Shown: positions 1 through 64,000 of the stretch, piece after piece
Layout: every line of letters begins with the position of its first letter
Numbering within the stretch: position 1 is the stretch's first letter
Translations under genes and position numbers: made by a program
The notes under the pieces: model-generated
What the model was told of the DNA's origin: nothing
The model's input: the letters and a program-made list of their open reading frames with translations, nothing else
Database searches by the model: none
Assembly: GCF_030063135.1 (NCBI RefSeq)
Contig: NZ_JASISO010000011.1
Coordinates: 1 to 64,000, forward strand
From: Streptomyces sp. G-G2
Lineage (GTDB): Bacteria; Actinomycetota; Actinomycetes; Streptomycetales; Streptomycetaceae
Length of the DNA stretch: 64,000 bases
Reading direction: 5' to 3'

Positions 1-28
1 GGGTGGGGTGGGGTGGGGGTGGGGGGAG
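1..28. repeat. G-rich tract with G-quadruplex potential
   Basis: The window opens with six G runs of 3 to 6 bases separated by single T or A residues, enough for a G-quadruplex on the + strand. It lies about 25 bp beyond the stop codon of the minus-strand monooxygenase gene, so the transcript of that gene would carry the complementary C-rich strand. No function is inferred. Confidence 0.5.
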
Positions 29-52
29 GCGTGCGGGCTGTGGGAGGGGGGT

Positions 53-1285
53 CTAGGGGCGGTGCGAGAGGCCTCGGGGGAGCGCCTTGGCTATCTTCCG
101 CGCGTCCAGAGCCAGTTCACGCAGCATTCCGCTGATCGGGTTCGTGAAACCGGTGAAATACAGCCCCGGGGCCGAGGCGGCGGTACGGCCGCCCCGCGCG
201 AGGGGGCGGCCGCGCTCGTCGAGTACGCCGAGGTGTCCGACCAGGCCCTCCAGGGCGCGGCGGTAGCCGGTGGCCGCGATCACCACGTCCGGGGTGATCC
301 GGGAGCCGTCCGCGAGGACCACCTCGGCTCCGGCGAAGGACTCGACCGCCGCGACCGGCAGCACCGCACCCGCCCGGACCGCGTCGATCAGCCCGACGTC
401 CTGCACCGGGATCGCGCCCTCGCGGACCCGGCTGTAGAGGCCGGTGGCGGGGCGGGGGAGACCGTACGCCGACAGGTCCGGGACGGAGGCCTTGGCGACG
501 AGGGCGCCGAGCCGGTCCACCAGGCGCACGGGCAGGCGGCGGACCAGGATGCCGGTGCGCTGGGCGGGCCAGCCCGCCGTGGAGCGGCGTACCAGGTGGG
601 GCGCGGTGCGGACGGCCAGGCGGACGCTCGCCGCGCCGCCCTCGGTGAGGTCCACGGCGATCTCGGCGCCGGTGTTGCCGACGCCGACGACGAGGACGTC
701 GAGGCCGGCGAAGGGAGCGGGGGAGCGGTAGTCGCCCGCGTGCAGCAGCCGCCCGGTGTACGTGTCCCGGCCCGGCCAGTCGGGGAGCGCGGGGGAGTGG
801 TTGAAGCCGGTGGCGACGACCACGGCGGCGGCGGCGAGTTCCCGGCCGCCGCTGGCGTGCAGGGTCCAGCCGGGGAGTTGGCCGGATACGGACTCCGCGA
901 CGGCTCCTCCAGGGGCCCCGGCGTCGGCCGCGCCGGTGCCCGCGGTGGCGGCTCCCGGGCCGGCGCCGCGGTCGACGCGGGTGACCTCGACGCCGGTGAT
1001 CAGTTCCAGCTCGTGGTGCTCGGCGTACCGCTCCAGGTAGCGCACGAGGTCGTCGCGGGACACCCAGCGCCCGTACCGGCGCGGGATGCGCAGCCCCGGG
1101 AGGGCGGAGAGGCGCCGGGTGGTGTGCAGGTGGAGGCGGTCGTAGTGGCCCCGCCAGGAGGAGCCGACCCCGTCGGACTTCTCGATCACCACGGCGCGGA
1201 CGCCCCGGGCGCGCAGGGCGGCGGCCACGGCGAGGCCACCCGGGCCGCCGCCGATCACGTACACGGGGCGGGGCTGGGTGGTCAT
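53..1285 (-). CDS. FAD/NAD(P)-dependent flavin monooxygenase (FMO/BVMO-like)
   Basis: A 410-aa flavoprotein that probably oxygenates a small organic substrate in the cytoplasm. It has an N-terminal FAD Rossmann motif GGGPGG (about residues 12-17), the FMO-type stretch GVGSSWRGHYDRLHLHT that follows, and a second dinucleotide fold GVGNTGAEIA near residue 201 for NADPH. A low-complexity Ala/Gly insertion sits at about 107-135. The ATG at 1285 was chosen because it places the FAD motif at the usual distance from the N-terminus; in-frame starts at 1312 and 1384 would add an Arg-rich extension. It is divergent from the DoxX gene, with a CTGACG-N3-CGTCAG operator between them, so it may belong to the same regulon. 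The substrate cannot be told from sequence. Confidence 0.85.
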   Translation of the reverse strand: MTTQPRPVYVIGGGPGGLAVAAALRARGVRAVVIEKSDGVGSSWRGHYDRLHLHTTRRLSALPGLRIPRRYGRWVSRDDLVRYLERYAEHHELELITGVEVTRVDRGAGPGAATAGTGAADAGAPGGAVAESVSGQLPGWTLHASGGRELAAAAVVVATGFNHSPALPDWPGRDTYTGRLLHAGDYRSPAPFAGLDVLVVGVGNTGAEIAVDLTEGGAASVRLAVRTAPHLVRRSTAGWPAQRTGILVRRLPVRLVDRLGALVAKASVPDLSAYGLPRPATGLYSRVREGAIPVQDVGLIDAVRAGAVLPVAAVESFAGAEVVLADGSRITPDVVIAATGYRRALEGLVGHLGVLDERGRPLARGGRTAASAPGLYFTGFTNPISGMLRELALDARKIAKALPRGLSHRP

Positions 1286-1448
1286 GTCGGGCTGTGCGGG
1301 CGCTCCAGGCATGAGGTGTGAGCGTATCGGCGTGCGGCGGCGGTGGGTCTCGGACGAGGAGGGAATCGGTTGCGGATCGATCACGGGCGGGGGCCGCGCG
1401 CCGCGGGGCGCGTCCGGGGCCTTGCGGGAAGCGGCCGGATCCGGTGAA

Positions 1449-1463
1449 CTGACGTACCGTCAG
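1449..1463. promoter_or_regulatory. TetR-type operator, copy 1
   Basis: Perfect 15-bp dyad CTGACGTACCGTCAG, with 6-bp arms around a 3-bp centre. It lies 29 bp before the DoxX start codon and 163 bp before the divergent monooxygenase start. It is the first of nine copies of the same dyad in the window, all next to lipid/F420-type genes. Confidence 0.8.
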
Positions 1464-1492
1464 ATTGTTTGTGGAGGGTGGAGGGCTGCCGT

Positions 1493-1945
1493 ATGCAGAG
1501 CGTCTGGCTCGGTGGGGCCGAATGGCTGGCCGTGCTCCGGATCGGCCTCGGCCTGTGGTGGCTGGAGAGCTGGCGGCACAAGGACAAGAAGGGCTGGTTC
1601 GAGCGCGGCACGGGCATCGCGTGGGCGGCGGACGTCGCGGGCAAGCACCGGTGGGCGTTCGTCAAGGGCGGCTTCGACACGGTGGTCCGGCCCCGGCCGA
1701 AGCTGATGGCGTACATCGTCGTCTACGCCGAACTCGCCCTGGGCCTGGGCCTGGTGGCCGGGTTCCTCACGCCGGTCGCGCTGATCGGCGGGCTGCTGCT
1801 GAACCTGCTGTATCTGGTGCTGATGATCCACGACTGGGCCGAGCAGGGGCAGAACGCCATGATGGCGCTCGTCTCGTTCATCGCGCTGGTCACGATGAGC
1901 TGGCAGGTCTGGTCTCTCGACGCGGCGATGGGACTGTTCCTGTGA
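1493..1945 (+). CDS. DoxX family integral membrane protein
   Basis: A 150-aa membrane protein with four hydrophobic segments, about residues 5-22, 66-86, 90-110 and 118-140. The overall pattern (RIGLGLWWLESW near the N-terminus and a paired GLVAGFLTPVALIGGLLL segment) is that of the DoxX/terminal oxidase small-subunit-like family. The biochemical role of that family is poorly defined; some members work beside redox enzymes. The ATG at 1493 follows a GGAGGG ribosome site; an upstream in-frame ATG at 1469 lacks one. The operator lies just upstream, and the stop overlaps the GTG start of the DUF35 gene, so the two are translationally coupled. Confidence 0.8.
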   Translation: MQSVWLGGAEWLAVLRIGLGLWWLESWRHKDKKGWFERGTGIAWAADVAGKHRWAFVKGGFDTVVRPRPKLMAYIVVYAELALGLGLVAGFLTPVALIGGLLLNLLYLVLMIHDWAEQGQNAMMALVSFIALVTMSWQVWSLDAAMGLFL

Positions 1946-2469
1946 GCGGCGCGGCGCGAGTGAACTCAGGGGCGAAGGCGGGAGCGGGGGCGACTCCGGC
2001 GGGCGCCGGTACCGGTACCGGCGCGGGTGCGCCCCGGTTCGACCTGCCCGAGGTCGACGACTTCACCCGGCCCTACTGGGACGCGGCGGCCGACGGGCGG
2101 CTGCTGCTGCGCCACTGCGCCGACTGCGGGCGGGCGCACCACTACCCGCGCGAGTTCTGCCCGCACTGCTGGGCGGGCGAGGACCGGGTCGTGTGGCAGG
2201 ACGCGAGCGGGCGGGCGACGCTCTACACCTGGTCCGTGGTGTACCGCAACGACCTGCCGCCCTTCGGCGGCCGGGTCCCGTACGTCGCCGCCGTGGTCGA
2301 CCTCGCCGAAGGGCCCCGGATGATGACCGAGGTCGTCGACTGCGCGGCCGGGGAGCTGCGCGTCGGGATGCCGCTGGAGCTGGCCTTCCGGGTGGAGGGC
2401 GGCGGCCCGGAGGGAGCGGGAGCCGGTGCGGTCGCGGTGGCGGTGTTCCGCCCGGCGCCCGCTGGCTGA
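1942..2469 (+). CDS. Zn-ribbon/OB-fold (DUF35) acyl-CoA-binding protein
   Basis: A 175-aa protein with a disordered Ala/Gly/Thr N-terminus, then a rubredoxin-like zinc ribbon (Cys59, Cys62, Cys73, Cys76) and an OB fold typical of DUF35 (SYSTEM ChsH2 C-terminal half, lipid-transfer partners). In known cases DUF35 proteins bind acyl-CoA and pair with thiolase-fold lipid-transfer proteins or MaoC hydratases, as in bacterial steroid side-chain degradation. The start GTG at 1942 overlaps the DoxX stop (GTGA). A thiolase-fold gene at 7430-8662, under the same operator type, is a plausible partner. Which acyl-CoA it binds is unknown. Confidence 0.85.
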   Translation: MSGAARVNSGAKAGAGATPAGAGTGTGAGAPRFDLPEVDDFTRPYWDAAADGRLLLRHCADCGRAHHYPREFCPHCWAGEDRVVWQDASGRATLYTWSVVYRNDLPPFGGRVPYVAAVVDLAEGPRMMTEVVDCAAGELRVGMPLELAFRVEGGGPEGAGAGAVAVAVFRPAPAG

Positions 2470-2604
2470 GTACGTGCCGGGCCCGCCGGGAGTGCGTGTG
2501 GGGTGAATGAACTGTCCTGCGGGTGGCGGGTCTTGGGGTGTTGGCCGGTCGGACCCCTCAGGTAGGTTTCAGAAAACTGATTTCCACATCTTGACGGGGC
2601 TGAC

Positions 2605-4524
2605 GTGTTAGAGCTGAGCGGGAGCGGGGCCGGGCCGCTGGAAGCGGAGGACCCGCGGTGGATCGGTGCGATTCCGCTGGTGGGCAGGCTCGGGGCGGGC
2701 GGAATGGGCCGGGTCTACCTCGGGGTGCACGAGGGCCGGTACGTCGCCGTCAAGCAGCTGCTGGCCTCCGTCGTCGGGGAGGACGAGGACTTCGTACGCC
2801 GCTTCGGGCACGAACTGGACAACCTCGCCCGGCTGCCCGAAGAGGCCACCGCCCCGCTGCTGGCCAGCGACCGCACCGCCCGGCCCCCGTGGTTCGCCAC
2901 CGCCTACATCCCCGGGCTGACCCTGGCCAAGGCCGTCGAACTGTACGGCGGCCCGCTGCCCGGGGACGCGCTGTGGGCGCTGCTGCGGGAGGCGGCGAAG
3001 GGGCTGGCGTCGGTGCACGGGCTCGGGATGGTGCACCGGGACCTGAAGCCCTCCAACGTCATGCTGACCCTGGACGGGCTGACCCTCATCGACTTCGGCA
3101 TCGCCCGGGCCGCCGAGCAGAGCCAGCTGACCAGGACGGGCATGGTGGTGGGCACCCCCGCCTACATGGCGCCCGAGCAGGCCTCCGGGAAGCGACAGGT
3201 CAGCGGCGCCACGGACGTGTTCGCGCTGGGTTCGGTCCTCGCGTACGCCGCGTCCGGCCAGCCGCCCTTCGGCGACGAGTCCGGGCACGGGGTGCTGTAC
3301 CGGATCGTCCACGAGGAACCGGAACTGGAGCCGCTGCGGGAGCTGGACCCCGAACTCGCCGAGCTGGTCGAGGCCTGCCTCGACAAGGATCCCGAGGGCC
3401 GTCCCACCGCCGCCGAACTCCAGGAGCACGCCGAACGCCGGGGGCCGGCCGCCGACCCGCTGTGGCCGGGCGTGATCACCGAGCGGCTGCGGGAGCGGGC
3501 CGCCTTCGGCGCGGACGTGCGGCCGGTCGACGTGGCGACCCTCCCGCTCCTCGCCCGTGAACCGTCCGGAGCGGCCGGGGGCGGTGGCGCCGCGGCGCCG
3601 GACGCGGAGGCGGGGCCCGGCGCGGAGCGGGAGCCCGGGGCGAAGGCCGGTACGCTGCCCGACGCCGAAGCCGTGCCCGTGCCCGTCCCGGTGCCCGTGT
3701 CCGTGTCCGTCAAGGGGGTCGAGGCGCCCCGTCGGCGGCGGGCGCGGGCGCTGCTCGCCGTGATCCCCGTCGTCGTGGTCGCGGGCGGTACGACCCTGGC
3801 CATCCAGCACCTGCCGTACACGTCCTCACCGCAGGCCGGGGCCCAGAGCGGCCCGTCGGCCGGGGCTTCGGCGCCGGGGACCGGCGGGAGCGCGCCGTCG
3901 GCTCCGACGACCGTGACCGGCGCGGCCGGCGCCGCCACCGCCGGCCAGGGTTCGCCGGGGCCCGGCCAGCCTCCGGCCCAGGGCGGCCAGGTGGCCGCGG
4001 GCGCGCCCGTCGGCGGCCCGGGAGGCGGGTCCAACCCCGCGGGCGGTACCCCGAACGGCGCGGTCGGCGGCTCCGCGAACGGCGGGAACGCGGGCGGTGC
4101 CACCAGCCCCCAACCGCCCGGCGGCGGGGCGTCCACCGCTCCCGTCCCGGCGCCCAAGCCCGCCGATTCCGGCACGTACCGCTTCCGCAACGGCAACAAC
4201 AGCCGGTGCGTCACCCAGGTCTTCGGCGCCGCCGACTTCGGCGACTGCGCCGACTCCACGGCGCGGTGGACCGTACGGAGCCGCACCGACGGCAGCTACA
4301 AGCTCGTCAACCAGGAGACCGGCCAGTGCCTGTACTCCAACGGCCTCGGCCAGGCCGTCTTCGTGGGCGACTGCTCCCAGGACGGCGGCAGGCTGTGGCG
4401 TACGGGTTCCGGCGGCAGCCTGCGCAGCGACTACGGCGGCGGCTGCCTCGACCTGGGCATGAGCAGCGGCCTGAACACCAGCTCGTGCGACGGGGACGCG
4501 TCGCAGCGCTGGACCCGGCAGTGA
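2605..4524 (+). CDS. membrane Ser/Thr protein kinase with C-terminal ricin-type lectin domain
   Basis: A 639-aa Hanks-type kinase. The cytoplasmic catalytic domain spans about 20-275, with glycine loop GAGGMG (30-35), VAVKQL, catalytic HRDLKPSN (about 143-150), DFG and APE-type MAPEQ. A variable linker precedes a single membrane helix near 383-400. An extracellular Gly/Ser/Ala/Pro-rich stalk leads to a ricin-B beta-trefoil at about 520-639 with paired cysteines and a terminal QRWTRQ, so it may sense carbohydrate or cell wall. The GTG start is followed at once by TTA (codon 2), a rare Leu codon read by bldA tRNA, so translation may be developmentally delayed. The gene appears monocistronic. 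A similar kinase without the lectin lies at 59920-61776. Confidence 0.9.
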   Translation: MLELSGSGAGPLEAEDPRWIGAIPLVGRLGAGGMGRVYLGVHEGRYVAVKQLLASVVGEDEDFVRRFGHELDNLARLPEEATAPLLASDRTARPPWFATAYIPGLTLAKAVELYGGPLPGDALWALLREAAKGLASVHGLGMVHRDLKPSNVMLTLDGLTLIDFGIARAAEQSQLTRTGMVVGTPAYMAPEQASGKRQVSGATDVFALGSVLAYAASGQPPFGDESGHGVLYRIVHEEPELEPLRELDPELAELVEACLDKDPEGRPTAAELQEHAERRGPAADPLWPGVITERLRERAAFGADVRPVDVATLPLLAREPSGAAGGGGAAAPDAEAGPGAEREPGAKAGTLPDAEAVPVPVPVPVSVSVKGVEAPRRRRARALLAVIPVVVVAGGTTLAIQHLPYTSSPQAGAQSGPSAGASAPGTGGSAPSAPTTVTGAAGAATAGQGSPGPGQPPAQGGQVAAGAPVGGPGGGSNPAGGTPNGAVGGSANGGNAGGATSPQPPGGGASTAPVPAPKPADSGTYRFRNGNNSRCVTQVFGAADFGDCADSTARWTVRSRTDGSYKLVNQETGQCLYSNGLGQAVFVGDCSQDGGRLWRTGSGGSLRSDYGGGCLDLGMSSGLNTSSCDGDASQRWTRQ

Positions 4525-4553
4525 CGCGGTAGCCGCGGGCGGCGGTCCGGGGC

Positions 4554-4592
4554 TCAGGGGCTGGGCTCGGGGGCTGGGATCAGGGGCTGGGC
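4554..4592. repeat. short tandem repeat after the kinase gene
   Basis: Three imperfect copies of a 13-bp unit close to CAGGGGCTGGGCT lie between the kinase stop (4524) and the convergent TetR gene end (4631). No hairpin terminator is obvious in this gap. Confidence 0.5.
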
Positions 4593-4630
4593 TCAAGTGC
4601 CGTGGCCAGGGGCCGGGTTCCGGGGCCTGT

Positions 4631-5221
4631 TCAGGAACCGGGCGGCCGGGGCGCGCCGTGGCGGTGGAGGACGATCAGCAGGCGCCACACGTCGGTCGCC
4701 ACGGCGTGCGGGGGGCCGGTCAGCAGGCCGTGCACCCAGTCCGCCAGTACTCCGGTGAAGGTGGCCGCGACGGCGGAGGCGATCAGTTCCGGGGCCGCGC
4801 CGCCCGCCGCCGTACGTTCCGCCAGGCTGCGCGCCCGCAGTTCCCGGTGCAGCGTGTCGCCCAGCGGGCCGCCGCCCCCGGGGTGCAGCAGGACGCGGTA
4901 GAGGTCGCCGCGCGGCGCGCCCGCCACGCCGTCGAAGAAGGCGGTCAGCGCGGGCGGCGGGGCCCCCGGGTCGGGGACCCCGCGCCAGGAGTGCAGGGCC
5001 TCGACCGCGTCCCGTACGGTCTCGGCGCACGCGTCCACCGCCAGGTCCGGTACGTCGGTGTAGTGCAGGTAGAACGTGGCCCGCGCGACCCCGGCCCGGC
5101 GGACCAGCATCGCCACCGAGATCTCCCGCAGCGGGCGCTCCGCGCACTCCGCGAGCAGCGCCTCGTGCAGCCGCTCCCGGGTCCGGGCGGTCCGGGGGTC
5201 GCCGCCGGGGCGCGGGCTCAT
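4631..5221 (-). CDS. TetR family regulator of the DUF1304 operon
   Basis: A 196-aa repressor-type protein. Its N-terminal helix-turn-helix (about 34-54, ending in RATFYLHYTDV) is typical of TetR; the C-terminal part is the ligand and dimer domain. Its ATG overlaps the stop of the DUF1304 gene (ATGA at 5221), so it is the second gene of a two-gene operon. Two palindromes carrying TGGACA and TGTCCA half-sites precede the operon and are the likely autoregulatory operators. They differ from the CTGACG sites, so this is a separate regulon. Ligand unknown. Confidence 0.85.
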   Translation of the reverse strand: MSPRPGGDPRTARTRERLHEALLAECAERPLREISVAMLVRRAGVARATFYLHYTDVPDLAVDACAETVRDAVEALHSWRGVPDPGAPPPALTAFFDGVAGAPRGDLYRVLLHPGGGGPLGDTLHRELRARSLAERTAAGGAAPELIASAVAATFTGVLADWVHGLLTGPPHAVATDVWRLLIVLHRHGAPRPPGS

Positions 5222-5592
5222 CAGGCCGCCTGCCCGGCGACCAGTACGGCGGCCAGCGCGAGGGCGCCGGGCAGCGCCTGGGCGAGCAGGATCCGGCGGT
5301 TGGCGGTGAGCCCGCCGTACACCCCGGCGATGACCACGCAGGCGAGGAAGAACACCTGCGCGCGGTAGCCGGTGGGGTCGGCGGCGATCAGGCCCCAGAC
5401 CAGCCCGGCGGCGAGGAAGCCGTTGTAGAGGCCCTGGTTGGCGGCGAGCGGGGCGGTGGCCTTGGCCATGGCGGCGTCGAACCCGGACAGACCGCGGCCC
5501 GGGGCGCGCTCCCAGAGGAACATCTCCAGCACCAGGATGTAGGCGTGCAGCAGGGCCACGAGCCCGACGAGTACGTGCGCGAGCGTGTGCAT
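5221..5592 (-). CDS. DUF1304 family small membrane protein
   Basis: A 123-aa protein with four predicted membrane helices; it begins MHTLAHVLVGLVALLHAYI and contains the family-typical MFLWERAPGRGLSGFD stretch and NQGLYNGFLAAGLVWGL. Members of DUF1304 have no established function, though they often sit in TetR-controlled pairs as here. The ATG at 5592 is chosen because it opens the conserved part; the open frame extends upstream through the operators, which makes an earlier start unlikely. It is the first gene of the operon with the TetR gene. Confidence 0.82.
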   Translation of the reverse strand: MHTLAHVLVGLVALLHAYILVLEMFLWERAPGRGLSGFDAAMAKATAPLAANQGLYNGFLAAGLVWGLIAADPTGYRAQVFFLACVVIAGVYGGLTANRRILLAQALPGALALAAVLVAGQAA

Positions 5593-5622
5593 GGAGCGGC
5601 CCCTTGTGAGTCGGCGAACTAG

Positions 5623-5658
5623 TGGACAGGTGTCCAGAGTAAATGGACAGCTGTCCAT
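5623..5658. promoter_or_regulatory. two palindromic operators for the TetR/DUF1304 operon
   Basis: TGGACAGGTGTCCA at 5623-5636 is a dyad of 6-bp arms. ATGGACAGCTGTCCAT at 5643-5658 is a perfect 16-bp palindrome. They share the TGGACA/TGTCCA half-site and are about 21 bp apart centre to centre, close to two helical turns. They lie 31-66 bp upstream of the DUF1304 start, where a TetR repressor would block initiation. Confidence 0.8.
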
Positions 5659-5722
5659 TCGTCTACTGGGATGCCCTACCGGATGCCATGGCTGAGTGGC
5701 CGGGCCGAATGGCCGGGCGGTA

Positions 5723-6433
5723 TCAGGGCCAGAGCAGCTCGCGCGCCCAGCCACCCTCAGGCGTCCGGCGATACCGCAGCCGGACGTGGCGGCGCCGCTC
5801 GTCACCCTGGAAGAACTCGACCTCGTCGGGCGCGAGGACGTACCGCGTCCAGGTCGGCGCCGCGGCGCCCGGCTCCGCCGCGGCCCGCTCCCAGGCCGCC
5901 GCCGACGCGCGCGCCAGCTCGACGGCCGAGCCGAGCACCTCGCTCTGGCGCCCGGTGAGCGCCGCGGCGAGGGCGCCGCGCGAGCGAACGGAGAGGTCCG
6001 CGCGGCTCTCGGCGGCGCCCGCCGCGGTCACCCGGCCGCGGATGCGGACCTGGCGGGCGACGGTGGGCCAGTAGAAGCCGAGAGCGGCCTCGGGGCGGGC
6101 GGCGAGCTGACGGCCCTTGGCGCTGGTGGAGTGGGAGGCGAAGTGCCATCCGTCGCCGTCCGCGTCGTGCAGCATCAGCGTCCGCAGGTCGGGGCGGCCG
6201 TCCGCGTCGGCGGTGGCCAGGGTCATGGTGTGCGGCTCGATCTGGCCCGCCCGGGCGGCGTGCGTGAACCACGAACGGAAGAGCGGCACCGGGTCGGCGG
6301 GCGCGGACTCCGGATCGAAGGAGGGGAGTTCGGTGTCCCAGACCCGCAGGGAGCGCAGGGTCTCGGTGAACTCGTCCGTGGGGCCGGTGGCGGCGGGCTG
6401 CTGCTCGGCGGCGGGCTGGTTCTCGGTGGTCAT
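5723..6433 (-). CDS. pyridoxamine 5'-phosphate oxidase family flavoprotein
   Basis: A 236-aa member of the PNPOx-like FMN split-barrel family. Known family members oxidise pyridoxamine or pyridoxine phosphate to PLP, or reduce other substrates. Family features seen are RPDLRTLMLHDADGDGW followed by FASHSTSAKGRQLA (phosphate/FMN contacts), ALGFYWPTVARQVRIRG, and a C-terminal R-x-R-Y element. The terminus ELLWP differs from the RLAP-type end of canonical PdxH, so it may be a paralogue. The ATG overlaps the stop of the upstream cupin-like gene by ATGA, so the two are coupled. Confidence 0.8.
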   Translation of the reverse strand: MTTENQPAAEQQPAATGPTDEFTETLRSLRVWDTELPSFDPESAPADPVPLFRSWFTHAARAGQIEPHTMTLATADADGRPDLRTLMLHDADGDGWHFASHSTSAKGRQLAARPEAALGFYWPTVARQVRIRGRVTAAGAAESRADLSVRSRGALAAALTGRQSEVLGSAVELARASAAAWERAAAEPGAAAPTWTRYVLAPDEVEFFQGDERRRHVRLRYRRTPEGGWARELLWP

Positions 6434-6807
6434 TCCCCTATCGGAACACGCTCGTCGAGGTGGGTGACGAGGTACCGGGTGCCGGGCGCGGCAGCGGCGT
6501 ACCAGCTCCAGTCGGCCGGGACGTGCAGGACTTCCCCGGGCCGCAGCCGGAACCGGCAGTGCGGGACGGTGCGCGCGGGCGTGAGGTGCCAGACCGTGGT
6601 GCCCGCCGTCTGGTGCAGGAGCAGGTCCCCGGCCGCGCGCCCCGTGAGCGGGGGACCGTCCGCCGCCGGGGTCGCGGCGGCCTCCGTCCGTACCCGCAGG
6701 CCGGTCAGGTGTGCCAGGCCGTCGGCCAGGGCGCTGAGGTCGGACGCGCGGGCCGCGGGACCGTAGGCCGGGTGGTCGTGTTCGGGCCACAGCACGCCGG
6801 GCGCCAC
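6430..6807 (-). CDS. cupin-like hypothetical protein
   Basis: About 125 aa if started at the GTG at 6807. The C-terminal half (TTVWHLTPARTVPHCRF, then RPGEVLHVPADWSWYAA) reads like a small cupin or JmjC-like beta barrel, with the His and Asp/Trp spacing of such folds, but no family can be named. The start is uncertain: the frame stays open upstream to an ATG at 7149 (240 aa). I prefer the short form because an AT-rich, promoter-like patch (about 6826-6870) with poor codon bias interrupts the longer frame. It is translationally coupled to the PNPOx-like gene (ATGA). Confidence 0.45.
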   Translation of the reverse strand: MAPGVLWPEHDHPAYGPAARASDLSALADGLAHLTGLRVRTEAAATPAADGPPLTGRAAGDLLLHQTAGTTVWHLTPARTVPHCRFRLRPGEVLHVPADWSWYAAAAPGTRYLVTHLDERVPIGE

Positions 6808-7364
6808 GTGTGCATGCTCGGTCCTCTGTCCTTCGCTCGTTGCTTTTTGCTCGTGTGCGGTACTCCAACGATGCGGCCCACGGGCGCCGCTGGGCCATTC
6901 GCGGGAATCCGGTCCCAGGTTCTCGGGACTTGCGCGGTCGCGGTTCGTCGGGGCGTGCCTCGCGGCGTGGAAGGAGCGTGCCTCGCGGGGCGGAAGGGGC
7001 GCGGGGGCTACGGCGTGCCCCAGCAGCCCCCGGGTGGCCGCGGCCACGCCCGCCTGGAAGCGGCTCGCGGCGTCGAGCTCCTCCATGATGTCGGCGACGT
7101 GGCGGCGCGCCGTCCGCCCGCGAGGGCCGAACCGGCCCACAGAGTCCATCTTGTTGGTGTCTGCGGTGTTCTGCTGACAAGAAGAACTTTGCCGGGACGG
7201 TGGAATCCTCAAAAGAAACGGCATCCGGGTCCCAGGCCCACGTGTCCCAGGCCCACGTGTCACGCGGCCTCGTTCCCCGGCCACGGGCAGGCCCCGCAGG
7301 CCTCCCAGGCCTCGCAGGCCCCCCGCGCGGCAGGCCCCCGCAGGGCGCGCCGCGGCATGCGAAA
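6808..7364. other. mostly non-coding gap, possible 5' extension of the cupin-like gene
   Basis: No convincing separate gene. The minus-strand frame from 7149 to about 6930 has good third-position GC and may be an N-terminal part of the cupin-like protein or a remnant. The stretch around 6826-6870 is unusually T-rich for this genome and may hold a minus-strand promoter. Another AT-richer patch lies near 7150-7200. Confidence 0.4.
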
Positions 7365-7399
7365 GCCCCGGTCCGCGCGCTGTCCGCGCGGGCCGGGGC
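7365..7399 (-). terminator. intrinsic terminator after the thiolase-fold gene
   Basis: Inverted repeat with 15-bp arms at 7365-7379 and 7385-7399 (one mismatch) and a 5-nt loop, 30 bp downstream of the stop of the minus-strand gene at 7430. There is no U tract, as is common in Streptomyces. Confidence 0.7.
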
Positions 7400-7429
7400 C
7401 CCTTGGCCGCCGCCGGGTTCGCCCCCGGC

Positions 7430-8662
7430 TCACCGCCCGAGGATCACCGTCCCCGAGGAGCAGAACCAGCCGCCCGTGCCCGAGGCGAGGGCGACCTCCG
7501 GGAGCCGTCCGCCCGCCTTGCGGACCTGGCCCTCTCCCGCCTCGCCGCGCAGCTGGCGGACGGCCTCGACGAGCAGGAACAGCCCCCGCATGCCGGGGTG
7601 GCAGGCCGAGAGGCCGCCGCCGTCGGTGTTGACCGGGAGTTCGCCGTCCCGCAGCAGGCGGCCCTTCTCCACGAACGCCCCGCCCTCTCCCTTCGCGCAG
7701 AAGCCGAGGTCCTCCAGGGTGACCAGGGTCATGTAGGTGAAGGCGTCGTACAGCTCGGCGACGTCCACGTCCCCGGGGGTCAACCCGGCCCGCTGGAAGG
7801 CCAGTCGGCCCGAGACGGCGGCGGGGGAGACGGTGAAGTCGTCCCACTCGGACATCGTGGTGTGCGAGACGGCCGTGCCGGTGCCCAGGACCCACACCGG
7901 CGCCTTCGCGGTGTCGGGTACGAGGTCCTCCGCCACCAGCAGTACCGCGCAGCCGCCGTCCGAGCGGATGCAGCAGTGCAGCTTGGTGAAGGGGTCCGCG
8001 ATCATGTCGCCGGACAGCACCTCGTCGACGGTGATCGGGTCGCGGAACATCGCGTCGGGGTTGGTCGCGGCGTTGGCGCGCGCCTGGACGGCCACCGAGG
8101 CCAGCTGCTCCAGGGTGGTCCCGTACTCGTGCATGTGGCGCCGGGCCGCCATCGCGTACTTGGCGACCAGCGTGTGCCCGTACGGCACCTCGAACTGGAG
8201 GGGTCCGCGGGCGCCGAAGGAGAGGTTCGAGGTGCGCCGCCGGGCCTTGATGTCGGCGCGGGCGGTCGATCCGTAGACGAGGAGCACGGCGTTCGCGTGG
8301 CCCGCGGCGATGGCGTCGGCCGCGTGGGCCGCCATCACCTCCCAGGTGGAGCCGCCGACCGAGGTGGAGTCCACCCAGGTGGGGCGCAGGCCCAGGTATT
8401 CGGCGACCTCGACCGGTGCCAGGGTGCCCAGCCCGGCCGAGGCGAAGCCGTCGATGACCGAGCGGTCGAGCCCGGAGTCGGCGAGGGCGCGGCGCGCGGC
8501 CTGGGCGTGCAGGGCGTAGGGGGTGGGGCCGTCGACCCGTCCGCAGTCCGAGAGGGCGACGCCGGCGACCGCGACCCGGCGGCGGGGAGCGGCCAGGGCA
8601 GCGGGGCCCCGTGCGGGTCCGGGCGTGGGGCGGGGCGTGGGACGGGGCGTGGGTCCAGGCAT
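7430..8662 (-). CDS. thiolase-fold lipid-transfer protein (SCP-X/Ltp type)
   Basis: About 410 aa, after a Pro/Thr/Arg-rich N-terminal tail. The thiolase fold is clear: RRRVAVAGVALSDCG start, MHEYGTT, ELYDAFTYM, KGEGGAFVEKG and the C-terminal NTDGGGLSACHPGMRG loop. The usual nucleophile position (VGGST, about 8345-8360) appears to hold Gly rather than Cys. That resembles Ltp2-type retro-aldolases rather than true thiolases, which in steroid degraders work with a DUF35 partner. Start codons at 8662 and 8677 are both possible; the operator at 8678-8692 abuts the latter, so the shorter form is chosen. Divergent from the acyl-CoA dehydrogenase gene, with an operator at each side of the promoter gap. 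Confidence 0.83.
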   Translation of the reverse strand: MPGPTPRPTPRPTPGPARGPAALAAPRRRVAVAGVALSDCGRVDGPTPYALHAQAARRALADSGLDRSVIDGFASAGLGTLAPVEVAEYLGLRPTWVDSTSVGGSTWEVMAAHAADAIAAGHANAVLLVYGSTARADIKARRRTSNLSFGARGPLQFEVPYGHTLVAKYAMAARRHMHEYGTTLEQLASVAVQARANAATNPDAMFRDPITVDEVLSGDMIADPFTKLHCCIRSDGGCAVLLVAEDLVPDTAKAPVWVLGTGTAVSHTTMSEWDDFTVSPAAVSGRLAFQRAGLTPGDVDVAELYDAFTYMTLVTLEDLGFCAKGEGGAFVEKGRLLRDGELPVNTDGGGLSACHPGMRGLFLLVEAVRQLRGEAGEGQVRKAGGRLPEVALASGTGGWFCSSGTVILGR

Positions 8663-8677
8663 GGAGCGACGGTACAT

Positions 8678-8692
8678 CTGACGGGACGTCAG
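8678..8692. promoter_or_regulatory. TetR-type operator, copy 2
   Basis: Perfect dyad CTGACGGGACGTCAG directly upstream of the minus-strand thiolase-fold gene. Its position at the start codon suggests a leaderless or very short-leader transcript. Confidence 0.8.
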
Positions 8693-8751
8693 TTTCTAGT
8701 GGGTGATGCGGTTGCCGCCCCTCTGTGCATCTGCCTCCCCCCGGCCTAATA

Positions 8752-8764
8752 TGACGGCCCGTCA
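8752..8764. promoter_or_regulatory. TetR-type operator, copy 3
   Basis: TGACGGCCCGTCA, a perfect 13-bp core, with the outermost pair (A8751/G8765) not matched. It lies 21 bp before the acyl-CoA dehydrogenase start and just upstream of its GGGAGGAG ribosome site. Confidence 0.78.
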
Positions 8765-8785
8765 GATCTGGGGAGGAGCCCGACG

Positions 8786-10000
8786 ATGGACGCCGCCTTC
8801 ACCGCGGAGCAGGAAGAGATACGCCGCACCCTGCGCGAAATCCTGGGCAAACGCTGCGGTCCGGACGAGGTCAAGGCCGCCGTACGGACCGACGCCGGAT
8901 ACGACCCGGAGCTGTGGCAGCAGCTCGCCCGGCAGCTCGGGCTGCCCGGACTCGCCGTCGCCGAGGAGTACGGGGGCGTCGGCTGCGTCCCCGCCGACCT
9001 GGCCCTCGCCTGCGAGGAGACCGGGCGGGCCCTGCTGCCCTCGCCCCTGCTGGCCACCGCCGTGCTCGCCGCGCCGTTGGTCACCGCCCTCGGCAGCCCG
9101 GCCCAGCGCTCCGCCCTGCTGCCCCCGCTCGCCGCGGGCACCCTCACCGCCGCCCTCGCCGTCCCGGGCGCCGCGCTGTCCACCGCCCTCGGGCTGACCG
9201 CCGACAACGTCGCGGGCGAGTGGGCGGGCGGCGGCCGGGCCGGGGGTGTGCAGGCCCGGCGCCCCGAGGGGGAGGAGGGCTGGCGGCTGTACGGGGAGGC
9301 CGCCCAGGTCCTCGACGGCCACAGCGCGGGCCTGCTGCTGGTCGCCGCCCACGCGGGGGGCTTCGCGCGCAGCCGCGCGCTGCTGTTCCTCGTGCGGGGG
9401 GACGCGCCCGGGCTCGTACGGTCGAGGCAGGCCGCCCTGGACGAGACCCGGCCGCAGGCCCGCGTCCAACTGCGCGACACCCCGGCTGAGTTGCTCGGGG
9501 GGCGGGAGGACGCCGACGTCGCCGGGGCGCTCGCCGCCACCGGGCGCGGCGCCGCCGCCGTACTGGCCGCCGAGGCGGTCGGCGCGGCCGAGCAGGCCCT
9601 CGTACGCACCGTGGACTACGTACGCCAGCGCGAGCAGTTCGGCCGCGCCATCGGGTCGTTCCAGGCGGTCAAGCACCGCCTGGCCGACCTGTACGTCCGG
9701 GTCCAGGCGGCCAGGTCGGCCGCCTACTACGCCGCCTGGGACCCGGAGCAGGGGGGCCTCGCGCTCGCCCAGGCCCTGGAGGCGCTGCGCGTGACCTCGG
9801 GTGAGGCGATCCAGTTGCACGGAGGGATCGGCTTCACCTGGGAACACGACGCACACCTGTACTTCAAGCGCGCCGCGGCCGACGAACTGCTCTTCGGGCC
9901 GGTCCACCGGCTGCGCGCGCACGCCGCCGACCGGGCCGGACTGTTCGCCGGGCCGGACCGGTCCCCCCGTGACGAGCGTGTGGAAAGGGTGGCCGTCTGA
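8786..10000 (+). CDS. acyl-CoA dehydrogenase family protein
   Basis: A 404-aa FAD enzyme expected to introduce an alpha,beta double bond into an acyl-CoA thioester. The N-terminal helical domain, mid beta domain and C-terminal helical domain are all present. The C-terminal marks are QREQFGRAIGSFQAVKHRLAD and the QLHGGIGFTWEHDAHLYFKR helix pair (about 341-361). It is encoded singly, whereas steroid-type ACADs are usually two-gene heterotetramers. ATG follows a strong GGGAGGAG site, and operator copy 3 lies upstream. The stop overlaps the start of the next gene (TGATG), so both are made together. Confidence 0.9.
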   Translation: MDAAFTAEQEEIRRTLREILGKRCGPDEVKAAVRTDAGYDPELWQQLARQLGLPGLAVAEEYGGVGCVPADLALACEETGRALLPSPLLATAVLAAPLVTALGSPAQRSALLPPLAAGTLTAALAVPGAALSTALGLTADNVAGEWAGGGRAGGVQARRPEGEEGWRLYGEAAQVLDGHSAGLLLVAAHAGGFARSRALLFLVRGDAPGLVRSRQAALDETRPQARVQLRDTPAELLGGREDADVAGALAATGRGAAAVLAAEAVGAAEQALVRTVDYVRQREQFGRAIGSFQAVKHRLADLYVRVQAARSAAYYAAWDPEQGGLALAQALEALRVTSGEAIQLHGGIGFTWEHDAHLYFKRAAADELLFGPVHRLRAHAADRAGLFAGPDRSPRDERVERVAV

Positions 10001-10473
10001 TGGCTCTCGGCGTGAAGCTGATGCAGAAGGTCTCCTCGACCGTGCTGTTCGCCAAGATCGCACCGCACTTCATCCCCGCCATGGACAAGGCGGTGCACCG
10101 GCTCACCCGCGGCAAGGTCATTCTCAGCGCCCAGATGCTGCCCGGTGTGATCCTCACCGCGAAGGGCGCCAAGAGCGGCGAACCGCGCACCACACCGCTC
10201 GCGTGCATGCCGGAGCGGGACGGCGCGAGCTGGATTCTGATCGGGTCGAACTTCGGCCGCCCCGGCCATCCGGCCTGGACGGGGAACCTGATCAAACACC
10301 CGGACGCCGACGTCAGCTGGAAGGGCCAGGACATCGCGGTACGGGCCCGGCTGCTCCAGGGTGAGGAGCGCGCGGCGGCGTGGCAGGCGGCACTGAAGTT
10401 CTGGCCGCCGTACGCGGCGTACCAGGCGCGCATCGAGCGCGAGATCCGGCTGTTCCGGCTGGAGCGTCGCTGA
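10000..10473 (+). CDS. F420-dependent nitroreductase-family (DDN-like) oxidoreductase
   Basis: A 157-aa split-barrel protein of the deazaflavin-dependent nitroreductase (DUF385) family. Seen are the GVILTAKGAKSGEPRTTPLACMP strand pair, the IGSNFGRPGHPAWTGNLIKHP motif typical of F420 binders, and the C-terminal FWPPYAAYQARIEREI. F420H2-dependent reduction of an enoyl or quinone-like substrate is the family-level expectation. It overlaps the acyl-CoA dehydrogenase stop by one base and shares its operator. With two LLM-type F420 genes further on, it points to an F420-using pathway. Confidence 0.85.
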   Translation: MALGVKLMQKVSSTVLFAKIAPHFIPAMDKAVHRLTRGKVILSAQMLPGVILTAKGAKSGEPRTTPLACMPERDGASWILIGSNFGRPGHPAWTGNLIKHPDADVSWKGQDIAVRARLLQGEERAAAWQAALKFWPPYAAYQARIEREIRLFRLERR

Positions 10474-10573
10474 TCGGGCCGGAAGGGGTGCGGTACGTGC
10501 GGGAGCAGTAGGAGAGGAAGGGGAGGGGGGAGGGGGCGGGAGCGGGAGCGGGAATCGGCGGGAGGCCGCCGGG

Positions 10574-10599
10574 GCGGCGGACCCCTGGGGGTCCGCCGC
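10574..10599. terminator. bidirectional terminator between convergent genes
   Basis: Perfect 11-bp arms at 10574-10584 and 10589-10599 with a 4-nt loop. It lies between the F420 reductase gene and the convergent TetR gene and touches the TetR stop codon. Confidence 0.7.
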
Positions 10600-11246
10600 T
10601 ACTTGGTGGGCTTCTTGCCGGTGATGCCGAGGTGCACGAGCAGCGCCAGGTTCGGCTTCAGTTCGGCCTGCTTCACGCCCCAGGTCTGGAAGCCCTTCTG
10701 GTGCGAGGCCACCGCGGCGAGCATCGCGACCAGGGAACCGGCCATCGCGGCAGGGCTGACGTCCTTGTCGACCTTGCCCTTCGCCTGGAGCTCCTTCACC
10801 GATTCGGTGAGGGAGTTGGTGACCGAGTTGAGGATCTTCATGCGGATCTTGTAGAAGCGCTTGTCGCCCTCGGCCGCGCCGAGGTCGACGACCCGCAGGA
10901 TCGCGTCGTTGCGCCGCCAGAAGTCCAGGAAGCCCTCGACGAGTTCCTCGGCGGCGGCCCAGCCGGCTTTGCCGACCCAGGCCCGGCCCTCGACGAGCGC
11001 GGTCAACTGCGCGCCGTCATTGGCCATTTCCTCGGCGATCTCCAGGACGGCGCCTTCGACGTCCGGGAAGTACTGGTAGAAGGTCGCGGGGGAGGTGCCG
11101 GCCTTGCGGGCGACGTCGATCACCTTGACGTCGCGGTACGGCGAGGAGCTGAGCATCTCGCTGAGGCAGTCGAGCAGCTTCTGCCGCGTCGCCTGGCCGC
11201 GCCGACCGGCCACGCGGCCGTCGACGGTGCGTACTTGTCCTGTCAT
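10599..11246 (-). CDS. TetR family regulator, candidate controller of the CTGACG-N3-CGTCAG regulon
   Basis: A 215-aa TetR protein with the helix-turn-helix at about 40-60 (KVIDVARKAGTSPATFYQYF). The C-terminal domain contains WRRNDAILRVVDLGAAEGDKRFYKIRMKI-type helices, as seen in actinobacterial regulators of lipid metabolism. It ends in a basic KKPTK tail. It is convergent with the acyl-CoA dehydrogenase/F420 operon and divergent from the kbpA-like gene. No CTGACG dyad lies in its own promoter region, so it is not obviously autoregulated by that site. It is the only TetR gene in the window not explained by its own different operator, hence the assignment. That link is inference. Confidence 0.85.
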   Translation of the reverse strand: MTGQVRTVDGRVAGRRGQATRQKLLDCLSEMLSSSPYRDVKVIDVARKAGTSPATFYQYFPDVEGAVLEIAEEMANDGAQLTALVEGRAWVGKAGWAAAEELVEGFLDFWRRNDAILRVVDLGAAEGDKRFYKIRMKILNSVTNSLTESVKELQAKGKVDKDVSPAAMAGSLVAMLAAVASHQKGFQTWGVKQAELKPNLALLVHLGITGKKPTK

Positions 11247-11480
11247 GCCGTCAGCTTACCGAGGGGTGATCGGCGCGCGATTCGGCCGCCTGCAAATGGG
11301 GTTACGGGGTACCTGGCCTGCGGGTACGCCGCCCGGGGGGCGGAATCCGGCCGCACCCGCGCGCTGACGGGCCGCGAGGGGGCCGCGGGCGGGCCGGGGG
11401 CGGGCCGCGAGTCGGCCGCGGGCGGGCGGCGGGCGGGTCCAGTCGGCGCGGAGGGGTTGCGGCGTGTCCCCCGAATAGTC

Positions 11481-11501
11481 TTATCAACAGGCTGTGGACA
11501 A
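11481..11501. promoter_or_regulatory. inverted pair of DnaA-box-like nonamers
   Basis: TTATCAACA (11481-11489) and TGTGGACAA (11493-11501) face each other across 3 bp. The second is the complement of TTGTCCACA, the consensus Streptomyces DnaA box; the first has one mismatch to TTATCCACA. They lie 111 bp before the kbpA-like gene in an otherwise gene-free 365-bp gap (11247-11611). Too few boxes for an origin; a DnaA-responsive promoter is possible. Confidence 0.45.
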
Positions 11502-11611
11502 GTAATCGGGCGGATCATGGCCAGGAGGGCACACTCACGCATGCCGTACGAGACCGTATGTGATCGTACGAGACCGCATGAGACCGGATGAAAGCGGAAG
11601 GAAGAGGGCCC

Positions 11612-12388
11612 ATGGCCGCATTCTCAGAGGGCACCCCCTGCTGGGTGGACGCCTCCCTTCCGGACGTGGAGGCGGGCAAGCGCTTCTACGGGCAACTCTT
11701 CGGGTGGACCTTCGCGGGCGGCGCGGGCCCCGAGTACGGCCACTACACGCAGGCCTACAGCCAGGGCCGCAACGTCGCCGCCCTCGCCCCCAAGCCCGAC
11801 GGCCGCATGCCCACCGTCTGGAGCGTCTACCTCTACACCGTCGACGCCTACGCGGCCGCCGCCCGGATCCGCGCCACGGGCGGCCAGCTGGTGATGGATC
11901 CGATGCCCGTGGGCCCGTACGGCACGGCGGCGCTCGCCGCCGACCCCGGCGGTGCGGTCTTCGGGCTCTGGCAGCCCGGCACCCACCACGGCTTCGAGGC
12001 CCAGCAGGAGCCGAACTCGTACTGCTGGAGCGAGGTGTACACCCGGGCCCGGGACGCCGTGGACGTCTTCTACGCCGACGTCTTCGGCTACGTCGCCCAG
12101 GACCAGGAGGACGCGGGCACCGACTACCGCACCTGGTCCCCGCCCGGCAGCGCGCCCGGCCCGGCCACCGCCGTCCTCGGCCGCAGCCTGATCACCGGTG
12201 CCTTCCCGGAGGTCATGCCCGCGCACTTCCTGGTCTATTTCGCCGTCGAGGACTGCGATACGGCCGCCCTTTCCGTACGCCGCCTCGGCGGTCGGATCAC
12301 GGCGGATCCCTTCGATACGCCGTACGGACGCATCGCGGTCGTCACCGACGACCAGGGCGCCGTCTTCGGTCTCCTCGCACGGGCCTGA
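11612..12388 (+). CDS. kbpA: VOC/glyoxalase-fold protein, KbpA-like AfsK-binding protein
   Basis: A 258-aa protein made of two vicinal-oxygen-chelate modules. Each starts with a P-CWVDASLPDVEAGKRFYGQLFGW-like or SYCWSEVYTRARDAVDVFYADVFGY-like stretch and ends with D-PGGAVFGLW or DDQGAVFGLL. In S. coelicolor, KbpA, encoded directly upstream of afsK, binds unphosphorylated AfsK and inhibits its autophosphorylation. This gene has the same position (213 bp before afsK) and about the right size, so the symbol is given by synteny and size recall. The ATG at 11612 follows GGAAGGAAGAGG; an in-frame ATG at 11588 is less likely. Confidence 0.75.
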   Translation: MAAFSEGTPCWVDASLPDVEAGKRFYGQLFGWTFAGGAGPEYGHYTQAYSQGRNVAALAPKPDGRMPTVWSVYLYTVDAYAAAARIRATGGQLVMDPMPVGPYGTAALAADPGGAVFGLWQPGTHHGFEAQQEPNSYCWSEVYTRARDAVDVFYADVFGYVAQDQEDAGTDYRTWSPPGSAPGPATAVLGRSLITGAFPEVMPAHFLVYFAVEDCDTAALSVRRLGGRITADPFDTPYGRIAVVTDDQGAVFGLLARA

Positions 12389-12601
12389 CGCGACTCCGCG
12401 GCGGCCGGCCGCCCCCCGGATGTGACCCGGTCGTGGCCCGAGTCGCGGCGGAGCCAGGGCCCGGACCCGGCGCGGGCCTGACAGAATCGGCTGAGCGCGA
12501 CTCCGGGGCGGCGCCCGGGAGTGAGACGCTGCACGGGGCCGGTGGGCGCCCCGGCTGAAACGGGCCGTCGACGGTCCGTACGGGGAGGTGTGGGGCGAGT
12601 G

Positions 12602-15103
12602 GTGGAACAGCTGACGCAGCACGACCCGAGACGGATCGGCCCCTTCGAGGTGCTGGGACGGCTCGGCGCAGGCGGCATGGGGCTGGTCTATCTCGCACGG
12701 TCGGCGTCCGGACGCAGGGTCGCGATCAAGACGGTGCGCACCGAACTCGCCGAGGACCAGCTCTTCCGGGTGCGTTTCACCCGCGAGGTCGAGGCCGCAC
12801 GGGCCGTGTCCGGTTTCTACACCGCCGCCGTGGTCGACGCCGATCCGCGCGCCGCCGTGCCGTGGCTGGCCACCGCCTACGTTCCGGCGCCCTCCCTGGA
12901 GGAGATCGTCCACGAGTGCGGGCCGATGCCCGCCCAGGCCGTGCGGTGGCTCGCCGCCGGGATCGCCGAGGCGCTCCAGTCCATCCACGGGGCGGGCCTG
13001 GTCCACCGCGACCTGAAGCCCTCGAACGTGCTGGTGGTCGAGGACGGGCCGCGCGTGATCGACTTCGGCATCGCGAGCGGGGTTTCCAACACCCGGCTGA
13101 CCATGACGAACGTCGCCGTCGGCACCCCCGCCTACATGTCCCCGGAGCAGGCCAAGGACTCGCGCAGTGTCAAGGGCGCCAGCGACGTCTTCTCGCTCGG
13201 CTCCACCCTGGTCTTCGCCGCCACCGGGCACCCGCCCTACCACGGGGCCAACCCGGTGGAGACGGTGTTCATGCTGCTGCGCGAGGGCCCCAACCTGGAC
13301 GGGCTGCCGGACGAGCTGCGGCCGCTGATCGACTCGTGCATGCAGATGGACGCCACGCAGCGGCCGACCCCGGCCGACCTCCAGGCGCAGCTGGCCCCGC
13401 ACCTGTTCGCGGTGGGCGAGGTCGGCGACGACAGCGGTACGGCTTCGGCCTGGCTGCCCACGCGGGCGGTCGCGATGATCGAGAACCGCCGGGCGGTGGG
13501 GCACCGTACGCCGGGCTCCGGCGCGGGAGCGGCTCGCGAGCGCGGCGGGGCCGCGGGTGGCGCGGCGCGTGTCCCCGGACCGGGAGCCGGGCCGGGAGCC
13601 GCTCCCGGCGTCGGACCGGGTGCCGGTCCGGGTGCCGGGCCCGCCACGCACCGGCGCGGCAGGCCGCAGACCCCGCCGCGCGGCTCCGACCCCTGGGCCG
13701 ACCCCCGTACCGGGCAGGCCCCGCCGCCGCGCCCGCAGCACCCGCCGATGGCCCCGCTGCCGGGCGAGCCGGTGCGCCTGGGCGGGTCCCCGGTGCCGAT
13801 CGGCCCCGGCCCCCGGGTCTCCGTGGGCGCTCTGGCCGGGCAGTCGGGCGCCGACTCGGCGACGGGCTGGATCCGGCCGCCCGGCGGCTCCGCGCCCACC
13901 GGGCTCGCCGCCGCCCCGGGCGGCCTGCCCGCCACCGCGGGGGTCCCGCGCCCCGGCGCGGCCCCCGACAGCGGCCGGTGGCGCCCGTGGCGCTTCCGCA
14001 TGTCCAACGAGGTCTGGGGCACCCCGACGGTCGCGGGCGACCTGCTGTACGTCACCTCCTTCGAGGTCCACGCCCTGGACGTGGCGAGCGGCCGCCGCCA
14101 GTTCAAGACCCGGGACGTCGCCTGGTCCATGGCCGTCTCCGACGGCCGCATCCACGCCTCCGACGGCCCCTCCCTCTACGCGCTGGACGCCACCGAGGGC
14201 GCCGAGCGCTGGCGCCTGTCCACCGACTCGTGGGTGTACGCGCTGCGCGCCGACCGGGGCACCGTCGTCACCGCCACGCGCGGCGGCGGCGTACAGGCCT
14301 GGGAGGCCGCCAACGGCCAGAAGCTGTGGGAGCTGACCGGCGCCCAGACCGACTTCGAGACCGCGGAGGCGGCTCCCGCGCTGCACGACGGCACGGTGTA
14401 CGTCTGGCAGGACGCGCGGCTGCGCGCGCTGGACGCCCGTACCGGCAGGGAGGCCTGGTCCTACCCGGTGGGCGACGCGGCGTCCTGCGGGAACGTCCCC
14501 GTCCGGGTCACCCCGGCCGCCGACGGCAACGTGTACGTCACCGCGGGCTCCCGGGTGCTGTCGGTGGACCGCGCCTCGGGCCGGGTCCGCTGGCACTTCG
14601 AGGCCCCGGCGGTCTTCACGGCGCCGCCCGCCTTCGCGCCGGGTCCGGCGGTGACCGGCGGCGGCGTGTACCTGGTCGACTACCTCGGCACGGTGTACGC
14701 CCTCGACGCGACCACCGGCGCGGACCGCTGGCGGATCGCCACCGAGCCCCGCCAGTCCCCGGACCCGGTGATCGTCGCCCACGGCAACGTCCACCTGGGC
14801 GCGGGCAGCGCGCTGTACACCCTGGACGCGGTCACCGGCACCCCGAAGTGGCGCTTCGCGGCGGGCGGCGAGATCACCGGCTCCCCGGCGGTCGCGGACG
14901 GCCGGGTCCACTTCGGTTCGGCCGACCACTGCCTCTACACCCTGGACGCGGCGGGCGGCCAGCTCCGCTGGAAGCTGGCCACGGGCGGCGAGATCACCGG
15001 CTCGCCGGTGGCGGAGGCGGGCGTGGTGTACGCGTGCAGCAAGGACCGCTGCGTGTACGCCCTGGACGCGGCGAAGGGGACCGGCACGCGCACGGGCGCC
15101 TGA
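12602..15103 (+). CDS. afsK: Ser/Thr kinase AfsK with PQQ-type beta-propeller
   Basis: An 833-aa soluble Hanks-type kinase. The N-terminus [19 protein letters not shown] leads into the glycine loop GAGGMG (22-27), catalytic HRDLKPSN (about 136-143) and DFG (about 154). A Pro/Gly-rich linker of roughly 200 residues follows, then a C-terminal half (about 465-833) of repeated YALDA-TG/ALD blades typical of PQQ-like propellers. There is no membrane helix. This architecture and the opening sequence match AfsK, which autophosphorylates in response to S-adenosylmethionine and phosphorylates AfsR to switch on afsS and secondary metabolism. The start is GTG 12602 (GTG 12599 also possible). The kbpA-like gene is upstream; afsR and afsS lie 13 kb downstream. 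Confidence 0.87.
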
Positions 15104-15171
15104 CCTGCACGGGTGAGGCGCCGCGGCCCCGCCGGGTCGCGCGGCGCACCGGGAGTGACAGGATGGACCCC

Positions 15172-15666
15172 ATGAGCAACGTTTACTTCGACATCAACAT
15201 CGACGGCCAGGCCGCCGGCCGCATCGTCTTCAACCTCTTCGACGAGGTCGTCCCGAACACGGCCAAGAACTTCCGCGAGCTGGCCACCGGCCAGCACGGC
15301 TTCGGCTACGCGGGCTCGCCGTTCCACCGCGTCATCCCGCAGTTCATGCTGCAGGGCGGCGACTTCACGAACCAGAACGGCACCGGCGGCAAGAGCATCT
15401 ACGGCGAGAAGTTCGCCGACGAGAACTTCACGCTGAAGCACGACCGCCCGTTCCTGCTGTCGATGGCGAACGCCGGCCGCAACACCAACGGCTCGCAGTT
15501 CTTCATCACGACGGTCCTGACCCCGTGGCTCGACGGCAAGCACGTCGTCTTCGGCGAGGTCGTCGAGGGCAGCGAGCTGGTCCAGAAGATCGAGTCCCTG
15601 GGCTCCCAGTCGGGCGCCACCCGCTCCAAGATCGAGATCGCCGCCTCCGGCGTCGTCGAGAAGTAG
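15172..15666 (+). CDS. cyclophilin-type peptidyl-prolyl cis-trans isomerase
   Basis: A 164-aa single-domain cytoplasmic cyclophilin that catalyses proline isomerisation during folding. Active-site residues are visible: [15 protein letters not shown] (Arg53, Phe58, Met59, Gln61), [10 protein letters not shown] (about 104-113), Trp119 and His124 of [11 protein letters not shown]. Length matches the small bacterial class. The ATG at 15172 follows AGGA at eight bases; an ATG at 15163 would add three residues. It follows afsK by 68 bp and ends in a strong terminator, so it may be partly cotranscribed with afsK. Confidence 0.93.
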
Positions 15667-15698
15667 TCCCGAGTCCCCCGGGGTCTCACCCCAGGCAC

Positions 15699-15732
15699 GC
15701 CGGCCCCGCCCCCTTCAGGGGGCGGGGCCGGC
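15699..15732 (+). terminator. strong intrinsic terminator after the cyclophilin gene
   Basis: A perfect 15-bp GC-rich stem (15699-15713 with 15718-15732) and a TTCA loop. It is symmetrical, so it could also stop transcripts coming from the minus-strand DUF6193/RHS genes. Confidence 0.85.
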
Positions 15733-15761
15733 GCCGTTCCGGGCTGTTCCCGCTCAGAACG

Positions 15762-16133
15762 TCAGAGATCGTCCGGAGTGCCGTCGACGGCGGGCCCGCA
15801 GCCGTCGGGGAGGCTGGCCGCGATCAGCTCCATCGACTCCTGCAGGGTCTCCGTCACGCCGAGGAGCGTGTTGTCGGACTGGCGACGCACCCGGTAGCCG
15901 CCCGCGGCCTGCGGAAACATGGTTCCGACGTCGTGGGTCCAGGGGTATCGCGTGCACCGGCTCAGATACAGGATCCCGTGGCTGACCATGGGAAACAGCT
16001 CCCTCAGTCTTGGATGCGCGTACGCGGCCCGAGGCACGGCAGGGTCCACGAGGTCCTCGCCGTAGCCCAGGACGCTCTCCCACTCGGCGGCCACAATGGC
16101 AGCGGCGTCCTGGGGCGTCTCATCAGTAGTCAT
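15762..16133 (-). CDS. DUF6193-like protein, candidate immunity protein for the RHS toxin
   Basis: A 123-aa acidic soluble protein. The stretch AYAHPRLRELFPMVSHGILYLSRCT, then PWTHDVGTMFPQAAGGYRVRR, resembles DUF6193 proteins of Streptomyces. It starts nine bases after the stop of the RHS gene on the same strand. That is where polymorphic-toxin loci carry their immunity gene. Small size, acidity and position fit immunity; there is no direct evidence of toxin neutralisation. It is one of few intact genes in the 15.7-21 kb block. Confidence 0.65.
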   Translation of the reverse strand: MTTDETPQDAAAIVAAEWESVLGYGEDLVDPAVPRAAYAHPRLRELFPMVSHGILYLSRCTRYPWTHDVGTMFPQAAGGYRVRRQSDNTLLGVTETLQESMELIAASLPDGCGPAVDGTPDDL

Positions 16134-16142
16134 ACGGTGATG

Positions 16143-19100
16143 TCACTTCCGCTTCACGGTGGCTGGCAATTGAATTTCGGGAATGTCCGGCTTGGGTACG
16201 TGGACTCTCTCGTTGTTCGAGTACCAGTGGATCTCTTCCCATGGCCGTCCGGAACGCAAGTCCTCCGGTTCTCCGTCCATGGCGTCCATTTCATACTTGC
16301 GCACGTTCAACGCGACGATGTTCATCTCCCAGGCCGTTCCGTTACCACGCCGGGGGTAGTTGTCCTCGTGCAGAGTGTTGAACGGTGCGCCGTTCCTTGC
16401 GGCTGTCTGGAAAGCGTCCACGATGCTTTCAGGCGTGTTCCAGTTGCCCACTTCACCACGGCTGTTCGGCATGCCGTCGAGAGTGATCGACAGAGTGGTG
16501 CCACGGTCCCCGACGGCAGCCATGACGTTCGTCATCCATACCGGGCCGCCCGATTCCTCGGCAGAGTAGTCAGGCCCGTTGTACGTGTGCGCGCCGGGGT
16601 CTCCATTGGCCCGCAGGTGCCTGGCGAGATTTTCCGACTGGTGGTGGGGAGAGACGTCCACGCCCAACGCCACACTGTGCTTGTGTTCCCCGCTCTTCCT
16701 GTGCGGGCACATTTCCAGACCCAGAGGGTCGATCCATGTCGTCGGGTTGTCGACGTAGGCGACAGGGTTGGGTGCCGGGGTCAGACCGAGGGGGTCGGCA
16801 GAGACGTACCGGCCTGTGGCCGGGTCGTAATGGCGGTGACGGTTGTAGTGGAGTTCCGATTCCGGGTCGAAGTACTGGCCTGGGAAACGAAGGGGCGTGT
16901 AGGCCGTCGCGTCGCGGTTCCAGGTGGTGATGCCCCATAGGGTCGCTCGGGTGTGCCAGGCGACGTCGCCGTTCTCGTCGACGAGTTCCCGAGGTGCACC
17001 GACGAGGTCGGTGACGATCGCGAAGAAGCGACTGTCGACCTCGGTCTGGCCGAGGAGACGGCGTTCGGTCTGGGCGACGGGCTTGACGCCGTCGTGGTCC
17101 CAGGTGAGAGCGATGCCGAGGGGGGAGCCGGGGGTGCGGGTCACTTGCTCGCACAGGGTGTCGCCGTCCCAGGTGAAGTCCGTCTGCTCCGCGATGCCCT
17201 GTCCGTCCGGTGACATGCGCTGCTTGGCGATACGCCGCCCCAGCGCGTCGTACACATAGCGCCAGCACGTGCCGTCCGGGGTGGTGACCGAGACCAGCCG
17301 GTCCTCGGCGTCCCAGCCGTAGCGCCAGGTGTCCGGCTTGCGCGAGAGCCGCGCCTTCTGCCGCAGGACGACCCGGCCCTGTGCGTCGTGTTCGTAGCGG
17401 ACGGACCCCGCGCGGGCTATGCGGGTGCCGGTGTACGTCCGGAGCCCGGCGGCATCGCCGGCCTCCGGCCAGGACGCCTCGGTCTGGTTGCCGGCCTCGT
17501 CGTAGGCGTACCGCTCGGTCCAGGTCCCGGCAGTGACGGCGGTGACCCGGCCCTCACGGGTCAGCTGGAACTGCTGGCGACCGGCGAGCTGGTCAACGAT
17601 CGCCGTGATGTGCCCGTCCGGGCGGTAGGTGTACGAGCGCTGCTGGACGGACCGCTCTCCGGAGCCGCGTACCCGCTGGTCCGTGAGGCGGCCCGACTCG
17701 TCGTACGTGTGGTGGACGGTCAGGGTCTCGCCGATGCGGCGTGTGGTCTCGCGGCCCGCCTCGTCGAATTCGAAGACCAGCTGACGCCCTGATGAGTTGA
17801 GCAGCGCGGTGCTGCGGTCGACCGGGTAGGTCCATGCGCTCACCGCCCCCGTGGGGGGTCGTGCGGCGGATTCGGCGACCCGCCTCGTCGTAGGTGTGTG
17901 TGAGTTCGCGGCCGTTGCACAGCTCGACGACGGTCCGGCTCGCCTCGTCGCGCACGTATGCCAGGGCGGAGTCCGGGCCGACCGCTCGGGCGAGGCGGCC
18001 GGAGCCGTCGTAGGCGAAGTGGGTGAGTGCGCCCTCGATGTCCTTGACGAGAAGTCGGCCGCCCGGGTCGCGCTCGTAGCGGATGCTCTGCCCGAGGCCG
18101 TTGGTACGGCTGGCCAGTCGTCCAGCGGCGTCGTGGGTGTAGCTGAGGGTGCGGCCGTCGAAGTCCGTCTCCGACGTGACACGGCCGACCGCGTCGTACG
18201 CGTAGTCCCACGTCAGGCCGGCGGGGTTGGTCACCCGCACGATCCGCAGCTCCGTGTCGTGAGTGAAGTCGTGGCGCGAGCCGTCAGGCGCGATGCGGGC
18301 GGCGAGCAGGTCGAAGTGGGTGTACTCGAAGCGCGTTTCGCCGCCGATCGCATCCGTGTGGGTCAGACAGTTGCCTTCACCGTCGTAGGTCCAGGACTGT
18401 CGCGTGCCGTCCGGATCGGTACGGCGGGAGAGTGTCCCCTCGACGGTCCACTCGAGCCCGGTGACACGGCCATGCGGATCGGTGATGCGAGTGGGGCGGC
18501 CGAAGGCATCGCGCAGGTACCGGGTGACGGTGCCCTGGGGTCCGCGGATCGCGAGAGGCAGACCGGCGGGGTCGCATCGCAGCCGGTCCAGCGCGCCGAG
18601 TGAGTCGTCCACAGCCGTGAGGTGGCCCCGTGCATCGTGGGTGAGGCGGGTGATGGAGCCGTTGGGGCGCGTGAAGAGGGTCGGGTTGCCCCGGTCGTCG
18701 TACTCCTGGTGCGTGGTGCTGCCATCGGGGCCGGTGACGGAGACCAGCTGATGCTGTTCGTTGTATTCGGCTGTGGCCGTGCTGCCGTCCGGGTGCACCA
18801 CCTGGGTGAGGTCGCCGCGTCCGTCGTACGTGAAGGTGGTGGTCCGGCCGAGCGCATCGGTGCGGGCGAGCAGTCGGTCGTACGGGTCCCAGAGCTGTTG
18901 GAAGGTGGCGCCGAGCGGGTTGGTCTCGGCGACGACCTGGAGGTGGTCGTTGAACCGGAAGACCGTTGCCGCGCCGGTAGAGTCGGTGTAGCGGGTGATC
19001 CCCGCAGTGGAGTCGTAGGCGAACGTGGACGAGAGGAACCCGTCCGGGCCGATCGTCTCGACGACCCGGCCGGTGGTGTCGTAGACGTACTGGAAGACGG

Positions 19101-20985
19101 AGCCGTTGCGGTCGGTCCAGGACGTGACCCTGGCGTCCTCGTCGTACGTCAGACGTTGGGACGAGCCGGAAGAGTTGGTGATCGAGTGGAGGTTGCCGCG
19201 CTCGTCGTAGCCGTACTCCAGGACGGCTACCGGCCCATCGGCCGTGCGCAGGGCGAGGGCGGAGATCCGCTGGCCGTGCGTGGTGAGCTGGACGGAGTAG
19301 CCGCCGCTGTGGGAGACGGAGACAGGGGCTCCGGCAGAGTCCCGGGCGAAGCCGATGATGTTGTCGTTGCGGTCCTCGATCGAGTCCAGCCAGTAGGCGG
19401 TCGACGCACGGTACGGGCTTCCCGTGAACGACCGGGTCAGACCGGTCCGGGGGTCGTTGACCGTGTACGTGGTCTCGTCGTCGTCCTGGCCACCGTGGGT
19501 CAGGGCCAGCCGCGGCCCTTCCAGGGGCAGGACAGGATCGCCGTCCGGCAGTGGGAGACGAGGATAGACGAGCAGAGAGCCGTCCTCACGGGCCCAGACC
19601 GCGCCGGGGCCATGCGGATCGGGTTCGATCCGCTCGTCGAGGGTGGAGGCCCAGCTGCGGCCGAACCACTGGCCGTAACGGTAGGCGGATAGATGCGTCC
19701 GTTTCAGGGCGAGCGTTAGCGTTCCGGGCAGGGTGAGGTCGGTCTGCGGCAAGGTCATCTCGCCGGTGACGACATCGATCGGGTCGTTCTCGCAGCGCTT
19801 CTTGTCGAGCGAGATGCCGTTGCGGCGGGGCTCGTCCTTGGCCTTGTGAAGTGCGTCGGGTTTGGTGCGGTCGCCCGGACGGCTTCTGTTGCCGCCGTCA
19901 CCGCCGGGACCTTTGCCGCCGCCCTTGTCGTCGTGGGTGTCTTTGAGTTTCTGGCGGTTGATGCGGTCGCGGATGGCGTCGTCGTTGTTCTTGTGGTCGG
20001 TGGAGATCTGGTTGACGGCTTTGGGGAGGGTCTTGCCGACGTGGTCGCCCATGGACTTGGTGGCCTTGGTGAGCGCTGCCATGGCTTTGTCGGCGATGGG
20101 GTCGATGGCGCTGGCGATGGAGTCGCGGCCGCGGGTGCGGCCGTGGTGGGACTTGGCCTTGGTGAGCTTGGTGGTGGTCTTGCCGTGGATACCGGCGCTG
20201 ACGTTGTTGCGCTGGGTGCCGGCGCGGGTGTGTTCGTCGTGGTCGATCTGGAGGTCGATCAGGCCGGATCCCTTGCCGCCGCCCGCGCCGCCGCCGCTTC
20301 CGCCGTCCGCGGAGGCGAGGTGCATGGCTTCCTTGCCGCTCTGGACGCCGCCGTCGAAGCCGTCCTGTCCGGCCTTCTTCGTCTGGTTCAGGTCGACGCC
20401 GTCCTGGAGGCCGATGGCCATCGCGCCGAGCTGGACGACGAGGTCGGCGGCCATCTCCTCCAGGGCGGCGACCGCGGGCTCGGTGAGGGCGGAGACGATG
20501 TAGCCGACGGCTTCCTCGACGCACTCCTTGATCAGGCGCTTGATGACTTCCCTGGGTGGCGCGCATCGCGCCCGCCCCGATGAGGGCGGAGAGGCCGCCT
20601 GTGACGGGGATCAGGGAGATGGCGATACCCGCTTCGGCGGCGAGGTAGCCGAGCTGGACGAGGGCGGCGAGCTTCATGGCCTCGACGGCACCTGCGGCGG
20701 TGTCCATGGCTGCGCCGATGGTGCGCGCGGCCCCGGCGATGTCCTTGAAGTGCTTGCCCTTGACGGTGTTCCAGTGGGCGTTGAGGGCCTCGATGGACTC
20801 GCCCTTGCCGGGGACAGGAGGCGCTCGAAGTGGTTGTTGGCGAGCTGCCCGTCGTCCTCGAGGTCGTCCGCGAACTCCCGCAGCGCGTCCGCCATGTCGC
20901 GGTACGCGTCCTCGTCGACATTCGGCCAGGGCACACCGATCAGGTCCAGCAGTGTGTCCGCCCAGTCCGGCACCGTGACTGACAT
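16143..20985 (-). pseudogene. WXG/RHS polymorphic toxin gene, broken by three single-base frameshifts
   Basis: Reads as one gene of about 1,610 codons in three frames. The N-terminus (MSVTVPDWADTLLDL at 20985) has an ESX/WXG-like helical region followed by hydrophobic helices. A spacer, a DUF6531-like start (DPIDVVTGEMTLPQTDLTL), many YD repeats and the RHS core (YDPATGRYVSADPLGL, then DPLGLE) follow. The last ~165 residues form a distinct C-terminal toxin module with HSVALGVDVSPHH and GPVWMTNVM motifs, perhaps polymorphic toxin type 27. Frame breaks lie at short G/C runs: one base missing near 20810-20813, one extra near 20554-20556, one extra at 17846-17850. This may be decay or sequencing error. 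The coupled immunity candidate is intact. Confidence 0.8.
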
Positions 20986-21112
20986 GCCCCCGCTTTCCCC
21001 CGTATGCACACCTGTTCGCAGGGTGCGTGTGCGAATCAGCTTGCCATGAGGGGCTGACAGGGGGACCCGGGGGAGGGGGAGTTGGCGGGGTGCAGGCCGG
21101 AATGGGCAGCAG

Positions 21113-21631
21113 TTACGTGCGGTCCTCCGGTGGGGGCCAGGGTTCGTTCGCGGGTGTTACCGGTGGGGGTTCCGGGTGGGCGGGGGCGCGGGCGTCGCGG
21201 CGGCGCATGCGGGGGCGGCCGCGCATGACGGCCGCGGCCAGGATCAGGACGGCGCCGCCGACGAAGGCGGTCGCGACTCCCTCGCCGAGGCCCGTACCGT
21301 CGCCGCCGACCGAGAGGCCGCCCGCGGCCTGGCCCTGGCGGACCATCCACAGCACGGTGAAGCCGATGACGACGACGCCGGCGAGGCCCATGAGGGTGCG
21401 CGAGCGCAGCACGATCGCGACCAGGGTGAGCAGGGCGGCGAAGAGGAACGGCAGCAGGATCGAGCCCATGAGGGCGGATTTGCTGTCGGTGTTGATCCCG
21501 GAGCCGGTGAAGAGGTCGGAGACGCGGTAGTCGCGCCCGTGACGGCCGTCGTACCAGTCGCGGAACGGGCTCCAGACTGCGGCCGTCGCTCCGAGGAGGC
21601 CCATCAGGGCACCGATTGCGTTACGGATCAA
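21113..21631 (-). CDS. hypothetical four-helix membrane protein
   Basis: A 172-aa protein not recognised as a named family. Four hydrophobic segments lie at about 5-23, 47-72, 76-95 and 112-133. Between the first two is an extracytoplasmic loop (DWYDGRHGRDYRVSDLFTG), and a Pro/Arg-rich cytoplasmic tail closes the protein. The TTG at 21631 is preceded by GGGAGGG at good spacing, and starting there puts the first helix at the N-terminus. An upstream in-frame start at 21676 lacks a ribosome site. It is upstream of the RHS gene on the same strand and could be ancestral rather than part of that acquisition. Confidence 0.65.
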   Translation of the reverse strand: MIRNAIGALMGLLGATAAVWSPFRDWYDGRHGRDYRVSDLFTGSGINTDSKSALMGSILLPFLFAALLTLVAIVLRSRTLMGLAGVVVIGFTVLWMVRQGQAAGGLSVGGDGTGLGEGVATAFVGGAVLILAAAVMRGRPRMRRRDARAPAHPEPPPVTPANEPWPPPEDRT

Positions 21632-21708
21632 GGTCCGGCCCTCCCGGGTATCGGAAGCAGGACGTGAACAAGACACGAGCGGGACGTGAGCGGGACGTCA
21701 CTCCGACG

Positions 21709-21925
21709 CTACGCCGGGCGAGGGCGGCCCGCACGCCGGGCGGAGTCCGGCGCGGCGGGCCGATGCCGCCGCGGCCCCTGGGGCCGTGGGGTGCGAGGGG
21801 CGCGTGGGGAGGTGGTCGCTACGCCGGGCGACGGCGGCCCGCATGCCGGGCGGAGTGCGGCGCGGCGGGCCGAAGGTGTCGCGGGCCCGGGAGGTCGTGG
21901 GGTGTGAGGGGTGTGTGGGGGAGGC
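21709..21925. repeat. 110-bp direct tandem duplication
   Basis: The segment 21709-21818 is repeated from 21819 to about 21925 with roughly 80-85% identity by eye. Each copy starts with CTACGCCGGGCGA and contains CCCGCAYGCCGGGCGGAGT. It fills the gap between divergent genes (21631 and 22007), so it probably contains or displaces both promoters. Confidence 0.8.
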
Positions 21926-22006
21926 GCCCGCATTCCGGCGAGCGGGGGTCTTCGCGTCGCTCGGCTGGTACCGTGACGCGCCGTTGTCCTGGGGAGGGAT
22001 CGAGCC

Positions 22007-22474
22007 ATGCTGGCGCGTCGTATGAGGTTCGGGGTCGTGCTGGTCGCCGTGGTGCTGGCGCTGACCGGGTTCTCGTCCGGGAAGCACAAGAGCCGCAGCG
22101 GGGGCGGGTGCTCCAGCTCCAAGTCCACCACGCACCGGACGACGACCACCACCACCGGTGGCACTGGCAGCGGGAGTGGGCGCAGCGGTACGGCCACGCC
22201 CACGCCCAGTCCCAGCAAGTCCGGGCCGCCCGCCCACGGCGTCGTCGTCAGCTGTGCCGGGCCCACCTCGGCCGTCGCGACCGTCCGGGTGACCTCCGAC
22301 GTCGACGTGACCCGTACGGTCACCGTCCCCGTGGTCTCCGACGGCGCCACCCATGACTACGGCTCCGCCACCGTCACCCTCAAGCCCCGCGAGACCCGCA
22401 CCGTCACCGTGACGATGGGCGCCCCGGCCGACGCGTCGGCCGTCCGCACCTGCCGGGTCGGCACCATCTCCTAG
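22007..22474 (+). CDS. secreted Ser/Thr-rich hypothetical protein
   Basis: A 155-aa exported protein with a basic start (MLARRMRFG), a hydrophobic core to about residue 24, then a low-complexity Ser/Thr/Gly linker. That linker carries a run of six Thr and a TPTPSPSKS stretch that could be glycosylated. A C-terminal beta-rich domain of about 75 residues (VVVSCAGPTSAVATVRV and later VTLKPRETRTVTVT) resembles Ig-like secreted modules; two cysteines could form a disulphide. No family recognised. Monocistronic by its surroundings. Confidence 0.65.
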   Translation: MLARRMRFGVVLVAVVLALTGFSSGKHKSRSGGGCSSSKSTTHRTTTTTTGGTGSGSGRSGTATPTPSPSKSGPPAHGVVVSCAGPTSAVATVRVTSDVDVTRTVTVPVVSDGATHDYGSATVTLKPRETRTVTVTMGAPADASAVRTCRVGTIS

Positions 22475-22487
22475 CGCGGGCTTCAGT

Positions 22488-22529
22488 GCACGCCTCAGCG
22501 CACGCCTCAGCGCACGCCTCAGCGCACGC
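22488..22529. repeat. 12-bp tandem repeat spanning two convergent gene ends
   Basis: About three and a half copies of a 12-bp unit close to GCACGCCTCAGC. The array runs into the last codons of the minus-strand enoyl-CoA hydratase gene (stop at 22519). Confidence 0.65.
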
Positions 22530-23289
22530 GGAAGTCGGGGCGGCGGGTGTTGAAGAGTTCCGCCTGGCGCGACGCGGGGAGGTTGCCCAGGGCGATCAGG
22601 TGCGGGGCCTGGGCCAGGGCCTGGGCGCGGGCGGCCTCCTTCGCCGCCCACAGGGCCCGTACGGTCCCCTGCACGGCCTCCGTCGGGAACCCGGCCAGGG
22701 TCCGCGCCGCCCGCTCCGCCGCCGCCAGGAGATCATCCGGTTCGGCCAGCTCGGAGACCAGGCCGATCTCGTACGCCCGCTGCGCGGAGAGCCGTTCCGC
22801 CGTGCCCATCAGGGACATCCGGGCCACCTCCCCGAACGGCATCCGCTGCGCCATGTGGATCGCTTCGTACGCGCTGACCATGCCGTAGCTGGTGTGCGGG
22901 TCGAAGTACGTCGCGCGGGTCGAGGAGATGATGAACTCGCTCTCCCCGAGCAGGTAGAAGGCGCCCCCGCAGGCCATCCCGTTGACCGCCGCGACCACCG
23001 GTTTCCACAGGTCGTTGGCCTTCGGCCCGATCGCCGTCATCGGATCGTCGATCGAGTACGGCGACGGCGGCTGCGGCACCTCCACCGACCGGTCGATGCC
23101 CGTGCAGAAGGCGGCGCTCCCGGCCCCGGTCACCACCACCGCCCGTACCGTCTCCTCGTACCGGAACTCCCGCCACAGAGCGCCCAGTTCGGCCGCCATC
23201 GCCAGGTCCACCGCGTTGTGCCGCTCGGGCCGGTCGAGGGTGACGACCGCGACCCCGGTCGCCTTGTCCCGCTCCACGCGTACGGTCAT
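22519..23289 (-). CDS. enoyl-CoA hydratase/isomerase family protein
   Basis: A 256-aa crotonase-fold protein that should hydrate or isomerise an enoyl-CoA. The two oxyanion-hole segments are visible: SAAFCTGIDRS (about 57-67) and VAAVNGMACGGAFYLLGE (about 98-115). The usual trimer and acyl-binding C-terminal helices follow. The second catalytic Glu region is replaced by a YFDPHTSYGMVSA stretch, so the exact reaction is uncertain. Its ATG overlaps the stop of the DUF35 gene (ATGA), and it is the last gene of a three-gene minus-strand operon led by a thiolase-fold protein under operator copy 4. Confidence 0.87.
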   Translation of the reverse strand: MTVRVERDKATGVAVVTLDRPERHNAVDLAMAAELGALWREFRYEETVRAVVVTGAGSAAFCTGIDRSVEVPQPPSPYSIDDPMTAIGPKANDLWKPVVAAVNGMACGGAFYLLGESEFIISSTRATYFDPHTSYGMVSAYEAIHMAQRMPFGEVARMSLMGTAERLSAQRAYEIGLVSELAEPDDLLAAAERAARTLAGFPTEAVQGTVRALWAAKEAARAQALAQAPHLIALGNLPASRQAELFNTRRPDFRVR

Positions 23290-23783
23290 GACGTGGCCAG
23301 CAGCCAGCGCGGCACGCTCATGCCGTCCTGCTCGGTGAACGCCACGTGCACCCGCGCCCCGATCCGCAGCCGCGCCGGGTCCAGCGAGTCGAGCGGGGCG
23401 TCGGGGGCCGTCACCAAGTTCCCCGCGAGCCGGATGTGCGGGGCGTCGGCCAGCTCGACGAGGATCACGTTGTACGGGGCCTGCGCGGCGTAGGCGGGCA
23501 GCAGCGGCGGGTGCGGCCGGACGTACGACCACACGCGGCCCTTGCCGCTCATCAGCCGCCACTCGCTCTCGAAGGACTGGCAGTGCGGGCAGCACGGGCG
23601 GGGCGGGAAACGGAGCTTGCCGCAGCCGGGCGCGGCGCACGCCTGGACGCGCAGCTCGCCCCGGGCGGCGTACTCCCAGAAGGGGGCGCCGTCCTCGTCG
23701 GGCACGGGCAGGAGCAGATCATCGGATGCGGTCGTCACGGGCGGGGTCGTCAGGGGCGGCGTGGTCACGGGCGGTGTCCTCAC
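23286..23783 (-). CDS. second Zn-ribbon/OB-fold (DUF35) protein
   Basis: 165 aa. After a Thr/Pro repeat leader comes a rubredoxin-type ribbon (Cys49/Cys54 and Cys65/Cys68 in CAAPGCG and CCPHC) and an OB fold (VWSYVRPHPPLLPAYAAQAPYNVILVEL). It sits six bases after the thiolase-fold gene and overlaps the enoyl-CoA hydratase gene (ATGA), so the three are one operon. The direct adjacency strongly suggests it is the acyl-CoA-binding partner of that thiolase-fold protein, as for known Ltp/DUF35 pairs. GTG starts at 23783 and 23768 are both possible. Confidence 0.85.
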   Translation of the reverse strand: MRTPPVTTPPLTTPPVTTASDDLLLPVPDEDGAPFWEYAARGELRVQACAAPGCGKLRFPPRPCCPHCQSFESEWRLMSGKGRVWSYVRPHPPLLPAYAAQAPYNVILVELADAPHIRLAGNLVTAPDAPLDSLDPARLRIGARVHVAFTEQDGMSVPRWLLATS

Positions 23784-23789
23784 GGGCGG

Positions 23790-24941
23790 TCAGCTCCTCA
23801 GCAGGATCGCGGACGTCGGGACTCCCTCGCCCGCCGTCACCAGGCAGGTCGCGGCGTCGGGCACCTGGGCGGTGGAGATCCCGCGCAGTTGCTTGACGCC
23901 CTCGTTGATCAGGTTGAAGCCGTGGACGTAGGCCTCGCTCAGACCGCCGCCCCCGGTGTTGATGGGGAGGCGCCCGCCGATCTCCAGGGCCCCGCCCTCG
24001 GTGAAGGCTGCGCCCTCGCCGCGTCCGCAGAAGCCGTAGCCCTCCAGGGAGAGCGGGATGAGGGGGGTGAAGGCGTCGTAGATCTGGGCGACGTCCACGT
24101 CCTGCGGGCCGAAATCGGCCTGCTTCCACAGGTGTCGGGCGGCGGTCCAGGCGGGGCCGGTCAGCGGATCGTCGTTCCAGTAGTTGACCATGCCGTGGTG
24201 CTGGGCGGGCAGGCCCTGGGCCACGGAGTGGACGTAGACCGGCTTCTGTCTGCAGTCGCGGGCCCGTTCGGCGGAGACGATCACGCAGGCCAGCGCCCCG
24301 TCGGTCTCCAGGCAGTTGTCGAAGAGGCAGAGCGGCTCGCTGATCCACCGCGCGGTCATGTAGCTCTCGCGGGTCATCGGGCGCTCGTACATGATCGCGG
24401 CCGGGTTCTGGTTGGCGCGGTTGCGGCAGGCCAGGGCCACGTTGAAGAGGTGGTCGCGGGTGGCGCTGTACTCGTGCATGTAGCGGCGCGCCAGCATGCC
24501 GATCTCGTCGGCCGGGCGCAGCAGCCCGAAGGGCCGCGTCCACTGGCCGGGGGTGGGGAGCTGGACGGCCGTGTTCTTCCAGGGGCGCGGGCCGGAGCCG
24601 CGCTTGCGCGAGCGCCAGGCGACGCCGACGCTCGCCTGCCCGGTGGCGACGGCGGCGGCGAGGTGGCCGATGGTGGCGCAGGAACCGCCCCCGCCGTAGC
24701 CGACCTTGGAGAAGAAGGTGACGTCACCGGCGCCGATGGTCTTGGCGATCTCGACCTCGTCGGTCTCTTCCATCGTGTAGGACGCGAAGGCGTCGACCTC
24801 GGAGGGGGCTATCCCCGCGTCCGCCAGTGCGGCGAGAATGGCGCGGCAGGCCAATTCCTTCTCGGTCTGCGGCAGTTGTTTGGCGAAGGCCGTCTGGCCG
24901 ATGCCGACAATCGCCGTAGCGTCCTTGAGTGTTGCCGCCAT
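23790..24941 (-). CDS. second thiolase-fold lipid-transfer protein (Ltp type)
   Basis: A 383-aa thiolase-fold protein with ATAIVGIGQTAFAKQLP at the start, RRYMHEYSATRDHL in the middle, AQIYDAFTPLIPLSLEGYGFCGRGEG and the NTGGGGLSEAYVHGFN loop at the end. As in the first copy, the nucleophile region (VGYGGGG) carries Gly where true thiolases have Cys, so an aldolase-like or acyl-transfer role is likelier than thiolysis. The ATG at 24941 has a GGAGG site; a GTG at 24947 is also in frame. First gene of the operon with DUF35 and enoyl-CoA hydratase, and divergent from the acyl-CoA ligase across operator copy 4. Confidence 0.85.
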   Translation of the reverse strand: MAATLKDATAIVGIGQTAFAKQLPQTEKELACRAILAALADAGIAPSEVDAFASYTMEETDEVEIAKTIGAGDVTFFSKVGYGGGGSCATIGHLAAAVATGQASVGVAWRSRKRGSGPRPWKNTAVQLPTPGQWTRPFGLLRPADEIGMLARRYMHEYSATRDHLFNVALACRNRANQNPAAIMYERPMTRESYMTARWISEPLCLFDNCLETDGALACVIVSAERARDCRQKPVYVHSVAQGLPAQHHGMVNYWNDDPLTGPAWTAARHLWKQADFGPQDVDVAQIYDAFTPLIPLSLEGYGFCGRGEGAAFTEGGALEIGGRLPINTGGGGLSEAYVHGFNLINEGVKQLRGISTAQVPDAATCLVTAGEGVPTSAILLRS

Positions 24942-24994
24942 CGCCACCTCCGGGGGGTGCGCCAGTACTGACAGCCGCGAAGGCTACAGCTAAT

Positions 24995-25009
24995 CTGACG
25001 AACAGTCAG
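24995..25009. promoter_or_regulatory. TetR-type operator, copy 4
   Basis: CTGACGAACAGTCAG, the common dyad with one mismatch in the right arm, in the 95-bp gap between two divergent operons: thiolase-fold/DUF35/hydratase and acyl-CoA ligase. One site could control both. Confidence 0.75.
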
Positions 25010-25036
25010 CTATTGGTTCGCGGTGAGGGGCGTGCG

Positions 25037-26812
25037 ATGGACGAGGAAGCGGAAGAGCACGTGCGCGAGGGCGGGGCCGGACCCGGGCATCCGTCCGCCG
25101 ACGGACCCGAGGACCGGGCCGCAGAACGACCCGAGGACCGGGCCGCCGACGGACGCGAGGACCCGGCCGCAGACGGAGCCGAGGACGCGGCCGCAGACGG
25201 ACCCGAGGACGCGCGCGGCGATCTGCGCTGGGGCAGCATCGGCGGCCTGGTCCGCGACGCCGCCTCCCGGTTCGCCGCGCACGAGGCCGTCGTCGACGGC
25301 CGGGTCCGGATCAGCTACGCGCAGCTCGGCGAACGGGTCGAACGCGCCGCGGCCGCCTGCATGGCCGCCGGGCTGGAACCGGGAGACCGGGTCGCCGTCT
25401 GGGCGCCCAACACCCTGGAGTGGATCGTCTCCGCCCTCGGCGCGGTCTCGGCGGGCGCGGTCCTCGTGCCGCTCAACACCCGTTTCAAGGGCGCCGAAGC
25501 GGCGTACGTCCTTGAGCGCAGCCGCGCGCGGATGCTCTTCGTCACCGGCACCTTCCTCGGCACCTCCTACGTCGCCTCCCTGCGCCGGGCCGCCGCCGAG
25601 GGCCCGGGCCACGGCCCGCTGCCCGGGCTGCCGCACCTGGAGCAGGTCGTCGTACTCGCCGAGGACGCCCCCGAGTCCTTCCGTACCTGGAAGGACTTCC
25701 TGGCGGGCGGCGACACGGTCCCCGCCTCCGCGGTGCGCGAGCGCGCCGACTCCGTACGACCGGACACGCCCTCCGACATCATCTTCACCTCCGGCACCAC
25801 CGGCAGCCCCAAGGGCGCGGTGATCACGCACGCCCAGACCCTGCGGTGCTACCAGGTGTGGAGCGAGCTGGCCGGGCTCCGCGAGGGCGACCGCTACCTG
25901 ATCGTGAACCCGTTCTTCCACACCTTCGGCTACAAGGCGGGCATCATCGCGTGCCTGATGCGCGGCGCGACGATGGTCCCGCAGCCCGTCTTCAACATCG
26001 ACACCGTCCTCGCCAATGTCGCCGCCGAGCGGATCTCCGTACTCCCCGGGCCGCCCACCCTGCACCAGTCGCTCCTCGACCACCCGGCGCGCGACCACCA
26101 CGACCTCTCCGCCCTGCGCCTCGTCGTCACCGGGGCGGCGGTGGTCCCGCTGCGGCTGGTGGAACGGCTGCGCGGCGAGCTGCGGATCGGGGTCGTCCTC
26201 ACGGCGTACGGGCTCTCCGAGGCCAGCGGCATCGTCACCATGTGCCGCCGCGGCGACCCGGCGGAGACCATCGCGGCCACCTCCGGGCGGGCCATCCCCG
26301 GCACCGAGGTGATGATCGCGGACCCGGAGGGCGCGCCGCAGCCGACGGGGGAGGCGGGCGAGGTGTGGGTCCGCGGGCACCACGTCATGCGCGGGTACTT
26401 CGAGGACCCGGAGGAGACCGCCCGCGCCATCACCCCCGAGGGCTGGCTGCGCACCGGTGACGTCGGGGTGACGGACGCGGACGGCAACCTGCGGATCACC
26501 GACCGGATCAAGGACATGTTCATCGTCGGCGGTTTCAACGCCTACCCCGCCGAGATAGAGCAGCTCCTCGGGCTGCACCCGGACATCGCGGACGTGGCGG
26601 TGGTCGGGGTACCGGACCCGCGGCTCGGCGAGGTCGGGCGGGCGTACGCGGTGCGCCGCCGCGGCTCGACCCTGACCGCCGACGACCTGATCGCCTGGTC
26701 GCGCCGGGAGATGGCGAACTACAAGGTGCCGCGGTCGGTGGAGTTCGTGGCCGACCTGCCGCGCAACGCGAGCGGCAAGGTGCTCAAGCGGGAGCTGCGC
26801 GCGCGGTCCTGA
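25037..26812 (+). CDS. acyl-CoA ligase (FadD/AMP-binding family)
   Basis: A 591-aa adenylate-forming enzyme that activates a carboxylic acid to its CoA thioester. Seen are the phosphate loop TSGTTGSPKG (about 251-260), GLSEASG in the A5 region, GWLRTGDVG and the C-terminal hinge ITDRIKDMFIVGGFNAYP. The catalytic Lys lies in NASGKVLKREL. The organisation is like FadD3 and related ligases of steroid or terpenoid catabolism, but substrate cannot be read. An unusual N-terminal extension of about 50 residues repeats PEDRAA/GREDPAA-like acidic octads. The ATG at 25037 follows GAGGGG. It is divergent from the thiolase-fold operon across an operator and is probably the entry step of the pathway. Confidence 0.9.
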   Translation: MDEEAEEHVREGGAGPGHPSADGPEDRAAERPEDRAADGREDPAADGAEDAAADGPEDARGDLRWGSIGGLVRDAASRFAAHEAVVDGRVRISYAQLGERVERAAAACMAAGLEPGDRVAVWAPNTLEWIVSALGAVSAGAVLVPLNTRFKGAEAAYVLERSRARMLFVTGTFLGTSYVASLRRAAAEGPGHGPLPGLPHLEQVVVLAEDAPESFRTWKDFLAGGDTVPASAVRERADSVRPDTPSDIIFTSGTTGSPKGAVITHAQTLRCYQVWSELAGLREGDRYLIVNPFFHTFGYKAGIIACLMRGATMVPQPVFNIDTVLANVAAERISVLPGPPTLHQSLLDHPARDHHDLSALRLVVTGAAVVPLRLVERLRGELRIGVVLTAYGLSEASGIVTMCRRGDPAETIAATSGRAIPGTEVMIADPEGAPQPTGEAGEVWVRGHHVMRGYFEDPEETARAITPEGWLRTGDVGVTDADGNLRITDRIKDMFIVGGFNAYPAEIEQLLGLHPDIADVAVVGVPDPRLGEVGRAYAVRRRGSTLTADDLIAWSRREMANYKVPRSVEFVADLPRNASGKVLKRELRARS

Positions 26813-26825
26813 GGCGTCACGGGTT

Positions 26826-26930
26826 CAGGCCGTGCGTGCTGAGGCCGTGCGTGCTCAGGCCGTGCGGGTTCAGGCCGTGCGGGTTCAGGCTGTACGCACT
26901 CAGGCTGTACGTGCTCAGGCCGTGCGGTCC
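26826..26930. repeat. 15-bp tandem repeat array (7 units)
   Basis: Seven consecutive 15-bp units based on CAGGCCGTGCGGGTT lie between and partly inside the 3' ends of convergent genes. Two middle units carry the variant CAGGCTGTACGCACT. The methyltransferase stop codon (26915) falls inside the array. Confidence 0.85.
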
Positions 26931-27721
26931 TTGCGGGCCAGTACGAGCCGCCAGTGCGGCGTGCCGTCGCCGGGGCGGCGCCCGAAGTGTTCCAGGGGCG
27001 CCGTCTCCACCGTGAAGCCCGCCGCCACGAGGTCGGCCCGGACCCCGCCGAAGGGGAAGGTCCGGTAGTACATGACGAAGGGCGGCCGCCAGACGGCGTT
27101 GCGCACCCGCATCGCCGCGTCGAACCCGGCGGTGAGCCACCAGAGCGCCGAGGTGGGCGGCAGCGGCGCACCGATGGGGAAGGCGAAGAGGCCGCCGGGG
27201 CGCAGGACACGGTGGGCGCCCGCGAAGAGGGCGGGGCGCTCGGCGGGCAGGAAGTGGCCGAAGGCGCCGAAGCTGACGGCCAGGTCGAAGGCGCCGTCGA
27301 GCGCGGCGGGCAGGGCGAGCGCGTCCGCCCGTACGAACTCCGGCGCGGGCGGCCCGTCGTCACGGCCGACGGCGCGGCCGACGCCGAGGTCGCCGTCACG
27401 GCCGTCGCTCTCCCCGCTGCCGGGGTGGGCCCGGTGGGCCGCGGCCAGCATGCCCGCGCTCAGGTCGACCCCGGTGACCCGCTCGCGGCACAGCCGCCGC
27501 AGCATCCCCGTCCCGGCCCCGGTGCCGCAGCACAGGTCCAACCCGGCACCGAAGGAACCTTCGCGCTGGGCCAGGGTCTCCTCGACGGCGTCGAGCATCC
27601 GGTCGGGGGTGCGGAAGGGGGTGTGGTCGAAGGTGGGCGCCAGCAGGTCGTAGCCCCGCTCGACGGAGGACAGGGCCTGTACGGCCAGCTCGCGAACGCT
27701 CGGCCCGCCTGTGGTGAACAC
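26915..27721 (-). CDS. class I SAM-dependent methyltransferase
   Basis: A 268-aa soluble methyltransferase. Motif I is LDLCCGTGAGTG (about 58-69), then VTGVDLSAGMLAAAHRAHPG, an acidic Asp/Gly-rich insertion of about 30 residues, FVRADALALP and LAVSFGAFGHF, with LRPGGLFAF as motif post-III. The C-terminal part (FVMYYRTFPFGGVRADLVAAGFTVET) is the usual substrate-binding end. Substrate unknown. The GTG at 27721 is chosen because it opens the conserved part; no clear ribosome site precedes it and the mRNA may be leaderless. It has no operator of the lipid regulon and stands between the acyl-CoA ligase and afsS. Confidence 0.8.
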   Translation of the reverse strand: MFTTGGPSVRELAVQALSSVERGYDLLAPTFDHTPFRTPDRMLDAVEETLAQREGSFGAGLDLCCGTGAGTGMLRRLCRERVTGVDLSAGMLAAAHRAHPGSGESDGRDGDLGVGRAVGRDDGPPAPEFVRADALALPAALDGAFDLAVSFGAFGHFLPAERPALFAGAHRVLRPGGLFAFPIGAPLPPTSALWWLTAGFDAAMRVRNAVWRPPFVMYYRTFPFGGVRADLVAAGFTVETAPLEHFGRRPGDGTPHWRLVLARKDRTA

Positions 27722-27915
27722 CCGGCCCAGCGTAGAGGGCCGGGGCCCCGACGGCTCGCACCGGCCGCGCCGACCGGACCGGGCGCCGGGACCCCCTGTT
27801 ACGGGCGCGGAGCGGCTCCGGACATGAGTGTGCGGCGGTCGCGATGGCACCCCCTCCGGGCCACCGCGACCGCCGTCCCCCCCGTACCCCGTCGGTCCTT
27901 ACCCGTGACCCCCTG

Positions 27916-28113
27916 TTACGGGCGCGGACCGGACGCGTGGTTGTCCATCGTCTGGAGTTCCTCGCCCGAAGCGTGGTTGTCCAGAGGCTTCGTCTCGGTG
28001 CCCGAGGCGTGGTTGTCGAGCGGCTTCAGCTCGCCGTCGTCGGTCAGCGGCAGCAGACCGGGCGCGGTCGGCGCCTTCGGTACGTTCGGCAGAGCGTTCT
28101 CGTTCGTCGTCAT
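27916..28113 (-). CDS. afsS: AfsS, small activator of secondary metabolism
   Basis: A 65-aa protein with three copies of an LDNHASG/MDNHASG motif at residues 32-38, 44-50 and 56-62, spaced exactly 12 residues apart. Known AfsS proteins are about 63 aa with repeated T-x-D-N-H motifs, are encoded downstream of afsR, and act as pleiotropic boosters of antibiotic production through an unknown mechanism. Here the gene follows afsR on the same strand with its own promoter. ATG follows AGGAG at good spacing. The repeats, position and size make the assignment firm. Confidence 0.87.
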   Translation of the reverse strand: MTTNENALPNVPKAPTAPGLLPLTDDGELKPLDNHASGTETKPLDNHASGEELQTMDNHASGPRP

Positions 28114-28214
28114 CGCGCACTCCTGATGATGGGTCGGGCCCGTTCGGCGATTCCCCCGCGACCGCCGAACGGGTTGTCCAGCCAACCCGCCAGATCCCCC
28201 GAGGCGACGAGTCG

Positions 28215-28255
28215 ATGTACCTATCGTGACGGGTGGCGATAAACGAACGATGAAC
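28215..28255 (-). promoter_or_regulatory. afsS promoter with direct repeats resembling an AfsR box
   Basis: On the minus strand GTTCATCG (28255-28248) and GTTTATCG (28244-28237) are direct repeats exactly 11 bp apart, the one-turn spacing typical of SARP binding sites. A TAGGTA-like -10 (28223-28218) follows 13 bp later. The afsS start is about 105 bp further on. The site fits activation by phosphorylated AfsR. Confidence 0.6.
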
Positions 28256-28419
28256 GCCTCGTTCATGCGTGGACGTCGCAGTTCAACGCCGTGGTACAAG
28301 CGCGGCACCGGCGCGGCGCGGGCGCGGCGCGGGCGCGGTCCACGCGTAGTGGAGGCGGACCGGAGCGGACCGGAGCGGTCCGGAGCCGGCCGGAGCCGCC
28401 CGGTGTCGGCTGAATCCGC

Positions 28420-31400
28420 TCAGGCCGCGATCGCCGACGCCAGCAACGCCCGTACTTCCGTCAGTTCCGGCGACCCCAGCTGCTCGAAGACGGCCTCCGC
28501 GTCCCGCCAGCACACCCGCGCCCGGTCGGTCTGCCCCAGGCTCCTCAGCGCCTTGCCCAGGACGGTCAGGACGGTCGCCCGCCGCCACTCCCCGCCGATC
28601 CCGCGCAGCGCGATCGCCTGCTCGGCGTGCGAGGCCGCGAGGGTGGGGCGGCGGGCGGCCAGGTGCGCCTCGGCGAGCCGGAAGTGCGTGACGCCCTCCC
28701 ACAGCGGCTGGCGGTTGTCGTGGAAGAGGGACAGCGCCTCGGTGAGCTGTGCCTGGGCCTCCTGGAGGCGGTTCGCCTGGGTGAGCGCGATGCCCAGCGC
28801 GTAGCGGCCGTTGGCCAGGCGCAGGCTCAGGCCCATCCGGTCGTAGATGGCGATGCCCTGCTGCGCCAGCTCGATGGCGCTGGGCAGCCGCCCGAGTTCC
28901 ACGTGGATGCGGGAGAGGTTGCACAGGGCGCTGGCCTCGCCGACGTGGTTGTCGTCGGCCCGGAAGTTCTCGATGGCCTCCAGCAGGAAGCGCTCGCCGT
29001 CGGCGTAACGGCCCTGGTGGAGGGCGATGATCCCCCGGTCGTTGGGCGCCCAGCAGCTGGGCAGCGGGTCTCCGGCGGCCTTGGCCAGGGCGGTCGCCTG
29101 GCGGGCCTCGTCGTCGGCGGCGGTGAAGCGGCCCGCGATCAGGTGGACGGTGGTGAGCGTGGTGCGGGCCCGGCCCTCGGCGCGCGGGTCGCGGGCGGCC
29201 TGCGCCGCGTCGCGCACGGCGCCCGCCGTGGACTCGTACTGCTTGGAGTTGGCCCCGGACTCGGCGAGGTCCTTGGCCGCCCACAGCAGGTCCACGGCCC
29301 GGCGCAGTACGTCGTGCACGGCGCCGCCCGCGGCGGCTCCCGTGGTCCGGGCCGCGGCCTGGCGCACGCAGGCGAGGACGGTGTCGGCCTCGGCGTACAG
29401 CCAGTCCAGGGCGGCGTGACCGTCGGCGAAGTCCCGGCCCGGGTAGCGGGTCGGTGACAGGTGGGCGACGAGCCGGTCGCCGGGGCGCTCCAGCGCGTAC
29501 ACGCGGGAGGCGGTGGCGAGGTAGAAGTCGAGGAGCCGGTCCAGGGCGGCGGCCCGTTCGCTCGCGGGGTGCTCGTCGCGTTCCGCGCAGGCACGCGCGT
29601 AGAGCCGTACGAGGTCGTGGAAGCGGTAGCGGCCGGGCGCGGCGGATTCGAGCAGGGAGCAGTCGACTAAAGCTTCGAGGAGGTCCTCGGTGTCGTGGGC
29701 GGGCCGGTCGATGACGGCGGCCGCGGCGCACAGCGAGATGTCGGGGCCGTCGGCGAGCCCGAGCAGCCGGAAGGCGCGCTGCTGGGCGGGCTCCAGCTGG
29801 CCGTAGCCCAGCTCGAAGGTGGCCTTGACCGCGAGGTCCCCGGCCTGGAGCTCGTCCAGGCGGCGGCGCTCGTCGGCGAGTTTGGCGGCGAGGACGGAGA
29901 CGGTCCAGGTGCGGCGGGCGGCGAGCCGGGAGGCGGCGATCCGGATGGCGAGCGGCAGGAACCCGCAGGCGCCGACGACGTCGAGGGCGGCCTGGCGCTC
30001 GGCGCCGACCCGCTCGGCGCCGACGATCCGGGTGAACAGGAGCAGGGCCTCGTCGGGGCTCATCACGTCGAGGTCGACGAGGTGGGCCCCGGCCAGCCCG
30101 GCCATCCGGACCCGGCTGGTGACCAGGGCGGCGCAGCCCGCGGTGCCGGGGAGCAGGGGGCGTACCTGGGCGGCGTCGCGCGCGTTGTCGAGGAGCACCA
30201 GGACGCGGCGGCCGTCGAGGGTGGAGCGGTAGAGCGCGGCCCGTTCGGCGGGGGAGTCGGGGATCTGGGTGTCGGGGGTGCCGAGCGCCCGCAGGAAGGA
30301 GCCGAGGACGGCCTCGGGTTCGACGGGGCGCGCCTCGGTGCCCTGGAGGTCGACGTAGAGCTGCCCGTCGGCGAAGTGCGGGCGGGCGGCGTGCGCGACG
30401 TGCACGGCGAGGGTGGTCTTGCCGACGCCGCCTATGCCCGCGAGGGCGGAGACGGCCATGATCTGGCCGTCGGCCCCGGCGAGGATCCGGCCGAGTTCGG
30501 TGACGAAGGTGGCGCGTCCGGTGAAGTCGGGCACCGTGGCCGGGAGTTGCGCCGGGCGGACCTGGGCGGGGGTGGCGGCGGGGGCCGGGTCGGCGGCGCG
30601 GGCGAGTTCGGCGTCGGCGCGCAGGATCCGCTGCTGGAGCGCGGCGAGTTCGGGGCGCGGGTCGACCCCGAGTTCGTCGGCGAGGAGGCGGCGGGTGTCG
30701 GCGTACACGGCGAGCGCCTCGGCCTGCCTGCCGCTGCGGTAGAGGGCGAGCATGAGCAGCTCGCGCAGGCGCTCGCGCAGCGGGTGGGCGGCGGTGAGGG
30801 CGGTGAGTTCGGAGACGGCCTCGGCGTGGCTGCCGACTTCGAGGTCGAGGTCGAGGCGGGTCTCCAGGAGCTGGAGGCGCCATTCGCCGAGCCGGACGCG
30901 TTCGGTCTCGGCGTAGGGGCCGGGGACTCCGGCGAGGGGTTCGCCGTCCCACAGGTCCAGCGCGCGGGCCAGCAGGGTCCGGGCGAGGGAGCGGTCCCCG
31001 GCGGCACGGGCCTTGTCGGCGTCGGTGGTCAGGCTGCGGGCGACGCCGAGGTCGAGGGCGGCGGCGGAGCCGAGCCGGATGGCGTACCCGCCGGATTCGC
31101 TGACGAGCAGCCCGGCGTCGAGGACCTTGCGCAGCCGGGAGGCGTACGTGCGGATGGCGGCCAGGGCCTGCGGGGGCGGGTCCTCTCCCCAGATCGCGTC
31201 GATCAGCTCGGGGGCGGTGGCGGTGCGGCCGTCGCGCAGCAACAGGGCCGCGAGCAGCGCGCGTTGCTGCGGGCTGCCGGAGTGGAGGGCCTCGCTGCCG
31301 CGCCAGGCGCGGATGGGGCCGAGGACGGCGAAGCGGGTGCCGCCCGCGGGAGCGGGGGCCGGGTCCCGCTCCCGCGGTGTGCCGGGCGCGGGCGCGGCGA

Positions 31401-31686
31401 GGCGGGCTGCGGGCACGGGTGCGGCGGCCGCGGGCGGCACGGGTGCGGCGGCCGCGGTGGGCGGAGGCGTGGGCGGCGCGGCGGGTGACGTGGCCCGGGG
31501 CACGGGGGGCTTGGCGGCGCGCGGGGCGGCGTGAGGCGCCGCGGGCGGGGTCGCGGGCCTGGTGGCGGGCGGTGCGGCGGGCCGGGGCGCCGCTTCGGGC
31601 GGGTGGGAGGATCGGGACGCCGCGGCGCCGGGCCGGGTTGCCTCGGGGTGGTTCCGCTGGTGCGGGATGGCCGGTATGCCGTCCAT
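28420..31686 (-). CDS. afsR: AfsR, global SARP-family transcriptional activator
   Basis: A 1,088-aa multidomain regulator. A Pro/Ala-rich N-terminal extension (1-115) is followed by an OmpR-like winged helix (about 118-215; FAVLGPIRAW, then SPQQRALLAALLL) and a BTAD (about 215-365). The NB-ARC ATPase follows, with P-loop GIGGVGKTTL near 417-426 and the VLVLLDNARD kinase-2 motif. The C-terminal third is TPR repeats. AfsR is phosphorylated by AfsK and related kinases and activates afsS. Codon 673 is TTA (29668-29670), suggesting bldA dependence of this global regulator. ATG follows GGGGGGA. The promoter gap is shared with a divergent amidohydrolase gene and contains operator copy 5. The length exceeds the roughly 990 aa of S. 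coelicolor AfsR because of the N-terminal tail. Confidence 0.87.
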   Translation of the reverse strand: MDGIPAIPHQRNHPEATRPGAAASRSSHPPEAAPRPAAPPATRPATPPAAPHAAPRAAKPPVPRATSPAAPPTPPPTAAAAPVPPAAAAPVPAARLAAPAPGTPRERDPAPAPAGGTRFAVLGPIRAWRGSEALHSGSPQQRALLAALLLRDGRTATAPELIDAIWGEDPPPQALAAIRTYASRLRKVLDAGLLVSESGGYAIRLGSAAALDLGVARSLTTDADKARAAGDRSLARTLLARALDLWDGEPLAGVPGPYAETERVRLGEWRLQLLETRLDLDLEVGSHAEAVSELTALTAAHPLRERLRELLMLALYRSGRQAEALAVYADTRRLLADELGVDPRPELAALQQRILRADAELARAADPAPAATPAQVRPAQLPATVPDFTGRATFVTELGRILAGADGQIMAVSALAGIGGVGKTTLAVHVAHAARPHFADGQLYVDLQGTEARPVEPEAVLGSFLRALGTPDTQIPDSPAERAALYRSTLDGRRVLVLLDNARDAAQVRPLLPGTAGCAALVTSRVRMAGLAGAHLVDLDVMSPDEALLLFTRIVGAERVGAERQAALDVVGACGFLPLAIRIAASRLAARRTWTVSVLAAKLADERRRLDELQAGDLAVKATFELGYGQLEPAQQRAFRLLGLADGPDISLCAAAAVIDRPAHDTEDLLEALVDCSLLESAAPGRYRFHDLVRLYARACAERDEHPASERAAALDRLLDFYLATASRVYALERPGDRLVAHLSPTRYPGRDFADGHAALDWLYAEADTVLACVRQAAARTTGAAAGGAVHDVLRRAVDLLWAAKDLAESGANSKQYESTAGAVRDAAQAARDPRAEGRARTTLTTVHLIAGRFTAADDEARQATALAKAAGDPLPSCWAPNDRGIIALHQGRYADGERFLLEAIENFRADDNHVGEASALCNLSRIHVELGRLPSAIELAQQGIAIYDRMGLSLRLANGRYALGIALTQANRLQEAQAQLTEALSLFHDNRQPLWEGVTHFRLAEAHLAARRPTLAASHAEQAIALRGIGGEWRRATVLTVLGKALRSLGQTDRARVCWRDAEAVFEQLGSPELTEVRALLASAIAA

Positions 31687-31782
31687 CTGTCGTCCCCCCT
31701 GCCTTCCGTCGGTGTGGTGGCCAGTCTGCCCTGTCTTGCGGTGAGACGTCAGCCCGCAGTGGACGGATCGCCGTCCAACTAG

Positions 31783-31797
31783 CTGACGCATCGTCAG
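31783..31797. promoter_or_regulatory. TetR-type operator, copy 5, in the afsR/amidohydrolase divergent gap
   Basis: Perfect dyad CTGACGCATCGTCAG, 21 bp before the amidohydrolase start and 97 bp before the divergent afsR start. A further half-site, GACGTCAG, lies at 31745-31752 towards afsR. Confidence 0.8.
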
Positions 31798-31818
31798 ATC
31801 AACGCTACCGTGAGGGTC

Positions 31819-33045
31819 ATGGAGACCTTCCCGAAGATCATCTCGGTGGACGACCACACGGTTGAGCCCCCCCACGTCTGGCGGGACCGGCTCCCGTCCA
31901 AGTACCACGACATCGCCCCGCGCGTGGTCCGTGCCCCCCTGAAGGAAATGACCTTCCTGGGCGGCAAGTTCGCGCCGGTCATGGGTGCCAAGGGCGACGA
32001 CGGGCCGATCGGCGACTGGTGGGTCTACGAGGACCTGCACCGGCCGCTGACCCGACTGGACACGGCGGTCGGATACGACCGCGACGAGATCAAGCTGGAA
32101 GTCATCACCTACGAGCAGATGCGCCCGGGGTCCTTTTCGGTTCCCGAGCGCCTCGCCGACATGGACGTCAACCACGTCCAGTCCGCCCTCTGCTTCCCGA
32201 CGTTCCCCCGCTTTTGCGGACAGACCTTCACCGAGGCCAAGGACCGCGAACTCGGTCTCCTCGGCGTACGGGCGTACAACGACTGGATGGTGGAGGAGTG
32301 GTGCGGGCCGCTTGCCCAGGGCCGGCTGATCCCGCTCACCCTCATCCCGCTGTGGGACCCGCGGCTCGCCGCCGCCGAGGTCCGGCGCAACGCGGCACGC
32401 GGCGTGCGGGCGGTCGCCTTCTCCGAGATACCGCCGCACCTCGGGCTGCCGTCCATCCACACGGACGAGTGGGACCCCTTCCTCCAGGCCTGCGACGAGA
32501 CCGGCACGGTCATCGCCATGCACATCGGCTCCTCGTCGCGCATGCCGTCGACCTCGGCGGACGCCCCGCCCGCCGTCGGCTCCACCATCACCTTCGCCAA
32601 CTGCTGCTTCTCGATGGTCGACTGGCTGATGAGCGGCAAGTTCGAGCGCTTCCCCAACCTGAAGATCATGTACGCCGAGGGCCAGATCGGCTGGATCCCC
32701 TACATCCTGGAGCGCGCCAACGTGGTCTGGGAGGAGAACCGCGGCTGGGGCGGCGTCGCCGACAAGGTGCTGCGCCCGCCGTCGGAACTCTTCGCCGAGC
32801 ACGTCTTCGGCTGCTTCTTCGACGACGCCTTCGGGCTGAAGAACCTGGACTCGATCGGGGTGGCGAACGTCCTGTACGAGACGGACTACCCCCACTCGGA
32901 CTCGACCTGGCCGAAGTCCCGCGAGGTCGGCGAGGCCCAGATGGGCCACCTCGCCCCGGACGTGGTGGACCGCATCGTCCGCGGCAACGCGATCGGCCTG
33001 CTGGGCCTGACCCCGGACGGCCTCTGGGCGGGGCCGGGGGCGTAG
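31819..33045 (+). CDS. amidohydrolase 2 family protein
   Basis: A 408-aa TIM-barrel hydrolase or decarboxylase of the amidohydrolase-related family. The usual N-terminal HxH is seen as VDDHTVEPPHVW (about 10-21). A mid His lies in AMHIGSSSRMP, and the catalytic Asp in YETDYPHSDSTWP (about 355). Homologues of this type occur in actinobacterial steroid and aromatic gene sets, where they are usually uncharacterised. The first His of HxH is an Asp-His arrangement, so metal use may differ. The ATG at 31819 follows GAGGG; a GTG at 31810 is possible. Controlled by operator copy 5, divergent from afsR. Confidence 0.83.
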   Translation: METFPKIISVDDHTVEPPHVWRDRLPSKYHDIAPRVVRAPLKEMTFLGGKFAPVMGAKGDDGPIGDWWVYEDLHRPLTRLDTAVGYDRDEIKLEVITYEQMRPGSFSVPERLADMDVNHVQSALCFPTFPRFCGQTFTEAKDRELGLLGVRAYNDWMVEEWCGPLAQGRLIPLTLIPLWDPRLAAAEVRRNAARGVRAVAFSEIPPHLGLPSIHTDEWDPFLQACDETGTVIAMHIGSSSRMPSTSADAPPAVGSTITFANCCFSMVDWLMSGKFERFPNLKIMYAEGQIGWIPYILERANVVWEENRGWGGVADKVLRPPSELFAEHVFGCFFDDAFGLKNLDSIGVANVLYETDYPHSDSTWPKSREVGEAQMGHLAPDVVDRIVRGNAIGLLGLTPDGLWAGPGA

Positions 33046-33483
33046 GCCGTCCCGTTCGGCGGGTGGCGTCGGCGGGTCGTGCCGGCGGGTGGTGTCGGCG
33101 GGGAATATCCGCGCCCTGGGCAACGTACGACTGCCGTCGACCACTTACGCCCACTGGTGCGGGTCGGTGCGGGTCGGTGCGGGCTGGTGCGGGCGGGCTG
33201 CTGCGGGTCGGTGCGGGCCGGTTCCGATCGGTGCCGGTCGGCGCCCTCGTGCGCCGAGTGCAGCTCGGGGCGGGCGAGGTCCTCGCCGCGTACCGAGATC
33301 CACTGGCCGACCCCCTGCTCGATCCCTGGCCGCCCCCCTGCTCGATCCGCTGCTCGATCCCCCTATGTGTGGAAGACGGGATGACGGGAAAGCGGGGGTG
33401 AGAGGCTGGGAGCCGAAGTGCGCCCCTTGCGGTCCGCCTGGCGTCAAGGCATGCTTCGCCAGAGCAAAGAGGGAGGGGCGGCT
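33046..33483. other. gene-free low-complexity gap
   Basis: No credible gene. 33167-33235 is made of degenerate 10-bp units near GGTCGGTGCG. 33315-33361 holds three copies of CTGCTCGATCC. The last 100 bases probably hold the promoter of the protease gene. Confidence 0.6.
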
Positions 33484-34377
33484 GTGGTGGACAAGCGGAC
33501 CGTGGTGACCGCGGTGCTGTGCTCGGTGGCGGCGCTCGGCGCCTCGGCGGCCATGACCGCGGTGGTGCCGACGCCCGACTCCCGTCCGCCCGCGCACGCG
33601 AAGGCCGCGCCCACGGCGAGGCCCTCGTCCACCCCGTCGTCGCGGTCGCAACCGTCCGGACAGACGTCCGGGCGGGTGCCGCAGTCCCGCCAGTCCCCGC
33701 TGGCCACCCCGTCGCCGAGCGCCCCCGGAGCCACGCCCGGGCCCGGCGGATCCGGGTCCGGTACGCCCACGGCCATCGCGGGGGCCCTGTTCACGGGCGG
33801 CCTGGACGGTGACCACTTCTGCACGGCGACCGTCGTGCACAGCGCGGGCCGCAACATGATCGTCACGGCGGGCCACTGCCTGGTCGCCGGGGAACAGGGC
33901 GACGCGGGAGCGGTCTTCGCACCCGCATACGCGAACGGCACTGCCCCGTACGGCACCTGGAAGATCGAGAAGGTTTTCGAGGACCCGCGCTGGTCGGACG
34001 ACAACGACGACGCCTTCGACCTCGCCTTCGCCCGGCTCGCCCCCGACGCGGCGGGCCGCCGGATCGAGGACGTCACCGGCGCGGCAGCCCTGGACACCTC
34101 GGGCCGCGCGGCCGAGGAGGTCACCGTCACCGGCTACCCCGCCGACCGCAAGGTGCCCCGCACCTGCACCGCCGTCACCATCCGCGACAGCGACACCGAA
34201 CAGCGCTTCGACTGCGCCGACTTCCCCGGCGGCACGAGCGGCAGCGCCTGGGTCGGCCGCGACGGAAAGATCATCGGCGTCCTCACCGGCGGCGACACGG
34301 ACGACGTGTCGACCAGCACCGTCTTCGGCGACTGGGCGAGCATCCTGTACGCGAAGTCGACCGCCCCCAGCGCCTAG
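33484..34377 (+). CDS. secreted trypsin-like serine protease
   Basis: A 297-aa exported S1-type protease. A signal or anchor helix lies at about 5-25, then a Ser/Pro-rich stretch and the catalytic domain. The triad is visible: His in VTAGHC (about 130), Asp in AFDLAFARL (about 179) and Ser in GGTSGSAW (about 252). The cysteines flanking His (CTATVV and GHCL) fit the usual disulphide. GTG at 33484 or 33487 follows GGAGGGG. Its TAG stop falls inside the left end of a MITE-like inverted repeat, so the original C-terminus may have been altered by an insertion. Confidence 0.87.
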   Translation: MVDKRTVVTAVLCSVAALGASAAMTAVVPTPDSRPPAHAKAAPTARPSSTPSSRSQPSGQTSGRVPQSRQSPLATPSPSAPGATPGPGGSGSGTPTAIAGALFTGGLDGDHFCTATVVHSAGRNMIVTAGHCLVAGEQGDAGAVFAPAYANGTAPYGTWKIEKVFEDPRWSDDNDDAFDLAFARLAPDAAGRRIEDVTGAAALDTSGRAAEEVTVTGYPADRKVPRTCTAVTIRDSDTEQRFDCADFPGGTSGSAWVGRDGKIIGVLTGGDTDDVSTSTVFGDWASILYAKSTAPSA

Positions 34378-34495
34378 GAGTGTCCTGAAGATCTTGGAAA
34401 CGCGCCCGGCTTGCACCAGGTTGCCCCGATCGACATTTACCGGTGAATCGGGGTGACTCGGGCGCCCCGAGCAAGATCTTCAGCAGTCTCCTAGG
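34373..34495. mobile_element. 123-bp MITE-like element
   Basis: Terminal inverted repeats of 24 bp (34373-34396 and 34472-34495) match at 21 of 24 positions. They comprise CCTAGGAG at the tips and CTGAAGATCTTG inside. About 75 bp lie between, with a smaller internal inverted repeat (CCCCGAT...ATCGGGG). No coding capacity. CTAG at both tips may be the duplicated target. The left end supplies the protease stop codon. The parent transposase is not in the window. Confidence 0.7.
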
Positions 34496-34863
34496 GCACG
34501 TTGCGGAAGGAGCGTCGCGGGCCACGCGGGATTTCTCGAACCCGACCGAAAGAGACGGCCCAGGCCCAGGCCCTGTCGCATCAGGCACACCATCCCGCAC
34601 CGGCTCAGGCACCGCCGCTGCGATCTGGCTCCGGCTCTGGCTTCGTCCGTGATCCGCCGGACAGCACCTGGCGATGAGGCGCGCGAAAACCAGTGGAACA
34701 GCGCCGCGGTGCGCCCTTACAGTGCTGCCGAACCGAGCCGTCTAGTCAAGGACATGCCGTTGTACACCCTGTGAGTCCTCCCGAGTGCTGAATCGTCGCG
34801 CGTCGCGCATCTGCGCCGTGCTCCTTTTTGCTGCGGACTTCTCACTGGAACCGGTGTACTTCT
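34496..34863. other. gene-free gap of lower GC before the DUF1062 gene
   Basis: No gene seen. The last 150 bases (about 34720-34863) are distinctly less GC-rich than the surroundings, including a run of five T near 34826, and probably contain the promoter of the DUF1062 gene. Confidence 0.5.
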
Positions 34864-35412
34864 GTGCTCAAAACCTGGGCGGTCGTGCCCACCTGCCTAC
34901 CTCTCGTCCTCCGCCGCTGCCACGCGTGCGCGTCCGAGCGCTTCCGGGCAAGCGGTAAATTTCGCGTCAACGCACACCACAAACTCATCGACGCCTGGCT
35001 CCTCGTGCTCTGCACCACTTGCGGGGAAACGTCGAAGCTCACGGTCCTGGAGCGGGTGAATGTGCGCTCCATACGGCCTGAGCTGCTGGACCGGCTGCAC
35101 GGCAACCACCCTGGCCTGACAGCTGAGCTGCTCCAGGATCCGGGCGTACAGCGCCGTAACCGCATCGCCCTCGACTGGGACAACGCCTGGCGCCTCGACA
35201 CCGGCGGATCGGATCACCTGGATTGCGAGGTGATCGACGTCGCGGTCCGCTGTGCGGCGCGGATCCCTGTCCGGCCGGTGCGACTGATCGCCGAAGGGTG
35301 CGGTCTTCCGAGGGCCGAGGTCGAGCGACTACTCAGGGAGGGGAGACTCGTTTCGGGAGTCCGGCTGAGCGGCAAGCTCACCGGCGACTTCACCTTCACG
35401 CTCAAACGCTGA
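34864..35412 (+). CDS. DUF1062 family protein
   Basis: A 182-aa cytoplasmic protein with a zinc-ribbon-like pair (LRRCHACASERF near 18-29 and LCTTCGETSKL near 49-59). The DUF1062-type core follows: ERVNVRSIRPELLDRLHGNHPGL, RRNRIALDWDNAW and LPRAEVERLLREGRL. The C-terminal part (VRLIAEGCGLPRAEVERLLREG, then SGVRLSGKLTGDF) resembles an S4-like RNA-binding turn. The family has no established function. GTG at 34864 is the first start that does not run into the AT-rich promoter region. Confidence 0.8.
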   Translation: MLKTWAVVPTCLPLVLRRCHACASERFRASGKFRVNAHHKLIDAWLLVLCTTCGETSKLTVLERVNVRSIRPELLDRLHGNHPGLTAELLQDPGVQRRNRIALDWDNAWRLDTGGSDHLDCEVIDVAVRCAARIPVRPVRLIAEGCGLPRAEVERLLREGRLVSGVRLSGKLTGDFTFTLKR

Positions 35413-35583
35413 GCCCCCTGGGGGCCGGGGCCCGCACCCAGCTGCCGAGCTGCCCAGCTGCCCTGCTGCCCAGCTACGCAGGGCTCCCCGGGCCATCCAT
35501 CCGCGGTCCCTCCCCCGCGTGGGGGAGTCGGCTCCCCCGTCGGGGGGATCCTTGGTGCTGGCGACGCTGCGATGTTGGTGGGT

Positions 35584-36177
35584 ATGACGACGCACGGGTA
35601 TGTGAGCGCGACGACCTCGGTCACCGGCCGGGCCGGTTGGCCGGGGTATGCCGCGGCGGCGTGGGGCTTCGCGTTCGCTCTGCCGAGCTTCTACTGGCTG
35701 GCGGGGGGCACGGCCGGGGTTGCCACCACGGTCGCGCCCTCGTTGGGCGAGTTGCTGCGGGACCGGGTCACCTGGTTCATCGTGGTCCTGGGGGTCACGG
35801 GTTTCCTGAAACTCGTCGGGGGGTTCCTGGGCCTCGCCCTGATACGCCGCTGGGGGCGGCGGGTGGATCGCCTTCTGCAACTGGCCGGTTGGGGCGCGGG
35901 GGTGCTGCTCGTCTGGCACGGGGGGCTGTTCCTCGTGCAGGGGCTGCTCGTGCAGAGCGGTGTGGTCGGGATCGCACCGGATCTGCTGCCGGTCAGCCGT
36001 TGGTACACCTATCTGTGGGGGCCGTGGTTCGTGGTCGGCGGACTTTCGTTCATCCTGGCCGCGCGAATACATCTGCGGCGGATGACCGACCGGCGAGGCG
36101 GCGTGGCGGCCGGTGCGATCGGTGGGTTCGGTGCGCTGGGTCTTTCCGTGGCGATGCTGGTGGCGGGCATCGGCTGA
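35584..36177 (+). CDS. DUF3995-like four-helix membrane protein
   Basis: A 197-aa protein with four hydrophobic helices at about 20-45, 63-85, 98-122 and 143-160, plus a last one at 170-195. It begins GWPGYAAAAWGFAFALPSFYWLAGGT, the typical start of DUF3995 proteins, which have no assigned function. The ATG at 35584 was chosen over 35572 because it matches the usual short N-terminus. No operon partners are evident. Confidence 0.7.
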   Translation: MTTHGYVSATTSVTGRAGWPGYAAAAWGFAFALPSFYWLAGGTAGVATTVAPSLGELLRDRVTWFIVVLGVTGFLKLVGGFLGLALIRRWGRRVDRLLQLAGWGAGVLLVWHGGLFLVQGLLVQSGVVGIAPDLLPVSRWYTYLWGPWFVVGGLSFILAARIHLRRMTDRRGGVAAGAIGGFGALGLSVAMLVAGIG

Positions 36178-36638
36178 CGGCTGGCGGCAGCTGGCGAGCA
36201 CCGGCTAGCGGATGGCGGCGAGTGGCGAGCGAGTAAGCAGGCCGGGGAGCCGGAGGCAGGTGGTCATTCGACGCAGCCGCCGCAGCCACTTCCGCAGTTG
36301 TCGCCGCCTCCGCAGCCGCCCGTGTCCCCGGCCCCGCGGCCGGGCCTCGCAACCCCGATCGGGGCCGCCGCTGTCGCCCCGGGCCGCCCCGGGCCGCCCG
36401 CCCCGCCCCGGCCCGGGGCGGTGTGGGCGCGTTCCGGGTGGGCTTGGCGGCCTGCGCGCGGTCCGTTCCGGGGTCGTAGCCGGCCAAGGCCGTGGCGGCG
36501 ACGGCCCTGTTCCGACGGGGAAGGCCGCCGCTGCCAAGGCGATTGGTACGGTCGTGACGACCCTGCTCTTGGGAGCGGTGTGCTCTGCCGCCTCCGCTGG
36601 AACAGGGCCTTCCGCCCTGCGCTACCGGCCCCGGCGGG
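36178..36638. other. gene-free gap
   Basis: About 460 bp between the DUF3995 gene and the convergent NUDIX gene. It begins with degenerate GCTGGCGGC/GATGGCGGC repeats. Open frames here are Arg/Pro-rich without domain signals or ribosome sites. Confidence 0.5.
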
Positions 36639-37094
36639 TCATCCGATGACCCGGTCCACCAGCCCCAGGTGCACCGGCTCCGTCGCGGAACCCGCCGCCA
36701 GCAGCCCCGGCAGCAGGGGCGGCCACAGCGGTTCCCCGAGCGCCCCGAGGGCCTCGGGCGACAGCCACTGCCAGTGTGCCTCGGGGTACTCCGGCACCGG
36801 ATCGCGCTGCGGTCCGGTGGTGACGTAGATGTGCTCGTGCTGGCGGACCGGGATGCCCTGGTGGGTGAAGTCGTGCTCCCAGGTGCACAGCAGCCGCTGG
36901 GGGGCGAGGTCGGTCCAGCCCGTCTCCTCGCGCAGCTCGCGCCGCACGCATTCCTCCGGGCTCTCGCCGGGATCGATGCCGCCGCCGGGCGGCAGCCAGT
37001 GGATCCCGACTTCCACGTTGTTCTCGCGGAAGAGGAACACCGATCCGCTGGGGGAGAGTACGACAATTCGCGCTGCCTGCCGTGGAGTTCTCAT
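36639..37094 (-). CDS. NUDIX hydrolase
   Basis: A 151-aa pyrophosphohydrolase with a complete Nudix box GGGIDPGESPEECVRRELREETGW (about 37-60; REETGW carries the metal-binding Glu residues). The N-terminus MRTPRQAARIVVLSPSGSVFLFRE is that of the ADP-ribose/NTP-type subfamily. The substrate is a nucleoside diphosphate linked to another moiety, not otherwise predictable. ATG at 37094 opens the domain directly. Confidence 0.9.
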   Translation of the reverse strand: MRTPRQAARIVVLSPSGSVFLFRENNVEVGIHWLPPGGGIDPGESPEECVRRELREETGWTDLAPQRLLCTWEHDFTHQGIPVRQHEHIYVTTGPQRDPVPEYPEAHWQWLSPEALGALGEPLWPPLLPGLLAAGSATEPVHLGLVDRVIG

Positions 37095-37212
37095 CAGATC
37101 AATGTACGACGCGACCCCTCCCCGATCGTATGGGCGCGCACCTCCCGCTTCCCGCCGCGCACCTCCCGCTCCCCGCCGCGCGACGGTCCGCGCCTCCCCG
37201 CCGGGCGAGCGC

Positions 37213-38610
37213 CTACGCCGCTTGCAGGGCCAGCGTCGGCGACAGCCGGGCCGCGCGGACCGCCGGGTAGAGCCCCGCCACCGTGCCGATGGCCAGGGTC
37301 GCGCCGAAGCCGCCGGTGACCGCCCACAGGGGGACCACCCATGGCAGTTCGCCCGCTCGGGCGTAGACCAGGGTGGCGATCCCGCCGAGCGCGATGCCCG
37401 CCAGGCCACCGAGCCCGGACAGGAGTAGGGACTCCGTCACGAACTGCACCCGGATCTGGCCCTTGGTCGCGCCCAGGGAGCGCCGTAGCCCGATCTCGTG
37501 GCGCCGTTCCAGCACCGAGATGATCATGGTGTTGGCCACTCCGACACCGCCCACCAGCAGGGCGATCCCGCCCAGCCCCAGCAGCAGGGTGCTGAACGCG
37601 CCCTCGGTGGCCGCCTTCGCCTGGAGCGCCGCCGACGGGTCGGTCACCGACACCGCGTTCGGGGTCTGCGGGTTCGCCGTCTGCGCGATGAGCGCGCGGA
37701 CGTCGGCGACCCGGTCGTCCGCCGAACGCTCGTAGATCGCCGTCGGGTGCCCGTCGAAGCCCAGGAGCCGCTCCGCCGCGTCCCATCCGATCAGCGCGGA
37801 GCGCTCGATCTCGGGGGCCAGCGGGATCGGGTCCAGGATGCCGATGACCGTGAAGTACCGCCCGCCGATGAACACTTGCTGGCCCGCCGCGGTGATGCCG
37901 AGGCGCTGCGCGGAGACGTGGCCGAGCACCACCGAGGGGTAGCGGCCGGTGGCCGCGTTCAGCCAGGTGCCGTTGCGCATGTCGGCCCGCAGTGTGCCGA
38001 GGAGGTCGTCCTTGACCGCCTTCAGGGCGATACCGCCGGTCTCCGCCTCGGCGATGTTCTCGCTGCGGCGCACGGCCTCCGGGACGTCCCCGGTGGTGCC
38101 GACCGACCGGACTCCGCCGATGCGGGAGATCATGCCGGGGGCCTCCTTGGGCAGTTGGGTCTGCTGGCCGGTGAACATGCCCTGGCCGGGGGTGGCCACC
38201 AGCATGTTCGTGCCGAGCTTGTCCAGCTCCTGGAGCAGCTTGGCCTGGCTGGAGGAGGAGATCCCGACGACCGCGATCATCGTCGCGATACCGATGGCGA
38301 TGCCGAGCGCGGAGAGGAACACCCGCATGGGGCGCGAGCGCAGGCCCGCCGAGCCGACGTGCAGGACGTCGCGCGGGCTCAGCCGGGGCGGGGTCAGCCG
38401 CCGCGCCCGCCCGTCCGCACGCTTCCCGCGCCGCCTTCCCCGCCGACCCCGCCCGGTCGCCTCCGGCTGCTCAGCGGAACCGGTACGTCCACCCCCGCCC
38501 GCAAACTCACCACTGCCCGCACCTCCCGCACGTCCCGCAGGCCCACCACTGCGCGCACGCCCAGCACCTCCAGCACCTCCAGCACCTCCAGTACGCTCCG
38601 CGCGCCCCAT
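37213..38610 (-). CDS. MacB-like ABC transporter permease
   Basis: A 465-aa FtsX/MacB-type permease. A Gly/Ala/Arg-rich cytoplasmic N-terminus of about 90 residues precedes the first membrane helix (RPMRVFLSALGIAIGIATMIAVVGI). A large extracellular MacB-PCD-like domain follows (QLPKEAPGMISRIGGVRSVG to about 340), then three C-terminal helices with the typical ERRHEIGLRRSLGATKGQIRVQFV element between the first and second. It works with the ATPase gene, whose stop overlaps this start (ATGA). Last gene of the four-gene exporter operon. Confidence 0.88.
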   Translation of the reverse strand: MGRAERTGGAGGAGGAGRARSGGPAGRAGGAGSGEFAGGGGRTGSAEQPEATGRGRRGRRRGKRADGRARRLTPPRLSPRDVLHVGSAGLRSRPMRVFLSALGIAIGIATMIAVVGISSSSQAKLLQELDKLGTNMLVATPGQGMFTGQQTQLPKEAPGMISRIGGVRSVGTTGDVPEAVRRSENIAEAETGGIALKAVKDDLLGTLRADMRNGTWLNAATGRYPSVVLGHVSAQRLGITAAGQQVFIGGRYFTVIGILDPIPLAPEIERSALIGWDAAERLLGFDGHPTAIYERSADDRVADVRALIAQTANPQTPNAVSVTDPSAALQAKAATEGAFSTLLLGLGGIALLVGGVGVANTMIISVLERRHEIGLRRSLGATKGQIRVQFVTESLLLSGLGGLAGIALGGIATLVYARAGELPWVVPLWAVTGGFGATLAIGTVAGLYPAVRAARLSPTLALQAA

Positions 38611-39347
38611 CACACCGCTCCTTCCGTACCCGCAGGCGCCACCGGCAGCGGCACGGTCTGCCGGTTCCACACGTCCGCCACGATCTCGCCGTCCCGCAGC
38701 CGGACCTGCCGGGGCAGGCTCGCCGCGATCTCGTTGTCGTGGGTGATCACGGCGATGGTGGCCCCGTCCCGGTTCAGCTCGTGCAGCAGTTCCATCACCG
38801 ACGCGCCGGACTTCGTGTCCAGCGCCCCGGTCGGCTCGTCCGCGAGCAGCAGGTCCGGTTCGCCCGCCACCGCGCGGGCGATCGCCACGCGCTGCTTCTG
38901 GCCGCCGGACAGTTCGTGCGGCCGGTGGTCCATCCGGTCGCCGAGGCCCACCCGTTCCAGGGCCTCGGCCGCCCTGCGCCCCCGCTCGGTCCGCGAGAGG
39001 CCGGAGTAGAGCAGGCCCTCGGCGACGTTCGCCCGGGCGCTGATGCCCGGTACCAGGTGGAAGGACTGGAAGACGAAGCCGACGTGGCGCGAGCGCAGCG
39101 CGGACAGCGCGCGGTCGGAGAGGGCCGCGATGTCGTACCCGGCGATCGCGACGGTGCCCGCGGTCGGCCGGTCCAGGGTGCCGACGATGTGCAGCAGCGT
39201 GGACTTGCCGGAGCCCGACGGTCCGACGATGGCGAGGAGTTCGCCCGCCATGACCGTCAGGTCCACCCCGCGCAGGGCCGCGACCCCGCCCGGGTACTCC
39301 TTGGTGACCGCGGCCAGTTCGACGACGGCGCGCGCGTGTGTGTTCAC
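38610..39347 (-). CDS. MacB/LolD-type ABC transporter ATP-binding protein
   Basis: A 245-aa ABC ATPase of the MacB/LolD class. Walker A GPSGSGKST (42-50), Q-loop FVFQSFHLVPG, signature LSGGQKQRVAIARA, Walker B LLLADEP, and H-loop VITHD are all intact. GTG overlaps the stop of the adaptor gene (GTGA). It energises export through the permease encoded next, with the adaptor outside the membrane. Confidence 0.93.
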   Translation of the reverse strand: MNTHARAVVELAAVTKEYPGGVAALRGVDLTVMAGELLAIVGPSGSGKSTLLHIVGTLDRPTAGTVAIAGYDIAALSDRALSALRSRHVGFVFQSFHLVPGISARANVAEGLLYSGLSRTERGRRAAEALERVGLGDRMDHRPHELSGGQKQRVAIARAVAGEPDLLLADEPTGALDTKSGASVMELLHELNRDGATIAVITHDNEIAASLPRQVRLRDGEIVADVWNRQTVPLPVAPAGTEGAV

Positions 39348-40462
39348 AGCTTCGGGACCCCTACGTTCATGCCCTCCTTGAGGGAGCCCCCCTTGACCTC
39401 GACCCGGCCCTGACCGAACATCCCCAGCTCGACCCCGACCTCCCGGACCGTGCCGTTCTCGACGACCTGGACGCCGAACCCGCCGCCGTTCAGCGCGAGC
39501 AGCGCGTTGACCGGTACGGAGAGCACGCCCTTGCGGACCTCGCCGGTCAGGCTGACGTACACCGGGGACTGGTCGGGCCCCTGCACCTTCGAGGGGTCGT
39601 CGAAGGCGATGCTCACCTCGACCTTGGGCTTCTTGTCCCCGCCGCCCCCGCCCCCGCCGCCCCCGGACCCACCCGCACCGCCGCCGTCCGGGTCGGCGGC
39701 GGTGTCCACCGACTCGATCTTCCCGGTCGCCGTACCACCGACGGGCAGCGCGACGCTCACCTTGTCGCCGACCTTCAGCGTGCCCGCCTTCGCCACCTCC
39801 AGCTGGAAGCGGACGCTGCGCTCGGTGCCGGTCAGGGTGATCACCGGCTTGCCCGGTCCCGGCTCGTCGCCGACCGCCGCGTCGTTCTTGCGCACCCGCT
39901 GCGGCCCGGAGGCGAAGGCGACGTCGGCCTTGGCGACCTCGCCCGTCTCCTTCACCTTGTGGGCCTTCTGCCACCGCTTGACCGCCGTCGTGGTGCCCGC
40001 CGTGAAGGTCGCGTCGTCCGGGTCGAGCCCGGTTCCGTGACCGAGGGCCTGGAGGTTGCGCTTGAGCTGCTTGACGTCGTCGCCCTTGTCGCCCTCCTTC
40101 AGCTCGCGGTACATGGGGGTGGCCCCGTACATCAGGCGGACCGGCTTGCCGTCGATCTCGTACAGCTTCCCGTCCCGTTCGACCGCCGAGCCCGCGGCCG
40201 CGACCCAGGTGAGGACGCCGGGGCCGCCCGCGTTCAGCTTGCGCTCCTTCGCGTAGCCGAGGGTGCCCTCGACGCGCGTGCCGGAGCTGAGATCGGTACG
40301 GGTGACCGGCGCGGTGCCGGGCGGCAGCCCGTCGGAGCGCTGCTCCTTCTTCCCGTCCGCGGCGGGCTGGGCCAGTACGGCGTAACCGCCGCCGGAGACG
40401 GCCAGCGCGGCGGTCAGGGCGGCGAGCAGCCAGGTGTTTCGCTTCTTCATCGGCATCGGCAT
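39344..40462 (-). CDS. MacA/HlyD-type efflux adaptor with peptidoglycan-binding domain
   Basis: A 372-aa exported or membrane-anchored adaptor. The N-terminal helix is NTWLLAALTAALAVSGGGYAVL. The mid part contains a PG_binding_1 domain (GDDVKQLKRNLQALG to AVKRWQKAHKV). The C-terminal part is a MacA/RND-type beta barrel (LKVGDKVSVALPVGGTATGKIESV) interrupted by a poly-Gly linker. It likely links the pump to the cell wall in this Gram-positive envelope. Start codons at 40462, 40456 and 40450 are equivalent; AAGGGA favours 40462. Thirty-seven bases follow the lipoprotein gene. Confidence 0.86.
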   Translation of the reverse strand: MPMPMKKRNTWLLAALTAALAVSGGGYAVLAQPAADGKKEQRSDGLPPGTAPVTRTDLSSGTRVEGTLGYAKERKLNAGGPGVLTWVAAAGSAVERDGKLYEIDGKPVRLMYGATPMYRELKEGDKGDDVKQLKRNLQALGHGTGLDPDDATFTAGTTTAVKRWQKAHKVKETGEVAKADVAFASGPQRVRKNDAAVGDEPGPGKPVITLTGTERSVRFQLEVAKAGTLKVGDKVSVALPVGGTATGKIESVDTAADPDGGGAGGSGGGGGGGGGDKKPKVEVSIAFDDPSKVQGPDQSPVYVSLTGEVRKGVLSVPVNALLALNGGGFGVQVVENGTVREVGVELGMFGQGRVEVKGGSLKEGMNVGVPKL

Positions 40463-40499
40463 CGGCGGATTCCCTTCGGCTTTCCTTCCGGTCCGGGTG

Positions 40500-41024
40500 T
40501 CAGGAGGCCGCGTTGCACTTCGGCAGGGCGTCCTGGAAGGCCTTCTCCTGGCCCTTGGGGATCTCGGTCGCCTTCTTCATGCCGTTGACGGCGGGCTCCG
40601 GGTCCTTGAGGTCCACGCCGTTCTTGCGCATGCACTGGATCCAGGCCAGTTCCTTGTCCGCGTCCTCCTGCGACGGCGCGCCGCCGCCGGAGCCGGGGCC
40701 CTTCATCCCGCACTTCTCCATGGCCTTCTGCAACTTCTCCTGGTCGGCGCCACCCCCCACGGTCATGCCGCGCGGATCCTCGCCGGGCTTGGGGTCCGGG
40801 GCGTCTATGCCCTCCCCGCGCAGGCACTGGCGCATCTTGAGGGCGTCGTCGGCGATCTTCTGCTTGTCCCCGCCGCCGCCACCGCCAGCCCCGCTGCCGT
40901 TCGCCGAGCTGTTCGCGGAGCCTTCCTTCTTGTCCGAGCCCGCGCCCGTGGTGGAACAGGCGGTGGCGAAGAGGGCCAGTCCGGTGAACACCGCGGCCGT
41001 GGTCATGGTGAGGGATCGGTTCAT
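40500..41024 (-). CDS. exporter-linked lipoprotein with paired Cys repeats
   Basis: A 174-aa predicted lipoprotein. The signal sequence ends at FATAC, with Cys about 23 as the lipid site, and is followed by a Ser/Gly linker. Two internal repeats follow, MRQCLRGEGIDAPDPKPGED and IQCMRKNGVDLKDPEP, each with a Cys and a D-P element. Proteins of this kind recur next to actinobacterial MacAB-like pumps and two-component systems; function is not established. First gene of the exporter operon, divergent from the response regulator over a 90-bp gap. Confidence 0.75.
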   Translation of the reverse strand: MNRSLTMTTAAVFTGLALFATACSTTGAGSDKKEGSANSSANGSGAGGGGGGDKQKIADDALKMRQCLRGEGIDAPDPKPGEDPRGMTVGGGADQEKLQKAMEKCGMKGPGSGGGAPSQEDADKELAWIQCMRKNGVDLKDPEPAVNGMKKATEIPKGQEKAFQDALPKCNAAS

Positions 41025-41114
41025 GGGCCCGAGCCTGCGGCAAGCGGGGATTTCGCTTCTCTCACGCAGGACGCTTACAACGAGGAAATGCCGGTCTCCG
41101 GTAAAGAGGACGGC

Positions 41115-41774
41115 ATGCGAGTTCTGGTGGTGGAGGACGAGGAATTCCTCCGGGAGATGATCGCCGAGGGGCTGCGCCGTGACGCGCTGGCCGTGGACGA
41201 GGCGAGCGACGGCCTGGAGGCCCTGCGGCGGCTGCGCCTCGGCGACTACGACGTCCTGGTCCTCGACCGCGACCTGCCCGGGCTGCACGGCGACGAGGTG
41301 TGCCGCCAGGTGGTGCGCGACCGGCTGCTCACCCGGGTCCTGATGCTCACCGCCTCCGGCACGGTCCGCGACCGGGTGGCGGGACTGGGCCTGGGGGCCG
41401 ACGACTACCTGACCAAGCCCTTCGCCTACGACGAGCTGCTCGCCCGGGTCCTGGCGCTGGGCCGCCGCGCCCGGCCCGCGCTGCCGCCCGTACTGGAGGC
41501 CGCCGGGATCGCCCTGGACACGGCGGCCCGCGCCGCCGTCCGCGACGGGCACCGCCTCGCCCTGTCCCGCAAGGAGTTCGCGGTGCTGGAGACGCTGCTG
41601 CGGGCGGCGGGGGCGGTGGTCAGCAGCGACGACCTGATCGAGCAGGTGTGGGAGCAGGACACCAGCTACAGCACGAACGCGGTGCGGGTCACGCTCAGCA
41701 AGCTGCGGGCCAAGCTGGGGGAGCCGCCGCTGATCGAGACGGTGCCCGGCGCGGGATACCGGATCGCCCGGTGA
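41115..41774 (+). CDS. OmpR-family response regulator
   Basis: A 219-aa regulator. The receiver domain has acidic pair EDEE (7-10), phospho-Asp51 (VLVLDRDLPG), the Thr of MLTASG near 80, and Lys of TKPFA near 102. The winged-helix output domain ends in PPLIETVPGAGYRIAR. The stop overlaps the GTG of the histidine kinase gene. Divergent from the exporter operon, which is the likely target, as for CseB/BceR-type systems. Confidence 0.92.
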   Translation: MRVLVVEDEEFLREMIAEGLRRDALAVDEASDGLEALRRLRLGDYDVLVLDRDLPGLHGDEVCRQVVRDRLLTRVLMLTASGTVRDRVAGLGLGADDYLTKPFAYDELLARVLALGRRARPALPPVLEAAGIALDTAARAAVRDGHRLALSRKEFAVLETLLRAAGAVVSSDDLIEQVWEQDTSYSTNAVRVTLSKLRAKLGEPPLIETVPGAGYRIAR

Positions 41775-43066
41775 GCGCCCCTCGCGCGCTGGGCCGACTG
41801 GTGCCGCGCAGCGAGCGGGCCCGGCTGACCGCCCTGTACGGGGCGCTGCTGGTGCTCGCGGGCGGGGGCCTGGTCGCGCTGCTGAACGTACTGGTCCGCC
41901 GGGGCCTCTTCCGCAGCATCAACCAGGCCGTCTCCACCTACGCGCCGGCCGTCAACCGGACCGTGTCCGTCGCCGAGGGAGAGAAGTTCCCCGTTCCCGC
42001 CCAGCGGCTGCCCGACGACCTGCTGTCCCCGGAACAGCTGGCGACGTTCAAGGCCACCCGCACGCTCAGTACCGCCGCCGAACAGGCGGCCCTGCACGAA
42101 CTGTTGACCGTATCCCTGATCGCGCTCGCGGTCTTCGCCGTACTGTCGATCTGGCTGGCCTGGTGGATGGCGGGCCGGGTGCTGCGCCCCGTCGGGGTGA
42201 TCAGCGAGACGGCCCGGCGGCTGTCCGGCGAGAACCTGCACGAGCGGATCGCCCTGGACGCGCCGCCCGGCGAGCTGAAGCGCCTCGCGGACACCTTCGA
42301 CGGGATGCTCGACCGGATGGAGGACCTGGTCGGCGCCCAGCGGCGGTTCGCGGCGAACGCCGCGCACGAGCTGCGCACCCCGCTGGCCGTCCAGCGGGCG
42401 GCGGCCGAGATCGGGCTGGCCGGGGACCCGGGGCCGGAGAAGCTGGCCCGGATCCGTACCAAACTGATCGGGGTCGCGGACTCCAGCGAGCACCTCATCG
42501 AGTCGCTGCTGCTGCTCGCCGTGTCTCAGGAGGGCCTGGGGAGCACGCGGCCGGTGGACCTCGCCGAACTGGTGGCGTCGGAGCTGGCGGCTACGGAGCT
42601 GTCGGGTACGGAGTCGGCGGGTACGGAGCTGGGGGCCATGGAGCCGGCGGGCGGCGCGGCGCGGGGGCTGACGGTCGAGCGGTCGCTGGAGCCGCTGCCG
42701 GTGACCGGCGACGGAATACTGCTCGGGCACCTGGTCCGCAATCTGCTGGCCAACGCGGTACGCCACAACCGCCCGGGCGGCCGGATCGTGCTGCGGACCT
42801 CCGTCGAGGCGGGGGAGGCGGGGGCGGACGGCGTTCTGACCGTCTCCAACACCGGGCCGGTGATCGAGCCGGGCGAGGTGGCGCGGCTGATGGAGCCGTT
42901 CCGGCGGCGCGCTGAGCGACGGCACACCCCGGGCGAGGGCGCGGGGCTGGGGCTGTCGATCGTCGCTTCGATCGCGCGGGCGCACGGGGCGGAGCTGACG
43001 GCCGAGGCCAACCCGGTCCCGGGCGGCGGCCTGACGGTCCGGGTCCGCTTCCCGGCTCCCCAGTGA
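41771..43066 (+). CDS. sensor histidine kinase
   Basis: A 431-aa membrane kinase. Two helices (about 22-44 and 112-137) flank a short extracytoplasmic sensor; HAMP follows, then the H box AANAAHELRTPLA (His about 198). The N box is NLLANAVRHNRPGG (about 321-335), and the G box GAGLGLSI lies near 389. A Thr/Glu/Ala-rich repeat insertion (TEL-SGTES-AGTEL, about 274-297) interrupts the region between the H and N boxes. It is coupled to the regulator by GTGA overlap. Confidence 0.9.
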   Translation: MSAPRALGRLVPRSERARLTALYGALLVLAGGGLVALLNVLVRRGLFRSINQAVSTYAPAVNRTVSVAEGEKFPVPAQRLPDDLLSPEQLATFKATRTLSTAAEQAALHELLTVSLIALAVFAVLSIWLAWWMAGRVLRPVGVISETARRLSGENLHERIALDAPPGELKRLADTFDGMLDRMEDLVGAQRRFAANAAHELRTPLAVQRAAAEIGLAGDPGPEKLARIRTKLIGVADSSEHLIESLLLLAVSQEGLGSTRPVDLAELVASELAATELSGTESAGTELGAMEPAGGAARGLTVERSLEPLPVTGDGILLGHLVRNLLANAVRHNRPGGRIVLRTSVEAGEAGADGVLTVSNTGPVIEPGEVARLMEPFRRRAERRHTPGEGAGLGLSIVASIARAHGAELTAEANPVPGGGLTVRVRFPAPQ

Positions 43067-43139
43067 CCCCGCTTCCGCGCTCCCCCGCGACCCCGCGACC
43101 CCGTGACCGGGGGCCCGGGGCCGCCGTAGGGTCGCCGTC

Positions 43140-43394
43140 ATGAGTGCGGAGATCACCGTCTACTGGCGGCCCGGGTGTGTGTACTGCATGAAGCTGTGGG
43201 TCAAGCTCCGTCTGACCGGCACCCGTTACCGCCCGGTCAACATCTGGCGCGACCCCGGCGCGGCCGCCTACGTCCGCGGTGTCGCGCAGGGCAACGAGAC
43301 CGTCCCCACGGTCCGCGTCCGCCGCGCCGACGGCGCCGAGCACGCCCTGGTGAACCCGACCCTGGCCGAGGTGCGCCGGGCGGTCAGCGGGTGA
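43140..43394 (+). CDS. glutaredoxin-like (mycoredoxin-type) protein
   Basis: An 84-aa thioredoxin-fold protein with a CVYC active site (Cys13-Cys16), the TVPTVRV cis-Pro segment (about 55-61), and a short C-terminal helix. In actinobacteria this class uses mycothiol rather than glutathione to reduce mixed disulphides. Its end overlaps the end of the convergent membrane-protein gene by 11 bp. No ribosome site is obvious; translation may be leaderless. Confidence 0.85.
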   Translation: MSAEITVYWRPGCVYCMKLWVKLRLTGTRYRPVNIWRDPGAAAYVRGVAQGNETVPTVRVRRADGAEHALVNPTLAEVRRAVSG

Positions 43395-44031
43395 GGCCCG
43401 GGGCCCCTGGCGGGGCGGTCCGCGTCCGCGTCCGGTGGTGGAGCAGCAGGGCGATGTAGGCGAGGTCGAAGACCCCGCACAGGATGCCCAGGCCCAGAAT
43501 GAACGGGGCGTCCTCGATCACCCCGAACAGGACGGTCGGGGCCAGGGTGCCGAGCCATTTCGCGACGGCGATGACCAGGCTCTGGCCGCGCGTCCCCGCC
43601 CGGTCCGCGAACAGGGCGATGAACAGCCCGGACATCAGCAGGTTCTGCAGGAACGCCGAGTAGCGGCTCGCGTCGTGCGCCCCGAAGTGCGCGAGGAAGA
43701 GCCACTGCACGGCGAAGGCGCCGCCGAAGACCAGTACCCCCCAGACGGCGAACAGCGGCCGGGTGACGAACTCCGGCAGCTCGGCGCGCCCGAAGCGGAA
43801 GAACGTGGAGACGATCACCAGGTCGGCCAGGGCCCACACGATGTTGACGACGCCCTGCGCGGACACCCCGCCGAGGACGTCGTTCACGGCGTACGTCGAC
43901 TCCCACGCGAAGTTCAGCGCGAGCGCGGCCACCGGCATCGCGTACGTCCGCTGCCGCAGCCCGAGCCGGATGGCCTCGGCGTAGACGAGGGTCCAGGCGA
44001 TCCCGCTGACCAGGGTCAGGAACAGCTCCAC
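43384..44031 (-). CDS. seven-helix membrane protein resembling Pyr4-type terpene cyclases
   Basis: A 215-aa protein with about seven hydrophobic helices. Two acidic motifs recall Pyr4-family membrane terpene cyclases: LALNFAWESTYAVND (Glu near 44) and ILCGVFDLAYIALL near the C-terminus (Asp near 190). Size also matches (Pyr4-like proteins are around 200-240 aa). If right, it would protonate and cyclise a prenyl substrate in the membrane. No prenyltransferase or epoxidase is adjacent, so the assignment rests on motifs alone. It could otherwise be an unrelated seven-helix protein. Confidence 0.55.
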   Translation of the reverse strand: MELFLTLVSGIAWTLVYAEAIRLGLRQRTYAMPVAALALNFAWESTYAVNDVLGGVSAQGVVNIVWALADLVIVSTFFRFGRAELPEFVTRPLFAVWGVLVFGGAFAVQWLFLAHFGAHDASRYSAFLQNLLMSGLFIALFADRAGTRGQSLVIAVAKWLGTLAPTVLFGVIEDAPFILGLGILCGVFDLAYIALLLHHRTRTRTAPPGAPGLTR

Positions 44032-44298
44032 GCTCTTCTCCCGCGCTCGTACCGTGCTGGCAGCCGTTGCTCGTACCAGCTCAGGCGCCGCACCCTAGCG
44101 CCGTGACCGGCAAGGTGCACCGGGTCGAAGGAGGCAGGGGGTGCTGACCACGTAGGTGAAGGTGGTGTGGTCGAGGTCCTCCGCGCTGACGAACCGCCGG
44201 TCCTTCGGGCGCTGGGCGTCCACCGGGTACGCGCGATCCACCGCCTGCCTGGCTCCGGCCCAGCCGTCGGGCCCCGAACGCCTGGGCCCACCCCTTGC
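44032..44298. other. gap with a possible minus-strand gene remnant
   Basis: A minus-strand frame (44095-44241, GTG start, 48 codons) encodes a protein-like stretch (VDAQRPKDRRF, then SAEDLDHTTFTYVVST) but has no ribosome site or family match. It is more likely a fragment than a gene. A dispersed 28-bp repeat lies at 44100-44127. Confidence 0.3.
44100..44127 (+). repeat. 28-bp dispersed repeat, copy A
   Basis: Contains GTGACCGGCAAGGTGCACCG. An inverted copy at 52010-52037 matches at 27 of 28 positions. Both are in gene-poor gaps. Confidence 0.7.
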
Positions 44299-44313
44299 CT
44301 GACGATGCGTCAG
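44299..44313. promoter_or_regulatory. TetR-type operator, copy 6
   Basis: Perfect dyad CTGACGATGCGTCAG, 93 bp before the first LLM oxidoreductase gene. Confidence 0.8.
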
Positions 44314-44340
44314 CTACCACCATGGGCCCTGGTCGTCATG

Positions 44341-44353
44341 TGACGGGACGTCA
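44341..44353. promoter_or_regulatory. TetR-type operator, copy 7
   Basis: TGACGGGACGTCA, a perfect 13-bp core whose outermost pair is not matched. It is 53 bp before the LLM gene start, and its centre is 41 bp from that of copy 6, so two dimers could bind side by side. Confidence 0.77.
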
Positions 44354-44406
44354 GCCCGTGGCGATGGTGATGGCGACGGCCACGACGAAGGCGAGGCGGG
44401 CACGGC

Positions 44407-45354
44407 ATGGCGCGTGTGTTTCCGGAAGGTCGGCTGGTCTACGGGATGCAGCTCCCGGTCCAGTCGCAGAGCACCATCTACGCCGAGCCCTGGGAGGCGT
44501 CGGCGGGCGCGGCCGATCTCGCCGAGGTCGCCCGCGCCGCCGACCGGGCGGGCTTCGGATACCTGGCCTCGTGCGACCACGTGGCCATCCCGCGCAGGCT
44601 CGCCGGGCCGATGAGCACCGTCTGGTACGACCCGGTCGCCACCCTGTCCTTCCTGGCCGCGATCACCGAGCGCGTCCGGCTGCTCAGCCATGTCGCGGTC
44701 GTCGGCCTGCGCCACCCGCTGATCAGCGCCAAGCAGTACGCGACCCTCGACCACCTCTCCGGCGGGCGGCTGATCCTCGGCGTGGGGGCGGGGCACGTGC
44801 AGGAGGAGTTCGAGGTCCTCGGCGTCGACTTCGCCCGGCGCGGCCCGCTGCTCGACGAGACCATCGACGCGCTGCGCGCGGCCCTCGGGCCCGAGGAGTA
44901 CCCGGAGTTCGAGGGGGAGACCTTCGCGTTCAAGGACCTCGGGCAGCTGCCGCGCCCGGCCCAGGAGCGGATCCCGGTGTGGGTCGGCGGCTCCTCGCCC
45001 GCCGCCGTGCGCAGGGCGGCCGTACGCGGCGACGGCTGGCTCCCGCAGGGCGACCCGCGCGACAGGCTCCCGGCCCAGGTGGCCCGTATCCGGGAACTGC
45101 GCGCCGCCGCCGGGGTGGGCGCCCCCATCGAGATGGGCGCGATCACGGAGGCGCTGTACATCGGCGAGCCCGGCTGGGACACCGGGCGGCGCACGCTCAC
45201 GGGCAAGGCGGAGGTCCTCGCCGAGTCCCTGCGGGAGTACAAGGCGCTCGGCATGGACCAGATCCAGGTGCGCTTCCGCAGTCGCGACCGGGCCGAACTC
45301 GTGGACCAGATCAGCGCGTTCGGGGCCGAGGTGGCCCCGCTCCTCAACGACTGA
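44407..45354 (+). CDS. LLM-class F420-dependent oxidoreductase
   Basis: A 315-aa luciferase-like TIM barrel. Typical marks are the N-terminal VYGMQLPVQS, ADRAGFGYLASCDHVAIPRR, TERVRLLSHVAVVGLRHPLISAKQYATLDHLSGGRLILGVGAGH and IPVWVGGSSPAAVRRAAVRGDGWLP. The family uses F420 or FMN; neighbouring DDN-like and LLM genes suggest F420. The first gene after operators 6 and 7, it is followed 25 bp later by the SDR gene, so the two probably form an operon. Confidence 0.87.
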   Translation: MARVFPEGRLVYGMQLPVQSQSTIYAEPWEASAGAADLAEVARAADRAGFGYLASCDHVAIPRRLAGPMSTVWYDPVATLSFLAAITERVRLLSHVAVVGLRHPLISAKQYATLDHLSGGRLILGVGAGHVQEEFEVLGVDFARRGPLLDETIDALRAALGPEEYPEFEGETFAFKDLGQLPRPAQERIPVWVGGSSPAAVRRAAVRGDGWLPQGDPRDRLPAQVARIRELRAAAGVGAPIEMGAITEALYIGEPGWDTGRRTLTGKAEVLAESLREYKALGMDQIQVRFRSRDRAELVDQISAFGAEVAPLLND

Positions 45355-45379
45355 ACGGCTAACGGCAAGGGGTATCGGC

Positions 45380-46165
45380 ATGGGCAAGCTGGACGGGCGC
45401 GTCGTCATCATCACGGGTGCGGCGCGCGGGCAGGGCGAGCAGGAGGCCCGGATCTTCGCCGAAGAGGGCGCGAAGGTGCTGCTGGGCGACGTACTGGACG
45501 AGCAGGGCGCCGCGGTCGCCAAGGAGATCGGCGAGGACCGGGCCCGGTACGTACGGATGGACGTGAGCCGGGAGGAGGACTGGGCGGCCGCCGTCGCCGC
45601 CGCGAAGGAGACCTTCGGCGAGATCAATGGACTGGTCAACAACGCGGGCATCCTGCGGTTCAACGAGCTGGTGAGCACCCCCCTGGAGGAGTTCCAGCAG
45701 ATCATCCAGGTCAACCAGATCGGCACCTTCCTCGGGATCAAGGCGGTCGCCCCCGAGATCGAGGCGGCGGGCGGCGGCACCGTCGTCAACACCTCCTCCT
45801 ACACCGGTCTGACGGGGATGGCGTACGTCGGCGCCTACGCCGCCACCAAGGCGGCGATCCTCGGCCTGACCCGGGTGGCCGCGCTGGAACTGGCGGCCAA
45901 GAACATCCGCGTCAACGCGATGTGCCCGGGAGCCGTGGACACCCCCATGGCCAACCCCGGGCTGCTCGATCCGGCGGGGATGACGGACGAGGCGCGGGAC
46001 GCGATGGCGGAGCTGTACAAGCGGGTCGTGCCGATGGGGCGGGTGGGCCGCCCGGACGAGATCGCGCGCCTCGCCCTCTTCCTGACCAGCGAGGACTCCT
46101 CGTACATCACCGGCCAGCCGTTCGTCGTGGACGGTGGCTGGATGGCGGGCGTCAGCATTCTCTGA
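45380..46165 (+). CDS. short-chain dehydrogenase (SDR, hydroxysteroid-dehydrogenase-like)
   Basis: A 261-aa classical SDR with TGAARGQG (12-19), LVNNAGIL, Ser of TSSYTG (about 140) and YAATK (about 153-157). The closing SSYITGQPFVVDGGW is complete. The pattern is that of 3-alpha/20-beta-hydroxysteroid or cyclic-alcohol dehydrogenases using NAD(H), but many substrates share it. ATG follows AAGGGG. It follows the LLM gene by 25 bp in the same operon. Confidence 0.9.
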   Translation: MGKLDGRVVIITGAARGQGEQEARIFAEEGAKVLLGDVLDEQGAAVAKEIGEDRARYVRMDVSREEDWAAAVAAAKETFGEINGLVNNAGILRFNELVSTPLEEFQQIIQVNQIGTFLGIKAVAPEIEAAGGGTVVNTSSYTGLTGMAYVGAYAATKAAILGLTRVAALELAAKNIRVNAMCPGAVDTPMANPGLLDPAGMTDEARDAMAELYKRVVPMGRVGRPDEIARLALFLTSEDSSYITGQPFVVDGGWMAGVSIL

Positions 46166-46172
46166 CGCGTCA

Positions 46173-46187
46173 TCTGATGGAGCGTCA
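46173..46187. promoter_or_regulatory. TetR-type operator, copy 8
   Basis: CTGATGGAGCGTCAG, one mismatch in the left arm. It follows the SDR stop by 8 bp, upstream of the second LLM gene. Confidence 0.68.
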
Positions 46188-46232
46188 GGTATTGACGCGT
46201 CCGGCGCGCGATGGAACAGTCAACCCATCAAA

Positions 46233-46247
46233 TCTGACGCAACGTCA
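46233..46247. promoter_or_regulatory. TetR-type operator, copy 9
   Basis: Perfect dyad CTGACGCAACGTCAG, 14 bp before the second LLM gene start and 60 bp from copy 8. TGACGCGTCA at 46162-46171 and a half-site at 46192 lie nearby. Confidence 0.8.
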
Positions 46248-46261
46248 GAAACTTAAGGACG

Positions 46262-47392
46262 GTGAACCCCTTGGAATTCGGGCTCTTTGTGCAGGGATAC
46301 GTGCCTGAGGCGCGCTCCAAGGTCGACCCCGAGGCGGAGCACAAGGCGCTGATCGAGGAAACCGAGTACGTCATCCAGGCGGACAAGTCCGGCTTCAAGT
46401 ACGCCTGGGCCTCCGAGCACCACTTCCTGGAGGAGTACTCGCACCTCTCGGCGAACGAGGTCTTCCTCGGGTACCTCGCCCACGCCACCGAACGCATCCA
46501 CCTCGGCTCCGGCATCTTCAACCCGCTCGCCCCGGTCAACCACCCGGTCAAGGTGGCCGAGAAGGTCGCCATGCTCGACCACCTGTCCAAGGGCCGCTTC
46601 GAGTTCGGCACCGGCCGCGGCGCGGGCAGCCACGAGATCCTCGGCTTCCTCCCCGGCATCGAGGACATGAACGGCACGAAGGAGATCTGGGAGGAGACCA
46701 TCGCGGAATTCCCCAAGATGTTCCTCCAGGAGGAGTACGAGGGGTTCCAGGGCAAGCACTGGTCGCTGCCGCCGCGGAAGATCTTCCCCAAGCCGTACGG
46801 GAAGGCCCACCCGGCCATGTGGTACGCGGCGGGCTCGCCCTCCTCGTACGCGATGGCCGCGAAGAAGGGGCTCGGGGTCCTGGGCTTCAGCGTCCAGAAG
46901 GTCTCGGACATGCAGTGGGTCCTGGACCAGTACAAGACGGCCATCCAGGAGGCGAAGGCGATCGGCGCGTTCGTCAACGACAACGTCATGGTGACCTCGA
47001 CCGCGATCTGCGCCGAGACCCACGACAAGGCCGTGGAGATCGCGGTCAACGCCAACATGAACCGCTTCCAGTCGCTGGTCTTCCGCTACCACGACACCTT
47101 CCCGCGGCCCGAGGCGATCCCGGAGTGGCCGGAGATCCTCCCCGAGTACAACGCGGAGATCATCGAGCTGCTGATCGCCGAGGAGCTGCTGATCTGCGGG
47201 GACCCGACGGAGGTCCTCCAGCAGTGCAAGCGGTGGGAGTCGGCGGGGGCGGACCAGCTGTCCTTCGGTCTGCCGACGGGGGTGTCGTACGAGGACACGA
47301 TGAACACGGTGAAGCTGATCGGGGAGCACGTGATCCCGAAGATCGACACCGACCCCATCCACCGCACCACCCGCTTCCGCGAATCCGCCTGA
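46262..47392 (+). CDS. LLM-class F420/flavin-dependent oxidoreductase
   Basis: A 376-aa luciferase-like monooxygenase-family protein, longer than the first LLM copy. Seen are EFGLFVQGYVPEARS at the start, YAWASEHHFLEEYSHLSANEVFLGYLA, THRIHLGSGIFN-like and LDHLSKGRFEFGTGRGAGSHE. The end region (LLIAEELLICGDPTEVLQQCKRWE, then ADQLSFGLPTG) is typical of actinobacterial members in steroid-type gene clusters. GTG 46262 is used; a TTG at 46271 would give the family-typical MEFGLF start. Under operators 8 and 9. Reaction unknown; hydride transfer or oxygenation are both possible. Confidence 0.87.
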   Translation: MNPLEFGLFVQGYVPEARSKVDPEAEHKALIEETEYVIQADKSGFKYAWASEHHFLEEYSHLSANEVFLGYLAHATERIHLGSGIFNPLAPVNHPVKVAEKVAMLDHLSKGRFEFGTGRGAGSHEILGFLPGIEDMNGTKEIWEETIAEFPKMFLQEEYEGFQGKHWSLPPRKIFPKPYGKAHPAMWYAAGSPSSYAMAAKKGLGVLGFSVQKVSDMQWVLDQYKTAIQEAKAIGAFVNDNVMVTSTAICAETHDKAVEIAVNANMNRFQSLVFRYHDTFPRPEAIPEWPEILPEYNAEIIELLIAEELLICGDPTEVLQQCKRWESAGADQLSFGLPTGVSYEDTMNTVKLIGEHVIPKIDTDPIHRTTRFRESA

Positions 47393-47450
47393 CCCACCAC
47401 CAGGCCTCCGGCCGGGCCCGTCGGCGTTGGGGCCTCCGGCACGGTGAAAT

Positions 47451-47470
47451 CAGCCTCGCCGGCGGTTGAG
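47451..47470. repeat. Streptomyces dispersed intergenic repeat
   Basis: Contains CCTCGCCGGCGGTTGAGG, a version of the short CCTCAA-CGCCGG/CCGGCG-TTGAGG repeat found between genes in Streptomyces. Three related copies lie at 63841-63979. Confidence 0.7.
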
Positions 47471-47535
47471 GCGCGGGGCCGGGCGGAGCCCGGTGCGGCC
47501 CGCGAGGGCCGGTCTCCGCCGCCGGAGCCGCCGGG

Positions 47536-47575
47536 GCGCCGCCGCCGGCCGCCCGCTGAACTGGAACGTGCTCAC
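47536..47575 (+). repeat. 40-bp direct repeat, upstream copy
   Basis: Identical over 40 bp to 48472-48511, inside the deacylase gene downstream (codons of RPLNWNVLT). The gap copy is therefore a fragment of that gene transferred about 0.9 kb upstream. Confidence 0.85.
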
Positions 47576-47690
47576 AACACGCCGGCGGGGCTGGGGTCGC
47601 TCGGCGAGGCTGGGGTGGGCCCGGCGGGGCCGGGGCTGAGGGTGGCCGGAGCCGCCGGGGCGCCGGGTCGCAGACCAGGAAAGGGACGTC

Positions 47691-49430
47691 ATGCTCGACC
47701 ATCTGATCAAGGGCGCGACCGTCGCGGACGGCACCGGCGCCCCCGCCTACACCGCCGACGTCGGCCTCAGGGACGGCCGCATCGCCGTCATCGCCGAGCC
47801 CGGCCACGTCACCGAGGAGGCCAGGACCAGCGAGGACGCGCACGGCCTCGTCCTCACCCCCGGGTTCATCGACCCGCACACCCACTACGACGCCCAGCTC
47901 TTCTGGGACCCCTACGCCACCCCCTCCATGAACCACGGCGTCACCACCGTCGCGGGCGGCAACTGCGGCTTCACCCTGGCCCCCCTCCACCCCGACCGCC
48001 CCGAGGACGCCGACTACACGCGCCGCATGATGAGCAAGGTCGAGGGCATGGCCCTCAAGGCCCTGGAGGAGGGCGTCGACTGGTCCTGGTCCACCTTCGG
48101 CGAGTACCTCGACGCCCTCGACGGCCGCATCGCCGTCAACGCGGGCTTCATGGTCGGCCACTGCGCCCTGCGCCGCCACGTCATGGGCGAGGACGCGGTC
48201 GGCGGCCAGCCCACCGAAGCGCAGCTCCAGCAGATGCTCGACCTCTTCCACGACGCGATGAACGCCGGCGCCTGGGGCCTGTCCACCACCCAGTCCTCCA
48301 CCCACTCCGACGGCGCGGGCGCCCCCGTCGCCTCCCGGCACGCGAAGCCCGCCGAACTCCTCGCGCTCTCCCGGGCGGTCGGCGAGCACGAGGGCACCCA
48401 GCTGGAGGCGATCGTCGCGGGCTGCCTCGACCAGTTCGCGGACGAGGAGATCGACCTCTTCGTCGAGATGAGCGCCGCCGCCGGCCGCCCGCTGAACTGG
48501 AACGTGCTCACCATCGACGCGGCCGTCCCCGAACGCGTGCCGCGCCAGCTCATCCCGAGCGAGCGCGCCCGCAAGGCGGGCGGCCGGATCGTCGCGCTCA
48601 CCATGCCGATCCTGACCCCCATGAACATGTCCCTCGGCACCTTCTGCGCCCTGAACCTGATCCCCGGCTGGGGCGAGGTCCTCGGCCTCCCCGTGCCCGA
48701 GCGGATCGAGAGGCTCCGCGACGCCGACGTACGGACCGCGATGCTGCGCCGCGCCGACAGCAAGGAGGCCGGGGTCTTCCGGCGGCTGGCGGACTTCGGG
48801 CGCTACGTCATCGGGGACACGTACAGCGAGGTGAACGAGGGCCTCTCCGGCCGGGTCGTGAACGACATCGCCGCCGAGCGCGGCCTGGATCCCTTCCACT
48901 GTCTGGTGGAGATCTGCGCCAACGACGAGCTGCGCACCATCCTGTGGCCGATGCCCACCGACAACGACCCGGCGAGCTGGGCGCTGCGCCAGGAGACCTG
49001 GCAGCACGAGGACGTGATGCTGGGCGGCTCGGACGCGGGCGCGCACCTGGACCGGATGTGCGGGGCCCCTTACACGACCCGGTTCCTCGGGGACTGTCTG
49101 CGCGGGCGCAAGCTCGTGCCGCTGGAGCAGGCGGTACGGATGCTCACGGACGAGCCGGCCCAGTTGTTCGGGCTGCGCGACCGGGGCCGCATCGCCGAGG
49201 GCTGGCACGCGGACCTGGTGCTCTTCGACCCGGAGCGGATCGAGGCCGGGCCCGCCACGCTGGTCCACGACCTGCCGGGCGACAGCCCGCGGCTGGACTC
49301 GCGGGCGATCGGGATCGTGTCCGTCCGGGTCAACGGGGTGGAGACGATCCGTGACGACGAGGTGACGGGAGCCATCCCGGGCATCGTGCTCCGGTCGGGC
49401 CGGGACACGAGGACGGTGAGCACCCGATGA
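47691..49430 (+). CDS. N-acyl-D-amino-acid deacylase-like amidohydrolase
   Basis: A 579-aa amidohydrolase-superfamily enzyme of the D-aminoacylase group. The N-terminal beta sandwich precedes TPGFIDPHTHYD (His63, His65); the metal-bridging region lies further on, and the late Asp is in GGSDAGAHLD (about 446). Length fits the group (around 500-580 aa). Known members hydrolyse N-acyl-D-amino acids, but many of these Actinobacteria genes sit in acyl-CoA catabolic clusters and are likely C-C or C-N hydrolases of other substrates. ATG follows GGAAAGGGA. Its stop overlaps the aldehyde dehydrogenase start (ATGA). No CTGACG operator is seen in the 298-bp gap. Confidence 0.84.
   Translation: MLDHLIKGATVADGTGAPAYTADVGLRDGRIAVIAEPGHVTEEARTSEDAHGLVLTPGFIDPHTHYDAQLFWDPYATPSMNHGVTTVAGGNCGFTLAPLHPDRPEDADYTRRMMSKVEGMALKALEEGVDWSWSTFGEYLDALDGRIAVNAGFMVGHCALRRHVMGEDAVGGQPTEAQLQQMLDLFHDAMNAGAWGLSTTQSSTHSDGAGAPVASRHAKPAELLALSRAVGEHEGTQLEAIVAGCLDQFADEEIDLFVEMSAAAGRPLNWNVLTIDAAVPERVPRQLIPSERARKAGGRIVALTMPILTPMNMSLGTFCALNLIPGWGEVLGLPVPERIERLRDADVRTAMLRRADSKEAGVFRRLADFGRYVIGDTYSEVNEGLSGRVVNDIAAERGLDPFHCLVEICANDELRTILWPMPTDNDPASWALRQETWQHEDVMLGGSDAGAHLDRMCGAPYTTRFLGDCLRGRKLVPLEQAVRMLTDEPAQLFGLRDRGRIAEGWHADLVLFDPERIEAGPATLVHDLPGDSPRLDSRAIGIVSVRVNGVETIRDDEVTGAIPGIVLRSGRDTRTVSTR
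48472..48511 (+). repeat. 40-bp direct repeat, in-gene copy
   Basis: In-gene counterpart of 47536-47575; here it is part of the deacylase reading frame and is presumably the source. Confidence 0.85.
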
Positions 49431-50950
49431 GTGCTGCGGACGAACCGGCGGGCGGCCCGCAGCGGTTGCTGATCGACGGCGCGTGGGTGGAGCCCGCGGG
49501 CGGCCACTACGAGGTGATCAACCCGGCGGACGAGTCGGTGGTCGGCCTGGCGCCCGAGGCCTCGCGCCAGCAGGTGCACGAGGCCGCCGCCGCGGCCCGG
49601 GACGCGTTCGCGACCTGGTCGCGGACCCGCCCCGAGGAGCGCGCGGCGATCTTGGACCGGGCCGCGGACATCATGGAGCGGGAGTACGAGCCGTGGGCCC
49701 GGCTGGCCCAGGCCGAGACGGGGGCGCCGACCGGGATCGCGCGCGGCATGCAGGTCGGCGTCGGGGTGGCCCGCTTCCGGCGGTACGCCCGGGGCGCGCT
49801 GGAACCGGTCGAGCGCGGGCTGCCCCCGCAGGTCACCGAAGCGGGGCCGATGGGCGCGGCCAGCGTCCTGGGCGCACTGGAGATCCGCCAGCCGGTGGGC
49901 GTGGTCACCTGCATCACCTCGTACAACAACCCGTGGGCCAACCCGGCGGGCAAGGTGGCCCCGGCGCTGGCCATGGGCAACACGGTGGTCGTCAAGCCCG
50001 CTCCGCAGGACCCGCTGTCGGTGTTCCGGATGGCGCGGGCCCTGCAGGAGGCGGGAGCGCCGCCCGGGGTGGTGAACGTGGTCAACGGCGCCTCGGTGGA
50101 GGTCGGCGAGGCCGCCGTGGACTCCCCGGACGTGGACATGGTCTCGTTCACCGGTTCGACGGGCGTCGGGCAGCGGATCGCGGAGGTCTGCGGCCGGAGC
50201 ATGAAGCGGCAGCTGATGGAGCTGGGCGGCAAGGGTGCGGCGGTCGTCTTCGACGACGCGGACCTCGACGCGGCCGTGCGGGGGATCGGTACGACCTTCT
50301 CCTTCTACAGCGGCCAGATCTGTACGGCCCCGACCCGGGTGATCGCGCAGCGCGGGATCTACGAGCGGCTGATCGAGAAGCTGACCGGCTATCTGGCGTT
50401 CATGAAGGTCGGCGATCCGGGGGAGCGCGGCACGGTGGTCGGCCCGGTGATCTCGGCGGCGCACCGGGACCGGGTGGAGTCCTACATCGAGCTGGGCCGG
50501 AAGGAGGGCGCGCGGATCGCCTTCGGCGGCGAGCGCCCGGTGGTGGGCCCGGGGCCGTCCGGTAAGGGCCCGTCCGGGAGGGGTCCGTCCGGAAAGGGCT
50601 TCTACGTGGCCCCCACCCTGCTCGTCGACTGTACGAACGACATGCGCGTGGTCCGGGAGGAGATCTTCGGACCGGTCGTCGTGGTGGTCCCCTTCGACGG
50701 GGACGAGGACGAGGCGGTGGCGCTGGCCAACGACAGCGACTTCGGCCTGCTGCACTACGTGTGGTCCGGGGACGTCGCGCGGGCCTTCCGGGTGGCGCGC
50801 CGGATGCGGGCGGGCGGTGTCGGGGTGAACACGATCGGCCGGAACATGGAGGCGCCGTTCGGCGGCTTCAAGCGCAGTGGGGTCGGGCGGGACGTGGGCT
50901 CGTACGCATTGCACGCCTACAGCGAGATCCAGTCCGTCGTGTGGGCGTGA
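49427..50950 (+). CDS. aldehyde dehydrogenase family protein
   Basis: A 507-aa NAD(P)-dependent aldehyde dehydrogenase. Cofactor-binding VVKPAPQDPLS, FTGSTGVG, catalytic Glu in MELGGKG (about 265) and catalytic Cys in GQICTAP (about 298) are present. The C-terminal EEIFGPVVVV and FGGFKRSGVGRD are also complete. A 16-residue insertion of GPSGKG/GPSGRG repeats (about 374-389) is unusual and lies in a surface loop. The start overlaps the deacylase stop by four bases, so the two are one operon. It should oxidise an aldehyde released in the pathway. Confidence 0.91.
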   Translation: MSAADEPAGGPQRLLIDGAWVEPAGGHYEVINPADESVVGLAPEASRQQVHEAAAAARDAFATWSRTRPEERAAILDRAADIMEREYEPWARLAQAETGAPTGIARGMQVGVGVARFRRYARGALEPVERGLPPQVTEAGPMGAASVLGALEIRQPVGVVTCITSYNNPWANPAGKVAPALAMGNTVVVKPAPQDPLSVFRMARALQEAGAPPGVVNVVNGASVEVGEAAVDSPDVDMVSFTGSTGVGQRIAEVCGRSMKRQLMELGGKGAAVVFDDADLDAAVRGIGTTFSFYSGQICTAPTRVIAQRGIYERLIEKLTGYLAFMKVGDPGERGTVVGPVISAAHRDRVESYIELGRKEGARIAFGGERPVVGPGPSGKGPSGRGPSGKGFYVAPTLLVDCTNDMRVVREEIFGPVVVVVPFDGDEDEAVALANDSDFGLLHYVWSGDVARAFRVARRMRAGGVGVNTIGRNMEAPFGGFKRSGVGRDVGSYALHAYSEIQSVVWA

Positions 50951-51181
50951 CCGAAAATTGAATGGGAAAGTTTAAAACCCGACAATTCGGCCATGCCTGC
51001 GGTTTCCGCATGGTGAAAGTGAACGTCCAGGCCCGCCGAAACAACGACCGGCGGGCCTGTGGGCCTTTCAATGGGGCGCACGTAGCCCGCCCAACCTCGT
51101 GATTCCAAGGTCCTTCCGGGATTTTCGATCCGGACTTATGTCCTCCGGATGTGGAAACCACACCGTCTAACGTCCCTTTAC
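50951..51181. other. AT-richer gene-free gap
   Basis: Between the aldehyde dehydrogenase gene and a small membrane-protein gene. The first 60 bases (with AAAATTGAATGGGAAAG) are much less GC-rich than the flanks and contain a hairpin (see terminator). Confidence 0.5.
51029..51058. terminator. hairpin terminator
   Basis: Perfect 10-bp arms (51029-51038, 51049-51058) around a 10-nt loop, between the aldehyde dehydrogenase operon and the next gene. Confidence 0.6.
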
Positions 51182-51432
51182 ATGACAGAGCTGGACGTTC
51201 GGCCTCGGGTCGGAGACACGGTAAGCGGCGTCGCGGACCCGGCCGCGGGCAGTGGCGCCGACGGCGTACGCGGCAAGGGCCTCGGCAAGGGCTCCGTGGG
51301 CCTTTCGTCATCGGCGTGGGCCTGCTGCTCCTCGGCCTGGTCATCATGCGGGTCACCGAACGCCGCAACCCCGCCTTCTTCCGCGGCCGGGTCCTGACGA
51401 AGTCCACCCCGTCCCTGGTGGCCAACGACTGA
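51182..51432 (+). pseudogene. small single-helix membrane protein, frameshifted
   Basis: The ATG at 51182 starts an acidic N-terminal part (MTELDVRPRVGDTVSG). After about residue 39 the membrane helix (FVIGVGLLLLGLVIMRV) and the basic tail are only in another frame; one base is missing in the G/C run near 51298-51303. Restored, it would be about 83 aa. Either a real pseudogene or a sequencing error, as for the RHS gene. Function unknown. Confidence 0.6.
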
Positions 51433-51625
51433 CCCTCCCCCACCGCTCCCCACACCGACCGCCCCCGCTCCGTCATCCCGTCGGCCCCGGCCCGCTCCCC
51501 GGCGTCCGGGGCCGACGGCGTCGTACGGGACGGCCCCCGCGGTGCGAAAGGGCCGGGACCGCTCGATTCGCGGAACGCCCGCGGGTTGGTGGTGACCCGG
51601 GGGCTCCGGGGTCGTTGGGCCACGC

Positions 51626-51925
51626 ATGAACGCCATGAAGCGCACCCTCGCCGCCCTGGTTCTCTCCGGCGGCGCCGCCATCGCCCTCACCCCGGGCCTC
51701 GCCCAAGCCGCCGACCAGACGCCGTCGGGGCCGCCGATCACCGCGCGGCTCGGCGACATCGTCGACCACCCGAGCGGGGCGGTCAAGGACGCCAAGACCG
51801 CCGTGGGCGTCGCCGCCGGAGCCGCCAACACCTCCGCCCACGCCACGGACAGCTCCCTCGTCGGCACCGGCACCGCGCTGGAGACCGGACTGCCGAAGGC
51901 ACCGAAGGTGGGAACCAAAGGCTGA
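51626..51925 (+). CDS. small secreted hypothetical protein
   Basis: A 99-aa exported protein with a clear signal peptide (KRTLAALVLSGGAAIALTPGLAQA, cleavage after AQA). The mature part is about 70 residues, Ala/Gly/Thr-rich, with GDIVDHPSGAVKDAKTA and no cysteines. Starts at 51626 or 51635 (MKRT). Resembles small cell-wall-associated Streptomyces proteins, but not a recognised family. Confidence 0.6.
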   Translation: MNAMKRTLAALVLSGGAAIALTPGLAQAADQTPSGPPITARLGDIVDHPSGAVKDAKTAVGVAAGAANTSAHATDSSLVGTGTALETGLPKAPKVGTKG

Positions 51926-52009
51926 GCCGGTCCCCCGGCTCCGCGGGTGACCGGCGCCACGGAGATCGCCCGCGCCGTCGCGACCCGCGAGGTGCCGTGC
52001 CGGGCGCCG

Positions 52010-52037
52010 CGACCCGGTGCACCTTTCCGGTCACGGC
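52010..52037 (-). repeat. 28-bp dispersed repeat, copy B
   Basis: Inverted relative to 44100-44127, one mismatch. It lies in the 241-bp gap 51926-52166, which holds no gene. Confidence 0.7.
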
Positions 52038-52166
52038 ACTGGGCCGCGTACGAGGGCGTCGCGGTCACCACCCCGGGCCGCGGCGGAGCCGCCTCCGCGG
52101 CCGTGCGCGCGGTCGCCGTCGTGGACCGGGTCCGGGCCCGGGACGGGGCCTGCCCGAGGGTCGCGG

Positions 52167-52720
52167 TCATGCCGAGGTCACGCCCGCGTGGGCACGGCGC
52201 AGCGACGGCGCCCCGGCCTCCTCGACCACCGCCCGGGCGAAGTCCCCCGGGGTGATCCGGGCCTCGGCGTCCGCCGGGGCCAGGACGTACCCGCCCGCCC
52301 CCGGGCCCGTGTGGTCGAAGTCCCCCGACGGACTCAGCACCAGCCAGTCCAGCGCCTCCGGCGCGGCCGCCCGCAGCGCCTCGGTCCCGGCGCCGTGGGC
52401 GACGTAGAACTCCCGCCACTCCTGCGGATACCCCGGGGAGTCCATCAGCAGCGCCCCGGTCGCGGTGGGCAGTACGGACGCCAGCCCGACCGCGACCAGC
52501 CGCCGCACCCCCGCGGCCGGCAGCCCCTCCGCGAGGGCGCGGGCGACCGCCGGGAAGAACTCACCGGGCACGGAAGCCCGGTCGAAGACCGGGACGACCG
52601 CCGCGTCGTGCCCCGCCGCGAGCCGCGCCACGGCCGCCGGATCCGTCACCGAGCCGTCACCCCGGCCCGCCTCGGTGACGGTGTGACACCGCGCCCTCAG
52701 GGCGAACGGACCACGGACGA
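52167..52720 (-). pseudogene. 5'-truncated NAD(P)-binding (NmrA/SDR-like) gene
   Basis: About 160 codons correspond to the last two-thirds of an atypical SDR/NmrA protein: VTDPAAVARLAAGHDA, ALAEGLPAAGVRRLVAVG, LDWLVLSPSGDF and a C-terminal ITPGDFARAVVEE. The N-terminal TGxxGxxG nucleotide loop is absent; upstream in the same frame only a degraded RCHTVTEAGRGDGSV remains. A GTG at 52649 could still start a 160-aa product, but without the cofactor loop it is unlikely to be active. Confidence 0.7.
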
Positions 52721-52783
52721 CAGGCGCGCAGCCAGATCGCCACACGGTCGTGGACAGATCGCTACACGTTCGCGGCCGGTTCG

Positions 52784-53221
52784 CTACTCGGTCGCGGCCG
52801 GTTCGGCGGGGAGCGGCTTGATGAAGTAGATGTCCTCGTGCGGGGACGGGATGCCGGGGATGCGGGCCGTCTCGCGATAGCCGTGGGCGACGTAGAAGGC
52901 GGGGGCCTGGAAGCTGTACGTCGACACCGTGATCGTGCGGCAGCCACGGCGGCCGGCCTCGGCCTCGGCGGCGGCGAGGAGTCTGCCGCCCCAGCCCTCC
53001 TGGCGGTGCGCCCCGTCGACCCACAGGAGTTCGATGCCCGCGCAGTCGCCCCAGGTCCATGCGGTCAGCCCGCCGACGATGGTGGCGTCCGGGGCGTTGA
53101 CCCGGACCGTGAACCCGCCGCGCTCGTGCCCCCCGGCCGCCCGGGAGTTGAAGGCCGTCAGCTCTTCGTCGAGGCGGTCCTCCAGTTCGGCGTCGGGGCC
53201 GTTGATGTGGAGACTCGTCAT
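52784..53221 (-). CDS. GNAT family N-acetyltransferase
   Basis: A 145-aa GNAT protein. The acetyl-CoA pyrophosphate loop is read as HRQEGWGGRLLAAAEAEA (about 73-90), with a preceding beta-bulge strand GIELLWVDG and the closing FYVAHGYRETARIPG. Substrate unknown. It is divergent from the MerR/clamp fusion gene, with only 70 bp between, so the MerR operator may also affect it. Confidence 0.87.
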   Translation of the reverse strand: MTSLHINGPDAELEDRLDEELTAFNSRAAGGHERGGFTVRVNAPDATIVGGLTAWTWGDCAGIELLWVDGAHRQEGWGGRLLAAAEAEAGRRGCRTITVSTYSFQAPAFYVAHGYRETARIPGIPSPHEDIYFIKPLPAEPAATE

Positions 53222-53241
53222 GCACCCAGTGTGCGGGCCGC

Positions 53242-53272
53242 TTGACCCTCGACCTGGTGCAGGTCCCAGAGT
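53242..53272 (+). promoter_or_regulatory. MerR-type promoter with 19-bp spacer and internal dyad
   Basis: TTGACC (53242-53247) and a weak CAGAGT -10 (53267-53272) are 19 bp apart, the overlong spacing that MerR regulators untwist. The spacer carries the perfect dyad GACCTGGTGCAGGTC (53251-53265). It lies just upstream of the MerR/clamp gene, so it is probably autoregulatory. Confidence 0.7.
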
Positions 53273-53291
53273 CGTGGACGTGGAGAGCGAG

Positions 53292-54299
53292 ATGCGCAGC
53301 ATTGGCGAGATGGGCCGGGACAGCGGACTGGGCGTGAGCGCGCTCCGGTTCTACGACCGGACGGGCGTGCTGGTGCCCGCCCGGGTGGATCCGGTGACCG
53401 GATACCGGTGGTACGGGCCCGAGCAGCTCGGCGAGGCCCGGCTGCTGGCCCGGCTGCGCCGGGCCGGGATGCCGCTCGCGGACATCCGGCTCGTGCTGGC
53501 GGGCTGGTCCGGTGGCGACACCGGCCTGGTACCCCGCCTGCTCGACGGCCACTTGAGGCGGCTGGAGAGCGGTCTGGCCGATGCGCGCGCCGAGTTCTCC
53601 ACGGTACGAGCCCTACTCGCACACGAGGAGACCCCCATGACCACCACCGCCCGACTGACCCTGCCCGCCGAAGAGATCGCGGCCGCGCTGGACGCCGTAC
53701 GGTACGCCGCCGGGAGCGACCCCGAACTGCCGATGCTCGGCGGCGTCCACTTCGACATCGAAGGGGAAGACCTGCACGTCGTCGCCACCGACCGCTACCG
53801 GATGGCCATCGCCCGTACGACGACCAGCGGCCACGGCGGCGAGCGCCTGCAGGTGACCGTGCCCTCACCCCTCGTGGACGCGATGCGCGCCCTGCTCACG
53901 GACGGCTCCGCCCACCTCACCGTCGACGGCGACCGGGTGGAACTGGAGACCCAGGGCCACCAGCTCGCCGGCCGGGGCCTCGGCGAGCCGTTCCCCGACT
54001 ACCGCCGCCTGATCCGGCTGCCCGAAGGCCGCCGCATCCCCCTCGACGTCCCCGCCCTGCGCGAGGCCCTGACCGGAGCGGAAGGGGTGTGCGTGCTGGT
54101 CCTGACGGACACCGTGACCGTCGGCGACGACCAGTCCGCCGGCGAACGCGTGGGCGTGAACCCCGAGTTCCTCCTGGACGCCCTCACCGCCGACCACCTG
54201 CTCCTGGAGTACGTCGGCCCGAAGGCCCCCCTCGTGGTCCTGAACCCCGACGACGGGGACGCCTTCTCCCTCCTGATGCCGGTCAGCCTGACCCCTTGA
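53292..54299 (+). CDS. MerR regulator fused to a DNA polymerase III beta-clamp-like domain
   Basis: A 335-aa fusion. Residues 1-115 are a MerR DNA-binding domain (RSIGEMGRDSGLGVSALRFYDRTGVLVPARVDPVTGYRWYG) and its coiled coil. From about 117 (TTTARLTLPAEEIAAALDAV) the protein resembles two of the three DnaN clamp modules: HVVATDRYRMAIART, PFPDYRRLIRLPEG, NPEFLLDAL and a C-terminal FSLLMPVSL, like the terminal LMPV/MR-L of real clamps. The clamp part might sense small molecules or bind replication proteins. Starts at ATG 53292 or GTG 53280/53274. Its own MerR-type promoter is just upstream. Confidence 0.82.
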   Translation: MRSIGEMGRDSGLGVSALRFYDRTGVLVPARVDPVTGYRWYGPEQLGEARLLARLRRAGMPLADIRLVLAGWSGGDTGLVPRLLDGHLRRLESGLADARAEFSTVRALLAHEETPMTTTARLTLPAEEIAAALDAVRYAAGSDPELPMLGGVHFDIEGEDLHVVATDRYRMAIARTTTSGHGGERLQVTVPSPLVDAMRALLTDGSAHLTVDGDRVELETQGHQLAGRGLGEPFPDYRRLIRLPEGRRIPLDVPALREALTGAEGVCVLVLTDTVTVGDDQSAGERVGVNPEFLLDALTADHLLLEYVGPKAPLVVLNPDDGDAFSLLMPVSLTP

Positions 54300-54407
54300 G
54301 GCCCCGGGGCCGGGGGCCGGGGTCCGGGTCCGGGGGCCCGCCCCGCGGAAGCTCGTGCGAACCCCACGAACGAGGCCCAGGCTGCCGGAGCGAGGGTGAC
54401 ACCGCGG

Positions 54408-54443
54408 CCCCCGGCGGCCACCGAAGACGAGGGCCGCCGGGGG
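54408..54443 (-). terminator. intrinsic terminator of the DsbA-like gene
   Basis: Perfect 12-bp GC stem (54408-54419, 54432-54443) with a 12-nt loop, directly beyond the stop at 54447. Also placed to stop MerR/clamp transcripts. Confidence 0.8.
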
Positions 54444-54446
54444 CGG

Positions 54447-55277
54447 TCACTTCTTCAGGTTGTCCGCTACCAGTCGCTTGAACGACTCCGGGGCGATCGA
54501 GTCGATGCCCTTGCCGGACAGCACGTTGACCCGCTTGCCGTTGATCTCGATGTCCGGCGTGCCGGTCTTGCCGCTCTCGTGGAAGGCCTTCGAGACCTTG
54601 TCGACCCACGGCATGTAGGTCAGCTCCTTGACCGACTGGTTGAACGCCGGGGTGCGCAGCCCCGGCACCTGGTCCGCGAGGTCCAGGAGGGTGGCCGTGG
54701 AGCCGAAGGTGTCGTCGGTCTCCTTCGCCGGGTGGTTCTTGTAGAGCACCTGGAGGTAGTCCATGAACCTCTCGGGGCTCTCGTTGACCGCCGCTCCCAG
54801 GGCGTTCAGGGCGCGCTTGGAGCCCTTGCCGCCGAACGAGCCGTCCAGGAAGGTCGCGAAGTGGTAGTCGACCCGGTAGGTGCCCGCGTCCGCCTGCTCC
54901 TTGAGGGTCGGGCCGAGGCCGGTCTCCACCCCCGCGCAGAACGGGCAGCGCGGGTCGATCCAGATGCTGACGACGTCCTTCGCGTCGGCCTTGCCGTACG
55001 GGACGACGACGCCGTCCGTGCCGGAGGTGTGGGCGGGCCGGACGAACGGCTTGCCCACAGAATCCGAGGAGGCACCCGCATCACCCGCACCACCCGGAAT
55101 ACCCGGCTTCGAGGCGTAGATGCCGATTCCCGCCGCGAGGGCGAGCACGGCGGCCAGCGCACCGCCGACCAGCAGGCGGCCGCGCAGTGTCGCCTTGCGG
55201 GCGGCGGCTTCGCGCTCGGTGCGCAGCCGCGCCCGGGCCTCGCGGCTCTGCTGGTCCCTCTTGGTGCTCGTGGCCAT
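54447..55277 (-). CDS. membrane-anchored DsbA-family thiol oxidoreductase
   Basis: A 276-aa protein with a charged cytoplasmic N-terminus, one membrane helix (about 34-54) and an external thioredoxin-fold domain carrying CPFC (111-114) after IWIDPR. The later GTPDIEINGKRV holds the cis-Pro loop. It should oxidise or isomerise disulphides of exported proteins. The architecture is the usual one for actinobacterial DsbA/DsbG-like proteins with an RTEREAAARKATLR arm. Monocistronic with its own terminator. Confidence 0.88.
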   Translation of the reverse strand: MATSTKRDQQSREARARLRTEREAAARKATLRGRLLVGGALAAVLALAAGIGIYASKPGIPGGAGDAGASSDSVGKPFVRPAHTSGTDGVVVPYGKADAKDVVSIWIDPRCPFCAGVETGLGPTLKEQADAGTYRVDYHFATFLDGSFGGKGSKRALNALGAAVNESPERFMDYLQVLYKNHPAKETDDTFGSTATLLDLADQVPGLRTPAFNQSVKELTYMPWVDKVSKAFHESGKTGTPDIEINGKRVNVLSGKGIDSIAPESFKRLVADNLKK

Positions 55278-55516
55278 GGAGACAGCCTAGGGAGCAGAGC
55301 CCGTACAAACATGGGCCTTTAGGACTTTTCCGTACAGGTCTTAGGACCTTCGTTCGGAGTTGAACGAGGTTCCGGTGAAGACGAGGCGAATGGTGTGTCA
55401 CATAAGCGTGGGGGGACGGCGAGTCGCCCGCGAATACCTGATAGACAGTGAATATTCATGGCTCGTCCGGCCGCGCACTCACATGTCCACGGCTGCCTTG
55501 GGGGGATTGCCGCACT

Positions 55517-57241
55517 GTGAAGCCTCTTCACCGTCACCTTGTCAGTACCTCGCGCAAAGTCCTGTGCACCGCCGCTCTCGCGGCGAGTCTGACCACGGCG
55601 GCGGTCGTCACGACCGCGCCGACGGCCGACGCCGGTGAGGCGGAGCCGGGACCGGACAGCCCGCAGGCCAACGACCGGGGCAACGCGCGCCTGGACCTGC
55701 CCGACCTGGTGGCCGACCCGCCGCCGGCCGGTGCGGGGTCGCCGGAGGGTGCCAGCGGGATACCCGCGACCGCCCTCGACGCCTACCGCCGGGCCGAGCT
55801 GTCGGTCGCGGCCGCGCTGCCCAACTGCAAGCTGCCCTGGCAGCTCTTGGCGGGCATCGGCCGGATCGAGTCCGTCCACGCCTCCGGCTACGGGCTCAAG
55901 GGCGACGGGTCCACGGAGAAGCCGATCCGGGGACCGCGCCTGGACGGCAACGGCTTCGCCCTGATCAAGGACACCGACAAGGGCGAGTGGGACGGGGACC
56001 AGGAGTACGACCGGGCCGTCGGCCCGCTCCAGTTCATCCCCGAGACCTGGAAGACCTGGGGCGCCGACGGCAGCGGCGACGGCAAGCGGGACCCGAACAA
56101 CATCTACGACGCCGCGCTCGGCGCCGGGCTCTACCTCTGCGCGGGTGACCGGGACCTCTCCAAGCCCGCGGACCTGGACAAGGCGATCCTGAGCTACAAC
56201 AGCTCCCGCGAGTACGTGAATTCCGTGCTCGGCTGGATGCGCCAGTACCAGGCCGGGGTCGCCGACGTGCCGAACCCGGCCGCCGGGAACTACCCGACCC
56301 CGCCCCCCGGCTCGCCGCCCACCCCGCCGCCGCCCGCCCCGCCGCTGACCCCGCGGCCTCCGGCGACCCCGGCGAAGCCGCCGACCACGCCGCCCACGAA
56401 GCCGCCGACCAAGCCCACCGAGCCGACCAAGCCGTCGGTCCCGCCCGCTTCGGTGGACGGGCTGACGGCGCTCGGCGAGCCGAAGATCACGGCCGAGGCC
56501 GGTTCCGTCTTCGCCACCGCCCCGAAGGTCAAGGCGGTCCTCAGCGACGGCAAGCCCGCCGAGGGCGAGACGGTGGTCTTCGAGATCGCCGACGACGACA
56601 CCTCCGGCACGGTCTTCGCCGGGGCCAAGCGCTACGTCGTGGTCCGGACCGACAAGGGCGGCGTCGCCACCGCCCCCGCCCTCACGGCGGGTGACAAGGC
56701 GGGCGCGAAGAACGGCGCCTTCACCCTGCGGGCCACGCTCTACGGCACCCGCGAGTTCACGGTGAAGTTCACCGCAACGGTCACTCCGAAGCCCGCTCCC
56801 GTCGTGGACGCGCTGGCCCGTACCACCACCAAGCCGCTCACCGCGGTCGCCGGCTCCAGCTTCGTGGGCGTGGAGGTCAAGGCCACCGCCAAGGACGCAC
56901 CCGTCGCGGGGACGAAGATCACGGCGGCCCTGGTCGAGAAGGACGCGAAGGGCGCCTGGGTCCCGGTGGACCCGGCCGCGAAGACGCCGTTCTTCAAGGA
57001 CAAGGACGGCAAGCTCCTGCACACGGTGGCGCTGGCGCCGACCGGCGCCGACGGCGCGGTCGTGCTGCCGGACCTGTTCACCGCCTCGGCCCCGGGCGCG
57101 GACGCCGTCTCGGCCGCACCGGGGACGTACCACCTGCGCCTGGTCACCGAGAACGGCGTGGAGCTGATCCTGGACCTGATCGTCACGGCGGCCGCACCGG
57201 CTCCGGCGAATTCGGCGAACCCGACGGTCCCGGCCGCGTAA
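55517..57241 (+). CDS. secreted lytic transglycosylase with Pro/Thr-rich linker
   Basis: A 574-aa exported protein. A long signal peptide ends near ADAGE. The catalytic domain (about 85-245) has the lysozyme-like Glu in GIGRIESVHAS (about 118), AVGPLQFIPETWKTWG and the ILSYNSSREYVNSVLGWM end. A Pro/Thr linker rich in PTPPPGSPPTPPP and TKPPTKPTEPTKP follows, and then two Ig-like beta domains (about 305-570) for wall attachment. It should cleave peptidoglycan during growth or sporulation. GTG at 55517 is chosen; an upstream ATG at 55448 has no signal-sequence continuity. The 200-bp leader was checked for a c-di-AMP riboswitch and none was convincing. Confidence 0.85.
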   Translation: MKPLHRHLVSTSRKVLCTAALAASLTTAAVVTTAPTADAGEAEPGPDSPQANDRGNARLDLPDLVADPPPAGAGSPEGASGIPATALDAYRRAELSVAAALPNCKLPWQLLAGIGRIESVHASGYGLKGDGSTEKPIRGPRLDGNGFALIKDTDKGEWDGDQEYDRAVGPLQFIPETWKTWGADGSGDGKRDPNNIYDAALGAGLYLCAGDRDLSKPADLDKAILSYNSSREYVNSVLGWMRQYQAGVADVPNPAAGNYPTPPPGSPPTPPPPAPPLTPRPPATPAKPPTTPPTKPPTKPTEPTKPSVPPASVDGLTALGEPKITAEAGSVFATAPKVKAVLSDGKPAEGETVVFEIADDDTSGTVFAGAKRYVVVRTDKGGVATAPALTAGDKAGAKNGAFTLRATLYGTREFTVKFTATVTPKPAPVVDALARTTTKPLTAVAGSSFVGVEVKATAKDAPVAGTKITAALVEKDAKGAWVPVDPAAKTPFFKDKDGKLLHTVALAPTGADGAVVLPDLFTASAPGADAVSAAPGTYHLRLVTENGVELILDLIVTAAAPAPANSANPTVPAA

Positions 57242-57247
57242 GCACAC

Positions 57248-57288
57248 GAAGAGGGGGCCGGGACCCATCGGGTCCCGGCCCCCTCTTC
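57248..57288 (+). terminator. strong intrinsic terminator of the transglycosylase gene
   Basis: A perfect 19-bp stem (57248-57266 and 57270-57288) with an ATC loop, seven bases after the stop codon. Confidence 0.92.
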
Positions 57289-57316
57289 TCTTGTGCCCCC
57301 GTCGGGGCGAAAAGGC

Positions 57317-57360
57317 AGGAGCCCCGCCCTCTCCGCTCGCACGGAGGAGGCAGGGCTCCT
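57317..57360 (-). terminator. terminator of the cold-shock gene
   Basis: Imperfect stem with AGGAGCCC and GGGCTCCT tips and inner GCC/GGC pairs, 44 bp beyond the cold-shock stop on the minus strand. It is distinct from the transglycosylase terminator. Confidence 0.65.
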
Positions 57361-57403
57361 TGGGTACTGCATCTCCAACCCGCGATCGGGCTGGCCCAGG
57401 CGA

Positions 57404-57607
57404 CTAGGCCGGGGTGACGTTCTCCGCCTGCGGGCCCTTCGGACCCTGCGTGACGTCGAAGTTCACGAGCTGGTTCTCCTCAAGGGAGCGGAAACCAGCC
57501 GCGTTGATCGCGGAGTAGTGGACGAAGACATCCGGGCCGCCGCCGTCCTGGGCGATGAAGCCGAAGCCCTTTTCAGCGTTGAACCACTTCACGGTTCCGG
57601 TAGCCAT
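57404..57607 (-). CDS. cold-shock protein (CspA family)
   Basis: A 67-aa OB-fold nucleic-acid chaperone. RNP1 (KGFGFIAQ) and RNP2 (VFVHYSAI) are intact, and the N-terminus is [15 protein letters not shown] strong GGAGGG precedes the ATG at 57607. The leader from about 57844 to 57608 is gene-free and less GC-rich, as for other csp genes with long 5' UTRs. It is divergent from mqnA. Confidence 0.95.
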
Positions 57608-57835
57608 GAGCCCTCCTATGGGCCAAAGGGTCGCCCTGCTCCAGAACCTGCTAAGAAGTCTGAAAACTACAAAAGCCTGCGGGTCACATGCTCCGCAGGC
57701 TTCGTACTGCAAGGGAAACCAAACTGCAACTTGCGTCGAGCCTAGCACGCAGACTGCGGGGTCGACCAGAGGGAAAGATCACGTCACCCGGACGTTTGAG
57801 ACCCGTCCGAAGGCTGACGGTCGGACGGGGGCTAG

Positions 57836-58693
<858 letters not shown>

Positions 58694-58775
58694 CGGCGGC
58701 CCGTGGGGGCGGCCCGCGGCGGCGCCTCGGTGACCCTGTGGCGGCTCCGTGGCGGCGGCGTCGGAGGGCCGGTCC

Positions 58776-59819
58776 TCAGCGGGTGGGGACCGGTGCCTGG
58801 AGGTGGTCGCTGATCCACTTCATGGTGCCCTCGCCCATGCCCCGGATGTAGGTCTTGGCGTTGTGCTCGCCGCCCTGAATTACCTGCAAATGGGTCTTTA
58901 CCGGACCCTTTCCATAATTCGCGATGAATTTCTGCACATTGGGCAGGCTGCTTTCCTTGCTGCCGACCTGGAACGCGAGATAAACATCCGGGCCCGTCTT
59001 CGCCGCGAGTTCCGTGGAGAGTCGTTCCGGATTGTTGGCCTGGCGCTCGTCCTCGAATCCTTTCCACAGCGGGGAGTCCGGCACGGTGTCCGGTCCGGAG
59101 GCGATGGCGGCCTTGAATTGGTCCGGCTTCTGGAGCACGGACTTCAGCGCCGCGAAGCCGCCCGAGGAGGAGCCCATGAAGGCCCAGCCGTCCCGGGCGC
59201 GGAAGGTGCGGAAGTTGGCCCGCACCAGATCCGGGACGTCCTCCGTCAGCCAGGTTCCCATCTTCGGCTGTCCCGGGATGTCGCTGCCGTCGTAGTAGTG
59301 GGACTTGTCCGGGTTGAGGACCGGCATCACCACCAGGAACGGCAGGCTCCGGCCCTCCAGCGACCAGTGGGCGATGCTGCTCTGGAGCTTCAGACCGGCT
59401 GCCATCCAGTAATTCTTCGGAAAACCGCGGCCGCCGGGGAGCGCGATCAGCACCGGGAAGCCGCTGTGCGCGTACTGGGGTTCGAAGTACTGCTTCGGCG
59501 CCCACACCCAGACTTTGCCGGTGAAACCCGATTTCTGGCCCTCCAGGGTGGTCACGCCGATCGTCGTGCCGTCGGGGAGCCTGCTCTCCTCGTGGAACTC
59601 CGCCTCGGGGCCGGTCGGGGGCAGGGTCAGCCGCTCCGCCTCGCTCACCGGACGCGGGCTGACGCCGCTGGTGGGCGTGGCGGTCGGGGTCGTGGCCGGG
59701 GCGTCGAAGCTGACCCGGGCGCCCTGACCGGAGCAGGCCGCGAGCGAGGCGGTGAGGCAGGCGGTGAGCAGGACGGCGGCCGAGGTCGCCGTGGCCGCCG
59801 TGGTGGTGCGCGGTCTCAT
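58776..59819 (-). CDS. secreted lipoprotein esterase (alpha/beta hydrolase, esterase D/mycolyltransferase-like)
   Basis: A 347-aa lipoprotein. The signal ends SLAAC (Cys29); the domain is an alpha/beta hydrolase of the esterase D/Ag85 type with nucleophile in GSSSGG (about 215), HWSLEGRSLP and LVVMPVLNPDKSHYYDGSD. His is in IQGGEHNAKTY near the C-terminus. Probably cleaves an ester or transfers acyl groups outside the cell. Starts at 59819 or 59828. It lies between mqnA and a kinase gene, both on the other strand. Confidence 0.82.
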   Translation of the reverse strand: MRPRTTTAATATSAAVLLTACLTASLAACSGQGARVSFDAPATTPTATPTSGVSPRPVSEAERLTLPPTGPEAEFHEESRLPDGTTIGVTTLEGQKSGFTGKVWVWAPKQYFEPQYAHSGFPVLIALPGGRGFPKNYWMAAGLKLQSSIAHWSLEGRSLPFLVVMPVLNPDKSHYYDGSDIPGQPKMGTWLTEDVPDLVRANFRTFRARDGWAFMGSSSGGFAALKSVLQKPDQFKAAIASGPDTVPDSPLWKGFEDERQANNPERLSTELAAKTGPDVYLAFQVGSKESSLPNVQKFIANYGKGPVKTHLQVIQGGEHNAKTYIRGMGEGTMKWISDHLQAPVPTR

Positions 59820-59919
59820 GCCGATCACCGTGCCACGGATTCGGTGCCTCCGTGGGCCGACAGGGCCTAGTGTGCTGAGCCGTCGGGCAGGTACGGGGGA
59901 GCAGAGGACGGGGGACGCG

Positions 59920-61776
59920 ATGCAGCCGCTGGAAGCCGGTGAACCGCGGGTGATCGGGGCGTACCGGCTGCTGGGCCGCCTGGGCGCGGGCGGTATGGGC
60001 CGGGTCTACCTGGGCCGCAGCGCCGGTGGCCGTACGGTCGCGGTCAAGGTCGTGCACCCGCACTTCGCGTCGGACGACGAGTTCCGCGCCCGGTTCCGGC
60101 GTGAGGTCGCCGCCGCGCGCCGGGTGGGCGGGGAGTGGACCGCCGAGGTACTGGACGCGGACCCGGAAGCAGCCGTTCCGTGGGTGGCCACGGCCTACGT
60201 CGCCGGGCCCGCGCTGGACCGGGCGCTCGCCGCGCACGGGCCGCTGCCCGCGCGGTCCGTTCGGGCGATCGGCGCGGGGCTGGCCCGCGCGCTGGTGGCG
60301 GTGCACGCGCTGGGCCTCGTACACCGGGACGTGAAGCCCTCGAACGTGATGCTCACCCTCGACGGGCCGCGGCTGATCGACTTCGGCATCGCCCGGGCCA
60401 CGGACGGCACCGCCTCGCTGACCTCCACCGGGGTGTCGGTGGGCTCGCCCGGCTACATGGCGCCCGAGCAGATCCTCGGCAAGGGGGCCACCGGGGCTTC
60501 GGACGTTTTCTCGCTGGGTGCGGTACTGGCCTTCGCGGCGACCGGGAAGCCGCCCTTCAGCGGGGACAACGCGGCGACCCTCCTCTACAAGGTGGTGCAC
60601 GAGGAGCCCGACCTGAGCGCGGTACCGGCCGGGGAGCTGCGCGAACTGATCGCGGCCTGCCTGGCCAAGGCGGCGGCCGACCGGCCCGCCCCGGAGGCGG
60701 TCGCGGTGGCGCTCGCCGGAGCCCTGGGCGCGCCGGGCTGGCTGCCGGGGCCGCTGGTGGAGGAGGCGAGCCGGGCGAACGCGCGGCTGCTGGACCTGGA
60801 CGCGGACGTGCCGGACGCGTGGGGGGCCGCCGGTTCGTCGGGGGCCTCCGGCCTGGTGCCGTTCGCGACGCCGAGCTACGGGGACGGGGCGGGGGCCGGG
60901 GGCTCGGGCACGGGCTCGGGCTCGGGTGCGGGCTCCGGCCCGGGTGGCTCGCTCGGCTCCGGAGGTTTCGGGCCCGCGGACTCCTCGTACTCCGCTTCCG
61001 GGTCGGCTTCCGGGCCCTCGTACGACGGGTGGCGGGCCCCCGTCGGGCCGGTGGGGCCGTACGGGCTCCCGACCGGGGCGGGCGGCACGGGCGGGAGCGG
61101 GGCCGGGCACGCCGCCGGGCATGCCGAGACCGCCGCGGACGGGGTGGGCGGCGGGCAGCGCGGGGTCCGCTTGAGCGCGGCCGGGCGCCGGGTCAGCTGC
61201 ACGCTGGTGCTGGCCCTGGGCGCCGTCGCGGTGGCCCTGGGGGGCGGGCTGTACGGGCTCGGACTCCTGCCGACGGGCCCGGGCGGCGGGCACGACGTGG
61301 CCTCCGGCCGTCCGTCCGCCTCGGCGCCGGCCACCGGGTCGTCGCCCTCGGTGTCGTCGTCGGCGTCGCCGCCCGCGCCGGGGGACGGGTCCGCGCCGCC
61401 GACGCGGAGCACGCGGGAGGACGTACCCAAGGAGTTCATCGGGACCTGGAAGGGCTCGCTCACCACCAACCTCGGCCTGCCCAGCCAGTTCGAGATCACC
61501 ATCCGGGCCGGGAAGCGGGGCGCGGTCGTCGCGCGCGACACGTCGGTCATCGACCTGCTCGGGACGACCTACGACTGCAGCGGTGACTGGAAGCTCGCCG
61601 TGGCCACCGACCGCGCGCTCGTCCTGGACACCGCGGGCGGCCCCAACCCGCACCCCGGCATCTGCGCCCCCGGCTCCGCCGACGAGCGGTTCAGCCTCAC
61701 CGGGAGCGGCGCTGTGCACTACCGCTCCGGGGACAAGGCCGCCGGGAACCCGGAGGGCGACCTGACGCGGGGGTAG
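59920..61776 (+). CDS. membrane Ser/Thr protein kinase
   Basis: A 618-aa Hanks-type kinase. The glycine loop is GAGGMG (20-25), with VAVKVVHP, HRDVKPSN (about 133-140), DFG and MAPEQ. A low-complexity Gly/Ser/Ala linker (about 310-420) precedes one membrane helix (about 426-448). The extracytoplasmic part (about 505-618) is a small beta-rich domain (FIGTWKGSLTTNLGLPSQFEITI) with two cysteines. No lectin here. It lies next to the futalosine genes in other Streptomyces as well. ATG follows GGGGGAC. The signal sensed is unknown. Confidence 0.9.
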   Translation: MQPLEAGEPRVIGAYRLLGRLGAGGMGRVYLGRSAGGRTVAVKVVHPHFASDDEFRARFRREVAAARRVGGEWTAEVLDADPEAAVPWVATAYVAGPALDRALAAHGPLPARSVRAIGAGLARALVAVHALGLVHRDVKPSNVMLTLDGPRLIDFGIARATDGTASLTSTGVSVGSPGYMAPEQILGKGATGASDVFSLGAVLAFAATGKPPFSGDNAATLLYKVVHEEPDLSAVPAGELRELIAACLAKAAADRPAPEAVAVALAGALGAPGWLPGPLVEEASRANARLLDLDADVPDAWGAAGSSGASGLVPFATPSYGDGAGAGGSGTGSGSGAGSGPGGSLGSGGFGPADSSYSASGSASGPSYDGWRAPVGPVGPYGLPTGAGGTGGSGAGHAAGHAETAADGVGGGQRGVRLSAAGRRVSCTLVLALGAVAVALGGGLYGLGLLPTGPGGGHDVASGRPSASAPATGSSPSVSSSASPPAPGDGSAPPTRSTREDVPKEFIGTWKGSLTTNLGLPSQFEITIRAGKRGAVVARDTSVIDLLGTTYDCSGDWKLAVATDRALVLDTAGGPNPHPGICAPGSADERFSLTGSGAVHYRSGDKAAGNPEGDLTRG

Positions 61777-61877
61777 CCCGGGCGTTCGCCCCGGCCCCCC
61801 GCGAGGGCACCCGACCGCTGGCGTAGGCTGGATCGGTCCGGACAACCCTTGACACACCGCCGAAAGGTGACGCACCG

Positions 61878-63077
61878 GTGACCGACCAGGCCGCTCTCCA
61901 GTCTGTCCTCGACCGTGCCGCCGCAGGGGGCCGGATCACCCAGCAAGAGGCCCTCGACCTCTACCGCGACGCGCCGCTGCACGCGCTCGGCCAGGCGGCC
62001 GACGCGGTGCGCCGCCGCCGGTACGCGGGTACCGAGCACATTGCGACGTACATCATCGAGCGCAACATCAACTACACCAACGTGTGCGTCACGGCGTGCA
62101 AGTTCTGTGCCTTCTACGCGGCCCCCAAGGACACCAAGAAGGGCTGGTCCCGCGACCTCGACGACATCCTGCGCCGCTGCGCGGAGACCGTCGAGCTGGG
62201 CGGCACCCAGATCATGTTCCAGGGCGGCCACCACCCGGACTACGGCGTCGAGTACTACGAGCACCACTTCGCCGCGATCAAGAAGGCCTACCCGCAGCTG
62301 GTCATCCACTCCCTCGGCGCGTCCGAGGTCGAGCACATGGCCCGCATCTCGGGCGTCTCGGCGGAGGAGGCCATCCAGCGGATCCACGCCGCGGGCCTCG
62401 ACTCCTTCGCGGGCGCGGGCGCCGAACTCCTGCCGGAGCGGCCCCGCAAGGCGATCGCCCCGCTCAAGGAGTCCGGCGAGCGCTGGCTGGAGATCATGGA
62501 GATCGCCCACCGGCTGGGCGTGGAATCCACCTCCACCATGCTGATGGGCACCGGCGAGACCAACGCCGAGCGGATCGAGCACATCGCGATGATCCGCGAC
62601 ACCCAGGACCGTACGGGCGGCTTCCGCGCCTTCATTCCGTACACCTACCAGCCCGAGAACAACCACCTCAAGGGCCGCACCCAGGCGACGATCTTCGAGT
62701 ACCTGCGCATGATCGCGATCGCGCGGCTCTACCTCGACAACATCGCGCACATCCAGGGGTCCTGGCTGACGGTCGGCAAGGAGGCGGGCCAGCTGTCGCT
62801 GCACTACGGCGCGGACGACCTCGGCTCGATCATGCTGGAGGAGAACGTCGTCTCCTCGGCCGGTGCGAAGCACCGCTCGAACCGCATGGAGATCATCGAC
62901 CTGATTCGCAAGGCGGGCCGGACCCCGGCGCAGCGCGCGACGACGTACGAGCACCTGCTGGTCCACGACGACCCGGCGAACGACCCGGTCGACGACCGCG
63001 TGGTCTCGCACATCTCCTCGACGGCACTCGAGGGCGGCACGGCGCACCCCGAGCTGAAGCTCATCGCGACGAACTGA
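61878..63077 (+). CDS. mqnC: cyclic dehypoxanthinyl futalosine synthase MqnC (radical SAM)
   Basis: A 399-aa radical-SAM enzyme. The 4Fe-4S cluster Cys are at 70, 74 and 77 (VCVTACKFCAFYA, CxxxCxxC). Radical-SAM barrel marks include LGGTQIMFQGGHHPDYGVEYYE, ESTSTMLMGTGET and RAFIPYTYQPENNHL. It converts dehypoxanthine futalosine to its cyclic form. GTG start with GGTGACGC-type leader. The next gene starts 13 bp after the stop, which suggests an operon. Confidence 0.94.
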   Translation: MTDQAALQSVLDRAAAGGRITQQEALDLYRDAPLHALGQAADAVRRRRYAGTEHIATYIIERNINYTNVCVTACKFCAFYAAPKDTKKGWSRDLDDILRRCAETVELGGTQIMFQGGHHPDYGVEYYEHHFAAIKKAYPQLVIHSLGASEVEHMARISGVSAEEAIQRIHAAGLDSFAGAGAELLPERPRKAIAPLKESGERWLEIMEIAHRLGVESTSTMLMGTGETNAERIEHIAMIRDTQDRTGGFRAFIPYTYQPENNHLKGRTQATIFEYLRMIAIARLYLDNIAHIQGSWLTVGKEAGQLSLHYGADDLGSIMLEENVVSSAGAKHRSNRMEIIDLIRKAGRTPAQRATTYEHLLVHDDPANDPVDDRVVSHISSTALEGGTAHPELKLIATN

Positions 63078-63090
63078 CGCAGGCCTTCCC

Positions 63091-63777
63091 ATGCTGACGC
63101 TGCACACCGCGGACCTGGTCGTGACCGGGCCGTCCTCGCCGCTGCCCGTCCTGCGGGGCGGGGCGGTCCTGGTCGAGGGGGACCGGATCGCCGAGGTGGG
63201 GGCGTACGAGGACCTCGCCGGGCGGTACCCGCTGGCCCGGGTCCGGCACTGGCCCGGGGTGCTGACCCCGGGGCTGGCCGTGGCCGGGGCGGCGGCGCTG
63301 CTGGAGGGGACGTACTACCCGGACGATCCGTCCGAGACCGCCGAGCTGGGCGCCGATCCGATCACGGGGGCGGCGGAGCTGGCGGCCCTCGGCCTGACGG
63401 AGGCGCGGCGGGGGGCCAGTGCGCGGAGGGGCACGCAGAAGCTGCTGTCGCGGGGGGTGGTGGTGGTCGTCGGGTCGCTGCGCGTGGCGGCCGTCCGTAC
63501 GGCGGTGGCGCGCTCGGGGCTGACCCTGCGGGCGGACCTGGCGGTCGGCCGGGCGCCCTCTTCGGCGCCCTCTCCGGCCCTCTCTCCGGCCCCTTCCCTC
63601 GACCCCTTCGCGGGGCGGGCGTCGGTCGCCGAGGCGTTCTGCGGTGGGCTGGAGCCGGGGGGCGCGGCGCGCTTCGCGGTCTTCGACGCGCCGGACCCGG
63701 AAGCGCTGCTCGCCCTCGGCGCGACCACGTGCGTAGCCACCGTCATCGCCGGCCGCCTCCTCCACCGCCGCCGCTGA
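63091..63777 (+). CDS. imidazolonepropionase-like amidohydrolase fragment protein
   Basis: A 228-aa protein with the N-terminal composite sandwich of amidohydrolases (LTLHTADLVVTGPSSPLPVLRGGAVLVEGDRIAEVG) but no HxH metal site. The middle (SRGVVVVVGSLRVAAVRTAVARSGL) reads like the rest of a barrel much shortened, and the C-terminal GGLEPGGAARFAVFDAPDPEALLALG is the usual closing sandwich. So it is probably not a classical hydrolase. It is 13 bp from mqnC and may serve a structural or regulatory role there. A Ser/Pro/Ala repeat (about 151-168) is an insertion. Confidence 0.65.
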   Translation: MLTLHTADLVVTGPSSPLPVLRGGAVLVEGDRIAEVGAYEDLAGRYPLARVRHWPGVLTPGLAVAGAAALLEGTYYPDDPSETAELGADPITGAAELAALGLTEARRGASARRGTQKLLSRGVVVVVGSLRVAAVRTAVARSGLTLRADLAVGRAPSSAPSPALSPAPSLDPFAGRASVAEAFCGGLEPGGAARFAVFDAPDPEALLALGATTCVATVIAGRLLHRRR

Positions 63778-63840
63778 CCCTCCGGGGGCGCGGCTGAGGA
63801 TCCGGCGCGTCCGGCGCGTCCGGAGCTTCCGGGGGCCTGG

Positions 63841-63979
63841 TCCTCAAACGCCGGACGGGCTGAAGCTCCGGAGCCCGCGTTGTCGTCCGCGGCCGTGTGC
63901 GCCCTCCGGGGGCGCCTCAATCGCCGGCGAGGCTGGATGTGCCGGAGCCGGGACCTTCAGCCCGTCCGGCGATTGAGGA
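63841..63979. repeat. cluster of Streptomyces dispersed intergenic repeats
   Basis: Three copies of the short repeat CCTCAA-CGCCGG-ACGGGCTGA, at 63841-63864, 63915-63937 and (inverted) 63956-63979. Adjacent copies 1 and 3 can fold as one large hairpin. The last 223 bp of the window hold no gene. Confidence 0.75.
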
Positions 63980-64000
63980 CCGGGTGCGGGCGGAGGTCGT

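Follow-up and report, generated by a model that had tools for sequence, protein, structure and literature searches.

A perfect palindrome lies in the 132-bp gap between two divergent genes of this Streptomyces genome, afsR and an amidohydrolase gene (afsR start codon at 31686-31684, hydrolase ATG at 31819), and the locus raises the question of which gene it serves. afsR is a long-studied global antibiotic regulator, and little was found in the literature searched on the control of its own transcription. A sequence-only reading of the window (the whole stretch analysed, 64 kb) proposed that the palindrome is a catabolic operator bound by a TetR-family repressor, that an extra half-site lies towards afsR, and that a bound repressor could act on afsR as well as on the hydrolase gene, so that pathway metabolites might change antibiotic regulation.

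The site at 31783-31797, CTGACGCATCGTCAG, is a perfect CTGACGN3CGTCAG palindrome. The genome (139 contigs, 8.19 Mb) has 13 perfect copies and none of the reversed control pattern, and five of the 13 are in the window (starting at 1449, 8678, 31783, 44299 and 46234; Table 1). The presence of the operator in the gap is thus confirmed, as is the length of the gap from the two start codons. Allowing up to one mismatch brings the genome total to 99 places, against 22 for the reversed control, and the one-mismatch places are therefore a mixture. With up to three mismatches the motif has no excess in the window (51 observed, 68 expected), so weak copies were disregarded and only perfect or near-perfect ones are treated as meaningful.

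Table 1. Coordinates of the operator copies, promoter elements and principal genes in the window.
Feature	Coordinates	Strand	Remarks
Operator copy	1449..1463	.	before flavin monooxygenase-type gene (53-1384, minus)
Operator copy	8678..8692	.	between thiolase-like (7430-8677, minus) and acyl-CoA dehydrogenase (8786-10000, plus) genes
One-mismatch operator copy	8751-8765	.	same thiolase-like/acyl-CoA dehydrogenase gap
TetR-family regulator (TetR_C_38)	10599..11246	-	candidate operator reader; Pfam
One-mismatch operator copy	24995..25009	.	near starts of thiolase-like gene (23790-24947, minus) and AMP-ligase ORF (24929-26812, plus)
afsR (SARP: Trans_reg_C, BTAD, NB-ARC, TPR)	28420..31686	-	Pfam
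Predicted afsR -10 CAGACT	31723..31728	-	AGTYTG-N18-CGTCAG block
Predicted afsR -35 CTGACG	31747..31752	-	conserved AGTYTG-N18-CGTCAG block; formerly read as 'extra half-site'
Operator CTGACGcatCGTCAG	31783..31797	.	left arm CTGACG (31783-31788) is also the predicted hydrolase -35
Predicted hydrolase -10 TACCGT	31806..31811	+	17 bp from -35, 8 bp past operator
Amidohydrolase (Amidohydro_2) gene	31819..33045	+	Pfam PF04909, E 1.4e-39
Operator copy	44299..44313	.	before F420-type luciferase-like oxidoreductase (44407-45354)
One-mismatch operator copy	44340-44354	.	ahead of the same oxidoreductase
One-mismatch operator copy	46174-46188	.	ahead of second luciferase-like oxidoreductase
Operator copy	46234..46248	.	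before second luciferase-like oxidoreductase (46262-47392)

The palindrome is repeated above chance ahead of functionally related genes, the neighbours including thiolase-like, acyl-CoA dehydrogenase, F420-type luciferase-like, SDR, AMP-ligase, enoyl-CoA hydratase and amidohydrolase genes, and the proposal of a genuine operator of catabolic-type genes holds on this evidence. Distal operators in three loci (L047, L048 and L051) have no obvious catabolic-type neighbour. Upstream of the operator that precedes the second luciferase-like gene (46174-46248 in the window), most of 38 orthologous loci have a further operator-like site with at most two mismatches, 45-78 bp away and most often at 60-63 bp. 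Beside the luciferase-like genes, positions 43384-44031 encode a small protein matching Pyr4-type transmembrane terpene cyclases (PF25129). Elsewhere in the genome (G000 contig C96, L055:3542-11585) there is a paralogous Amidohydro_2 gene, 57% identical, which adjoins AMP-ligase, cyclase-family and SDR genes with one-mismatch operators. In the literature searched no paper on a CTGACGN3CGTCAG regulon was found, and the listed papers that matched the operator half-sites together with TetR and Streptomyces were irrelevant by title.

The operator overlaps the core promoter of the hydrolase gene, its left arm coinciding with the predicted -35. The hydrolase mRNA is probably leaderless because the ATG is only 7 nt downstream of the predicted -10. 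An orthologue of the hydrolase is present in 43 of 61 genomes of the genus, and three sets of orthologous loci, which may contain one species repeatedly, were compared: the best 30 of the 43 orthologue-bearing genomes (L014-L043), 80 named loci that are the best 80 of at least 592 confirmed relatives, and 119 of 222 loci from those listed (L136-L254), among which distant orthologues are under-represented. A perfect operator with a variable 3-nt centre occurs in 30/30, 79/80 and 118/119 of these, and its left arm is altered in L130 and L200. The orthologue consensus is CTGACG-NNN-CGTCAG-N8-TACCGT-N5-8-ATGG, with the hydrolase ATG falling where transcription should start, a start expected at 31818-31819 of the plus strand in the window. 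A strict scan for this geometry across the 229 loci matched 30/30, 79/80 and 115/119, and in the 224 matches the gap between operator and -10 is 8 bp in all except one, where it is 7 bp; two loci have a deviating start context (L146 and L236) and one a deviating -10 (L212). The operator is also retained in eight loci with different DNA directly upstream of the hydrolase gene (L064, L109, L021, L033, L038, L129, L175 and L199). From its placement, the site at 31783-31797 is primarily the hydrolase operator, built into a predicted leaderless core promoter.

A separate promoter is predicted for afsR. An AGTYTG-N18-CGTCAG block (CTGACG-N18-CARACT on the afsR strand) is present in 71 of the 77 named loci with an afsR hit, including L103, first matched with a spacer of 14 and re-read as 18; in the window its reverse complement is CTGACG-N18-CAGACT, and in 120 of 164 loci the block lies 32-48 nt from the pattern-found afsR start. 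This bears on the half-site of the sequence-only reading: GACGTCAG does occur at 31745-31752, but the CGTCAG within it (31747-31752) is best read as the afsR -35, since the fixed-spacing block is kept both with and without the operator. The hexamer was rejected as a TetR site, belonging to a block that is also kept in operator-less genomes. The operator is outside the afsR core promoter, at least 30 bp and up to 288 bp upstream of the afsR -35, and its centre is ~74 bp upstream of the afsR start predicted near 31716 on the minus strand of the window, and up to ~330 bp upstream in relatives.

Genomes that lack the hydrolase separate the two genes. Twenty were compared, being those listed of 93 without a match, and some are incomplete (G001 79%, G050 82%). 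afsR is kept in all 20, and the afsR block is found in 14 by the strict pattern and in 17 with AGTCAG allowed. Among the 17 readable afsR promoters only two have a perfect operator (L270 and L271, at 129 bp from the afsR -35) and one has a one-mismatch site (L257, at 61 bp); weaker remnants are present in L256 (59 bp), L260 (63 bp), L262 and L266 (both 87 bp), and the others have nothing convincing as an operator. The operator is thus mostly not retained upstream of afsR independently of the hydrolase. In L271 the perfect operator is still beside a decayed hydrolase start, a regulon loss under way. As the operator is mostly lost with the hydrolase while the afsR promoter stays, we conclude that it is kept for the hydrolase gene and not for afsR. 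A role at afsR is not supported for a site whose position in the hydrolase promoter is rigid, which persists beside the hydrolase gene even where the upstream DNA differs, which has mostly decayed in hydrolase-lacking genomes, and which is ~74 bp upstream of the predicted afsR start.

The distance between the afsR -35 and the operator, which is 30 bp in the window and ranges from 30 to 288 bp, is quantised, with steps at 30, 41, 52, 63, 75, 87, 99, 110, 121 and onward. The 208 readable intervals, for which the match closest to the operator was used, reduce to 188 unique ones. The first set comprised 107 loci, 98 of them with a readable afsR block; L064, L086, L109, L116, L117, L129, L021, L033 and L038 were dropped, and the set does not include three named loci in which afsR gave no hit. 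These 98 intervals (57 sequence clusters) gave a best period of 11.55-11.65 bp, and in 5000 jittered sets the fit of the clusters was never equalled. From the 119 new loci the first strict pattern selected 97, of which 93 had the block, with 79 intervals unseen; a relaxed pattern later gave 110. With the period fixed beforehand at 11.55 bp these 79, whose loci may include near relatives of earlier ones, gave R=0.58 and a phase of 6.30 against 6.27 in the first set. This is the one test with pre-set period and phase; the period of 11.3 bp and the anchor of 30 used below were taken from the data. For 167 unique intervals under 150 bp R is 0.655 at 11.3 bp, and 121 of them lie within 1.5 bp of 30+11.3k (chance ~27%). 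R is 0.69 below 70 bp and 0.72 at 70-115 bp, and the phasing fades past ~115 bp (0.34 at 115-160 bp, n=27); intervals over 150 bp have R 0.32 with another phase, not significant (n=21), as expected if contact fails with length. Relaxed DNA has 10.5 bp per turn, so the observed period is longer, and DNA looping inside cells gives periods near 11 bp. Nothing relevant to phasing and afsR was found among the literature matches listed.

The same steps separate close relatives. In a tree built from the afsR coding part of 181 loci, 57 sister pairs could be read and 28 differ by at least 5 bp; 19 of these differences fall no more than 1.5 bp from a multiple of 11.3 bp (binomial 8e-6), and none is of 5-9 or 12-19 bp. 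As a control, the spacer from the SDR stop to the operator ahead of the second luciferase-like gene was read in 38 named loci. Its R is 0.24 at 11.3 bp and peaks, for periods between 9 and 13 bp, at 0.38 at 10.4 bp, weak rather than flat. The afsR leader length was unusable as a period control, being nearly fixed in most loci. The position of the operator relative to the afsR promoter is thus constrained by a helical phase lock, and the two promoters are likely to be physically coupled. The pattern hints that proteins on the two promoters touch each other, and which partners touch cannot be told from the data because the operator and the hydrolase -10 are rigidly joined. Contact would most likely serve the hydrolase gene, because the operator is mostly lost with that gene while the afsR promoter stays.

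An activator site is a candidate for one end of such a contact. In class I CRP promoters the activator works solely from one helix face, a rule that would explain the ~11-bp steps, and the steps of a CRP-like site relative to the predicted hydrolase start resemble class I one-face positions. Of the 160 intervals of 45 bp or longer, 86 contain a CRP-like palindrome scoring 8 of 10, a score that none of 160 shuffled ones reaches, and in 90 of the 160 the best match has a single, fixed offset relative to the afsR -35. The Streptomyces Crp consensus, given as GTG(N)6GNCAC (PMC10033298), scores a mean of 5.18 in the same intervals against 4.30 in shuffled ones. Similar sequence upstream of the afsR promoter block is also seen in hydrolase-lacking genomes. 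In the 28 short intervals of the window's own group the Streptomyces consensus does no better than in shuffled sequence (4.39 against 4.43) and the E. coli CRP palindrome has a slight excess (5.75 against 4.86), and these intervals keep the helical phase despite the absent or weak site. The lack of a clear CRP-like site in the window's group (d=30) is the main weakness of an activator-based reading and sets the locus apart from class I CRP promoters, the afsR/hydrolase activator being only proposed. CACA-type elements repeating at ~11 bp are seen upstream of afsR in many relatives (e.g. L078, L093 and L249); neither these nor the CRP-like palindrome are clear in the window.

The reading that we prefer joins these elements. 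A TetR dimer at the operator, one of a dispersed regulon of catabolic-type genes, would cover the hydrolase -35 and spacer and block RNA polymerase. afsR has its own predicted promoter, with its -35 30 bp from the operator, and changes of spacing by whole turns keep both promoters on one helix face, a phasing that may reflect selection for protein contact between the two sides. An activator bound upstream of afsR, at the CRP-like palindrome in many relatives, would probably also drive the hydrolase promoter, and TetR would gate this activator-driven promoter; any influence of TetR on afsR would be secondary. An afsR-owned activator recruited by the hydrolase gene is preferred because the afsR block outlives the hydrolase and has similar upstream sequence there. 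Taken whole, with its hydrolase operator, TetR gating, phase-coupled promoters and afsR-side activator, we regard this reading as on balance probable.

The strongest competitor is the one first proposed, in which TetR at 31783-31797 directly controls afsR and catabolic metabolites change AfsR signalling. The divergent shared gap, the helical phase lock and the likely pairing of TetR with the operators all speak for it. It has to accommodate an operator far upstream of the predicted afsR start, the loss or decay of most operators with the hydrolase though afsR stays, a supposed half-site that is the afsR -35, and the deletion in S. coelicolor of SCO4421, the counterpart of this TetR gene, for which PMC3878966 reports no detected phenotype. 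We consider direct control unlikely: phasing suggests a coupling through which a bound repressor might act on afsR, but the operator is placed for the hydrolase gene, and TetR control of afsR is not established. The literature searched yielded nothing that treats the afsR promoter together with TetR. The interpretation in the sequence-only reading is, as a whole, partly supported.

The 11-bp steps might instead be mutational, tandem duplications of about one turn being gained and lost neutrally. Of 15 aligned sister pairs, 6 have an adjacent 10-12-nt repeat of at least 80% identity in the longer of the two intervals, most clearly in L019 and L254, and none was found in the other pairs; the intervals have weak self-similarity at a lag of 11-12, with lags of 10-12 slightly raised, and the control spacer is not wholly flat. 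Yet intervals without an adjacent 10-12-nt repeat of at least 60% identity keep R=0.77 (n=31) and those below 75% keep R=0.67 (n=130), the control spacer of the same loci shows little at 11.3 bp, and neutral 1-bp indels would be expected to blur the phase across the genus. A mutational origin of the steps is accordingly rated improbable by us, and we conclude that selection on phase would explain the steps better than mutation, with duplication as a possible raw material.

That the genes are simple divergent neighbours, with a hydrolase-only operator, no coupling to afsR and phasing left by shared ancestry, agrees with all the evidence on operator placement and with the many short intervals common to close relatives, but is decidedly improbable, as the phase survives collapse to 92 sequence clusters (R=0.57 for the 73 under 150 bp; 0 of 4000 jittered sets as high) and is also seen in the sister-pair differences. 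Clustering at 65% identity was dropped, as it chained nearly all loci (13 clusters, 3 under 150 bp, no signal).

The regulator that reads the operators is probably the TetR-family protein of 10599-11246. As the sequence-only reading had it, its gene adjoins a glyoxalase-like gene, which we take to be kbpA, and an afsK-type kinase gene, and by its place near afsK it is the SCO4421 orthologue. Across the order, 118 of 119 genomes carry an orthologue of the TetR gene. Genus g3 belongs to another family, and in each of its nine listed genomes (G316, G317, G319, G320, G321, G325, G328, G329 and G330) a perfect operator lies at a distance of 1.7-5.0 kb from the TetR orthologue; the operators within ~25 kb of TetR number 6/9, 2/7, 6/16, 4/9, 6/10, 6/10, 4/12, 2/7 and 1/7 respectively, and several of these assemblies are fragmented. 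G316, a single contig, has its 6 of 9 operators within 22 kb of TetR, among AMP-ligase, SDR and luciferase-like genes (by comparison with the window proteins) and hydratase-like genes (by eye). afsR was not recognised within the 52 kb read around TetR in G316, and the regulon therefore also occurs where afsR is not a neighbour. In G315 both TetR and operator are missing.

Another regulator could read the operators instead. TetR and operators do not strictly co-occur, since TetR is kept where they are nearly gone, in genomes with 0-3 operators (G010, G027, G043, G050, G202, G333, G338 and G392). The four listed genomes of genera g4 and g5 have no operator close to TetR: the nearest of 20 in G323 is 40 kb away, and in the fragmented G318, G322 and G326 none of 8, 10 and 17 operators is on the TetR contig. 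Against this stand the close linkage in all nine listed g3 genomes and the failure of the window's other TetR-like gene, at 4631-5221, rejected for its wrong distribution (no more than 14 of 40 genomes have it, 10 of the 20 that carry the hydrolase and 4 of the 20 that lack it). We think a different reader quite unlikely. Beside the operators in the 80 named loci (adjacent clusters, inspected by eye) no regulator other than afsR was recognised. In low-operator genomes the site is within a predicted gene in 6 of 16 loci (from 33 sites), and the 16 loci have no common gene set. No operator lies within 1.5 kb of TetR in 30 Streptomyces TetR loci, even with one mismatch. CTGACGGCATGACAG, two mismatches from the motif, overlaps the ATG of the TetR gene (11240-11254) and is conserved in 30/30 loci apart from one centre base; weak autoregulation through it is possible, and coding constraint may account for half of the site.

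TetR-family repressors of CoA-dependent catabolism are known in the KstR and FadR types. The present system shares with these a TetR gene inside a cluster and the placing of palindromic operators within the core promoters of thiolase, acyl-CoA dehydrogenase, ligase and hydratase genes that are dispersed, and differs in its CTGACGN3CGTCAG operator and TetR_C_38 domain. Among solved structures, phmmer finds only distant relatives of the window TetR, the best being EthR (E 1.5e-6, residues 15-87). SCO4421 is likewise close to afsK, and its promoter fusion is active in spores and not in vegetative hyphae, a developmentally regulated pattern (PMC3878966); the available text of that paper contains no operator, target or afsR link for SCO4421 and no measurement of afsR transcription in the deletion. 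The AfsR circuit is controlled through the PhoP/AfsR boxes at afsS, which consist of 11-nt direct repeat units (PMC6988585), a period close to the 11.3-bp steps described here. The afsS boxes, as described there, are sequence repeats, whereas in the present case it is the spacing of two promoters that is quantised, and the spacer largely has no obvious repeat.

The position of the operator is ordinary and the spacing pattern is unusual. The comparative record yields a precise predicted promoter for afsR and gives the operator a likely regulator and set of genes. It also amounts to a natural spacing experiment, in which whole-turn changes are common and half-turn changes rare, and the shared gap becomes testable. 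A tentative and rather unlikely extension is that the gap is one phased unit across much of Streptomyces, in which TetR and the afsR-side activator or polymerase are in contact and tune each other; if so, a catabolic ligand would tune afsR, and an afsR-side signal would tune a catabolic gene.
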